NCBI GenBank assembly: GCA_021816155.1 | Contig: JAKAZA010000023.1 | Location: 1-37,023 of the forward strand | Reading direction: 5' to 3' | DNA length: 37,023 nt | Origin: Pseudomonadota bacterium | GTDB lineage: Bacteria > Pseudomonadota > Alphaproteobacteria > Caulobacterales > Caulobacteraceae | In this document: piece after piece, positions 1 to 37,023 of the stretch | How the letters are laid out: each line of letters begins with the position of its first letter | How positions within the stretch are numbered: the first letter of the stretch is position 1 | Made by a program: the position numbers and the translations under genes | Notes under the pieces: generated by a model | What the model was told of the DNA's origin: nothing | Seen by the model: only the letters and a program-made list of their open reading frames with translations | Database searches by the model: none

Positions 1-90
1 GAATCCGACCTTCAGCCCGAACACGGTGGCGAACCGCTGGGCGACCGGCTCGATCTCGCGGGCCACGAAGGCGACCTGGCGCAGACGCAT
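1..90 (-). CDS. VOC (glyoxalase-fold) family protein, N-terminal fragment
   Basis: The first 30 codons of a leftward gene that runs off the left edge. They begin MRLRQVAFVAREIEPV and continue into a 'VFGLKVGF' stretch. The first beta strand ending in a metal-ligand-like position, then a helix carrying 'A..F...FGL', is the usual start of a vicinal oxygen chelate / glyoxalase domain. The ATG lies 10 bases after the stop of the upstream CoA-transferase, with an AGGAA-type ribosome site inside that gap, so the two are probably co-transcribed. VOC proteins beside CoA-transferases are often annotated as methylmalonyl-CoA epimerase-like or dioxygenase-like. With only 30 residues the reaction cannot be assigned. 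Confidence 0.7.
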   Translation of the reverse strand, partial: MRLRQVAFVAREIEPVAQRFATVFGLKVGF

Positions 91-100
91 GGCGGCGTTC

Positions 101-1324
101 CTATTCGGCGGCCTCCTCGGCCGCGACTTCGCCCAGCACCTCGTCCGTGTGCTGACCGAGCCTCGGCGGATAGCGGCGGATGTTGGCGGGGGTCTTGGCG
201 TAATTAACCGGCGGCCGCATCGCGAGGTAGCCGCCGGCCTCGGGGTGCTCGTGATGCTCGAAGAAGCCCACGGCTTTCAGGTGCGGATCGTCCGGCAGGT
301 CGTCGAACCGGTTCATCCGCACCACGGGGATGTTGAGCGGCTTGAGCAGTTCCAGCCACTCGGCGGTGGTCCGGGTGCGGGTCACCTCATCGACCATGGC
401 GTAGAGTTCGCCGATGTGCGCGGCGCGGGTGCGGAAATCCGAGAACCGCGGGTCCTTCGATAGCGTATCGCCCCAGCCGGCGATCTCGAAGAACTGGTCC
501 CACTGGGCGTCCGTGTAGGGCAGGAGCCCGATGTAGCCGTCCTTGGTGGGGAACGGCTTGCGGTTCGGATTGGCCGAGCGGGTGTACGACCACTGCCCGG
601 TGGGCGGCTCGAAGGTGTGGCCGAACAGATTCTCGACGAGATTGAAGCTGGTGACGCACTCCAGCATCGGCACCTCGACGAACTGGCCCTCCCCGGTCTT
701 CTGGCGGTGGAAGAGCGCGGCGGTGATCGCGTTGGCCATGAAAAGGCCCGAGACCTTGTCCGCCAGCAGCGTCGGCATGTAGCGCGGCGTCGGGTCGCCG
801 TCGGTGCGCGGCAGGAGGTCGGCCAGCCCGGACCCGGCCTGGATGAGGTCGTCGTAGGCTGGCTCGCCGGCGTAGGGGCCATCGGCGCCGTAGCCCGCGC
901 CGTGGCAGTAGACGATGTCCGGGCGGAGCTGCCTGACGCTCTCGTAATCGAGCCCGAGACGCTTCAGGCCGTCGTAGCGCACGGACGCCGCGAAGACGTC
1001 GCTCGTCCTGATCAGCCGCCTGAGCGCCTTCGCCGCTTTTTCCTCGCGCAGGTCGAGCAGCACCGAGCGCTTGTTACGGTTGATGGCCATGAAGATCGGG
1101 CCGAGGTCGGGCGGGCTGTCCTTCGGCACCGCGCCGCTCCAGCGCATGATATCGCCGCCGCCGCCGCGCCGACCGCCCGGGAACTCGACCTTGATCACGT
1201 CCGCGCCGAGGTCGCCCAGCATCTGGGTCGCGTAGGCGCCGAAGACCACGCCGGTCATGTCGAGGATGCGCACCCCGTTGAGCGGCCCTGTCGCCTCGCG
1301 CGCCAACTCCGCCTTCCTGACCAC
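101..1324 (-). CDS. CaiB/BaiF (family III) CoA-transferase
   Basis: A 407-residue, full-length family III CoA-transferase, which moves CoA between an acyl-CoA and a free carboxylic acid through an aspartyl-CoA intermediate. Visible hallmarks are the N-terminal LNGVRILDM start, the GADVIKVE motif (about 40-47), the NRNKRSVLLDL strand (about 82-92), and YDDLIQAGSGL, in which D158 aligns with the catalytic Asp of formyl-CoA transferase. The start is a GTG preceded by AGAAGGAG at 6-base spacing. The gene is leftward and leads into the VOC gene; it diverges from the acyl-CoA dehydrogenase across a 104-base promoter gap. It probably activates the substrate of the neighbouring degradation cluster. 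The acyl donor and acceptor cannot be read from the sequence. Confidence 0.93.
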   Translation of the reverse strand: MVRKAELAREATGPLNGVRILDMTGVVFGAYATQMLGDLGADVIKVEFPGGRRGGGGDIMRWSGAVPKDSPPDLGPIFMAINRNKRSVLLDLREEKAAKALRRLIRTSDVFAASVRYDGLKRLGLDYESVRQLRPDIVYCHGAGYGADGPYAGEPAYDDLIQAGSGLADLLPRTDGDPTPRYMPTLLADKVSGLFMANAITAALFHRQKTGEGQFVEVPMLECVTSFNLVENLFGHTFEPPTGQWSYTRSANPNRKPFPTKDGYIGLLPYTDAQWDQFFEIAGWGDTLSKDPRFSDFRTRAAHIGELYAMVDEVTRTRTTAEWLELLKPLNIPVVRMNRFDDLPDDPHLKAVGFFEHHEHPEAGGYLAMRPPVNYAKTPANIRRYPPRLGQHTDEVLGEVAAEEAAE

Positions 1325-1356
1325 GCGTCACTCCTTCTGGTCCCGACTTCTTGGGG

Positions 1357-1386
1357 CTGACGGCCCCGGTCTGGTCTGACTACAAT
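1357..1386 (+). promoter_or_regulatory. Candidate promoter of the acyl-CoA dehydrogenase operon, with a hairpin over the -35
   Basis: In the divergent gap, CTGACG (1357-1362) and TACAAT (1381-1386) are separated by 18 bases, a fair sigma-70-like match reading rightward. A perfect 5+5 inverted repeat (GGGGC at 1353-1357, GCCCC at 1363-1367) brackets the -35 and could be a repressor site for one or both divergent genes. The match was made by eye, and alphaproteobacterial promoters deviate from the E. coli consensus. Confidence 0.4.
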
Positions 1387-1428
1387 GCAGGCAAGGCGGG
1401 CGAAAAGCCACGGGAGGAGACGTAGGGC

Positions 1429-2610
1429 GTGGAATTCGAACTCGCCGAAGAGCACCGGATGCTCAAGGACCTCGTCGCACGGTTCGTGCGCGACGAACTG
1501 ACCCCACTGGAAGGCAAGGTGCTGGCCAGAGAGGCCGCTGGTGGCGGGCTCGGTCTGGACGAGGACGATCACAAGCGGCTCGACCGGATCTCCAGGGACC
1601 TCGGCCTCTGGGGCCTCGACGCGCCCGAGGACATCGGCGGCGCCGACCTGCCCAACGTGGCCATGGTGGGCGTCGAGGAAGAGCTCGGCCGCACGGTCAC
1701 GCCCTACACGCTGCCGCCGGACTCGCCGAACCTGCGCATGTTGATGGCGACCGTCAACGAGCGGCAGAAGGCGCTGTACCTCGAGCCCTACGTGCGCGGT
1801 GAGACCATCTCGGCGATCGGCATCTCCGAGCCCGGCGCCGGCGGCGATCCGGCCGGCATGACGACGACCGCCGTCCGCGTCCCGGGCAAGGATGGGGGCG
1901 ACGACTGGGTGATCAACGGGCGCAAGATATGGATCAGTCGCGCGGCCGAGGCCGACTTCACGATCCTGATGGCGCTGACCGACCGCGAGAAGCGCGCCCG
2001 CGGCGGCATATCCGCCTTCCTGGTCGACAAGGGGACGCCGGGCTTCAACGTGCTGCGCCGCATCCCGATGGTCGGCGGCGCCTACACCTACGAGATCGCG
2101 CTGGAGGACTGCCGCGTCGAGGGCTGGAAGCTGCTCGGAACGGAGGGCAACGGCTTCGCGCCGATGCAGCTCAGGCTCGGCACCCGCCGCATCCAGATGG
2201 CGGCCTGGTCGGTGGGCATGGCCCAGCGAGCGCTCGACATGATCGTCGAATACGCGCCGCAGCGGGTCACGTTCGGCGTGCCGCTTTCGGAACGCCAGGC
2301 GGTCCAGTGGTGGGTCGCCGAGGCGGCGACCAAGATCCACGCGACCCGCCTCATGGTCTACGACTGCGCCTGGAAGCTCGACCAGGGCCGCGACGTGCGG
2401 CTCGAGATCTCGATGATCAAGTGGTTCGCCACCGAGATGGCCTACGAGGTGGTCGACCACGCCATGCAGGCCTTCGGCGCCATGGGCATGACCAAGGAGC
2501 TGCCGCTGCAGCAGATGAGCGCGAAGCTGCGCACCATGCGGATCTACGACGGCCCCACCGAGGTCCACAAATGGGTGGTCGCCCGCAACCTTCTGGGGAC
2601 GCGGCGGTAG
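1429..2610 (+). CDS. Acyl-CoA dehydrogenase, ACAD10/11-like
   Basis: A 393-residue FAD-dependent acyl-CoA dehydrogenase that would introduce the alpha-beta double bond in a CoA thioester. The three-part fold is visible: N-terminal helices; a middle beta domain with the FAD-contacting 'AIGISEPGAGGD' and 'WVINGRKIWIS'; and a C-terminal helical domain with 'FGVPLSERQAVQWW' and 'QAFGAMGMTKELPL'. The usual catalytic YEG glutamate is replaced: the motif reads IYDGPTEVH, with D374 at the catalytic position, as in the ACAD10/11-like branch. The alternative IVD/LCAD glutamate position holds Arg. The start is GTG, with GGGAGGAG about 10 bases upstream. It is the first gene of the rightward set, 27 bases before the crotonase gene. 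Substrate unknown; a branched or cyclic acyl-CoA is plausible. Confidence 0.93.
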   Translation: MEFELAEEHRMLKDLVARFVRDELTPLEGKVLAREAAGGGLGLDEDDHKRLDRISRDLGLWGLDAPEDIGGADLPNVAMVGVEEELGRTVTPYTLPPDSPNLRMLMATVNERQKALYLEPYVRGETISAIGISEPGAGGDPAGMTTTAVRVPGKDGGDDWVINGRKIWISRAAEADFTILMALTDREKRARGGISAFLVDKGTPGFNVLRRIPMVGGAYTYEIALEDCRVEGWKLLGTEGNGFAPMQLRLGTRRIQMAAWSVGMAQRALDMIVEYAPQRVTFGVPLSERQAVQWWVAEAATKIHATRLMVYDCAWKLDQGRDVRLEISMIKWFATEMAYEVVDHAMQAFGAMGMTKELPLQQMSAKLRTMRIYDGPTEVHKWVVARNLLGTRR

Positions 2611-2637
2611 GCGGCTAGGGCAAAAAGGGAACCCTGA

Positions 2638-3417
2638 ATGAAGACGCAGTACGGCGAGATCTCCGTCCAGACCGCGAACCACGTCGCGCTCCTCACCATC
2701 GACCGGCCGCCGCACAACCACGTGTCGGTCGAGCTGATGCGCGACCTCGCGGACGCGCTGCACGACATCGACGCAGACGTCGACCTCCGCGCCAGCGTGC
2801 TGGCGAGCGCCGGCAAGGCGTTCTGCGCCGGCGCCGACCTCGTCTCGCCGGGCGGCGTGGGGGCGGACGGGATGAGCGGGATCAACCCGCTCTACGTCGA
2901 GGCTGTACGCCTCTTCTCGGCAAAGAAGCCGATCGTGGCCGCGGTCCAGGGCGCAGCGGTCGGCGCGGGGCTGGGCCTGGCGCTGGTGGCCGATTTTCGC
3001 GTCGCCGCGCCAGAGGCGAGGTTCACCGCCAACTTCGTCAAGCTCGGCTTCCACCCCGGCTTCGGCATCACTCACACGCTGCCGCGCGTGATCGGCGAAC
3101 AGAAGGCCGCGCTGATGTGCCTGACGGGCCGCCGGCTCACGGGCGAGGAAGCCTACGCCTGGGGCCTCGCGGACGTGCTGGCGCCGCTAGACGAGCTGCG
3201 GGCGGCCGCGCTGAAGCTGGCGGGCGAGATCGCCGAGAACGCGCCGCTCGCGGTCCAGTCCACCCGCGCCACGCTCCGCGCGGGCCTCGCCGAGGCGGTC
3301 AAGAAGCAGACCGACCACGAGCTGATCGAGCAGACGTGGCTGCGCAAGACCAAGGACTTCGCCGAGGGCGTGCGCTCCGTGAACGAGCGCCGCGCCGGCA
3401 ACTTCGTGGGCGCATGA
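2638..3417 (+). CDS. Enoyl-CoA hydratase/isomerase (crotonase) family protein lacking both catalytic Glu
   Basis: A 259-residue crotonase-fold protein. The oxyanion-hole segments AFCAGADL (61-68) and GAAVGAGLGL (105-114) are present, and the C-terminus ends in the family-typical EGVRSVNERR...NF. Aligned by eye with rat mitochondrial crotonase, Glu144 falls on G113 and Glu164 on F133 (within 'TANFVKLGFHPGFG'). Both acid/base residues for water addition are therefore missing. CoA binding and enolate stabilisation should remain, but simple hydration is doubtful; an isomerase, hydrolase or retro-Claisen role is as likely. It follows the acyl-CoA dehydrogenase closely in the same direction, so it probably acts on the enoyl-CoA or a later intermediate of the same pathway. 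Confidence 0.9.
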   Translation: MKTQYGEISVQTANHVALLTIDRPPHNHVSVELMRDLADALHDIDADVDLRASVLASAGKAFCAGADLVSPGGVGADGMSGINPLYVEAVRLFSAKKPIVAAVQGAAVGAGLGLALVADFRVAAPEARFTANFVKLGFHPGFGITHTLPRVIGEQKAALMCLTGRRLTGEEAYAWGLADVLAPLDELRAAALKLAGEIAENAPLAVQSTRATLRAGLAEAVKKQTDHELIEQTWLRKTKDFAEGVRSVNERRAGNFVGA

Positions 3418-3448
3418 CGCCGCGCGCGGCGACCTGGCCCCCGAAGCT

Positions 3449-3489
3449 TTGACGTGTGACCGCCGCGTCGGTAGTCATTCGTGACTACC
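3449..3489 (+). promoter_or_regulatory. Perfect 20-bp palindrome overlapping a candidate promoter
   Basis: The 107-base gap between the crotonase and hydrolase genes holds TTGACG (3449-3454). About 17 bases on, at the expected -10 position, is a perfect inverted repeat: GGTAGTCA (3470-3477), TTCG, TGACTACC (3482-3489). The -10-like TAGTCA is inside the left arm. A dyad on the -10 is the layout of TetR- or MarR-type repression. No T-run follows, so an intrinsic terminator is unlikely. A regulator gene is not visible in the window. Confidence 0.55.
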
Positions 3490-3524
3490 AAGCGGCGTGA
3501 GACCGCGGATAGGGAGGAACGCGC

Positions 3525-4298
3525 ATGCCGAAGCTGAACCGGGACGGCGTCGAACTCTACTACGAGGTCCACGGGCAAGGGCCGCCGGTGCTGCTCACGC
3601 ACGGCTACTCCGCCAGCTCGCACATGTGGGCGGGGCAGGTGGCGCCGTTCTCCGAGCGCTATAAGCTGATCACCTGGGACATGCGCGGGCACGGCAGGAG
3701 CGACTACCCGGAAGACCAGACCGCCTATTCCGAGGTCGCGACGGTGGCCGACATGGCCGCGATCCTGGATGCGGTCGGCGCGGAGAAGGCGGTGATCGGC
3801 GGGCTTTCGCTCGGCGGCTACATGTCGCTGGCGTTCCATCTCGCCCATCCGGAGCGCACCGCCGCGCTGCTGATCATCGACACCGGGCCGGGCTACCGGA
3901 GCGACGAGCCGCGCGCCGGCTGGAACGCCACCGCGATCAAGCGGGCCGAGCGGTTCGAGAAGGACGGGTTGCCGCCGCCAGGCGTCGGCGGGGCCGAGAC
4001 CAGGGCCGCGCCGCACCGCAACGCCATCGGCCTCGCCAAGGCCGCGCGCGGCATGCTGACCCAGCACGACGCGCGGGTCATCAACAGCCTGCCGGGCATC
4101 CGCGTGCCCGCGCTGGTGCTGGCCGGGGCCGACGACAGGCCGTTCCTCGCCGCCACCGACTACATGGCGGCCAAGATACCCGGGGCGAGGAAGGTGATCG
4201 TCCCCGCCGCCGGCCACGCGGCCAACATCGACCAACCCGCGGCGTTCAACACCGCGGTGCTGGACTTCCTGAACGAGCTCCAGCTGGAGGGCGCCTGA
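3525..4298 (+). CDS. Alpha/beta hydrolase
   Basis: A 257-residue alpha/beta-hydrolase-fold protein, cytoplasmic (no signal peptide). It has the oxyanion-hole segment LLTHGYSAS, the RGHGRSD loop, the nucleophile elbow GLSLGG with S95, a candidate acid D203 in 'AGADDRP', and the catalytic H231 in 'AAGHAANID'. The cap region (about 125-185) is short. An AGGGAGGAA ribosome site precedes the ATG. Its stop overlaps the next gene's start (TGATG), so it is translationally coupled to the SDR. In this setting it may hydrolyse an ester, lactone, thioester or beta-diketone pathway intermediate; the sequence does not decide which. Confidence 0.9.
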   Translation: MPKLNRDGVELYYEVHGQGPPVLLTHGYSASSHMWAGQVAPFSERYKLITWDMRGHGRSDYPEDQTAYSEVATVADMAAILDAVGAEKAVIGGLSLGGYMSLAFHLAHPERTAALLIIDTGPGYRSDEPRAGWNATAIKRAERFEKDGLPPPGVGGAETRAAPHRNAIGLAKAARGMLTQHDARVINSLPGIRVPALVLAGADDRPFLAATDYMAAKIPGARKVIVPAAGHAANIDQPAAFNTAVLDFLNELQLEGA

Positions 4299-5098
4299 TG
4301 GCCGGCCGCCTCGCCGGCAAGACGGCGGTGGTGGTGGGCGCCGGCCAGACGCCTGGCGAAACGATCGGCAACGGCCGCGCCACGGCGATACTTTTCGCCC
4401 GCGAAGGCGCCGCGGTGATGTGCGTCGATCGCCGCATGGCCTCGGCCGAGGAGACGGCGGCGATGATCGTTCAGGAAGGCGGCAGGGCCAGCGCCTACGA
4501 GGCCGACATCACCCGCGAGGCCGACTGCGAGGCGCTGGCGGCGGAGGGCAAGGCGCGGCTCGGCCGCATCGACATCCTGCACAACAACGTCGGCATCGGC
4601 CTGCGCGACCGCTCTGTGACGCAGCTGCGCGAGGAAGACTTCGACCGCATCCTCGCGACCAACCTCAAGGGCATGTGGCTGACCATCAAGCACGTGCTGC
4701 CCGTGATGCGCGAGCAGGGCGGCGGGGCGATCGTCAACATCTCGTCGATGGCCGCCGTGGCTTCGTCCAACCTCGTCGCCTACGGGATGTCGAAGGCCGG
4801 GGTTAACAAGCTGACCCGCATCACCGCGGCGGGGAACACCCAGTACATGATCCGGTGCAACTGCATCATGCCGGGTCTGATGGACACGCCGATGGCGGTC
4901 GGCGGGCGGGCGAGCGAGCAGGGCCGCTCGACGGATGACATCAGGGCGCAGCGCGACGCGCAGGTGCCGCTGGGGCGCAAGATGGGCACGGCCTGGGATG
5001 TGGCCTACGCGGCCCTGTTCCTGGCCTCGGACGAGGCGAAATTCGTCACCGGCGCGATCCTGCCGGTGGACGGGGGCATGTCGGCGGGCGTGGGATGA
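4298..5098 (+). CDS. Short-chain dehydrogenase/reductase with extended glycine-rich loop
   Basis: A 266-residue classical SDR, a soluble NAD(P)-dependent alcohol/ketone oxidoreductase. It has HNNVG (about 95-99), the catalytic Ser in NISSMA (about 148-150) and YGMSK, with Y162 and K166. The nucleotide-binding loop is unusual: instead of TGxxxGxG it reads VGAGQTPGETIGNGRATA, about five residues longer. An acidic residue at the end of beta-2 ('CVDRR') suggests NAD(H), although the following Arg pair leaves NADP(H) possible. It is coupled to both neighbours (TGATG with the hydrolase, ATGA with the CoA-transferase fusion). It probably oxidises a hydroxy intermediate in the pathway. Confidence 0.92.
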   Translation: MAGRLAGKTAVVVGAGQTPGETIGNGRATAILFAREGAAVMCVDRRMASAEETAAMIVQEGGRASAYEADITREADCEALAAEGKARLGRIDILHNNVGIGLRDRSVTQLREEDFDRILATNLKGMWLTIKHVLPVMREQGGGAIVNISSMAAVASSNLVAYGMSKAGVNKLTRITAAGNTQYMIRCNCIMPGLMDTPMAVGGRASEQGRSTDDIRAQRDAQVPLGRKMGTAWDVAYAALFLASDEAKFVTGAILPVDGGMSAGVG

Positions 5099-7347
5099 GC
5101 GCATATCGGGGCCTGAAGGTTCTTGACTGCACGCAGGGCGTGGCCGGTCCGATGGCGGGCATGCTGCTCGCCGACTTCGGCGCCGAGGTGCTGAAGGTCG
5201 AACCGCCTGGCGGCGACCGCCTCGCCGACAAGCCGGGCTATCAGACGTGGAACCGCGGCAAGGCGCGGACGACGCTCGATGTCGAGTCGCCGGCGGGCCG
5301 CGAGCGGCTCGAGGCGCTGATCGCAGCTTCGGACGTGGCGATCTTCGACTACAGCCCCAGGCGCATGGCGGCGCTTGGGCTCTCCGACGTCGCGGACCGG
5401 CACGGCAGGCTCGTTAGTCTCTGGATGCCGCCGTACGGGACCACCGGCGCCTGGAGCGAAATGACGGAGCACCACGGCGCGCTGACGGCGATGACGGGCG
5501 GCGCTTTCCGGCAATCGAGCTACGCGTACCAGCCGGTCTATCTGGTCGCGCCGTTCCTGCACTACGCGCAGGCCAACATGGGCGCGGGCGCGGCGGGCGC
5601 GGCGCTCTACGAGCGGCGGCGCAGCGGTCGCGGGCAGGCGGTGACGGTGAGCGGCTTCCATGCCGTCGCGCTGGTGGGCGGCGCCTCCGGCAACGTCCTG
5701 CCTCCGGGCCGGCGACCGCTCGGCGCATCGCCTTCCTATCGCACCTACAGATGCGGCGACGGCGAGTATCTCTTTCTGGCGACTCTGTTCAGCTACTTCT
5801 TCCTGCGCGCCGTGGACGCGATGGGCCTCGCCGTCGCGCTCGCCGAGGACGTCTTCCCCGAAGACGTCACGGTGATGATGGAGGCGCGGTTCCTGGAGAA
5901 GCCGCGCGACGAATGGCTGGCGATCCTGCGCGCGGCCGACGTGCCCTGCGGACCGGTGAGTCCGAGGGACGAGTGGCTGCGCAGCGAGTTGATCGCGAAC
6001 AATGACATGCGCCACGTGTTCGACGATGCGAAGCGCGGGCCGGTCGAGATGCCGGGGACACCGATCAAGCTCTCGAAGACGCCGGCGCGGGTGACCGGCC
6101 TCGTCCGCGACGCCGCGCCCAGCGACGTCGATGCGTTCGCCGCGGCGCCGTCCGAGGCCTCCGCGTCGCCGGGAGCCCCTGCATCGAAGGCCGCGCCGCT
6201 CGCCGGCATCCGCGTGCTCGACCTGGGCACGGTGATCGCGGGCGCCTACGCCAACGCCATCCTCTCCAACCTCGGCGCCGAGGTGGTGAAGGTCGAGTCG
6301 GCTGACGGCGATCCGTGGCGCGATCGCGGCGTCGGCTTCACCGCCTACAATCGCGGCAAGCGCGGCCTGGTGGTCGATCTGAAGCAGCCGGAAGGCCGGG
6401 CGCTGTTCCTCGACCTGTGCCGCGAGGCCGACGTGGTGCTCGACAACTACCGTCTGGGCGTGCGCGACCGGCTCGGCATCGGCCACGCGGACGTGACCAC
6501 CGCGAACGCCCGACTGATCTCCGCCTCGATCACCACCTACGGCACGCACGGCGAAGAGACGAAGCGGCCCGGCTTCGACCCGCTGCTGCAGGCGCGCAGT
6601 GGCATGATGTGGGCGCAGGGCGGCGGCGCGGGCCACGAGCCGGTCTTCCACGTCCTGGCGGTGAACGACTTCGCGTCGGCCTGCACGGCGGCCTATGGGG
6701 TGATCGCGGCGCTGAACGCGCGCGACGCCATTGGCGAGGGCCAGGTGATGGACACCAGCCTCACCTGCCAGAGCGCCATGTTCCAGTCGGGCGAGCTGAC
6801 CACCTGGCCGGGCGCGCCAGCCGCGCCGCTCGGCGGCCGCGATTGCCTCGGGATCTCCGCGCTGGACCGCTTCTACGCCTGCGCCGACGGATGGATACTG
6901 GTCGCGCCGGAGGGCGCGGGCGAAGCCGCTGCGCTGGCCCGCGCCCTCGGCCACCCCGAATGGACGGACCGCTTCGACATGCCGGCCGAACCGCGCGATG
7001 GCGCGCTCGCCGCCGAGCTCGAAGGCGTGCTCGCGGAGAGAACTCGCGACGAGGCGCTGGCGGCGCTCGTCGCCGCCGGCGTCCGCTGCGCCCCGGTCCA
7101 TGAGAGTGACGAGGCGCTCGCCGACCCGTTCCTGCTCGCCAACGAGTTCGCCGACCAGCCCCGGCGGACGCCCTACGGCCCAGTCGTCAACCGACCCTAC
7201 GGCGCCTTCTCGCGCACGCCCACCGGCTATACTCGTCCCGAACCGGGCCTCGGCGAGCACACCTTCGAGGTGCTGGCCGACTGGGGCGTCGATCCGGAAC
7301 GCATCGCCAGGCTCGGCGCAGAGGGCGTGGTGATGTGCCTGAGCTAG
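5095..7347 (+). CDS. Tandem fusion of two CaiB/BaiF CoA-transferase domains
   Basis: A 750-residue protein made of two consecutive family III CoA-transferase domains (about 1-340 and 365-750) joined by an Ala/Ser/Pro-rich linker. Each half has its own start motif (GLKVLDCTQG and GIRVLDLGTV), GAEVLKVE / GAEVVKVE, and NRGK strand. The C-terminal half has the catalytic Asp, D495 in GFDPLLQARSG. At the aligned position in the N-terminal half the sequence is EHHGALTAMTG, placing H127 where Asp should be, so that half is probably non-catalytic at this site. Family III enzymes are interlocked homodimers; this fusion could form the same ring within one chain with a single active site. The start overlaps the SDR stop (ATGA). 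It is the last gene of the rightward operon and meets edd tail to tail. Confidence 0.93.
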   Translation: MSAYRGLKVLDCTQGVAGPMAGMLLADFGAEVLKVEPPGGDRLADKPGYQTWNRGKARTTLDVESPAGRERLEALIAASDVAIFDYSPRRMAALGLSDVADRHGRLVSLWMPPYGTTGAWSEMTEHHGALTAMTGGAFRQSSYAYQPVYLVAPFLHYAQANMGAGAAGAALYERRRSGRGQAVTVSGFHAVALVGGASGNVLPPGRRPLGASPSYRTYRCGDGEYLFLATLFSYFFLRAVDAMGLAVALAEDVFPEDVTVMMEARFLEKPRDEWLAILRAADVPCGPVSPRDEWLRSELIANNDMRHVFDDAKRGPVEMPGTPIKLSKTPARVTGLVRDAAPSDVDAFAAAPSEASASPGAPASKAAPLAGIRVLDLGTVIAGAYANAILSNLGAEVVKVESADGDPWRDRGVGFTAYNRGKRGLVVDLKQPEGRALFLDLCREADVVLDNYRLGVRDRLGIGHADVTTANARLISASITTYGTHGEETKRPGFDPLLQARSGMMWAQGGGAGHEPVFHVLAVNDFASACTAAYGVIAALNARDAIGEGQVMDTSLTCQSAMFQSGELTTWPGAPAAPLGGRDCLGISALDRFYACADGWILVAPEGAGEAAALARALGHPEWTDRFDMPAEPRDGALAAELEGVLAERTRDEALAALVAAGVRCAPVHESDEALADPFLLANEFADQPRRTPYGPVVNRPYGAFSRTPTGYTRPEPGLGEHTFEVLADWGVDPERIARLGAEGVVMCLS

Positions 7348-7369
7348 GCCGGCCCGCGAGGGTTGGGCG

Positions 7370-9172
7370 TCAGAACAGCGTACAGGCGCCCTGATCGGCC
7401 GGGCTGGCCGTCGACCGCGCCCAGCCGAAGAGCTCGCGGCCCAGGCCGTGGCGAGCCGGCGGCGGCGCCGCCAGCTCGCGGGCCATCAGTTCGCGCTCGT
7501 CGACGCGGATGGTGAGCATCCCCCCATGCGCATCGAGGCGCACGACGTCGCCGTCGCGCAGGCGGGCGATCGGGCCGCCGCAGGCGGCCTCCGGCGTCAG
7601 ATGGATCGCGGCTGGCACCTTGCCCGAGGCGCCGGACATCCGCCCGTCGGTGACGAGCGCGACCTTGCGGCCGCGGTCCTGCAGCACCGAGAGGACGGGC
7701 GTCAGGGCGTGCAGCTCCGGCATCCCGTTGGCGCGCGGACCCTGAAAGCGGAGCACGGCGACGAAGTCGCGGTCGAGCTCGCCGCGCTGGAAGGCCGAGA
7801 TCACCTCGCCCTGGTCGGAGAAGCAGATCGCCGGCGCCTCGACCGCGAGGTGCTCCGGCTTCACGGCCGAGACCTTGATCACCGCGCGGCCGAGCGGTCC
7901 GTCGAGGATGCGGATGCCGCCTTCCGCGTCGAACGGAGCGTCGACCGGCCTCAGGATATCGGGTGCGAGGCTCGCAGCCGCGCCCTCCCGCCAAGCGAGC
8001 TGGCCATCCTTCAGGTACGGCTCCCGCCGGTAGAGCGAAAGGCCTTGGCCGGCCACCGTGGTCACATCGTCGTGGGCGAGTCCGGCGTCGACCAGCTGGC
8101 GGATGACGAAGGCCATGCCGCCCGCCGCATGGAAGGCGTTCACGTCTTCCGTCCCGTTCGGATAGACGCGCGCGATCAGCGGCGTCACGCGGCCGAGGTC
8201 GTCGAAATCCTCCCAGCGCAGGTCGACGCCTGCCGCGCGGGCCATCGCGACGAGGTGCAGCGTATGGTTGGTCGACCCGCCGGTGGCGAGGAGCCCGACG
8301 ACGCCGTTGACGATGCTCTTCTCGTCGACCACCGCCGCGAACGGCGTCGCCGCGTTGCCCTTCACGCCGATCTCCACGACCCGCTTGGCCGCCGCCGCGG
8401 TCAGAGCGTCGCGCAACGGCGTGTTCGGGTGGACGAAGGCCGCCCCGGGCAGGTGCAGGCCCATCATCTCCATCATCATCTGGTTGGAGTTGGCGGTGCC
8501 GTAGAACGTGCAGGTGCCCGGACCGTGGTACGACTTCATCTCGGAATCGAGCAGCTCGTCACGGGTCGCCTTGCCCTCGGCGAAGAGCGCGCGGACCCGG
8601 GCCTTCTCGGCGTTCGAAGCGCCGCTGGTCATCGGGCCGGCGGGCGTGAAGATGATCGGCAGGTGGCCGAACAGCGCCGCGCCGATGAAGAGCCCCGGCA
8701 CGATCTTGTCGCAGACGCCCAGCATCAGCGCCCCGTCGAAGGCGTCGTGCGTCAGCGCCACCGCCGCCGACATGGCGATCACGTCGCGCGAGAACAGGGA
8801 TAACTCCATCCCGCCCTGACCCTGCGTGACCCCATCGCACATGGCGGGCGTGCCGCCCGCGAACTGGGCCGTCGCGCCGACCTCGCGCGCCGCCGCCTTG
8901 ATGATCGCCGGAAAGCGCTCGAGCGGCTGATGGGCCGAGAGCATGTCGTTGTACGACGAGACGATGCCGATGTTCGGCGCAGCCGGATTACGGACGCGCG
9001 CCTTGTCGTCGTCGGAAGCCGCGGCGAAAGCATGGGCGAAGTTGGCGCATGACAGCTTGGCGCGGCCGGGGCCAGCGGCTCTGGCCGCGTCCATGCGGGC
9101 CAGATAATCCGCGCGGGGCTCGCGGCTGCGGGCGATGATCCGTTCGGTGACCTCAAGCGTGACGGGATGCAT
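7370..9172 (-). CDS. edd: Phosphogluconate dehydratase (Entner-Doudoroff)
   Basis: A 600-residue IlvD/Edd family dehydratase converting 6-phosphogluconate to 2-keto-3-deoxy-6-phosphogluconate with a 4Fe-4S cluster. Motifs are [14 protein letters not shown] near residue 72, GVCDKIVPG with C154, and [15 protein letters not shown] with C221; both Cys are candidate cluster ligands. A C-terminal segment has [19 protein letters not shown]. Length matches the family at about 600 residues. The ATG follows AAGGAGG at 6-base spacing, 25 bases after pgl, so it is the third gene of a zwf-pgl-edd operon. The aldolase gene eda and a glucokinase gene are not in the window. Confidence 0.97.
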
Positions 9173-9197
9173 GCGCGCCTCCTTCGGGCGGCGTGGC

Positions 9198-9899
9198 TCA
9201 GGCGGGATCCGGCGACCACAAGATGCGGACCGGGCTTCGATCCTGCCGGATCAATGCGGCGGCCGGAGGGTTGAACACCGGATCAGCCAGGATCTGCTCG
9301 ATCACGGTGCGCTTCGCCTCGCCGCCGACGAGCAGGACGATGAGCCGCGCGGCGAACAGCGCCCGCGCCGTGAGGCTCAGGCGCGGAACGTAGGGAGTCC
9401 AGCCGGCGGAGCGCACGCCGACGACCCAGCGGTCGCAATCCGGGTCCAGCCACCGTGCGGCGTCCGCATTGGTCGCGTAGAGCGAGGCGATGTGGCCATC
9501 CGGGCCCATGCCGAGCAGCGTGGCGTCGAACGGCGCAAGCGGGGCGATCGCCGGTTCGGCGGCGCGCGCGTCGCCGTCGAGCGACCGGCCCGAGCCCCTC
9601 AGCGGGACGAGCGTGGCGGCCGCGGCGTATCCCCTCAGCAGCCGCTCGCGGACCATGCTCTCGTTGCTGTCGGGCGCGTCGCGGCCGACGAACCGGTCGT
9701 CGCTGAGCGCGACGGTGACGCGCGACCAGTCCAGGTCGACGGCCGACAGCCGGTCATACACCGGGCGCGGTCCGCTGCCGCCGGTGACCATCAGGCGTCT
9801 GGCGCCGGCCGGGCGAAGCCGCTCGACGATCGCCGCGGCCGCGGCGTCGCAGGCCGCCGCCGCGTTCGGGAACGACTCGATAGCGCGCGCGCTACTCAT
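9198..9899 (-). CDS. pgl: 6-phosphogluconolactonase
   Basis: A 233-residue DevB/SOL-type lactonase that hydrolyses 6-phosphogluconolactone, the product of Zwf. It shows '[14 protein letters not shown]', 'VALSDDRFV' followed by 'DSNESM', and the diagnostic [13 protein letters not shown] chose the ATG at 9897-9899, where the family N-terminus ([18 protein letters not shown]) begins. A reading frame open further upstream lies entirely inside zwf and carries no family sequence. The start overlaps the zwf stop by 8 bases, a typical coupled arrangement. Confidence 0.94.
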
Positions 9900-11334
9900 C
9901 CAGCCAGGTCCTGCCGGAGCGCTCCAGCAGCGCGAAGGCGCCGGCCGGCCCCCAGCTTCCGGCGGCGTAGGGGCGCGGCGTGATGCCGAGATCGGTCCAG
10001 GCGCCTGCGATGCTGTCGATCCACGACCAGGCCAGCTCCACCTCGTCGCGGCGCACGAACAGCGACTGGTTGCCCGCCAGCACGTCGAGCAGCAGCCGCT
10101 CGTAAGCGATGCGCCGACGGCCCCCATCGTCCAGCGAGAGACTCAAAGGAAGCGCCTGCAGCCGGTTCCCCGTGAGACCCGGCCGGCGGTTCATCAGAAG
10201 CAGCGAGATGTCCTCGTCCGGCTGCAGGTCGATGACGAGGCGGTTCGCCGAGACGTCCTCCTCGGCGCGTTCGCCGAAGATCAGGTGCGGCAGCGGCTTG
10301 AACTGGATGACGATCTGCGTGCGCCGTTCAGGCAGCCGCTTGCCAGTGCGCAGGTAGAACGGCACGCCGGCCCAGCGCCAGTTGTCGATGTCGGCGCGCA
10401 GAGCGACGAAGGTTTCAGTGTCGCTCGGCCCGCCCTTCTCGTCGACGTAGGACGGCGCCTGCCGGCCGTCGACCACGCCGGCGCGGTACTGCCCGCGCAC
10501 CGCAAGTTGCTGGGCCGTGGCGCGGTCGAAGCGGCGCAGCGATTTCAGCACCTTCACCTTCTCGTCGCGGACCGAATCGGCGCCGGCGTCCGGCGGAGGC
10601 TCCATGGCCACGAGGCAGAGCAGTTGCAGCATGTGGTTCTGCACCATGTCGCGCAGCGCGCCGTAGTCGTCGTAGTAGCGCCAGCGCTCGCCCACGCCTT
10701 CGGTCTCGGCCACGGTGATCTGCACGTGGTCGATGGCGAGGTTGTTCCACAGCGGCTCGAAGAAGGTGTTGGCGAAGCGCAGCGCCAGCAGGTTCTGCAC
10801 CGTCTCCTTGCCGAGGTAGTGGTCGATGCGGAAGACGCGCCGCTCCTCGAACACCTGTCCCACCTCGGCGTTGATCGCCTGGGAGCTGGCGAGGTCGTGG
10901 CCGAGGGGCTTTTCCATCACGATCCGGCATTCGCCGCAGGCCAGGCCGCTCGCATCGAGCGCGCGGCAGACGGCGCCGTACAGGCTCGGCGAGAGCGCCA
11001 GGTAGAAGATCGTCGACCGGGCGCCGACCTCGGCGGCCACGCCCGCCAGCCCCTCGCCGCGGGTCACATCGGCGGCCAGGTAGTCCAGACGGGCGGCGAA
11101 CCGCGCCCAGACCGCCTCGTCCAGGCCCTCGGGCCGCGCCTTGAGCAGGTCGCGGACGTAGTTCGTGAAAGCGTCGCGCGACATCTCGGAGCGCGCGGAG
11201 GCCACGATCTTCAGTTCGGACGGCAGAAGATTGTCGGCGTCGAGGAAGTAGAGCGACGGCAGCAGCATCCGCGCGGCGAGGTCGCCGGTGGCCCCGAAGA
11301 TCACCAGCCGTTCGATAGGGCGTCCGTCAGGCAT
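9892..11334 (-). CDS. zwf: Glucose-6-phosphate 1-dehydrogenase
   Basis: A 480-residue enzyme oxidising glucose-6-phosphate to the lactone with NAD(P)+, the first step of the Entner-Doudoroff and oxidative pentose-phosphate routes. Landmarks are the nucleotide-binding FGATGDLAARMLLPSLY at residues 13-29, EKPLG at 141-145, and the active-site signature RIDHYLGKE at 169-177, with D171, H172 and K176. Length is typical. No clear Shine-Dalgarno precedes the chosen ATG. It is the first gene of the zwf-pgl-edd operon, downstream of the peptidase gene on the same strand across 93 bases. Confidence 0.97.
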   Translation of the reverse strand: MPDGRPIERLVIFGATGDLAARMLLPSLYFLDADNLLPSELKIVASARSEMSRDAFTNYVRDLLKARPEGLDEAVWARFAARLDYLAADVTRGEGLAGVAAEVGARSTIFYLALSPSLYGAVCRALDASGLACGECRIVMEKPLGHDLASSQAINAEVGQVFEERRVFRIDHYLGKETVQNLLALRFANTFFEPLWNNLAIDHVQITVAETEGVGERWRYYDDYGALRDMVQNHMLQLLCLVAMEPPPDAGADSVRDEKVKVLKSLRRFDRATAQQLAVRGQYRAGVVDGRQAPSYVDEKGGPSDTETFVALRADIDNWRWAGVPFYLRTGKRLPERRTQIVIQFKPLPHLIFGERAEEDVSANRLVIDLQPDEDISLLLMNRRPGLTGNRLQALPLSLSLDDGGRRRIAYERLLLDVLAGNQSLFVRRDEVELAWSWIDSIAGAWTDLGITPRPYAAGSWGPAGAFALLERSGRTWLDE

Positions 11335-11369
11335 GAAGTGGGCAAATGACGCAGGGAGAGGCTTTCGTC

Positions 11370-11413
11370 CAGCCTGTGCTCAAGCGCACCAGCCGCGTCA
11401 TCGTTCCAGGCTG
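11370..11413. repeat. Spaced inverted repeat upstream of zwf
   Basis: CAGCCTG (11370-11376) and CAGGCTG (11407-11413) form a perfect 7-base inverted repeat with a 30-base spacer in the 93-base gap between the peptidase gene and zwf. It could be a regulatory dyad for zwf or a weak transcript end for the peptidase gene. No T-run follows in the leftward direction. At this GC content chance occurrence is possible. Confidence 0.3.
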
Positions 11414-11427
11414 CGCTCGCCGGACCG

Positions 11428-12513
11428 CTAGCCCCGCGCCAGCCCGGCCAGCGCCTTGCGCGTGGCGGCCAGCGACTGGCCGGCGACCATGCCCTTCCAA
11501 TCGTCGGCGTCGCCGTAGAAGGCGCGGCGGATCTGGGCCTTGATCGCCTGGCCCTCGGGCGACAGCGGGTCGCCGTAGCCGTGCAGCCATGCGTCGGCGC
11601 GCAGGGCGAGGAACACCGCGTTCATCGCCTCGGTGCCGTATTCGAGCGCCATTCCGGTCACCTCGGCGTGCGACAGCAGCTCGGGCGCCATCGCCAGGTT
11701 GTCGCCCGCGGTGACCGCCGAGGTGGAGCTGCCGTCGAGCGGCGTCGTCACGGTGCAGCCGTACCAGTCCTGGCCACGCCGGTAGGCGGCGCTGCCGGCA
11801 GGGTCCGACATGATCGGCTCTGCATAGCCCCAGGGGCCGAGGCCTGTGTGATAGTCGAGGATCGCGATCCGCCCCGCCTGACCGAGGTAGCGGGCGTAAA
11901 TCGCCTCCTGGGTGCTCCGAGCCCACGTGGGACCGGCGCCGCCGTAAAAAACACCCTTGGCGTGCCGGTACTGGCCGCCGCTGAGCGCCTGCTGCAGCGC
12001 CAGGGCGCCGTGGCGGCCGCCGAAGTCTCGCAGGACCGCCCCGCTCGCCCGCTGCGCCTCCGCCGTCCACTCGCTGGGCACGGCGGCGTCGGCCAGCTCG
12101 TCGTAGCCGGCGTTCTCGGGGAGCGGCTGGCCGAAATCGAGCCAGTTGCGGTTGAGGTCGACGTTCTCCTCGGTCACCCGCCTCAGCCAGGCGAAGCCGT
12201 AGGGGTTGATCGCATGGATCAGCAGCGCGGCCACCCCCTTTGGGAGAGCCGCCGCCTCGCCGCGCCGCAGCCAATCGATCTGCGCGCCCGAGCCGCAGAA
12301 CCCCTCCACGCCGTGCGTGCCGGAGACCATCACCAGAACCTTCTCGGCCGCGCGCGGCCCGAACCAGGCGATGTCGGTGGAAAGATCGCCGCCGTCGGGC
12401 GCCCTGTTCGGGTTGGCGATCGCGTCCAGGGCGCCGCCAGCCTCCCGCGCCGCCTCCCGGAACTTGTCGCGCGCCTCGGCGTAGCCGGCGCTGAAGCTTT
12501 CGGCGGAGTTCAT
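11428..12513 (-). CDS. DUF2817 / M14-like zinc metallopeptidase family protein
   Basis: A 361-residue protein of the DUF2817 family, related to M14 carboxypeptidases and succinylglutamate desuccinylases. Residues consistent with a zinc site are GTHGVEGF, with H67 and E70 (HxxE), and DYHTGLG with H222. E291 in ALEYGT is a candidate general base. DLNRNW (about 119-124) is a typical M14 substrate-binding Asn-Arg motif. There is no signal peptide, so it is probably cytoplasmic. AGAGGGA lies 7 bases before the ATG. It diverges from the threonine-aldolase gene across 80 bases. The natural substrate of the family is poorly defined; a peptide or N-acyl amino acid is likely. Confidence 0.9.
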   Translation of the reverse strand: MNSAESFSAGYAEARDKFREAAREAGGALDAIANPNRAPDGGDLSTDIAWFGPRAAEKVLVMVSGTHGVEGFCGSGAQIDWLRRGEAAALPKGVAALLIHAINPYGFAWLRRVTEENVDLNRNWLDFGQPLPENAGYDELADAAVPSEWTAEAQRASGAVLRDFGGRHGALALQQALSGGQYRHAKGVFYGGAGPTWARSTQEAIYARYLGQAGRIAILDYHTGLGPWGYAEPIMSDPAGSAAYRRGQDWYGCTVTTPLDGSSTSAVTAGDNLAMAPELLSHAEVTGMALEYGTEAMNAVFLALRADAWLHGYGDPLSPEGQAIKAQIRRAFYGDADDWKGMVAGQSLAATRKALAGLARG

Positions 12514-12542
12514 CGGCGATCCCTCTCGGCTCTTCGCGAACG

Positions 12543-12556
12543 GGGCGTTGGCGCCC
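12543..12556. repeat. Short inverted repeat in divergent gap
   Basis: GGGCG-TTGG-CGCCC in the 80-base gap between the leftward DUF2817 gene and the rightward threonine-aldolase gene. It is a possible shared operator or 5' hairpin of the lyase transcript. Arms of five G/C bases are weak evidence here. Confidence 0.25.
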
Positions 12557-12593
12557 TATGAGGGGACGGCTTCGGCTTGGGAAGGGGCAAGTT

Positions 12594-13604
12594 ATGGCGC
12601 AACGCTACGATTTCGCCTCCGACAACGTAGCGCCGGCGATGCCTGAGGCCATGGAAGCGCTCATGGCGGCGAACGCGGGCTACGCCTCCGGATACGGAAC
12701 CGACCACGTCAGCCGACGCGCCGCCGACCTGATCCGCGCACTGCTCGACGCTGACGCCGAGGTGCGGTTCGTGGCGTCAGGCACGGCCGCCAATGCGCTG
12801 ACGCTGGCGACCCTCGCCGCCCCGCATGAGGCGGTGCTGTGCCACCGCCACGCCCACGTCGCCACCGACGAGGCCGGCGCGCCTGGTTTCTTCGGTGCTG
12901 GCGTCGGGCTCGTCGCGCTGCCGGGCGCAGCAGGCCGGATCGACCCGGACGCGCTCGCGGCCGTGCTCGGCCGGCCGGAGACCTCGTACCGCCAGTCGCC
13001 GGCCGCGCTCACCCTGACCAACGCCACCGAGTACGGCGCGGTCTATGGCGAGAATGCGCTCGCGGACCTGATCGGGCGCGCCAAGGCGTCGGGCCTGAGG
13101 ACGCATCTGGACGGCGCACGCCTCGCCAACGCGGTCGCCGGCGGCTTCGACATCAGGCGACTGTCGAAGCTCGGCCTCGACATCGCCGTGCTCGGCGGCG
13201 CAAAACCGGGGGGCACGGCGACCGAAGCCATTGTGCTGTTCGACAAGGCGCTCGCCCGCCGCTTCGACGCGCGGATGAAGCATGGCGGCCAGCTGGTCTC
13301 CAAGGGCCGGTACCTCGCTGCGCCGTGGATCGGCATGCTGGAGACCGGCGCCTGGGTGCGCCGGTCGGCTCACGCCAACGCTATGGCGACGAAGCTCGCC
13401 GGCCTGACGCCGTTCAAGGTGCGCCACCCGGTAGAGGCCAACGGCGTCTTCGTCGAGATGGACGAACCGGCGCACGCCCGGCTGACGCGCCTCGGCTGGC
13501 ATGTCTACCGCTTCCTGGACGGCTCGGTCCGATTCATGTGCTCGTGGGCGACCACCGACGAGGCGGTGGAGGCGCTGGGCGCGGCGCTGAGGGAGGTCGC
13601 CTAG
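12594..13604 (+). CDS. Threonine aldolase / beta-eliminating lyase family PLP enzyme
   Basis: A 336-residue fold-type I PLP enzyme resembling low-specificity L-threonine aldolase, which cleaves L-threonine to glycine and acetaldehyde. Family marks are the 'YDFASDNVAPAMPEA' start, 'VSRRAADLI', 'FVASGTAANALTL', 'RHAHVATDEAGAP', the PLP-stacking and Asp region 'THLDGARLANA', and the Schiff-base lysine K204 in GGAKPGG (usually GGTKNG). I chose the ATG preceded by GGAAGGGG; an in-frame ATG 36 bases upstream lacks a ribosome site and family sequence. Its stop shares CTAG with the stop of the convergent dehydratase. Activity on other beta-hydroxy amino acids is possible. Confidence 0.9.
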   Translation: MAQRYDFASDNVAPAMPEAMEALMAANAGYASGYGTDHVSRRAADLIRALLDADAEVRFVASGTAANALTLATLAAPHEAVLCHRHAHVATDEAGAPGFFGAGVGLVALPGAAGRIDPDALAAVLGRPETSYRQSPAALTLTNATEYGAVYGENALADLIGRAKASGLRTHLDGARLANAVAGGFDIRRLSKLGLDIAVLGGAKPGGTATEAIVLFDKALARRFDARMKHGGQLVSKGRYLAAPWIGMLETGAWVRRSAHANAMATKLAGLTPFKVRHPVEANGVFVEMDEPAHARLTRLGWHVYRFLDGSVRFMCSWATTDEAVEALGAALREVA

Positions 13605-14566
13605 GCGCCCGGACCCCACGGCAGCCGGTCGAGGTCGACATTGCCGCCGGTGAGGATGATCCCCACGCGCTTGCCCTTGACGTCGATCGCCCCTTCGCGG
13701 ATCGCCGCGTAGGGCACGGCCGACGACGGCTCGACCACGATCTTCAGCGCCTCCCAGAGCGCGCGCATCGCGCCGGCGATGGCCGGTTCCGACACGGTGG
13801 CGATCCCGTCGACGCCCCGCTGGATGTGAGCGAAGGTGTCGGCGCTCAGCGAGGCGCGCAGGCCGTCGGCCATGGTGTCCGGCTGGCCAAGCGGAATCAG
13901 CCGCCCTGCGGCGAGCGAGCGGGCCGCATCGTCGGCGCCGGCCGGTTCGGCGCCGATCACCCGGATCTGGGGCCGCAGCGCCTTCGCAGCGGTGGAAACG
14001 CCGCTGATCAGGCCGCCGCCGCCGATCGGCGCCATCACAACGTCGAGGTCGGGCGCGTCCTCCATCAGCTCCAGCGCCGCCGTGCCCTGGCCAGCCATGA
14101 CGAAGCGGTTGTCGTAGGGGTGGATCAGCGTGGCGCCGGTCGCCGCGATGACCTCGGCCACGGTCGCCTCGCGCCCCGCCTGTGTCGGCGCCGAATAGGT
14201 GATGCGCCCGCCGAGCCGCTCCACCTGCAGGACCTTGGGTCGCGCCGCGCCTTCGGGCATCACGATGTAGGCCGCGAGGCCGCGCAGCGCCGCCGCACGC
14301 GCCACGGCCGAGCCGTGGTTGCCGGACGAGTGGGTGGCGACGCCGCGCGCGGCGTCCGCCTCGGACAGCGCGAAAACGGCGTTGGTCGCCCCGCGCGCCT
14401 TGAAGGCGCCGATGTGCTGAAGGTTCTCGCACTTGAAGAACAGCCGCGCCCCGACCGCCCCGTCGAGGACGTCGCTGGTGAGCACGGGCGTACGGCGCAC
14501 GTGAGGGCCGATCCGGCCGCGCGCGGCCTCGACGTCGGCGAGGGTGAGTAGCGTCTCGTGGGTCAC
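13601..14566 (-). CDS. Serine/threonine dehydratase-type PLP enzyme (possible serine racemase)
   Basis: A 321-residue fold-type II PLP enzyme that would deaminate threonine or serine to the 2-oxo acid. The Schiff-base lysine is K56 in HIGAFKARGA, the substrate loop is SSGNHG (80-85), and the phosphate loop is IGGGGLISG. It lacks the C-terminal ACT regulatory domain of biosynthetic IlvA, so it is the short catabolic or serine-racemase-like form. The start is a GTG where the family N-terminus 'LTLADVEAARGRIGPHVRRTP' begins; no clear ribosome site precedes it. It converges on the threonine-aldolase gene, so two enzymes of hydroxy-amino-acid breakdown sit tail to tail. Confidence 0.92.
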   Translation of the reverse strand: MTHETLLTLADVEAARGRIGPHVRRTPVLTSDVLDGAVGARLFFKCENLQHIGAFKARGATNAVFALSEADAARGVATHSSGNHGSAVARAAALRGLAAYIVMPEGAARPKVLQVERLGGRITYSAPTQAGREATVAEVIAATGATLIHPYDNRFVMAGQGTAALELMEDAPDLDVVMAPIGGGGLISGVSTAAKALRPQIRVIGAEPAGADDAARSLAAGRLIPLGQPDTMADGLRASLSADTFAHIQRGVDGIATVSEPAIAGAMRALWEALKIVVEPSSAVPYAAIREGAIDVKGKRVGIILTGGNVDLDRLPWGPGA

Positions 14567-14581
14567 GGAGCGCGCGTTTAG

Positions 14582-14594
14582 GCCAATCGTTGGC
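14582..14594. promoter_or_regulatory. Inverted repeat upstream of the dehydratase gene
   Basis: GCCAA-TCG-TTGGC, a perfect 5+5 inverted repeat 16 bases upstream of the dehydratase GTG, in a 95-base divergent gap. It is a candidate operator or 5' leader hairpin. Confidence 0.35.
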
Positions 14595-14603
14595 GTCGGG
14601 CCA

Positions 14604-14631
14604 CAGGGCTGGCGGCGCAGGGCTGGCGGCG
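14604..14631. repeat. Perfect 14-bp tandem duplication
   Basis: CAGGGCTGGCGGCG occurs twice in a row (14604-14617 and 14618-14631) in the divergent gap between the dehydratase and the glycosyltransferase-like gene. It may be a slipped-strand duplication or a doubled protein-binding site. It lies outside both genes with the starts chosen here. Confidence 0.7.
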
Positions 14632-14661
14632 CGCGGGCCGATCGTCGATGCTGAGCTCGCA

Positions 14662-16161
14662 ATGACGCCTGCGCCGGCCGATCCCGTCCTGTTGATCGCC
14701 CCTGAGGGGGCGGGCGTGCGCGCGATCGAGCCCTCGCCGGAAGCCCGCACGGCCATCGACGCCGCGGCGGACGCCAATGGCGACGCCGACATCTTCCTGC
14801 TGCGCCCCTCCGGCGCCAGGGCCGACCCTGCGTGGCGCGGTCGGCGCTGCCGCTCCCACGAGCGCAATTTGGAGAGCCTGCGCTTCGCCTGCCTCGTCCC
14901 GCCTGGCGCGCTGGCCGCGCGGCGCACGGCTCTCGAGGCAGCTCTCGCCGAGCCACTTCCGCCCCGCGCCGAAGGTTGGCGCGAGCTGACCCGTCGCCTC
15001 TGCGCGGCGAGCCGCGTCGTCCGCGTCGCGGCGACCGCTGCGGCGCTCGGCGACGCTCCCTGTCCGGCGTTCGCCGGCGTCCAGCCAAGCGACGTGCTGG
15101 TCATGGGCCAGATCGAGGTTTCCACCAGCCTATACTTCGACTTCCTCGAGGCGGCGCCGGACATCGCCGTCCGCTTCCGCGCCCTGACCCGGCTCGAAGT
15201 CGACGCGCCTCATCTCGCGGCCGCGCGGCTCGTCGTGCTGACCCGCACGCTGCACCGGTTCTGGGACGAAGGCGTGATCGCGTTCCTGGAAGCGGCGGGC
15301 GTGCCCTGGGTGTGGTTCACCGATGACAATTTTCAGGTCCTGGCCGCCGAACGCGGCGCGCCGGGCTTTTTCAGCGGGCCGCGCATGCGCCGCACGCTCG
15401 CCGGCGCCGCCGAGGTCTGGGCCTCGACCCCGGCGCTAGCCGCCGCCCTGGCGCCGCTGCATCCTCGCGTGAAGGTGTGGGGACCGGTGCTGGATCCTCT
15501 CCTGGCCGGCGCCCAACCTGCGCCGTCCGACCGTCTGACGATCGCCGCACCCGGCGGAGACTTCCGCGTGGCGGGCCTCGCGGAGGGGCCGATCCAGGCG
15601 CTGCGCGGCCTGGCCGCCGCCGCGCAGCTGCGCATCGTCGCGACGGCGGCCGCGGCCGCGGCGCTGGCGCCCGAGCTGCCCGGCGTCGAGGTGATCGCAA
15701 TGCCGATGGAGCGTTCGTTCCGCCAGTTCCTGCGGCAGTGGCGCCGTCACGCGCCGGACCTCGTGCTGCACCCGGCGGGCGCCACGGCGAACGCGCCATA
15801 CAAGTGTCCGACTGCGGCGATCGTCGCCGGCTACCTCGGCGCTGTGCCGGTGGTCGCCGGCGAACCGGCCTACGAAGGCTGGGGCGCGCCGGAGGGCGTC
15901 TTCCGGCTGGAGGAGCACGGTCTGGCCGCGGCCGCGGCTTTGGCCCGGGATCCGGCAGGACGCACCGACCTGCGCGCCCGTCTCGGCATCGCCCTGGCGG
16001 CCCGCTTCGGCGACGGAGGCCGGAGCGCGTGGATGATGAGCCTGGGGCGCGACGCCCGCCACAGCTCCCGCGCCGTCCTCCCGGCGCTCGGCGGTCGCCG
16101 GGCGGCGCTGCGCATCGCCGCCGTCACGCGCCGGATGCGGGACGTCGTCGCGCGGCCATGA
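14662..16161 (+). CDS. Glycosyltransferase-like protein (GT-B fold suspected)
   Basis: A 499-residue protein without membrane segments or signal peptide. The C-terminal part has the pattern seen in GT1/GT4-type glycosyltransferases: 'DLVLHPAGATANAPYKCPTAAI' followed by 'GYLGAVPVVAGEPAY', corresponding to the usual 'N-PYK-xTK-xEYxxxGxPVV' donor-site stretch. The middle contains 'WVWFTDDNFQVL' and a 'AEVWASTPALAAAL' strand typical of the inter-domain region. The N-terminal 150 residues are not recognised. I chose the ATG at 14662 over a longer frame starting at TTG. It converges on the WaaG-like gene with a 38-base overlap, and probably serves the same surface-sugar pathway. The linkage formed is unknown. 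Confidence 0.75.
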   Translation: MTPAPADPVLLIAPEGAGVRAIEPSPEARTAIDAAADANGDADIFLLRPSGARADPAWRGRRCRSHERNLESLRFACLVPPGALAARRTALEAALAEPLPPRAEGWRELTRRLCAASRVVRVAATAAALGDAPCPAFAGVQPSDVLVMGQIEVSTSLYFDFLEAAPDIAVRFRALTRLEVDAPHLAAARLVVLTRTLHRFWDEGVIAFLEAAGVPWVWFTDDNFQVLAAERGAPGFFSGPRMRRTLAGAAEVWASTPALAAALAPLHPRVKVWGPVLDPLLAGAQPAPSDRLTIAAPGGDFRVAGLAEGPIQALRGLAAAAQLRIVATAAAAAALAPELPGVEVIAMPMERSFRQFLRQWRRHAPDLVLHPAGATANAPYKCPTAAIVAGYLGAVPVVAGEPAYEGWGAPEGVFRLEEHGLAAAAALARDPAGRTDLRARLGIALAARFGDGGRSAWMMSLGRDARHSSRAVLPALGGRRAALRIAAVTRRMRDVVARP

Positions 16162-17257
16162 TGAGTTCGGCGGCGCGCTCGATCCCGGTGAACAGCGTAT
16201 CGCGGCGCGTGTAGGCGAGCGCGTTCGCGGACCAGGCCGCGCGGCGTTCCGGCGTGGCGGCGACGGCTGCGGCGAGCGCCGCGGCGCTGAACGGCTCGGG
16301 CAGAACGACGCCGGCGTCCGCCGCCGTTACGTGCTCGCCGTATCCGCACACAGCGGTGGTGATCACTGCAAGACCCGCCGCCATCGCCTCCAGGATCACC
16401 GTGCCCGTGACGTCGGCGCGGGAGGGATGGACCAGCAGGTCGGCCGCCGCAAAAACGGCTCTCAGCTCCTCGTCGCTCACGAAGCCCAGCCACCTCACGC
16501 GGTTCGCCACGCCGAGCCGCGCCGCCAGACGCGCCATCCGCCGGCCGCCGCGACCGGCCGGGTCAAGCCCGACGACCAGCAGCCGCGCGTCGGCCGCCGT
16601 CGCCAGGGCCGCGAGCGCCCGGTCCAGCCCCTTGGTGTGCGCCTGCAGCCCCGTCCACAGCCAGGCGGGGACGTCGTCCGAGAGGCCGAACGTGGTCCGC
16701 GCCGCCGACCGCTCGCCGGGCGCCGCCGGGCCGGCGCGGAGACGGTCGACAGTCGGGGGCAGCAGGAACATTCGCTCGGGGGGCGCATGGTCGTTTCGCA
16801 CGAACCCTTCGAGCTGCGCGCTGGAGAGCAGCAACGCGCGGCCCAGCCGTTCCGGCCCGAAGGCCTCGCGTTCCAGCCTGGCGTAGGTGGCGTATCGCGG
16901 CAGCCAGCCGCGCAGCCCGCCTGGCGCGGCGCGGGAGGGATCGGCGCAGAAGACCACGTCGAAGCCCGGGACCGCATGACAGACCACGGCGACGTCGAAG
17001 CGGCCCGCCACGGCGCGGGCGGCGTCCCGGGCGAAGGCCGCGAGGCGGCCGTGGTTGCTGGCGCCTCGCGCCGCGATCAGATCCAGCGCAACGCCTTCAG
17101 GCTTCGTCCCAGGCGCCCGCGTGGTCACGAGCGTCACGGCCGCGCCGCGCGACGCGAGCGTCGCGGCGAGGCGGAGCGCGTGCTGCTCCAGCCCGCCCGC
17201 GGGCGCCAGCCGCAGGATGGCCAGCGCGACGCGCGGCGGCGCTTCAGATCCGGTCAT
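16124..17257 (-). CDS. WaaG-like glycosyltransferase family 4 (LPS core type)
   Basis: A 377-residue GT-B enzyme closely resembling WaaG/RfaG, the LPS-core alpha-1,3-glucosyltransferase. Matches to E. coli WaaG that I can recall include the GGLxxxxxRxA start, SNHGRxAxxAR, PGFDVVFCADPS, 'RYATYARLEREAF', 'ERMFLLPPTVD', 'AADLLVHPS' and ITTAVCGYGEHV. The donor-binding EX7E motif reads D282-VTGTVIL-E290, so the first Glu is Asp. The start ATG lies inside the end of the CapD-like gene (14-base overlap), making this the fourth gene of a leftward operon. It likely acts at the cytoplasmic face of the inner membrane on LPS core or a related glycolipid. Confidence 0.9.
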   Translation of the reverse strand: MTGSEAPPRVALAILRLAPAGGLEQHALRLAATLASRGAAVTLVTTRAPGTKPEGVALDLIAARGASNHGRLAAFARDAARAVAGRFDVAVVCHAVPGFDVVFCADPSRAAPGGLRGWLPRYATYARLEREAFGPERLGRALLLSSAQLEGFVRNDHAPPERMFLLPPTVDRLRAGPAAPGERSAARTTFGLSDDVPAWLWTGLQAHTKGLDRALAALATAADARLLVVGLDPAGRGGRRMARLAARLGVANRVRWLGFVSDEELRAVFAAADLLVHPSRADVTGTVILEAMAAGLAVITTAVCGYGEHVTAADAGVVLPEPFSAAALAAAVAATPERRAAWSANALAYTRRDTLFTGIERAAELIMAARRRPASGA

Positions 17258-18449
17258 CCAGAGAGGCCTGCGCGGCGGCGTGACGGAACCCTGGCAGCAC
17301 GCCGCCGATGGCCCGCTCGAGGTCGGCGACCGAGGCGCGCCGTTCGCCGGCGACGAACCGGGCGAGGTCGGCGAGGACGGCCCGCAGCGACTCGCGGTCG
17401 ATGGGGGCCGGACGAACCGCCTCCAGCGCGCCAAGGCCCAGCGGCTCGGCCGTCTCGCCGGCGCCGCAGAACACCTCGACCTCCTTTTCCCCGGCGGTGT
17501 CGCGCGGCGTCAGCAACACCGGCCACACGTCGCCACCCTTCGCCAGAAGAGCCTCCGCCTCGGCCGGCGTCTCGACAAACGCCGCCTGTCGGCCGCGCGA
17601 GGCGAGAAAGGCCGCCGCGGTGTCGGCCAGCAGGATCGCGCCGGACGCCGGGTCGAAGCGCGGGACCGCTATGCGGCCGGGCGGACAGGCGAGCTGCGCG
17701 AGGAGGCAGATGCGCGCGCCGTCACGCGCCGAGATGAAGTAGCGCCGGGTGTCGCGCGGCGCGGCCAGGGCCTGGCGGGCGGCGAACCGCTGCAGGTAAC
17801 TCTCCAGGAGGCTGCCGCTGGAGTAGGCGACATTGGCGAATCGCGCCGCCGAGGCTGTCAGCGCGCCCGACGCCGCGTCGAACACCGCAGCCTCCATCAG
17901 CAGCTTGCTCGCACCCATGAAGCTCGCGGGGTCGGCGGCCTTGTCGGTGGAGACCACGAACAGGCGCCCCGCCAGGCCGCGCTCGACGAGCCGCTCGGCG
18001 AAGCGGCGCTGGCGTACGACATTGACGTCCAGCATGTGCAGCAGCGTGTAGAGGTTCTTTTCAGACCGCACGTGCTTCACCGCGGCGAAATCGAGCACGA
18101 GATCGAACGGACCGGCGGCCTCCGCCAGGGCGAGGCCGGGCCAGCCGGCGAAGTCCAGCGCGTTGAACCCGAGCGCGACGGCGGCGCCCTCGCCGCGGCT
18201 GCGGATGTCGCGGGCCATGCGGGCGAGGCCGTTCTCGTCGACGTCGACCAGCTCGAGGACCGCTGGCCGCAGGGCCAGCAGCTGGCGCACCGCGGCGGCG
18301 CCGATCGTGCCGGCCGCCCCCGTCACCAGCACCTTCGCGCCGCGAAGCTGGTCGGCGATCTGGGGCTCTCTCGCGCCCCAGTCTGCGTCCAGCGCCCTGG
18401 AGAAGTCGGTGCGGCCAAGGCCCTCGGCCTCAAGCGTCGGATCGAGCAT
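17244..18449 (-). CDS. CapD/FlaA1-like nucleotide-sugar dehydratase/epimerase
   Basis: A 401-residue extended SDR of the polysaccharide-biosynthesis (CapD, FlaA1, PseB) type, which removes water from UDP-GlcNAc-like sugars to give 4-keto-6-deoxy products. It has TGAAGTIG (43-50), 'FAAVKHVRSEKN' (about 111-122), STDKAADP (157-164) and MGASK with M168 and K172, the family's Tyr-less catalytic segment. It lacks the N-terminal membrane domain of WbpM-type proteins, so it is the soluble short form. The ATG at 18449 gives a 20-base overlap with the upstream epimerase gene. The exact sugar cannot be read; the C-terminal 110 residues are less familiar. Confidence 0.88.
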   Translation of the reverse strand: MLDPTLEAEGLGRTDFSRALDADWGAREPQIADQLRGAKVLVTGAAGTIGAAAVRQLLALRPAVLELVDVDENGLARMARDIRSRGEGAAVALGFNALDFAGWPGLALAEAAGPFDLVLDFAAVKHVRSEKNLYTLLHMLDVNVVRQRRFAERLVERGLAGRLFVVSTDKAADPASFMGASKLLMEAAVFDAASGALTASAARFANVAYSSGSLLESYLQRFAARQALAAPRDTRRYFISARDGARICLLAQLACPPGRIAVPRFDPASGAILLADTAAAFLASRGRQAAFVETPAEAEALLAKGGDVWPVLLTPRDTAGEKEVEVFCGAGETAEPLGLGALEAVRPAPIDRESLRAVLADLARFVAGERRASVADLERAIGGVLPGFRHAAAQASLDDRI

Positions 18450-19356
18450 GGTCCCTCGCCGCCGCCGCAACCCACTCCGCGGCGCCCTGGAGCACGGCGC
18501 CAAGATCCCCCGACGGGGCGAGCCCGAGCAGGCGCCCGCATCTGGCGGGATCGCCGACCGACCAGCCTAGCCCTTCCGGTCCGTCCTGCTCCTCGATCGC
18601 GATCCGCTCCGGCAACCGCGCCGCGGCGGCCTCGATCAGCGCGCGCACGGAACGTCCGACGCCCGTGCAGACGTTGATCCGCTCGCCCCAGGCCCCGCGG
18701 TCGATGACGCGCTCGACGCAGGCCAGCACGTCGGACAGGGCCACGAAGTCGCGCACGGCGCTCAAGGGGCCCATCACCACCTGTCGCGGCGGGGGACCGG
18801 CCAACGCGGCGGCCGAGCGGCGCAGGAAGGTGTCGAAAACCTGCTGTCCGCGCGGCGCGGCGTCGACCACGTTGAAGAGGCGCAGCGCCGTCACGCGCGA
18901 GCCGCCGCGCGCGGCCGCCGCGAAGGCGAGATCCTCGGCGGCCTGCTTGGCGGCTGCGTAATGTCCGGCCGGCGCGCAAGGGGCGTCCTCGCGCCAGGGC
19001 TTGCGATCGGCGGACACGCCGTACTGCGCCGCGGAGCCGAGCAGCAGCAGCGCGGTTCCGCCGGGCAGGCGGGAGAGCGCGGAGACGAGGTTTCCGGCGG
19101 CGGCGACGTTGTCGCGCTGCAGATCTTCCGTCGTTCCGTAAGCCCGGCCGGCGGCGTGGATGACGACGTCCGGCCGCAGCTCCATGACCGCGGTTGTCAC
19201 GGCCGCGCCGTCCGCGAGGTCGACGACATGCGCGTCGGGCAGCCCAGGCGCCGGCCGCCGAGTCAGCGCTGACACGCGAAGCCCGCCGCGTCCCGCCAGC
19301 CGGCGGGTCAGCGCCCCGCCGAGAAATCCTCCCGCGCCGGTGATCAGGACGCGCAT
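18430..19356 (-). CDS. NAD-dependent sugar epimerase/reductase (extended SDR)
   Basis: A 308-residue extended SDR. It has the Rossmann motif TGAGGFLGG (6-14), 'PDVVIHAAGRAYG', the catalytic Ser region LLLLGSAAQYG (S108), and Y133-AAA-K137. 'LRLFNVV', 'RDFVALSDVL' and 'INVCTGVGRSV' are the substrate-side motifs of GDP-6-deoxymannose reductase (RMD) and dTDP/UDP-sugar epimerases. The start follows the nucleotidyltransferase stop directly. RMD-like reduction of a 4-keto-6-deoxy sugar is the most attractive role, because the next gene encodes a dehydratase, but 4-epimerase activity fits too. Confidence 0.88.
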   Translation of the reverse strand: MRVLITGAGGFLGGALTRRLAGRGGLRVSALTRRPAPGLPDAHVVDLADGAAVTTAVMELRPDVVIHAAGRAYGTTEDLQRDNVAAAGNLVSALSRLPGGTALLLLGSAAQYGVSADRKPWREDAPCAPAGHYAAAKQAAEDLAFAAAARGGSRVTALRLFNVVDAAPRGQQVFDTFLRRSAAALAGPPPRQVVMGPLSAVRDFVALSDVLACVERVIDRGAWGERINVCTGVGRSVRALIEAAAARLPERIAIEEQDGPEGLGWSVGDPARCGRLLGLAPSGDLGAVLQGAAEWVAAAARDHARSDA

Positions 19357-20076
19357 TCAGGCAGGCAGGAATCGGGTGGGGTCGGCCTCGAAGTCGCGCG
19401 TGGCCGCTTCATAGTGATCGAGACGGCCAATGTCCTTCCAGTAGGCGGCGACTGGGTGCGCCAGCACGCGCCGCCCCTCGGCCATCGCCGCGCGGATCAG
19501 GTCGGGCATGTCGAACGGGCCGGCGGGCGGCAGGAACCCGAGCGCGCGCCGGGACAGGACATAGACGCCCGAGCTGACGTGGTAACCCCGGCGGGGCTTC
19601 TCGAGATACTCGGTCAGGACGCCCGCGCCGGCGTCCAGGCTGACGACGCCGTAGTCGATCTTCTCGTCCACCCAGGGCGTGAAGAGGCTCGCCCAGGCGT
19701 CCGCGCGGCGGTGCGCGGCGGCCAGTCCGGCGAAGTCGAGGTCGGTCAGGGTGTCCCCGTTGACCACGTAGAAGTCGTCGCTCAGGCCGGCGATGGTGCG
19801 CAGCGCGCCCGCCGTGCCCAGCGGCTCGGCTTCCACGACCGTCTCCAGCCTCACCCCCCAGCGCGAGCCGTCGCCGAGAAACGCCTGCATCAGCGGCGCG
19901 AGATAGCCGAGACATACGATCACGCGCCGCACGCCGGCCGCGGCGAGCTGGCTGATCAGAATGTCGATGATCGGCCGCTCACCAAGCGGCAGCAGCGGCT
20001 TGGGCACAGTCACGGTCAGCGGCGCGAGGCGCGTCCCTCGCCCTCCCGCCAGAACTACGGCGTCCATCGCGTCCAT
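19357..20076 (-). CDS. Sugar-1-phosphate nucleotidyltransferase
   Basis: A 239-residue enzyme of the RmlA/HddC/MurU type that makes an NDP-sugar from a sugar-1-phosphate and NTP. It has LAGGRGTRLAPLT, PKPLLPLG, 'EAEPLGTAGALR', the metal-binding VVNGDTLTD, and 'AYWKDIGRLDHYEAA'. It lacks a C-terminal beta-helix, as in the short guanylyl/uridylyltransferases. Two in-frame ATGs (MDAMDAVV) lie three codons apart; the first is used here, and the ribosome site is weak for both. It heads the four-gene leftward operon and is divergent from the mannose-1-phosphate guanylyltransferase. Base and sugar specificity are not determinable by eye. Confidence 0.9.
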   Translation of the reverse strand: MDAMDAVVLAGGRGTRLAPLTVTVPKPLLPLGERPIIDILISQLAAAGVRRVIVCLGYLAPLMQAFLGDGSRWGVRLETVVEAEPLGTAGALRTIAGLSDDFYVVNGDTLTDLDFAGLAAAHRRADAWASLFTPWVDEKIDYGVVSLDAGAGVLTEYLEKPRRGYHVSSGVYVLSRRALGFLPPAGPFDMPDLIRAAMAEGRRVLAHPVAAYWKDIGRLDHYEAATRDFEADPTRFLPA

Positions 20077-20133
20077 CGTGTGCGCTTCTAGGCCAGCGCG
20101 GCCGTCCGGGCCAAGCGGCGCGGTCGTGGGGCG

Positions 20134-20149
20134 GCGCGCGGACGCGCGC
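20134..20149. promoter_or_regulatory. Hairpin in the divergent gap of the polysaccharide genes
   Basis: GCGCGC-GGAC-GCGCGC within the 107-base gap (20077-20183) that must contain promoters for both the leftward sugar operon and the rightward guanylyltransferase. A TTGACC follows directly at 20150-20155, but no convincing -10 lies at the right distance. Alternating G/C arms are common by chance at this composition. Confidence 0.25.
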
Positions 20150-20183
20150 TTGACCAAACCGGATCGGCTGGTAAGGCCGCGCG

Positions 20184-21230
20184 ATGATCGTGCCGGTGAT
20201 CCTGTCGGGAGGCGAGGGCAAGCGGCTGTGGCCGCTCTCTTCGCCCGAGCGGCCGAAGCAGTTCCTGGCGCTGACCGGATCGGAGACGCTGCTGCAGCAG
20301 ACCGTCCGACGCCTCGCCGAGCCTGCGCTGTTCGCGCGGCCCATCATCATCGGCGGGGCCGCACAGCGGTTCCTGATCGCCGAGCAGCTGCGCGCCGCGA
20401 ACCTCTCGGCCGCCCGCGTCGTGCTCGAGCCAGTGGGTCGGAACACAGGGCCCGCGCTTGCGGTCGGCGCGCTGATGGCCCACGCAAGCGACCCGGACGC
20501 GCTCTTGCTCTCGGTGCACGCCGACGCCGCCATACCAGACGCCGAAGCGTTCCGGGCCACGGTCGCCGCAGGCGTTCCGGCGGCGAACGCGGGTCACCTG
20601 GTGCTGTTCGGGGTGACGCCGACCTTCCCGTCGACCGGTTACGGCTACATCGAGCCGGGGGATGCGCTCGACGCGGCGACGCGCCGCGTCGCCCGCTTCC
20701 GCGAGAAGCCGGACGCCGCCGGCGCCGAGGCGCTGATCGCGGCCGGGGCGTTGTGGAACAGCGGCATCTTCCTGATGCGCGCCGGCCGGCTGATCGAGGA
20801 GTTCGAGCGTTTCGCGCCCGCCGTGCTGGCGGCGGCGCGCGCGGCGCTTGCGAGAGCTGACGCGGACGCCGACTTCCTTCGCCTCGGCGCGGCCGAGTTC
20901 GCCGCCGCGCCCGCTGTCGCCGTCGACCACGCGGTGTTCGAGCCCACCGCGGCGGCGGCCGTGGTCGCGGCGGATTTCGCGTGGAGCGACATAGGCTCGT
21001 GGTCGGCGGTCTGGGAAGCGCAGCAACGCGACCCGGCGGGCAACGCCACGCAGGGGCCGGTTCTGCTGGAGGACGTCCGCGACTGCCTGGTGTTCAGCGA
21101 GGGACCGCAGGTGGCCGTCCTCGGCGTTTCCGGCCTCGTCGTCGTCGCGACCGAGAAGCGCGTGCTGGTCGCGCCGCGCGCCCGCGACCAGCACGTCCGG
21201 GTTCTGGCCGAGCGCAGCGCTTCCAGCTAA
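20184..21230 (+). CDS. manC: Mannose-1-phosphate guanylyltransferase
   Basis: A 348-residue enzyme making GDP-mannose from mannose-1-phosphate and GTP. The type II signature is clear: ILSGGEGKRLWPLSS then PERPKQFLAL (residues 6-30), 'VLEPVGRNTGPALAVGAL', 'FPSTGYGYIEPG', 'FREKPD', 'WNSGIFLMRAG' and 'FAWSDIGSWSAVWE'. The C-terminal phosphomannose isomerase (cupin) domain of bifunctional enzymes is absent, and length matches the single-domain form. It diverges from the sugar operon. GDP-mannose may feed the WaaG-like and GT-like enzymes or the GT2 gene. No GDP-mannose 4,6-dehydratase is in the window. Confidence 0.94.
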   Translation: MIVPVILSGGEGKRLWPLSSPERPKQFLALTGSETLLQQTVRRLAEPALFARPIIIGGAAQRFLIAEQLRAANLSAARVVLEPVGRNTGPALAVGALMAHASDPDALLLSVHADAAIPDAEAFRATVAAGVPAANAGHLVLFGVTPTFPSTGYGYIEPGDALDAATRRVARFREKPDAAGAEALIAAGALWNSGIFLMRAGRLIEEFERFAPAVLAAARAALARADADADFLRLGAAEFAAAPAVAVDHAVFEPTAAAAVVAADFAWSDIGSWSAVWEAQQRDPAGNATQGPVLLEDVRDCLVFSEGPQVAVLGVSGLVVVATEKRVLVAPRARDQHVRVLAERSASS

Positions 21231-21358
21231 GGTTTGGCTTGCCGGCCGCCGGGTCCGGCGCCAAGGGAGCGGTGGTCGCGGGTCCATTTCGCCCCCGACG
21301 GAACGAACGCTGTTTCATCTCGCGGCTGACATCGTTTTGAGCGCCGCACGCTTTAAGG

Positions 21359-21372
21359 GCACGGCCCCGTGC
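21359..21372. promoter_or_regulatory. Perfect inverted repeat upstream of the RND operon
   Basis: GCACGG-CC-CCGTGC lies 36 bases before the adaptor ATG in the 178-base gap after manC (21231-21408), the largest gene-free stretch in the window. Efflux operons are commonly controlled by a TetR- or MarR-type repressor at such dyads, but no regulator gene is adjacent. I found no convincing -35/-10 pair or terminator in the rest of the gap. Confidence 0.4.
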
Positions 21373-21408
21373 GCGGGCGGGCCCACCGGACGAGGGGAAA
21401 TTTGCTGG

Positions 21409-22545
21409 ATGGCGGAACGGAGTCGGTTCCGGTGGGGGTTCGCGCTGCTGGGCGTCGTGCTCGTCGGACTCATCCTCTGGGCATGGCTCGCCAGCCAGCC
21501 GCATAAGGTCCGCAAGGACCAGCCTCCGGTGCCGGTGACGGTCGCCAAGGTGACGCTCCGGGACATGCCGATATCGCTCACGGAGCTGGGCGCCGCGCAG
21601 GCCTGGATGGGGGTGCTGGTCAACCCAGAGATCAGCGGCCGGATCACCTGGGTTGCTCCTGAAGGCTCCGACGTCGCCGCCGGCGCGCTGCTCGTCCAGA
21701 TCGATTGCGGTCCATACCAAGCGGTGCTCACGCAGGCTCAGGGCGCGCTGAAGCGCGACCAGGCGCTGCTGGCCGGCGCCCGCGTCGACCTCGCCCGCTA
21801 TCAGCTGCTCGCGGCGCAGAACTCGATCGCCAAGCAGACCGCCGAGGATCAGGCGGCCACAGTGAAACAGGATGAAGGCGCCGTCGTCGCCGACCAGGGG
21901 CAGGTCGCCGCCGCGCAGGTCAACGTCGGATTCTGCCAGATACGTTCGCCGGTGAATGGCCGCGTCGGCGTGCGCCTGATTGATCCAGGCAACGTTGTGA
22001 CCACCGGGCTCACCACCGGCATCATCAGCGTCAACGAAATCCAGCCGATCGCAGTCACCTTCACCGTCCCCGAGGGCGACTTCCAGCAGATCTCGGCGGC
22101 TTCGAACGGGTTCGCAGTCCCGCTGACGGTCGAGGCCTTCAGCCAGGAAAGCGGAGCGGATCTGGGCTCCGGAGAACTGGTGGTGGCCGACAACCACGTC
22201 GCCCCGACCACCGGCACGGTGGAGATGAAGGCCAGGTTCGCGAACGCGGCCCGCCTGCTGTGGCCGGGTCAGTTCCTGAACGTCAAGCTGACGCTGAAAA
22301 CCCTGCACAAAGTGACCACCGTTCCCTCCGCTGCGGTCACCCGGGGCCCCAAGGGTCCTCTCGTCTACGTCGTCGGTCCAGACAACAAGGTCGAGCCGCA
22401 GCCGGTCAAGGTCTTGACCACCGAGAACGAAATCGCGGTGATCGAGAGCGGCCTGGCGCAGGGCCAACTGGTGGTGACTGACGGGCAGATGTCGCTGAAG
22501 CCGGGCGCAGCGGTCCTAGTCCGCGCGCAGGCTCCGGGGCGGTAA
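21409..22545 (+). CDS. RND efflux periplasmic adaptor (membrane fusion protein)
   Basis: A 378-residue HlyD/MdtA-type adaptor linking an inner-membrane RND pump to an outer-membrane channel. An N-terminal anchor helix (about 9-27) is followed by a barrel-sandwich/lipoyl half ('GRITWVAPEGSDVAAGALLVQID'), an alpha-hairpin rich in Gln/Ala (about 100-170), the second lipoyl half ('IRSPVNGRVG'), beta-barrel 'AVTFTVPEGDF' and membrane-proximal 'VPSAAVTRGPKGPLVYVV'. The ATG at 21409 follows GAGGGGA; a longer frame upstream has no family sequence. Its stop is 4 bases before the pump start, a clear operon. The outer-membrane factor is not in the window. Confidence 0.93.
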   Translation: MAERSRFRWGFALLGVVLVGLILWAWLASQPHKVRKDQPPVPVTVAKVTLRDMPISLTELGAAQAWMGVLVNPEISGRITWVAPEGSDVAAGALLVQIDCGPYQAVLTQAQGALKRDQALLAGARVDLARYQLLAAQNSIAKQTAEDQAATVKQDEGAVVADQGQVAAAQVNVGFCQIRSPVNGRVGVRLIDPGNVVTTGLTTGIISVNEIQPIAVTFTVPEGDFQQISAASNGFAVPLTVEAFSQESGADLGSGELVVADNHVAPTTGTVEMKARFANAARLLWPGQFLNVKLTLKTLHKVTTVPSAAVTRGPKGPLVYVVGPDNKVEPQPVKVLTTENEIAVIESGLAQGQLVVTDGQMSLKPGAAVLVRAQAPGR

Positions 22546-22549
22546 GCCC

Positions 22550-25500
22550 GTGAACATCTCCGAGCCGTTCATCCGCCGACCGATCGCGACGTCGCTCATC
22601 TCGGCGGCGTTCCTCGTCTTCGGGATCGTGGCGTTCATCAATCTTCCGGTCGCCGCTTTGCCGGAGGTGGACTTCCCGACGATCCAGGTCAGCGCCTCCT
22701 TGCCCGGGGCGAGCCCCGAGACCACGGCGTCGAACATCGCCCAGCCGCTCGAGCGCCAGTTCTCGCAGATCCCGGGCGTCACCGAGATGACCTCGGTCTC
22801 GTCGCTCGGCTCGACCAGCATCACGGTCCAGTTCGAGCTAAGCCGCAACATCGACGGCGCCGAAGAGGACATCCAGACCGCGATCAACGCGGCCAGCGCG
22901 CAGCTGCCGACCAACCTTCCGTCGGCGCCGACCATCCGCAAGGTGAACCCCGCCGACGCGCCGATCATGATCCTCGCGCTGACGTCGCAGACGCTGCCGC
23001 TCGCGACCGTCGACGACTACGCCGAGAACATCCTCAGTCAGCAGATCTCGCGCATCGACGGCGTCGGGCAGGTCGTTGTCGGCGGCCAGCAGAAGCCCGC
23101 CGTGCGCATCCAGATCGACCCGCGCAAGGTCGCGGCGCTGGGACTGCAGCTCGACACGATCCGAGCCACGCTCGCCAACGAGACCGTCAACCTGCCGAAG
23201 GGCAACATCAATGGTCCCTTGCGGAACTTCAACGTCTACGCCAACGACCAGATCCTGGACGCCGGACCCTGGAAAAAGCTGGTTGTCGGCTATCAGAACG
23301 GGGCGCCGATCACGCTCGACGCGATCGGGACCGTCGAGCAGAGCGTCGAGAACAATCAGGTCGGCGCGTGGGAGTTCACCGGCCCGGCCAACAAGGACCC
23401 GAGCCTGACGACCGGCCCGGCGGTGCTGCTCGTGATCTTCAAGGAACCGGGTGCCAACGTCATCGCCACGGTCGACCGGATCAACAAGGCGCTGCCGACC
23501 CTGAAGGCGGACATTCCGCCCGCGATCAATGTCGGCCTGCTGGCCGACCGCACCCAGACCATCCGGGCCTCGGTGCTCGACGTCGAGATCACGCTCCTGA
23601 TCACCGTGGTGCTGGTGATGGTGGTGATCTTCCTGTTCCTGCGCGACGTCCGGGCGACGCTCATTCCCAGCGCGATCATCCCGGTATGCTTGCTCTCGAC
23701 CTGCGCCGTGATGCTGGCGGCGGGCTTCAGCCTCGACAACCTGTCGCTGATGGCGATGACCATCGCCGTGGGTTTCGTCGTCGACGACGCGATCGTCATG
23801 GTCGAGGTGATCTGGAAGCGGATCGAGCAGGGGATGAAGCCGTTCGAGGCGGCGATCGCGGGCGCGGGCGAGATCGCGTTCACCATCCTCACGATCTCGA
23901 TCTCGCTGGTCGCGGTGTTCACGCCGCTGGTCTTCATGGGCGGCGTCGTGGGGCGGCTGATGCGCGAGTTCGCCCTGACGCTGAGCTCGGCGGTGCTGGT
24001 TTCGATCGCGATGTCGCTGACGCTGACGCCGATGCTGGCCGGCAAGTTCCTGAGGGAGCCGGAGCCGCCGAAGCACGCCTTCACCCGCGCCCTCGAACGG
24101 GGTTTCGCCGCGCTGGAGCGCAGTTATGCGCGAGGGCTGGACGTGGTGCTGCGCCACATGCGCCTCACCTTCGCGGTTTTCCTCGCGACCATGGTTCTCG
24201 CGGTGGTGCTCTACGCCACGGTGCCGACCGGCTTCTTCCCCCAGCAGGACACCGGATTCATCCAGGGGATCGTGCTGACCTCGCAGGACACCTCGTTCGC
24301 CAGGATGTCGAAGAAGATCCAGGAAGTCGCCAAGGTGATCACGTCCGATCCGGACGTGGACAGCGTCGGCCTGTACCTAGGTGGCGGCAGCCCCAACCAG
24401 GCGAACCTGAACATCCACCTGAAGCCGCGTGACGACGGCCGCACGGCCAGCGCCACCGACATCATCAATCGCCTCCGGCCGAAGTTCAACAAGGATCTCG
24501 TCGGCGTGCGTCCGCTGCTGCAGGCGGCGCAGGACATCCGCGTCGGCGGCCGCCTTGGCCAGGCGCAATACCAGTACACCCTGAGCGACCCGGACCTGAC
24601 CGAGCTCGACGTCTGGGGTCCGAAGCTCGTGGCGGCGTTGCAGCAGATACCGCAGCTGGTCGATGTCAGTTCCGACCAGCAATCGGAGGGCGCCGCGGTC
24701 GACCTCACGATTGACCGCGCCGCCGCCGCCAGGTTCGGCATCACGCCGGCGGCGATCGACGCGGCCATCTACGACGTGATCGGGCAGCACCAGATCGCCC
24801 AGTACTTCACCCAGGTGAACAGCTACCACGTGGTCCTGGAAGGGCCGCCGGCGCTGCAGGCCTCGACGGGCATGTTCAACACGATCTTTGTGGTGTCGCC
24901 GCTGACCGGCAAGGGCGTGCCCCTGTCGCTCTTCGTCCACGCGAACCCCAACGCCACCAGCAGCCTGACGATCAGCCACCAGAGCGAGTTCCCCGCCACC
25001 ACGATCTCCTTCAATCTGGCGCCGGGAGCCTCGCTGGGCCAGGCGACCCAGCTGATCGAGCAGGTGCGCGACCGGCTGGGCGCCCCGGTCACGCTGCAGG
25101 GCTCATTCCAAGGCACCGCCGAGGCCTTCCAGGAGTCGCTCTCGAGCGAGCCGATCCTGATCGCCGCGGCCCTGCTGGCCGTCTACATCATTCTCGGCAT
25201 CCTCTACGAAAGCTACATCCACCCGATCACCATCCTCTCCACGCTTCCGTCGGCGGGCGTGGGGGCGCTGGTGGCGCTGGTTCTCGCCGGTCAGGACCTG
25301 AACGTGATCGGGATCATCGCGATCATCCTCCTGATCGGGATCGTGAAGAAAAACGGGATCATGATCGTCGACGTCGCGCTGCGGCTCGAACGGGAACACC
25401 ACATGAGCGCCACTGAGGCTGTGCGCGAAGCCTCGCATCAGCGGCTGCGGCCGATCCTGATGACAACCGCCTGCGCGCTTCTGGGGGGCGTGCCCATGGT

Positions 25501-25708
25501 GCTGGGCGCCGGCACCGGCTCGGAGTTCCGCCAGCCGCTCGGCTGGGCCATTATCGGCGGCCTGGCGGTGTCGCAGGTGCTGACCCTGTTCACGACGCCT
25601 GTGATCTACATCTACCTCGACCGTATCCGCCGACGCATCGAGCCGGAGTCTCCCGAGGCCGAGTACGGCGATGAGGGCGGCGCCCCGGCGCCGCTGCCGG
25701 CGCGCTAG
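22550..25708 (+). CDS. RND multidrug efflux permease (MdtB/MdtC/AcrB-like)
   Basis: A 1052-residue proton-driven inner-membrane transporter with the expected 12 membrane helices and two large periplasmic loops. The start 'MNISEPFIRRPIATSL' is typical of the MdtBC branch. Proton-relay residues are present: D412 and D413 in helix 4 (GFVVDDAIVMVE, equal to AcrB D407/D408) and K934 in helix 10 (GIVKKNGIMIVD, equal to AcrB K940). 'GFFPQQDTGF' marks the second half. The start is a GTG coupled to the adaptor stop. Drug range cannot be predicted. The C-terminus ends in an Asp/Glu/Pro-rich tail, and the gene meets the phosphoesterase tail to tail with a 7-base gap. Confidence 0.97.
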   Translation: MNISEPFIRRPIATSLISAAFLVFGIVAFINLPVAALPEVDFPTIQVSASLPGASPETTASNIAQPLERQFSQIPGVTEMTSVSSLGSTSITVQFELSRNIDGAEEDIQTAINAASAQLPTNLPSAPTIRKVNPADAPIMILALTSQTLPLATVDDYAENILSQQISRIDGVGQVVVGGQQKPAVRIQIDPRKVAALGLQLDTIRATLANETVNLPKGNINGPLRNFNVYANDQILDAGPWKKLVVGYQNGAPITLDAIGTVEQSVENNQVGAWEFTGPANKDPSLTTGPAVLLVIFKEPGANVIATVDRINKALPTLKADIPPAINVGLLADRTQTIRASVLDVEITLLITVVLVMVVIFLFLRDVRATLIPSAIIPVCLLSTCAVMLAAGFSLDNLSLMAMTIAVGFVVDDAIVMVEVIWKRIEQGMKPFEAAIAGAGEIAFTILTISISLVAVFTPLVFMGGVVGRLMREFALTLSSAVLVSIAMSLTLTPMLAGKFLREPEPPKHAFTRALERGFAALERSYARGLDVVLRHMRLTFAVFLATMVLAVVLYATVPTGFFPQQDTGFIQGIVLTSQDTSFARMSKKIQEVAKVITSDPDVDSVGLYLGGGSPNQANLNIHLKPRDDGRTASATDIINRLRPKFNKDLVGVRPLLQAAQDIRVGGRLGQAQYQYTLSDPDLTELDVWGPKLVAALQQIPQLVDVSSDQQSEGAAVDLTIDRAAAARFGITPAAIDAAIYDVIGQHQIAQYFTQVNSYHVVLEGPPALQASTGMFNTIFVVSPLTGKGVPLSLFVHANPNATSSLTISHQSEFPATTISFNLAPGASLGQATQLIEQVRDRLGAPVTLQGSFQGTAEAFQESLSSEPILIAAALLAVYIILGILYESYIHPITILSTLPSAGVGALVALVLAGQDLNVIGIIAIILLIGIVKKNGIMIVDVALRLEREHHMSATEAVREASHQRLRPILMTTACALLGGVPMVLGAGTGSEFRQPLGWAIIGGLAVSQVLTLFTTPVIYIYLDRIRRRIEPESPEAEYGDEGGAPAPLPAR

Positions 25709-25715
25709 CTGAACG

Positions 25716-28550
25716 TCAGTCGCAGCCCGTGACGCCCGCCGCCGCCAGCAGCGCTGCGCGGTTGCGCGAGAGGTCGCGGCCGCCGCGGCGGGCCGGATAA
25801 GGTGCGGCGCCCTTCAGCCCGCGCCAGAGCGCGTGGTTGTAGCGGGCGACATCGAGGTGATCTTCCCGGCTGAAGTCCTGGCCGGCCATCACCGCAGCCC
25901 AATATCGCGACGACCTCGACGGCGGCGCGGGGCATCTGGCCTTGGCCTCGGTGGGCGCCGGCAACGGCAACCGGGTCGTGCGCAGCACCGCCGGCGCCTG
26001 GGCGGTGAAGGTCCAATTCGGCGGCTGGCTCGTGTCGAACACGTCGGCCATCGGCGCGGCCAGAGCGTCGTTGAGGCCCATCGGGCCGATGCCGAGCACG
26101 TCCTCGATCGTCTTCAGCATGTTCACGGTCGTGTAGCGCTTGGAGACCACCGCGGCGCGGCGCACGTAGGGGCCGACCACGAAGGCGATCGAGCGGTGCG
26201 CGTCGACGTGGTCGGGGCCGTCCTGGGCGTCGTCCTCGACGATGAAGACGAGCGTGTCCTTCGCGAAGGGGCTCGCGGCCAGCTTCTGCAGCACCAGCCC
26301 GACCGCGTAGTCGTTGTCCGCCACCTCGGTCTCCACAGTGTTGACGCCGTCGAGGGCCTGAGCGAACGAGCCGGTGTGGTCGTGCGCCAAGCGCAGCAAG
26401 GTGAGCTGCGGCAGCGTTCCCTTGGCGACGTAGGCGTCGAACTCGCGCTTCCACTCCTGCACCCGCCAATAGTCGGCGAGCGCCTGGTTGAAGCCCCAGA
26501 AGTAGGGGTCTGTCACCGGCCGCAGCTCAGCCTTGGTGGTGTAGAAGACCTTGTGGCCCGTCTTCCAGGGCTCGCGCTCCAGCGGAATCTGGTAGCGGCC
26601 CGTACGTGGCGAATAGCGGACGAGATCGCCGTAGAAGCCGTAGTTGCGCAAGGTGAGCCCGGCCCGCAGCGCCGCGTCCCAGAGGTACCCGCGCCCCGCC
26701 TCGTCGTCGGGTCCGTCGGGCGCGGCGACGTCGCGGGCGCCTGGAAGCACGTTGGGATCGGCCGGCGAGAGCGGATTGGCTGCCTGCCGTTCGGCGGAGG
26801 TGGCGTAGCCTACGTTGATCTGCCGGTTCGCCCCTTCCTGATCGTATTGCAGGCCGCGGTCGGCGTAGTTCACCGGCGCCTCGCGCTCGGTGAAGTCGTT
26901 CGTGCGCGCCGCGGTCGACCAGTCCCAGCCGGTGTTGCTGCTCTCGCCGGAATCGAAGAACGCGTCGAGGTCGACGAACTGGCGCGCGATGTTGTGCTGG
27001 TTGGGGGTCGTCGCGCGGCCGAAGAGCGCCAGGCGCGGGTCGCCGTCGCCCTCCTCCAGGTCGCCCAGCACCTGATCGTAGGTGCGGTTCTCCTTGATGA
27101 TGTAGATCACGTGCCGGATGTGGGCGCGCAGGAACGCCATCGTCGCAGCGCCCTCACCGGCGTGGCTGAGCCCGGCGTAGCGGTTGTTGGCGTCCACCTG
27201 CCGGGTCGCCAGTGCCAGCGCCGCGGGCGAGAGGGGTCCAAGCGTCAGGAACCCCGCCTTCTCGCGCTGCCAGACGTACTCGTTCGTCGCATGGCAGGCG
27301 TCGTCGTGGTGCGGACCGATCCCGAGGTTGACGCGGCAGTTGTCGGGGACCGGCCCGGTGTTGCTCTTGCCGTTGACCACGTAGACTTGGCGGCCGTCAG
27401 GCTGCGCCGCGACCGCGGTCGGATACCAGCCTGTCGGGACCAGGCCGACCACGCGCGAGCCCCCCGGCCGGCTCGAAAGCCTCACCTCGGCCACATCGTT
27501 GGCGCCGCCGTTGGAGACGTAGAGCGTGCGCCCGTCGGCGGTCACGGCGACCCCGTCGGTTCCCGCGCCGCCAAGGCGCAGCAGCGAGCGTGGCGTCCCC
27601 GCCGCCGCAGCCGAATGGAGCTCCTCGACCAGCCGGTCGGCGCGCATATCGACCACCGCCACGCGATCGGCGTTGTCTTCGGCCGCATAGAGTCTGGCTC
27701 CGTGCGCCGCGAACGCCACCGGCTGGCCCAGGGTGCGGATCCGCGTCCGAACCGTCATCACGCCGTTCACCGCGACGTCGAGCCCGATGAGTTCGCGGTC
27801 TCGCTCGCTGGCGACCCATGCGCGGCTCGGCGAGGCCCAGATCACCGCGCGCGGAAAGCTGCCGCCGGGCGTCCCCGCCTTCGCCGGATCGATCACGCCC
27901 GGCCGAAGGTCCTGCTCGCGGATGGCGCCGGTCGCGAGGTCGATCAGACTCACCGAGTCGTTCTGGAAGTTGGCGACCAGCAGCCGGGCGCCGTCGGGGC
28001 TCACGGCCAGCGCGCCCGCACAGGGCGACACCGCCAGCCCGACCCCCGCGCTGTGGCCGAGCTTGAACGTCCGAGCCGCCGCGAAGTCGCCGCCGGCGCC
28101 ACGCGCGAACTCGTAGACGATGTCGTCCACACCGCCGGAGACGTAGAACTGCTGGCCCGACGGCGCCCAGGCAAGGCCGAGGAACGTGTTCCTGACCGGG
28201 ATGGCCTGCATCTGCACGGGCGTCGGGCCGGAGACGTCGAAGACGAATACGTACTCGTTGGACATGGCCGGGATCGGTTTGCCGTCGCGCCCGAAGACCA
28301 GGTTGAAGCCGCTGGTCAGGATGAGCAGCGTCTTGGCGTCCGGCGACAGCGCAACCGCCGTCGCCTGGCCGGCCGTGTAGTTCGGGTCTCCCGCCAGGCG
28401 AGGGTTCAGCGGCTGGAAGATCGCACCGGGGGCCTCAGTCGGCGTGATGAACTGCCCCGTCGGCGTGAACTCGGGCGTTGCCGCCCTCGCCGCGCCCGCC
28501 AGCGCGCCCGCTGCCGCCGCAGCCGTCAAGATGAGCCAGCCCCGCATCAT
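25716..28550 (-). CDS. Secreted beta-propeller plus phosphoesterase-domain protein
   Basis: A 944-residue exported protein. A Sec signal peptide (hydrophobic 'LILTAAAAAGALAGAARA', cleavage after ARA) is followed by a YVTN/YncE-type beta-propeller (about 45-400, repeats such as 'LAVSPDGARLLVANFQNDSVSLID' and 'VAVTADGRTLYVSNGGANDVAEV'). A PF04185-like phosphoesterase domain follows (about 480-850) with 'HVIYIIKENRTYDQVLGD', 'LRLAHDHTGSF', 'FIVEDDAQDGPDHVDAHRS' and 'YTTVNMLKTIEDVLG'. Metal ligands probably lie in the EDDAQDGPDHVDAHR stretch. The double ATG (28545-28550) follows GGGGAGA, favouring the upstream codon. It diverges from the GT2 gene. The substrate, probably a phosphodiester or phospholipid, is unknown. 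Confidence 0.92.
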   Translation of the reverse strand: MMRGWLILTAAAAAGALAGAARAATPEFTPTGQFITPTEAPGAIFQPLNPRLAGDPNYTAGQATAVALSPDAKTLLILTSGFNLVFGRDGKPIPAMSNEYVFVFDVSGPTPVQMQAIPVRNTFLGLAWAPSGQQFYVSGGVDDIVYEFARGAGGDFAAARTFKLGHSAGVGLAVSPCAGALAVSPDGARLLVANFQNDSVSLIDLATGAIREQDLRPGVIDPAKAGTPGGSFPRAVIWASPSRAWVASERDRELIGLDVAVNGVMTVRTRIRTLGQPVAFAAHGARLYAAEDNADRVAVVDMRADRLVEELHSAAAAGTPRSLLRLGGAGTDGVAVTADGRTLYVSNGGANDVAEVRLSSRPGGSRVVGLVPTGWYPTAVAAQPDGRQVYVVNGKSNTGPVPDNCRVNLGIGPHHDDACHATNEYVWQREKAGFLTLGPLSPAALALATRQVDANNRYAGLSHAGEGAATMAFLRAHIRHVIYIIKENRTYDQVLGDLEEGDGDPRLALFGRATTPNQHNIARQFVDLDAFFDSGESSNTGWDWSTAARTNDFTEREAPVNYADRGLQYDQEGANRQINVGYATSAERQAANPLSPADPNVLPGARDVAAPDGPDDEAGRGYLWDAALRAGLTLRNYGFYGDLVRYSPRTGRYQIPLEREPWKTGHKVFYTTKAELRPVTDPYFWGFNQALADYWRVQEWKREFDAYVAKGTLPQLTLLRLAHDHTGSFAQALDGVNTVETEVADNDYAVGLVLQKLAASPFAKDTLVFIVEDDAQDGPDHVDAHRSIAFVVGPYVRRAAVVSKRYTTVNMLKTIEDVLGIGPMGLNDALAAPMADVFDTSQPPNWTFTAQAPAVLRTTRLPLPAPTEAKARCPAPPSRSSRYWAAVMAGQDFSREDHLDVARYNHALWRGLKGAAPYPARRGGRDLSRNRAALLAAAGVTGCD

Positions 28551-28578
28551 CCGATCTCCCCTCAAAGCCGCCCCGTCC

Positions 28579-28620
28579 CCTGTTTGAACAGGTTTCGCGA
28601 CGTTCTTGCGTCAGTTTCGC
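28579..28620. promoter_or_regulatory. Palindrome and spaced heptamer direct repeat in divergent gap
   Basis: The 152-base gap between the phosphoesterase and the GT2 gene holds a perfect dyad CCTGTT-TG-AACAGG (28579-28592). Two copies of GTTTCGC (28592-28598 and 28614-28620) follow exactly 22 bases apart, two helical turns. The layout suggests protein binding near the phosphoesterase promoter, 29 bases upstream of its start. It does not fit the alphaproteobacterial LexA site or a Pho box. Confidence 0.45.
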
Positions 28621-28702
28621 CACCCGTCCATCACGCAGCGGCGACATGGAGCGGAGAAGTGTGTTTCGGCGGCGCGGCCAACGCGGGTAAAGAGAGCGCG
28701 CG

Positions 28703-29839
28703 ATGAGCGAGCCCGCCCTGGCCGATGACATGACAGCGAGCCGCGCGCGGCCGCAGCCGGCCGCGTCCGGGTGCGAGCTCACCGTCGTGGCGCCCACATT
28801 CAACGAGCGCGCCAATGTCGCGAGGCTGGTGGAGAAGCTGGACGCCGCGCTGGATGGTGTCGGATGGGAGCTGATCGTCGTCGACGACGACTCGCCCGAC
28901 GGGACGGCTGCGGCGGTAAAGGACATAGCGGCCGTCGACCGGCGCGTGCGCTGCCTGCGCCGTGTCGGGCGGCGTGGTCTCGCCGGCGCTGTGATCGAAG
29001 GCGCGCTGGCGAGCGCCTCGCCGTTCGTCGCCGTGATCGACGCCGACATGCAGCATGACGAGACGCTGCTGCCGCAGATGCTCAACACGCTGCGCGGTGG
29101 CGACGTCGACCTCGTGGTCGGCAGCCGCTACCTCGAGGCGGCGGGGCTCGAGAAGGGCCTGTCGCCAATCCGCAAGCTAGGCAGCCAGGCAGCTACGGCG
29201 CTGGCCAGGAAGGCGCTGAAGGCCGAGGTCTCCGACCCTGTCAGCGGCTTCTTCATGATCCGCCGCGAATGCGTCGATCGCGTCGCAGCCAAGCTGCAGC
29301 CATCGGGCTTCAAGATCCTGTTCGACATCATCGCCTCGCAGGACCAGCCGCTGCGCGTGAGGGAGCTGCCCTACGCGTTCCAGGCGCGCGAAGCCGGCGA
29401 GAGCAAGATGGGCGGGCGGGTGGCGCTGGAATACCTCGGCCTCGTGCTCGCGAAGCTCTCGGGCGACCTGATCTCACCGCGCATGGTGTTCTTCGGCCTC
29501 GTCGGCGCGAGCGGTCTCGTCGTGCACATGGTCGCGCTCTGGGCCGTTCAGGCGGCGCTGCCGTTCGCCTGGGCGCAGGGCCTGGCGGCGGTCACGGCGA
29601 TGACCTCCAACTACGTCGTCAACAACCTCGTCACCTATCGCGACCGGCGCCTAAAGGGCTGGCGGCTGCTGACGGGCTACCTCCGGTTCTGCCTGCTCTG
29701 CTCGGTCGGGCTGGCGGCCAACGTGGCGGTCGGCGCCGAGCTGCATGCGCACGGCGTCGCCTGGCCCCTCGCCGGCCTTGCCGGCGCGGCCTGCGGCGCC
29801 GTCTGGAACTATGTCAGCACGTACCTTGGCGTCTGGTAG
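28703..29839 (+). CDS. GT2 polyprenol-phosphate glycosyltransferase with GtrA membrane domain
   Basis: A 378-residue fusion. Residues about 25-240 form a dolichol-phosphate-mannose-synthase-like GT2 domain: VVAPTFNERANV, VVDDDSPDGT (D61-D63), the metal site VIDADMQHDE (D113/D115), 'VVGSRYLE', 'DPVSGFFMIRR' and 'REAGESKMGG'. Residues about 250-375 form a four-helix GtrA domain ('FFGLVGASGLVVHM', 'TAMTSNYVVNNLVTYRDR'). Such proteins transfer a sugar from GDP- or UDP-sugar to undecaprenyl phosphate and may help flip it. The ATG follows AAAGAGAG. The next gene starts inside its end (29-base overlap), so the lipid-linked sugar probably feeds the GT39 enzyme. Confidence 0.93.
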   Translation: MSEPALADDMTASRARPQPAASGCELTVVAPTFNERANVARLVEKLDAALDGVGWELIVVDDDSPDGTAAAVKDIAAVDRRVRCLRRVGRRGLAGAVIEGALASASPFVAVIDADMQHDETLLPQMLNTLRGGDVDLVVGSRYLEAAGLEKGLSPIRKLGSQAATALARKALKAEVSDPVSGFFMIRRECVDRVAAKLQPSGFKILFDIIASQDQPLRVRELPYAFQAREAGESKMGGRVALEYLGLVLAKLSGDLISPRMVFFGLVGASGLVVHMVALWAVQAALPFAWAQGLAAVTAMTSNYVVNNLVTYRDRRLKGWRLLTGYLRFCLLCSVGLAANVAVGAELHAHGVAWPLAGLAGAACGAVWNYVSTYLGVW

Positions 29840-31340
29840 CGCCAACACCGCGCGGTTGAAGATCACGCCAGCCGTCGCGCTGGGCTTGTTGATCGCCGCG
29901 ACCCTGGCGGCGCGCCTGTTCGTCGGCGCGCTGGCGCCGCTCAGCGAGGACGAGGCCTACTACCGCCTGTGGTCGCTGAAGCCGGCGTTCGGCTACTTCG
30001 ATCACCCGCCGATGATCGCCTGGTGGCTGTGGCTCGGCCGGCAGATCGCGGGTGACACGCCGCTCGGCGTGCGCCTGATGCCGGCGCTCGGCGCAGCGGC
30101 GACGACGGCGCTGATCTTCGACCTCGCGGGCCTGGTCGGGGTCTCGGAGCGCGCGGCCTTGCGCGCGGCGCTCTGGTTCAACGCCACGCTGCTGATCGGT
30201 CTGGGCGGCGAGCTGGCGGTGCCGGACGGGCCGACCGCGCTGTTCTGGACCGCCGCGCTCTGCTGCGCGTTCCGCGCCGCTCGCGGCCATCGAGCCTGGT
30301 GGCTCGCGGCAGGGGCCGCGGCCGGACTCGCCTGCCTCTCCAAGTACTCGGCGCTCTTCCTGGCGCCCGGGATCGTGCTCTGGCTTGCGCTGCACCGCGA
30401 CGGCCGCCGCGCGCTCGGCACGCCATGGCCGTGGCTGGCCGCCGTGGTCGCCGTTGCGATCTTCGTCCCCAACGTCGTCTGGAACGCCCAGCATCACTGG
30501 GTGACGTTCCAGAAGCAGTTCGGGCGTGTCGCCGGCCACGATTTCGCACCGCGCTACCTGCTGAAGCTAATCTTCGACCAGTTCGTGCTGCTCAACCCTG
30601 CGATCGCCATCTTCCTCGGTCTGGCGATCGTGCGCCGGACCGCCTGGCCGATGCTCGCCGTCGCTGCGCCGTTCGCGGGGTACCTCGTCGTCCATTCCCT
30701 GCACGATGCCGTTCAGGGCCAGTGGCCAGCGCCGCTCTATCCGATGCTCGTCATCGCCGCCGCCGCCGCCGCGGAAGGGGCGAGCGGGTGGCGCGGCGGC
30801 CTGCGCGCGTTCGCGCCGTGGCTGGGCTTCGGGCTCTGCGCGGCCGTGTTCGCCTTCGCGCTCGCCCCGCTCGACGGCGTGCTGCCGTTCCGCGACCCCG
30901 CCGCCGCCTATCGCGGCTGGCCCGCGTTCTACGCGGGGGTCGAGCGCGAGCGGGCGGCCGCGGGCGCCGCCTGGGTCGGCGCGACGACCTACGGCCTCGA
31001 CGCCGAACTCGCCTTTTCGCCCGCCATCAAGGCGCCGGTCACCGAGATCTACGAGCGCGCGCGCTTCAGCTTCGAGACCCCCGCCGAGCGGGCGGACTTC
31101 ACGCGGCCCGGCCTCGTCGTCTCGGCTCCGAGGTCGCCGGCGCTGGCGTCGATCGACAGCTGCTTCGGCGAGGTCCGGCAGCTGCCCGATCTGGTGCGCG
31201 GCCGCGGGACCAGCGCGACCGTCTACACCGTCTACCTGGTCGGCCAGCCGAAATACGAAATGGAGGACGCCGGCTGCTACCGGCCAGATCTGCCGAATTT
31301 CGTCTCCAACCAGGCCGGGACCCGCTCGACGAGACCGTAG
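29811..31340 (+). CDS. GT39 (ArnT/PMT-like) membrane glycosyltransferase
   Basis: A 509-residue multi-spanning GT-C enzyme that uses a polyprenyl-phosphate sugar to glycosylate a lipid or protein on the periplasmic side. The first periplasmic loop has the diagnostic acidic pair in LSEDEAYYRLWS (D47, E48) and YFDHPPMIAWW (62-72). About ten hydrophobic helices follow, then a C-terminal periplasmic part of about 120 residues. I chose the ATG at 29811 (MSARTLASGSANTARLK); a frame open further upstream is inside the GT2 gene. Its end overlaps the convergent Mur-ligase gene by 64 bases. Acceptor unknown: lipid A, LPS core or a surface protein are candidates. Confidence 0.92.
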   Translation: MSARTLASGSANTARLKITPAVALGLLIAATLAARLFVGALAPLSEDEAYYRLWSLKPAFGYFDHPPMIAWWLWLGRQIAGDTPLGVRLMPALGAAATTALIFDLAGLVGVSERAALRAALWFNATLLIGLGGELAVPDGPTALFWTAALCCAFRAARGHRAWWLAAGAAAGLACLSKYSALFLAPGIVLWLALHRDGRRALGTPWPWLAAVVAVAIFVPNVVWNAQHHWVTFQKQFGRVAGHDFAPRYLLKLIFDQFVLLNPAIAIFLGLAIVRRTAWPMLAVAAPFAGYLVVHSLHDAVQGQWPAPLYPMLVIAAAAAAEGASGWRGGLRAFAPWLGFGLCAAVFAFALAPLDGVLPFRDPAAAYRGWPAFYAGVERERAAAGAAWVGATTYGLDAELAFSPAIKAPVTEIYERARFSFETPAERADFTRPGLVVSAPRSPALASIDSCFGEVRQLPDLVRGRGTSATVYTVYLVGQPKYEMEDAGCYRPDLPNFVSNQAGTRSTRP

Positions 31341-32686
31341 AGCGGCCCGGAGGAAAGCAGCAGCACCACCTCGTCGCCCTGCAACCTGCGCTCCAGTTCG
31401 GCCATCGCCGCGTCCGCGCTCGCCGCCGCGTTGGCCGCCACGCCGGCCGCGCCGACGCGCGCCACGATCTCGGCGAGGCTCAGCTGACGGTGGGTGATCG
31501 CCCCGTGCGCCGGCGGCGGCAGAACCAGCACTTCGGCGACGCCCTCGAACACGGTGTCATACCAGGAGAGCGCCGCCTCGCTGCGCCAGCTGAACGTGTG
31601 CGGCTCGAACACCACCACGAGCCGCCGATGCGGGAAATGCAGCGCGATCGCCTCGATCGCCGAGCGCGCCTTCTCGTACGACGAGCCGAACCCTTCGTAG
31701 GCCGGCACGGCCGAAGCGCGAGTCTTCTTGTCGAGCCGCCGGGCGACGCCGCGGAATGCGCGCACGCCCGCCGCGAGCTGATCCGGCCGCAGCACGCCCC
31801 ACTCCAGGAGCAGCGCCGAGGCGCCCACGATGTTCTCGATGTTGTGCAGGCCGAGCAACTCGGTCTCCAGCGGCCAGGTCCGCCCGGCGGGCGTGCGCAG
31901 CGCGAAACGGGTGATCTCGCCGATCTCGACGTCCGTTGCGCTGTAGCCGGGCCCCTCGCCGAGGCCGTACCAGGTCACCGGGCGCCCCGCCGCGAGGCGG
32001 CGGATCGGCTCGTGGTCGCGCGACGCCACGACCAGCGCATCGGCGGGCAGCCTCGCGATCAGCTCGGCGAACGGCGCCTCGTAGGAGGCCATCGTCGGGA
32101 AGACGTTGAGGTGGTCGTGGACCAGCGAGCTCAGGAGCAGCAGCCGCGGATGATAAAGCAGGAACTTCGAGCGCCGGTTCTTGGCGTCCACCACGTACTC
32201 GTCGCCCTCCAGCAGCAGTTCCGGGTCCGCGCCGGCATGGCCGGTGGTCGGCAGGTCGAGGGGAACCGCGCCGATGAAGTAGCCCGGATCGCGCCCGGCG
32301 GCCCGCATCATCACCGCCAGCATCGCGGTCAGCGTCGACTTACCGAAGCTGCCGGCCACGACGCAGGTCTCGCGGGTGGCGGAGTATTCGCCCAGGTGTT
32401 CAGCGAAGCTCTGCCGCCGGACCCCTTTCGCCGCCAGCGCCGCCAACTCGGGGTTGTGCTCGAGGTCGAGCGCAGCGCTCGAGCCGACAATGGCGAGGTC
32501 GAGGTCGTCCGGAACGTGGCTCGCCTCGAAGCCGCGGAAGAAGGGAATGCCGAGCCGCTCCAGGTAGGTGCTGACCGGCGGATACACGTCCCCGTCGGAG
32601 CCAAGCACCTGATGGCCCTCCGACGCCATCAGCGACGCCAGCGCGCTCATCCCCGCTCCGGCGATTCCAAGGAAATAGACCTTCAT
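31277..32686 (-). CDS. mpl: Mpl-like Mur ligase (UDP-MurNAc:tripeptide ligase family) with altered motifs
   Basis: A 469-residue Mur ligase resembling Mpl, which attaches recycled L-Ala-gamma-D-Glu-meso-DAP to UDP-MurNAc. Family marks are the N-terminal 'FLGIAGAGMSALA' and 'LGSDGDVYPP', Walker loop GSFGKST (112-118), LEGDEYVVDAK then RRSKFLLYHP (171-180), 'LGLHNIENIVGAS' (about 278-290) and FRGVARRL (311-318). Deviations are notable: the Walker loop normally reads GTHGKTT, and the DDFAHHP/DDYGHHP motif is EGFGSSY (331-337), with both His replaced by Ser. FEPHTFSWRS (360-369) is closer to MurC. The fold and ATP site look intact, but the joined substrate may differ. No Shine-Dalgarno is evident. 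It lies 67 bases downstream of the PhyH gene on the same strand. Confidence 0.85.
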   Translation of the reverse strand: MKVYFLGIAGAGMSALASLMASEGHQVLGSDGDVYPPVSTYLERLGIPFFRGFEASHVPDDLDLAIVGSSAALDLEHNPELAALAAKGVRRQSFAEHLGEYSATRETCVVAGSFGKSTLTAMLAVMMRAAGRDPGYFIGAVPLDLPTTGHAGADPELLLEGDEYVVDAKNRRSKFLLYHPRLLLLSSLVHDHLNVFPTMASYEAPFAELIARLPADALVVASRDHEPIRRLAAGRPVTWYGLGEGPGYSATDVEIGEITRFALRTPAGRTWPLETELLGLHNIENIVGASALLLEWGVLRPDQLAAGVRAFRGVARRLDKKTRASAVPAYEGFGSSYEKARSAIEAIALHFPHRRLVVVFEPHTFSWRSEAALSWYDTVFEGVAEVLVLPPPAHGAITHRQLSLAEIVARVGAAGVAANAAASADAAMAELERRLQGDEVVLLLSSGPLYGLVERVPAWLETKFGRSGR

Positions 32687-32753
32687 GGCCGCGGGTTTAG
32701 GCGCTCGCTCGCACAGCGGGAAGCGGGACGTGCGCGCTGATCGGGCCGCGACG

Positions 32754-33572
32754 TCAGGCCGGCGAGGCGCCGTTCACCAGGCCGAGCCCCTGCGTCTTGT
32801 AGCCCAGCAGCACCAGCATCTCGTCCGAGGCGAACTGGCGGACCTCCGGCTTCAGCGACAGGAACCAGTTCTCCTGAGTGCGGTAGATCGGCCGCGTATA
32901 CCAGGCGAAGACGCCGGCGCGGTGTTCGCCCTCGGTGCGGTTGAAGCCGGTCTTGTGCCAGACGCGGCTCTCGAACACGACCGCCGAGCCGGCAGGCGCT
33001 TCGATCGCGACGGTGGCGGCCGCCGCATCCTCGGCGCGCGGCGCACGGTTCAGTTTGTGGCTCCCCGGCGCGAAGCGCGTGGCCCCGTTGGCCTCGGTGA
33101 AGTCGTCGAGGCACCAGGCGACGTTGAGGCCCTGCGGCTGGTCGGGCCAAGGCTCGGGCACGAAAATCTGGTCGGCGTGCAGCACCATCTCGCCGCCGCC
33201 CGGGCCGGTGATGTTGGCCGAGATGTTGCCGAGCAGCGCCGGCCAGCCGAGCGCGCCGCGCACGTAGTCCACGGCGATGCGGTGGAACGCCATGTCCTCG
33301 AAGACGGGGTCGCGCGAGAGCACGTTCCAGACGCGCTGGTTCGTCTCGTCATGGGCGTAGTCGAGGCCGAACTTCTGCTCGCGGCCGCGGGCGCGGTCGC
33401 TCTCGGCGGCCCGGTAGAGCGCTTCGCGGGCGCGCTGCAGGGCGTCGCCCGTGAGCACGTCCGGCACGATGGCGAGGCCGAAGTCGAGGATGTCCGCCAG
33501 GCCCTGCTCGAGGCTGCGAGTCGGCGCCGGGAGCACGGCGTTGCGAGCGGCGGCCTGCTGCGCGAGCGTCAT
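32754..33572 (-). CDS. PhyH-type Fe(II)/2-oxoglutarate dioxygenase 1
   Basis: A 272-residue phytanoyl-CoA dioxygenase family protein, expected to hydroxylate a substrate using O2 and 2-oxoglutarate. The iron triad is intact: H132 and D134 in LHADQIFVPEPW and H206 in RVWHKTGF, with R218 in HRAGVFAWYTR to bind 2-oxoglutarate. 'LNVAWCLDDFTEANGAT' and 'APGSHK' are core jelly-roll strands. There is no signal peptide. The ATG overlaps the stop of the preceding dioxygenase gene (ATGA) without its own ribosome site, so translation is coupled. It is the third gene of the leftward lyase-PhyH-PhyH set. Substrate not determinable. Confidence 0.92.
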   Translation of the reverse strand: MTLAQQAAARNAVLPAPTRSLEQGLADILDFGLAIVPDVLTGDALQRAREALYRAAESDRARGREQKFGLDYAHDETNQRVWNVLSRDPVFEDMAFHRIAVDYVRGALGWPALLGNISANITGPGGGEMVLHADQIFVPEPWPDQPQGLNVAWCLDDFTEANGATRFAPGSHKLNRAPRAEDAAAATVAIEAPAGSAVVFESRVWHKTGFNRTEGEHRAGVFAWYTRPIYRTQENWFLSLKPEVRQFASDEMLVLLGYKTQGLGLVNGASPA

Positions 33573-34363
33573 CGGGTGGCCACTCGCGCTGCCGCCAGGG
33601 GGGCGGCGAGGCGCATGTTCGCCACCGGACCGAGGCCGAGCCAGCCGTGCATCTGCGGCGAGAGGCCGGCGATCGTCGCCGCGGAGAGCGCCGCGTTCCA
33701 GTTGGTTTGCGGCCGGATGAAATCGCGAGAGTAGTAGCCGAACAGCAGCGCGCGCTGCTCGTCCGCCGTCACGTTGGCGCCCGAGGTGTGCCAGAGCCGG
33801 CCGTCCATGGCGATCACGGAACCCTCCTTGGCCTCGAACGGTCGCATGCCGGCCCGCGGATCGGCCGGGACGTCACGCGCCCAGGCGATGCGTTGGCTGC
33901 CCGGAAGGTAGAGCGTGGCGCCGTTGGCCGCGCGCACCTCGTCGAGGCACCAGATGACGTTGATCGACCAGGGCTCGAGCCATGGTTCCGGAACCACGAT
34001 CGACTGATCCGAATGCGGCTTCATCGACTGCGCGCCCGGCAGGGCGATGTTGGCGGTGAAGTTCGAGATCAGGAAGCCCGAGCCGAGCAGCGTCGTCACC
34101 AGTTCGATCGCCAGGGGGTCCTGGATCAATTCGGCGAACGCCGGGTCGAGGTCGATCAGGTTGAACACCCGCACGTTGCGCTCGTTCGGGTCGATGCCGA
34201 TGTTCCGCGTCGGCGCGCCGCGCCGCTCGCTCTCCTCGGCCGCCCGCCAGAGCCGCTCGCGCAGGTCGGCGCATCGATCCGCGCTGAGCACGCCGGGGAG
34301 GATCGCGAAGCCTTCGCTGGCGAGCTGCCGCTTGGCGGCGGCGAGGTGGGAGGCGTCGCCCAT
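33569..34363 (-). CDS. PhyH-type Fe(II)/2-oxoglutarate dioxygenase 2
   Basis: A 264-residue paralogue of the next gene, sharing the VPEPW, 'NV-WCLD', 'ANGAT' and 'PGS' segments. Iron ligands are H117 and D119 in KPHSDQSIVVPEPW and H192 in RLWHTSGA; R204 in DEQRALLFGYYSRDF would bind 2-oxoglutarate. Both tandem copies therefore look active. The start chosen (MGDASHLAAA) overlaps the ThDP-enzyme stop as TGATG; a frame open further upstream lies inside that gene. Two active dioxygenases in a row suggest two successive oxidations or a heteromeric enzyme. Confidence 0.92.
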   Translation of the reverse strand: MGDASHLAAAKRQLASEGFAILPGVLSADRCADLRERLWRAAEESERRGAPTRNIGIDPNERNVRVFNLIDLDPAFAELIQDPLAIELVTTLLGSGFLISNFTANIALPGAQSMKPHSDQSIVVPEPWLEPWSINVIWCLDEVRAANGATLYLPGSQRIAWARDVPADPRAGMRPFEAKEGSVIAMDGRLWHTSGANVTADEQRALLFGYYSRDFIRPQTNWNAALSAATIAGLSPQMHGWLGLGPVANMRLAAPLAAARVATR

Positions 34364-36102
34364 CAACGCACCGGGATGTTCTCGTAGTAGGGGATCGGAA
34401 TCTCGTCCTCGGCGTCGAGGCGCCCGACCATCATGGCGGTCACCGGATGGGCGATGTCCGGGTCGGTGAGGATGTTGAGGCAAGCCGGGCCGCCGGAGCC
34501 CTGCGCGGCGCGAACGGCCGGGGCGATGTCCTCGAAGCGGGTGATCTCCTCGCCACGGCAGCCGAAACCCTGCGCCACGGTGTGGTAGGCGCTGGGCGCG
34601 AGTTTCACGGCCGCGAGGTTCTGCTTGCCGAACACCAGCTCCTGGCCGTGCTGCGACATGCCCCAGGCGGCGTTGTTGAAGACCACGGTCAGGATCGGCA
34701 GGCCGTGGCGCGCCATGGTGTCGAACTCGGCGATGTGGAATCCCGCCGCGCCATCACCCATGATGACCGCGACCGGCTTGCCCGGACGCGCGCGGGCCAG
34801 CCCGATGGCGTAGCCCTGGCCGACGCCGAGCGTGCCGAGATAGCCGTTACCGAGGTAGAGGCCCGGGCCCGGCGAGCGGCCGAACGGCTGGAACCAGGCG
34901 GGCGCCTCGCCGCCGTCGTAGGCGATGGCGGTGTCCGGATCGAGCGCCTCGCCAACGGCGCGGGCGGCGTGGAACGGGTGGATCAGGCCGGCCGGGGTCA
35001 TCGTCGGCGCGTCTTTGAACGCGCGTTGGCCTGCTGCGCGCAACTGACGCAGCAGCCCGATCCAGGCGCCCCGGTCCGGCCAGGCGCGTCCCTTGGCCGC
35101 CGCCAGCAGCGCGGCCAGCGCCTCGCCGGCGTCGGCGGTGACGGCGATGTCGGGCGCGCGCAGCCTCCCGATCTCGGCCCCGTCGATGTCGACCTGGACG
35201 AGCCGGGCGCGATCCGGGACGACCTGGCCGGAGCGGCCGCCCAGGAACAGCCCCTGGCGCGCGCCGATCAGGATCACGAGGTCTGCGGGCTGTTTCGCGC
35301 CCATCGCCGCCGCCGCGAGGCCTCCCGCGGCGCCGGCGTTCATCGGATGATCGGCCGGAAGCGCGCCGTTGGCCTTGCTGCTCGCCAGCACGGGCGTCCC
35401 GGTGAGGCTCGCGAAGTCGCCGAGCAGCTCCGAACACCGGGCCGAGAGCGCGCCGCCGCCGACGACGATCGCCGGCCGCTCGGCCTTCGCGACGAGGCCC
35501 AGGATCGCGTCCACCGCCTCGGGCGGGGGCGCCGGTCGGCCGACCAGAGCCGGCTGAGCCGGGAGCGCGATCTCGCCGTCCGCGACCGGCGCGAACATGA
35601 CGTCGATCGGCGCCTCCAGGAACACCGGCCCCGGCCGGCCGCTGAGCGCCAGGCGCACGGCCTTGTCGACGAGGTCGGGGATGCGTTCGACATTCGTGAT
35701 CCGGTGAGACCATTTGGTCACCGGGGCGGCCATCGCCACCTGGTCGAAGCCGCCTTGCAGCGGATTCGTCGCCACTTCGCGCAGCGGCGGCGAGCCGGCG
35801 ATGAAGAGCACTGCCTGCGCGTCCAGCCAAGCGTCGACCATGGCGGTCAGCGCGTTGGCGAAGCCTGGCCCGGCGGTGATGACCGCAACGCCGATCTTGC
35901 CGGTCGCGCGCTGGTAGGCCTCGGCGGCGTGGCCGGCGGTGGCCTCGTGCCGTGTGTCGGTGAGTCGGATTCCCTCGTCCGGGCAGGCGACGAGGAAAGC
36001 GTCGAGGTGCCCGCCATGCAGCGCGAAGACCTCGGTGACGCCGAGCGCGCGCAGCGTCCTCGCCAGCACGACGCCGCCCGTGCTGCGTTCCGCGCCAGCC
36101 AT
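34363..36102 (-). CDS. Benzaldehyde-lyase-like ThDP-dependent C-C lyase/ligase
   Basis: A 579-residue thiamine-diphosphate enzyme of the acetolactate synthase/benzaldehyde lyase/2-hydroxyacyl-CoA lyase superfamily. The ThDP site is GDGAAGF (449-455) through NNAAWG (476-481). Residues of Pseudomonas benzaldehyde lyase recur with a constant +3 offset: H32 (BAL H29) in LHGGHLD, the catalytic E53 (E50) in TRHEATAGHAAE, and Q116 (Q113) in TNPLQGGFDQVAMAAP. Acyloin or 2-hydroxyacyl cleavage is thus more likely than acetolactate synthesis. The first of two in-frame ATGs (36108) touches AGGAGG directly; the second (36102) is 6 bases from it, so the protein begins MAGAERS. It heads the operon with two PhyH genes. 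Confidence 0.88.
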   Translation of the reverse strand: MAGAERSTGGVVLARTLRALGVTEVFALHGGHLDAFLVACPDEGIRLTDTRHEATAGHAAEAYQRATGKIGVAVITAGPGFANALTAMVDAWLDAQAVLFIAGSPPLREVATNPLQGGFDQVAMAAPVTKWSHRITNVERIPDLVDKAVRLALSGRPGPVFLEAPIDVMFAPVADGEIALPAQPALVGRPAPPPEAVDAILGLVAKAERPAIVVGGGALSARCSELLGDFASLTGTPVLASSKANGALPADHPMNAGAAGGLAAAAMGAKQPADLVILIGARQGLFLGGRSGQVVPDRARLVQVDIDGAEIGRLRAPDIAVTADAGEALAALLAAAKGRAWPDRGAWIGLLRQLRAAGQRAFKDAPTMTPAGLIHPFHAARAVGEALDPDTAIAYDGGEAPAWFQPFGRSPGPGLYLGNGYLGTLGVGQGYAIGLARARPGKPVAVIMGDGAAGFHIAEFDTMARHGLPILTVVFNNAAWGMSQHGQELVFGKQNLAAVKLAPSAYHTVAQGFGCRGEEITRFEDIAPAVRAAQGSGGPACLNILTDPDIAHPVTAMMVGRLDAEDEIPIPYYENIPVR

Positions 36103-36123
36103 CGGCATCCTCCTGCTTCCGTT

Positions 36124-36139
36124 GCCCTGCCGTCAGGGC
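36124..36139. promoter_or_regulatory. Perfect inverted repeat between the lyase operon and the divergent SDR
   Basis: GCCCTG-CCGT-CAGGGC, a perfect 6+6 dyad with a 4-base spacer, in the 100-base divergent gap. Leftward, a weak sigma-70-like pair (TTGAGC, then TCTAAG after 18 bases) lies just upstream, which would put the dyad near the transcription start of the lyase-dioxygenase operon. It is a candidate operator for both directions. Confidence 0.45.
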
Positions 36140-36202
36140 GCCAGAAGCTTAGACTCAATTGCCCCAGCGGCGCTCAAGGGGCCTCACGGAAAGGGGAAGG
36201 GC

Positions 36203-36985
36203 ATGCGATTCGACGGCAAGGTGGCGGTCATCACAGGCGGCGCATCCGGCATCGGGCTCGCAGCCGCGCGCCGGTTCCACACGGAAGGGGCGACGGTGGT
36301 GATTGCGGACGTCAACGACGAGCTGGGCGGGGCCGTCGTAGGCGAGCTCGGTCCCGAGCGGGCGCGCTACCGGCGCGCGGACGTTGCGGTCTGGGAGGAC
36401 GTGGAAGCGCTGATGCAGGGCGCGGTCGCGGATTTCGGCCGGCTCGACGTGCTGTTCAACAACGCCGGCGTCGGCTCCTTCGCCCGCACGCCCGACCTCG
36501 AGATCGACGCCTGGCGGCGGGTGATCGACATCGACCTCACCGGCGTCTTCTTCGGCTGCAAGGCGGCGATCCCGCTGCTCAGGGCCCGGGGCGGCGGCGT
36601 AATCGTCAACACCGCCTCGATCTCGGGGCTGGCCGGCGACTACAGCTTCGCCGCCTACAACGCCGCCAAGGGCGCGGTGGTGAACTACACCCGCGCCGCG
36701 GCCATAGACCACGCCCGCGAGAACATCCGCATCAACGCCGTCTGTCCCGGCCCGGTCGACACGCCCCTGATCGCGGGGGTCAACACGCTGCAGGGCGTGC
36801 GCCAGACCTGGGACGAATGCGTGCCGCTCGGCCGGTTCGCGAAGCCCGAGGAGATCGCCGCTGTCGTCGCGTTCCTCGCCTCGGACGACGCGTCTTACGT
36901 CGTGGGCGCCGCCATCCCGGTCGACGGCGGCGTCATGGCGCACACCGGCCAGCCGAATCTGTCGCGACTGCTCGACGCCGGCTGA
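36203..36985 (+). CDS. Short-chain dehydrogenase/reductase
   Basis: A 260-residue classical SDR with all canonical motifs: TGGASGIG (11-18), an acidic D36 after beta-2 ('VVIADVND') favouring NAD(H), NNAG (86-89), S139, Y152 and K156 (YNAAK), and 'CPGPVDTPLI'. The ATG follows GGGGAAGGG; an upstream open stretch lies antisense to the lyase gene and is not coding. It diverges from the lyase-dioxygenase operon, sharing its control region. It may oxidise or reduce an alcohol/ketone made in that pathway. Confidence 0.94.
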   Translation: MRFDGKVAVITGGASGIGLAAARRFHTEGATVVIADVNDELGGAVVGELGPERARYRRADVAVWEDVEALMQGAVADFGRLDVLFNNAGVGSFARTPDLEIDAWRRVIDIDLTGVFFGCKAAIPLLRARGGGVIVNTASISGLAGDYSFAAYNAAKGAVVNYTRAAAIDHARENIRINAVCPGPVDTPLIAGVNTLQGVRQTWDECVPLGRFAKPEEIAAVVAFLASDDASYVVGAAIPVDGGVMAHTGQPNLSRLLDAG

Positions 36986-36991
36986 CGCGCC

Positions 36992-37023
36992 TTACTCCGG
37001 CGCGGTGCGCTGGACCTCCCGGT
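36992..37023 (-). CDS. C-terminal end of a leftward gene (partial, unidentified)
   Basis: A leftward TAA at 36992-36994 is preceded by nine codons (REVQRTAPE) whose third positions are all G or C, matching the coding bias of the window. It would be the tail of a gene entering from the right, converging on the SDR with a 6-base gap. Too short to identify, and it could be chance. Confidence 0.35.
   Translation of the reverse strand, partial: REVQRTAPE

Follow-up and report, generated by a model that had tools for sequence, protein, structure and literature searches.

Benzaldehyde lyase (BAL) cuts C-C bonds beside a ketone, and BAL-type enzymes, which ligate aldehydes in vitro, are widely used in biocatalysis. 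Their natural setting is little described in the openly licensed PMC literature that we searched. A second described scheme is peroxisomal alpha-oxidation, in which PhyH hydroxylates an acyl-CoA and a ThDP enzyme splits the 2-hydroxyacyl-CoA into an aldehyde and formyl-CoA. In this work, we analysed a stretch of 37,023 nucleotides (hereafter the window) carrying a ThDP-dependent lyase gene next to two genes of the PhyH dioxygenase family. No comparable operon was found in the openly licensed PMC literature, an absence that is weak evidence.

Locus layout and gene calls

The reading frames of the lyase, PhyH-A and PhyH-B are all open in the window (Table 1). Read directly, TGATG at 34365-34361 forms the lyase/PhyH-A overlap and ATGA at 33572-33569 the PhyH-A/PhyH-B overlap, which confirms the three leftward genes and the two junctions given in the preliminary description. 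The operon is real and intact. An AGGAGG motif ends 6 nt before the lyase ATG at 36102, which favours this start over the ATG lying upstream at 36108. The divergent SDR gene, which the preliminary description did not mention, is part of the same gene set as the lyase and PhyH genes; its product scored 320.6 bits against the meso-2,3-butanediol dehydrogenase equivalog NF052558 (cut-off 270), a match that provides a name and not a substrate.

Table 1. Coordinates of the features discussed, numbered along the window
Feature	Position	Strand	Basis
ThDP-dependent lyase, assigned to the wider benzaldehyde-lyase group	34363..36102	-	579 aa; Pfam TPP_enzyme_N/M/C, tree, PDB and fold matches
PhyH-A, Fe(II)/2-oxoglutarate dioxygenase family	33569..34363	-	264 aa; Pfam PhyH PF05721; H117, D119, H192, R204
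PhyH-B, Fe(II)/2-oxoglutarate dioxygenase family	32754..33572	-	272 aa; Pfam PhyH PF05721; H132, D134, H206, R218
SDR dehydrogenase, divergent from the lyase	36203..36985	+	260 aa; over the NCBIfam meso-2,3-butanediol dehydrogenase cut-off
Imperfect palindrome, candidate operator	36115..36148	.	SDR/lyase intergenic region; 15-nt arms, 80% complementary, 4 nt spacer

Placement and pocket of the ThDP lyase

In a tree of 30 sequences, the window lyase, 21 relatives and three BAL sequences formed one side (support 89/99, i.e. a bootstrap value below 95, and with a program warning about the length of the outgroup branches). Outside it, each at 100/100, fell the HACL/OXC group (represented by TbHACS, EcOXC and OfOXC) and the AHAS/GCL group (IlvI and Gcl). 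The three sequences of BAL proper made up a separate clade from which the window lyase was excluded at 100/100. BAL was also the best PDB sequence match (407 bits, compared with about 227 bits for HACL/OXC) and the best fold match, at 37-38% identity and a TM-score of 0.85 that is close to the 0.83 of the HACLs. These results uphold the earlier view of a BAL-type rather than HACL-type lyase, and the tree against the BAL, HACL/OXC and AHAS families that had been called for put the enzyme with BAL and outside the acetolactate synthases. Judged by its sequence, the window lyase is assigned to the wider BAL group, not to BAL proper.

The lyase remained below the curated cut-offs of all three HACL/OXC models, i.e. 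NF058623 for 2-hydroxyacyl-CoA lyase (269.7 bits, cut-off 600), NF006721 (251.5 bits, cut-off 557) and TIGR03254 (221.3 bits, cut-off 739.4). HACL/OXC membership was rejected on these scores and because the lyase does not fall in the clade that one HACS and two OXC sequences form. The best NCBIfam names were acetolactate synthase models, and they are what would favour an acetolactate-synthase-type or 2-oxo-acid decarboxylating enzyme lying beside unrelated dioxygenases. Their 308.2 bits are nevertheless far below the cut-off of 587, IlvI and Gcl fall outside in the tree, and the linkage to PhyH recurs in relatives. We consider this explanation extremely improbable, and an acetolactate synthase identity was discarded on the score and the tree.

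In the alignment, H29, H32, E53 and Q116 of the window lyase correspond to BAL H26, H29, E50 and Q113. The constant +3 offset proposed for H29, E50 and Q113 thus stood, but E50 and Q113 had to be abandoned as marks of BAL alone, since Glu occupies the E50 place in 29 of the 30 tree sequences and Gln at the Q113 place is also given for HACLs and AHAS in Table 1 of PMC13327070. At the BAL H29 place, His is found in all 25 sequences of the BAL group and in none of EcOXC, OfOXC, TbHACS, IlvI and Gcl, and at the H26 place the window lyase has His and two of the three BAL sequences have Asn. BAL residues W163, A394, L395, Y397, A480, T481 and F484 are replaced by I, G, E, P, M, S and G, respectively, the Y397 and F484 places varying also among the three BAL sequences. 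An identity as BAL proper was dismissed on this different pocket together with the separate clade. Because the pocket differs from that of BAL, we infer the acyloin chemistry of the lyase from its group.

The place of the catalytic Glu493 of AcHACL, located through BAL T481 with Table 1 of PMC13327070, is S483 in the window lyase and Ser in all 22 sequences of its group. According to the same table, human HACL2 has Ile there, so that a HACL lacking Glu493 but retaining the helix exists, and HACL1, RuHACL and OXC are entered without the helix. The predicted model of the window lyase has a helix at 484-491, with low local confidence.

Dioxygenases, neighbourhoods and co-occurrence

Both PhyH proteins belong to Pfam family PF05721 (78.8 and 96.6 bits, gathering threshold 22) and are 37% identical to each other. 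Their HxD...H...R residues (Table 1) are invariant in 8 PhyH-A and 5 PhyH-B sequences, as expected from the preliminary description, which had reported intact iron ligands and 2-oxoglutarate Arg in both. The nearest solved relatives of both proteins by profile were AusE/PrhA/AndA/SptF, KanJ, SwnH1/H2 and DhiD (8zyb, for which no publication could be traced in the openly licensed PMC literature); the fold search with PhyH-A retrieved the same ones, at about 20% identity. Going in part by their entry titles, these nearest relatives act on free small molecules, and AusE, PrhA, AndA, SptF, KanJ and SwnH1 are natural-product enzymes. Three structures deposited as phytanoyl-CoA dioxygenase (7e01, 7dzz and 7dt0) match PhyH-A weakly (1.3e-4 to 1.5e-3). 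Human PHYH, presumably PDB 2A1X, is absent from the listed PDB relatives of PhyH-A and PhyH-B, its presence in the library being unconfirmed. A plasmid search with PhyH-A returned 4 records at 29-31% identity.

These data bear on a peroxisome-like alpha-oxidation. In its favour are the name of PF05721 (the phytanoyl-CoA dioxygenase family) and the three weak PhyH-A matches, the HACL structures as next-best folds with TM-scores near that of BAL, the NF058623 match itself, CaiB-type CoA-transferase genes near three lyase relatives (L054, L059 and L060), and the Ile of HACL2 in PMC13327070 Table 1, an example of a HACL that has the helix but not the Glu. Against it stand the missed NF058623 and OXC cut-offs, a tree place apart from HACL/OXC (as represented by TbHACS, EcOXC and OfOXC), S483, the low-confidence helix that the same table does not give for HACL1, RuHACL and OXC, the natural-product enzymes at the top of the dioxygenase matches, and an operon without a CoA ligase or CoA transferase gene. 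On balance we regard alpha-oxidation of this type as quite unlikely. The idea of hydroxylation followed by cleavage put forward earlier therefore keeps its general logic and its acyloin option; its one-carbon alpha-oxidation option is not supported because the HACL/OXC cut-offs were missed, the tree place is separate, no CoA-activating gene is present and PHYH is not among the relatives found.

For 22 lyase relatives, neighbours lying up to 6 kb from the ThDP gene were scored (L029 being a near copy of L028; L050, on the same contig as L026, and L035, which is BAL proper, were left out), and examples of the neighbour names were confirmed by Pfam scans. SDR genes were counted at 12 loci, MDR-type alcohol dehydrogenases at 9, TetR at 7, PhyH at 5, and aldehyde dehydrogenases and ABC binding proteins at 4 each, with narrow label sets that undercount some families, above all MFS (L032 and L059 have one by Pfam). 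The commonest partners of this ThDP group are thus SDR and zinc-type alcohol dehydrogenase, not PhyH; four of the 12 neighbour SDRs (L020, L021, L030 and L034) are only 31-39% identical to the window SDR, and six relatives (L026, L051, L052, L053, L055 and L058) have none of the scored families within 6 kb. A rough chance estimate for PhyH beside the lyase at 5 of 20 loci gave p 3e-6 to 4e-3, assuming 10 to 50 PhyH genes per 3500 genes; because of these assumed numbers we give it no weight.

The preliminary description had suggested looking for conserved lyase-PhyH-PhyH neighbourhoods. This exact order was found at no other locus surveyed (L025 ends at a contig end), and a fixed three-gene order was given up. 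Lack of a conserved order had been named beforehand as evidence against the proposal, and in part it does count against it. What recurs is the ThDP gene with PhyH-A, adjoining in L020, L025 and L054 and in one cluster in L021 and L027, the latter ordered lyase, MDR, PhyH-B, PhyH-A.

In Camelimonas and Chelatococcus the order is ThDP-MDR-SDR with an SDR 63-64% identical to that of the window, and a genome of the window's family (G466) carries an SDR 70% identical in the same divergent arrangement. An MDR gene with 51% identity lies elsewhere in the window's own genome, and MDR adjoins SDR at two of four unlinked SDR loci (G227 and G674); neighbours of the MDR copies from five genomes were mixed and gave no hint to a substrate. 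Six loci (L028, L029, L030, L031, L032 and L034) combine ThDP, SDR and MDR with no PhyH nearby. Together with the butanediol dehydrogenase type of the SDR, they speak for a breakdown of vicinal diols or acyloins whose pathway consists of SDR, MDR and lyase, with the PhyH enzymes acting elsewhere on the same molecule, not at the cleaved carbon. Such a division would not by itself explain the company that PhyH-A keeps with this lyase group, and we hold it to be unlikely.

The lyase genes of relatives are accompanied by SDR genes, by alcohol and aldehyde dehydrogenase genes and by genes for regulators and uptake, which points to catabolism. The same surroundings, with their ABC binding proteins, TonB receptor, regulators and aldehyde dehydrogenases, argue against a biosynthetic set in which a ThDP carboligase would make an acyloin to be tailored by the two PhyH enzymes, as does an operon without an assembly-line gene. 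The tailoring enzymes among the solved PhyH relatives (AusE, PrhA, SptF, AndA, KanJ and SwnH1) and the in vitro ligating activity of BAL-type enzymes fit such a set, which we nonetheless judge very unlikely.

Linkage and co-occurrence of PhyH with the lyase exceed chance. Across 385 genomes of the class, the four that have a PhyH-A of 54% identity or more, counting the window's own genome, were all among the six with the ThDP gene (Fisher, 1.7e-8; 1.1e-6 once the own genome is removed; 1.6e-4 when counted by genus). Across 299 genomes of the order the figure was 2/3 (p 0.0019), which is weak once the own genome is removed (p 0.047). These counts are small, and the thresholds, set at 54% identity in the case of PhyH-A and at E<=1e-60 in that of the SDR, were picked after the hits had been seen. 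Of 181 class genomes, with up to 14 candidates scored in each, three had an SDR at E<=1e-60. Besides the window's genome these were G091 and G123, which also have PhyH-A and ThDP, as unlinked copies. Other genomes hold parts of the set: G592 (85% complete) has an unlinked PhyH-B 81% identical but no SDR at E<=1e-60, G674 combines PhyH-A with SDR while its best ThDP match, at 309 bits, is not a close one, G440 and G560 have a PhyH pair without a close ThDP, and G004 and G116 have ThDP without PhyH-A or SDR. In a phylum sample of 398 genomes, the sole ThDP match at E<=1e-150 was the window's own.

A candidate acyloin module and known systems

Oxidation of a small molecule, followed by its cleavage, is the probable task of the gene set. 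More specifically, we propose a catabolic module, free of CoA, that would oxidise or hydroxylate and then cleave an acyloin, a reading to which we give about an even chance. It draws on how the genes are arranged, on catalytic residues that are intact, on the placement in the BAL group with an altered pocket, and on linkage and co-occurrence that recur in other genomes. The SDR, of butanediol-dehydrogenase type, and in relatives also the zinc-type alcohol dehydrogenase, would set the alcohol/ketone level of the presumed substrate. In the putative next step, the two PhyH-type 2-oxoglutarate dioxygenases would add the hydroxyl group or groups that make it cleavable, in the simplest case at the carbon alpha to the ketone. 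Two such enzymes may be needed because there are two sites or two substrates, and a heterodimer is possible. The predicted activity of the lyase, presumably in the direction of breakdown, would split the alpha-hydroxy ketone between its C=O and C-OH carbons into two carbonyl products. A narrower version, which we find somewhat doubtful, is a CoA-free counterpart of alpha-oxidation in which a ketone made by the SDR is alpha-hydroxylated by a 2-oxoglutarate dioxygenase and cut by the BAL-group lyase into two aldehydes.

If this narrower version holds, it would be a ketone-cutting route that dispenses with both Baeyer-Villiger oxygenases and CoA activation and that several bacterial families have as a partly dispersed gene set; if a dioxygenase makes the acyloin, bacteria would have a new way to cut ketones. 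The recurring partners (SDR, alcohol dehydrogenase and 2-oxoglutarate dioxygenases) provide a testable pathway hypothesis, and the 22-sequence group with its different pocket offers candidates for screening.

Among described systems, none of AusE/PrhA/AndA/SptF, KanJ, SwnH1/H2 and DhiD, the nearest solved relatives of the dioxygenases, is known to be paired with a ThDP lyase. HACL/OXC and peroxisomal alpha-oxidation share with the window the fold family and the idea of hydroxylation before ThDP cleavage, but differ in tree group, family cut-offs, the catalytic Glu of AcHACL and the CoA-activating gene missing from the operon. BAL (PDB 2ag0 and 3d7k; Herbiconiux BAL 8y7s) is the closest in sequence and fold, lies on the same side of the tree and has the H29/E50/Q113 equivalents. 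It differs in W163, A394, L395, Y397, A480 and F484, in its modest identity to the window lyase, in the absence of an annotated PhyH gene at L035, the sole BAL-clade locus inspected, and in the C-terminal PYYxNxP tail of the window group, which is invariant in 10 sequences and lies past the BAL-aligned stretch. Finally, the window SDR resembles the meso-2,3-butanediol dehydrogenase BudC closely enough to exceed its equivalog cut-off, but unlike BudC it has a lyase as its partner.

Gene content of the locus

The ThDP enzyme (hereafter the lyase) and two Fe(II)/2-oxoglutarate (2OG) dioxygenases of family PF05721, PhyH-A and PhyH-B, are encoded by a tight leftward operon whose TGATG and ATGA overlaps were read in the sequence, and all three proteins scored far over the Pfam gathering scores. 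Missing from the gene list of the preliminary description was the divergent short-chain dehydrogenase (SDR) gene, which is separated by 94 bases from the outermost candidate start of the lyase ORF (36108) and reached 320.6 bits on its NCBIfam model (cut-off 270). The Mur-ligase-like gene looks like a housekeeping gene. TetR genes lie upstream of the lyase and divergent from it in four related loci (L025, L028, L031 and L054), and none adjoins the lyase in the window. Positions 101-7347 hold lookalikes (by eye) of CaiB CoA-transferase, acyl-CoA dehydrogenase, enoyl-CoA hydratase, hydrolase and SDR genes, and encode a 750-aa protein in which Pfam marks two CoA_transf_3 stretches.

Features of the operon and its surroundings
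Feature	Positions	Strand	Family or model
Lyase (ThDP enzyme) gene	36102-34363	-	Pfam TPP_enzyme_N/M/C
PhyH-A gene	34363-33569	-	Pfam PhyH
PhyH-B gene	33572-32754	-	Pfam PhyH
SDR gene, divergent from lyase	36203-36985	+	NCBIfam meso-2,3-butanediol dehydrogenase
Mur-ligase-like gene, downstream of operon	31277-32686		MurC/Mpl models below their cut-offs
Imperfect palindrome (15-nt arms) between SDR and lyase genes	36115-36148		

Placement and active site of the lyase

The best solved sequence matches of the lyase were benzaldehyde lyase (BAL) and its engineered form formolase (398-407 bits), with 348 bits against Herbiconiux BAL and about 227 and lower against 2-hydroxyacyl-CoA lyases (HACL) and oxalyl-CoA decarboxylases (OXC). 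For the predicted structure (mean pLDDT 82.8, from a 10-row alignment), BAL was the top fold match by E-value and HACLs came next, with close TM-scores (0.85 vs 0.83). A 30-row tree grouped the window lyase, 21 relatives and three BAL rows on one side (89/99, the bootstrap of 89 being below 95 and the tree program flagging long outgroup branches), and left HACL/OXC and acetolactate synthase (AHAS)/GCL outside (100/100 each). The lyase does not fall among the acetolactate synthases, a placement that would have spoken against the reading of the preliminary description. Because of the sequence matches, the predicted fold and the tree, the window lyase is a member of the wider BAL group, yet not BAL proper, whose joining point inside the BAL side is poorly supported (80/85).

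The equivalents of BAL H29, E50 and Q113, described previously as kept, were recovered by alignment as H32, E53 and Q116. Among the 22 non-BAL rows of the BAL side, His was kept at H29 in 22/22 and Gln at Q113 in 21/22 (N in Variovorax). At positions that include residues lining the BAL pocket, A394 was replaced by G, L395 by E and T481 by S in 22/22, and W163 by I, A480 by M and F484 by G in 20/22 each. The Gln is not a mark of BAL, since RuHACL, AcHACL and AHAS are also listed with it (PMC13327070 Table 1). The same table places the catalytic Glu493 of AcHACL at BAL T481, marks HACL1, RuHACL and OXC as devoid of the helix and lists Ile at the Glu493 position of human HACL2; by this table, HACL2 is an example of a HACL in which the helix is present but the Glu is not. 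With a Ser at this position and a helix that the model predicts at 484-491, where block means of the local pLDDT were 57 and 53, the window lyase differs from AcHACL and also from HACL1/RuHACL. The spacing of AcHACL H44-Q128 equals that of BAL H29-Q113 (84), and therefore H29 may, judged by this spacing, be common to both enzymes.

Dioxygenases and recurrence of the gene set

PhyH-A and PhyH-B share 37% identity and formed separate tree groups of 9 rows (counting the cut L027 copy) and 5 rows (split 99/99). Their iron ligands and 2OG arginine, intact according to the preliminary description, were invariant in 8 PhyH-A and 5 PhyH-B rows. No NCBIfam family passed its cut-off for either protein. 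PDB profile matches were headed by AusE, PrhA, DhiD, AndA, KanJ, SptF and SwnH1, and the nearest folds of a PhyH-A model (pLDDT 83.7) were 8zyb, SptF, PrhA and AusE; the substrates of these enzymes are free small molecules, for some of them going by the entry title. Human PHYH (PDB code 2A1X) was not among the listed matches (30, 46, 50 and 51 sequences), which is telling only if the searched library contains it; weak PDB matches were 7e01, 7dzz and 7dt0 (phytanoyl-CoA dioxygenase in their depositors' naming) and human PHYHD1.

A third PhyH of the window's genome (L024:1920-2810, G000:C157), about 36% identical to PhyH-A, overlaps an aldo/keto reductase gene. Genomes G440 (L073:8398-10027) and G560 (L074:8168-9797) carry a PhyH pair whose members are 49-50% and 37-38% identical to PhyH-B, accompanied by a 126-aa protein lacking a Pfam family, a TonB receptor, and CaiB-like and SDR-like genes; neither has a close BAL-group ThDP enzyme, so PhyH pairs exist in another setting too.

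Neighbours within 6 kb of 22 lyase relatives (window excluded) were counted by similarity to labelled genes, which makes the numbers rather lower bounds, and examples of the family names were confirmed by Pfam. SDR genes accompanied 12 relatives (4 of the 12 SDRs being 31-39% identical to the window SDR), zinc-type alcohol dehydrogenase (MDR) genes 9, TetR 7, PhyH 5, ABC binding protein 4, aldehyde dehydrogenase (ALDH) 4, FMN dehydrogenase 2, CaiB 1 and MFS 1; six loci (L026, L051, L052, L053, L055 and L058) had no scored family at this distance. An FMO-like flavin monooxygenase gene (Pfam) adjoins the lyase in L055, and L058 has a similar-looking gene (by eye).

The gene order, whose conservation in relatives the preliminary description had named as a check, recurred in part: the lyase was found again with PhyH-A, and the exact order lyase-PhyH-PhyH in 0/22 loci, two of which (L025 and L027) end at contig ends. 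PhyH-A precedes the lyase in L020 and follows it in L025 (81% each to the window's) and L054 (71% and 60%); L021 reads lyase, TetR-like gene, MDR, PhyH-A, and L027 reads lyase, MDR, PhyH-B, start of PhyH-A. PhyH genes were absent nearby in Camelimonas and Chelatococcus (TetR/lyase-MDR-SDR), Variovorax (TetR-lyase-SDR-MDR-ABC uptake), Rhodococcus BG43 (ALDH-lyase-SDR, MFS gene nearby), two order members (lyase, TonB receptor, SDR, ALDH, MFS) and G466, of the window's family, where a 70% identical SDR gene lies divergent to the gene of a lyase from another subgroup.

Nocardioides insulae has a second ThDP enzyme (L030:7203-8789; 27% to the window's; Pfam TPP_enzyme_N + C), encoded 1.2 kb upstream of its BAL-group lyase; the gene separating the two looks, by eye, like a regulator. 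On a Rhodococcus erythropolis R138 plasmid (L035), a BAL-proper gene lies beside FAD monooxygenase, Rieske and PDR-type oxygenase genes, with ALDH and formyltetrahydrofolate deformylase genes, a set that perhaps serves the breakdown of methoxylated aromatics.

The ThDP group is rare: at E ≤ 1e-150 it was detected in 6/385 class, 8/299 order and 1/398 phylum genomes, the own genome being included every time and being the single phylum case. PhyH-A (at least 54% identity) was present in 4/385 class genomes, all four with the ThDP enzyme (Fisher p 1.7e-8 with the own genome, 1.1e-6 without; 1.6e-4 by genus), and in 3/299 order genomes, two of them with it and G674 without a close one (p 0.0019 with the own genome, 0.047 without), in samples that overlap in members and at thresholds chosen after the hits were seen. 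At E ≤ 1e-60, the SDR was found in 3/181 class genomes, i.e. the window's and G091 and G123, which hold PhyH-A and ThDP with the SDR on another contig; among these 181 it was not found in G004 (ThDP alone). Of 14 chosen genomes, six have the SDR, five of these with PhyH-A. In G592, ThDP and PhyH-A are side by side and an 81% identical PhyH-B is unlinked, and the window's genome encodes, at another place, a 51% identical relative of the alcohol dehydrogenase adjoining the Chelatococcus lyase (Pfam ADH_N, ADH_zinc_N). Because of these counts, unlinked SDR, PhyH-B and MDR copies included, parts of one gene set recur jointly, scattered or not.

Unlinked members lie near a P450 (G123, L022; Pfam) and a ring-hydroxylating Rieske gene (G091, L105; Pfam), and acyl-CoA dehydrogenase- and CoA-transferase-like genes are also near those in L022, L093 (G123) and L105; these neighbours perhaps hint at a lipid, steroid or terpenoid substrate.

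Proposed reaction sequence and comparison with known systems

Butanediol-type SDRs interconvert vicinal alcohols and ketones, and 2OG dioxygenases hydroxylate unactivated carbons. The BAL-group reaction listed in PMC13327070 Table 1 is alpha-hydroxy ketone cleavage, e.g. of benzoin to two benzaldehyde. In the simplest joint reading, the SDR would oxidise an alcohol to a ketone, a PhyH would convert the ketone to an acyloin and the lyase would split the acyloin into two carbonyl compounds; for lineages meeting ready-made diols or acyloins, SDR/MDR and lyase would be enough. Peroxisome-like alpha-oxidation, the other option of the preliminary description, is a possible CoA route, for which CaiB genes near L054, L059, L060 and the window start leave room, but it failed those HACL tests that could be run (NCBIfam cut-offs, tree) and the operon lacks a CoA-activating gene. 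As regards acyloin cleavage, the regulators, uptake genes and aldehyde dehydrogenases carried by relatives point to a gene set for breakdown rather than synthesis.

A search of openly licensed papers listed none that looked like a pairing of a BAL-type lyase with PhyH dioxygenases, and we know of no prior description of this combination or of the altered-pocket lyase subgroup; all enzyme families of the set are already known.
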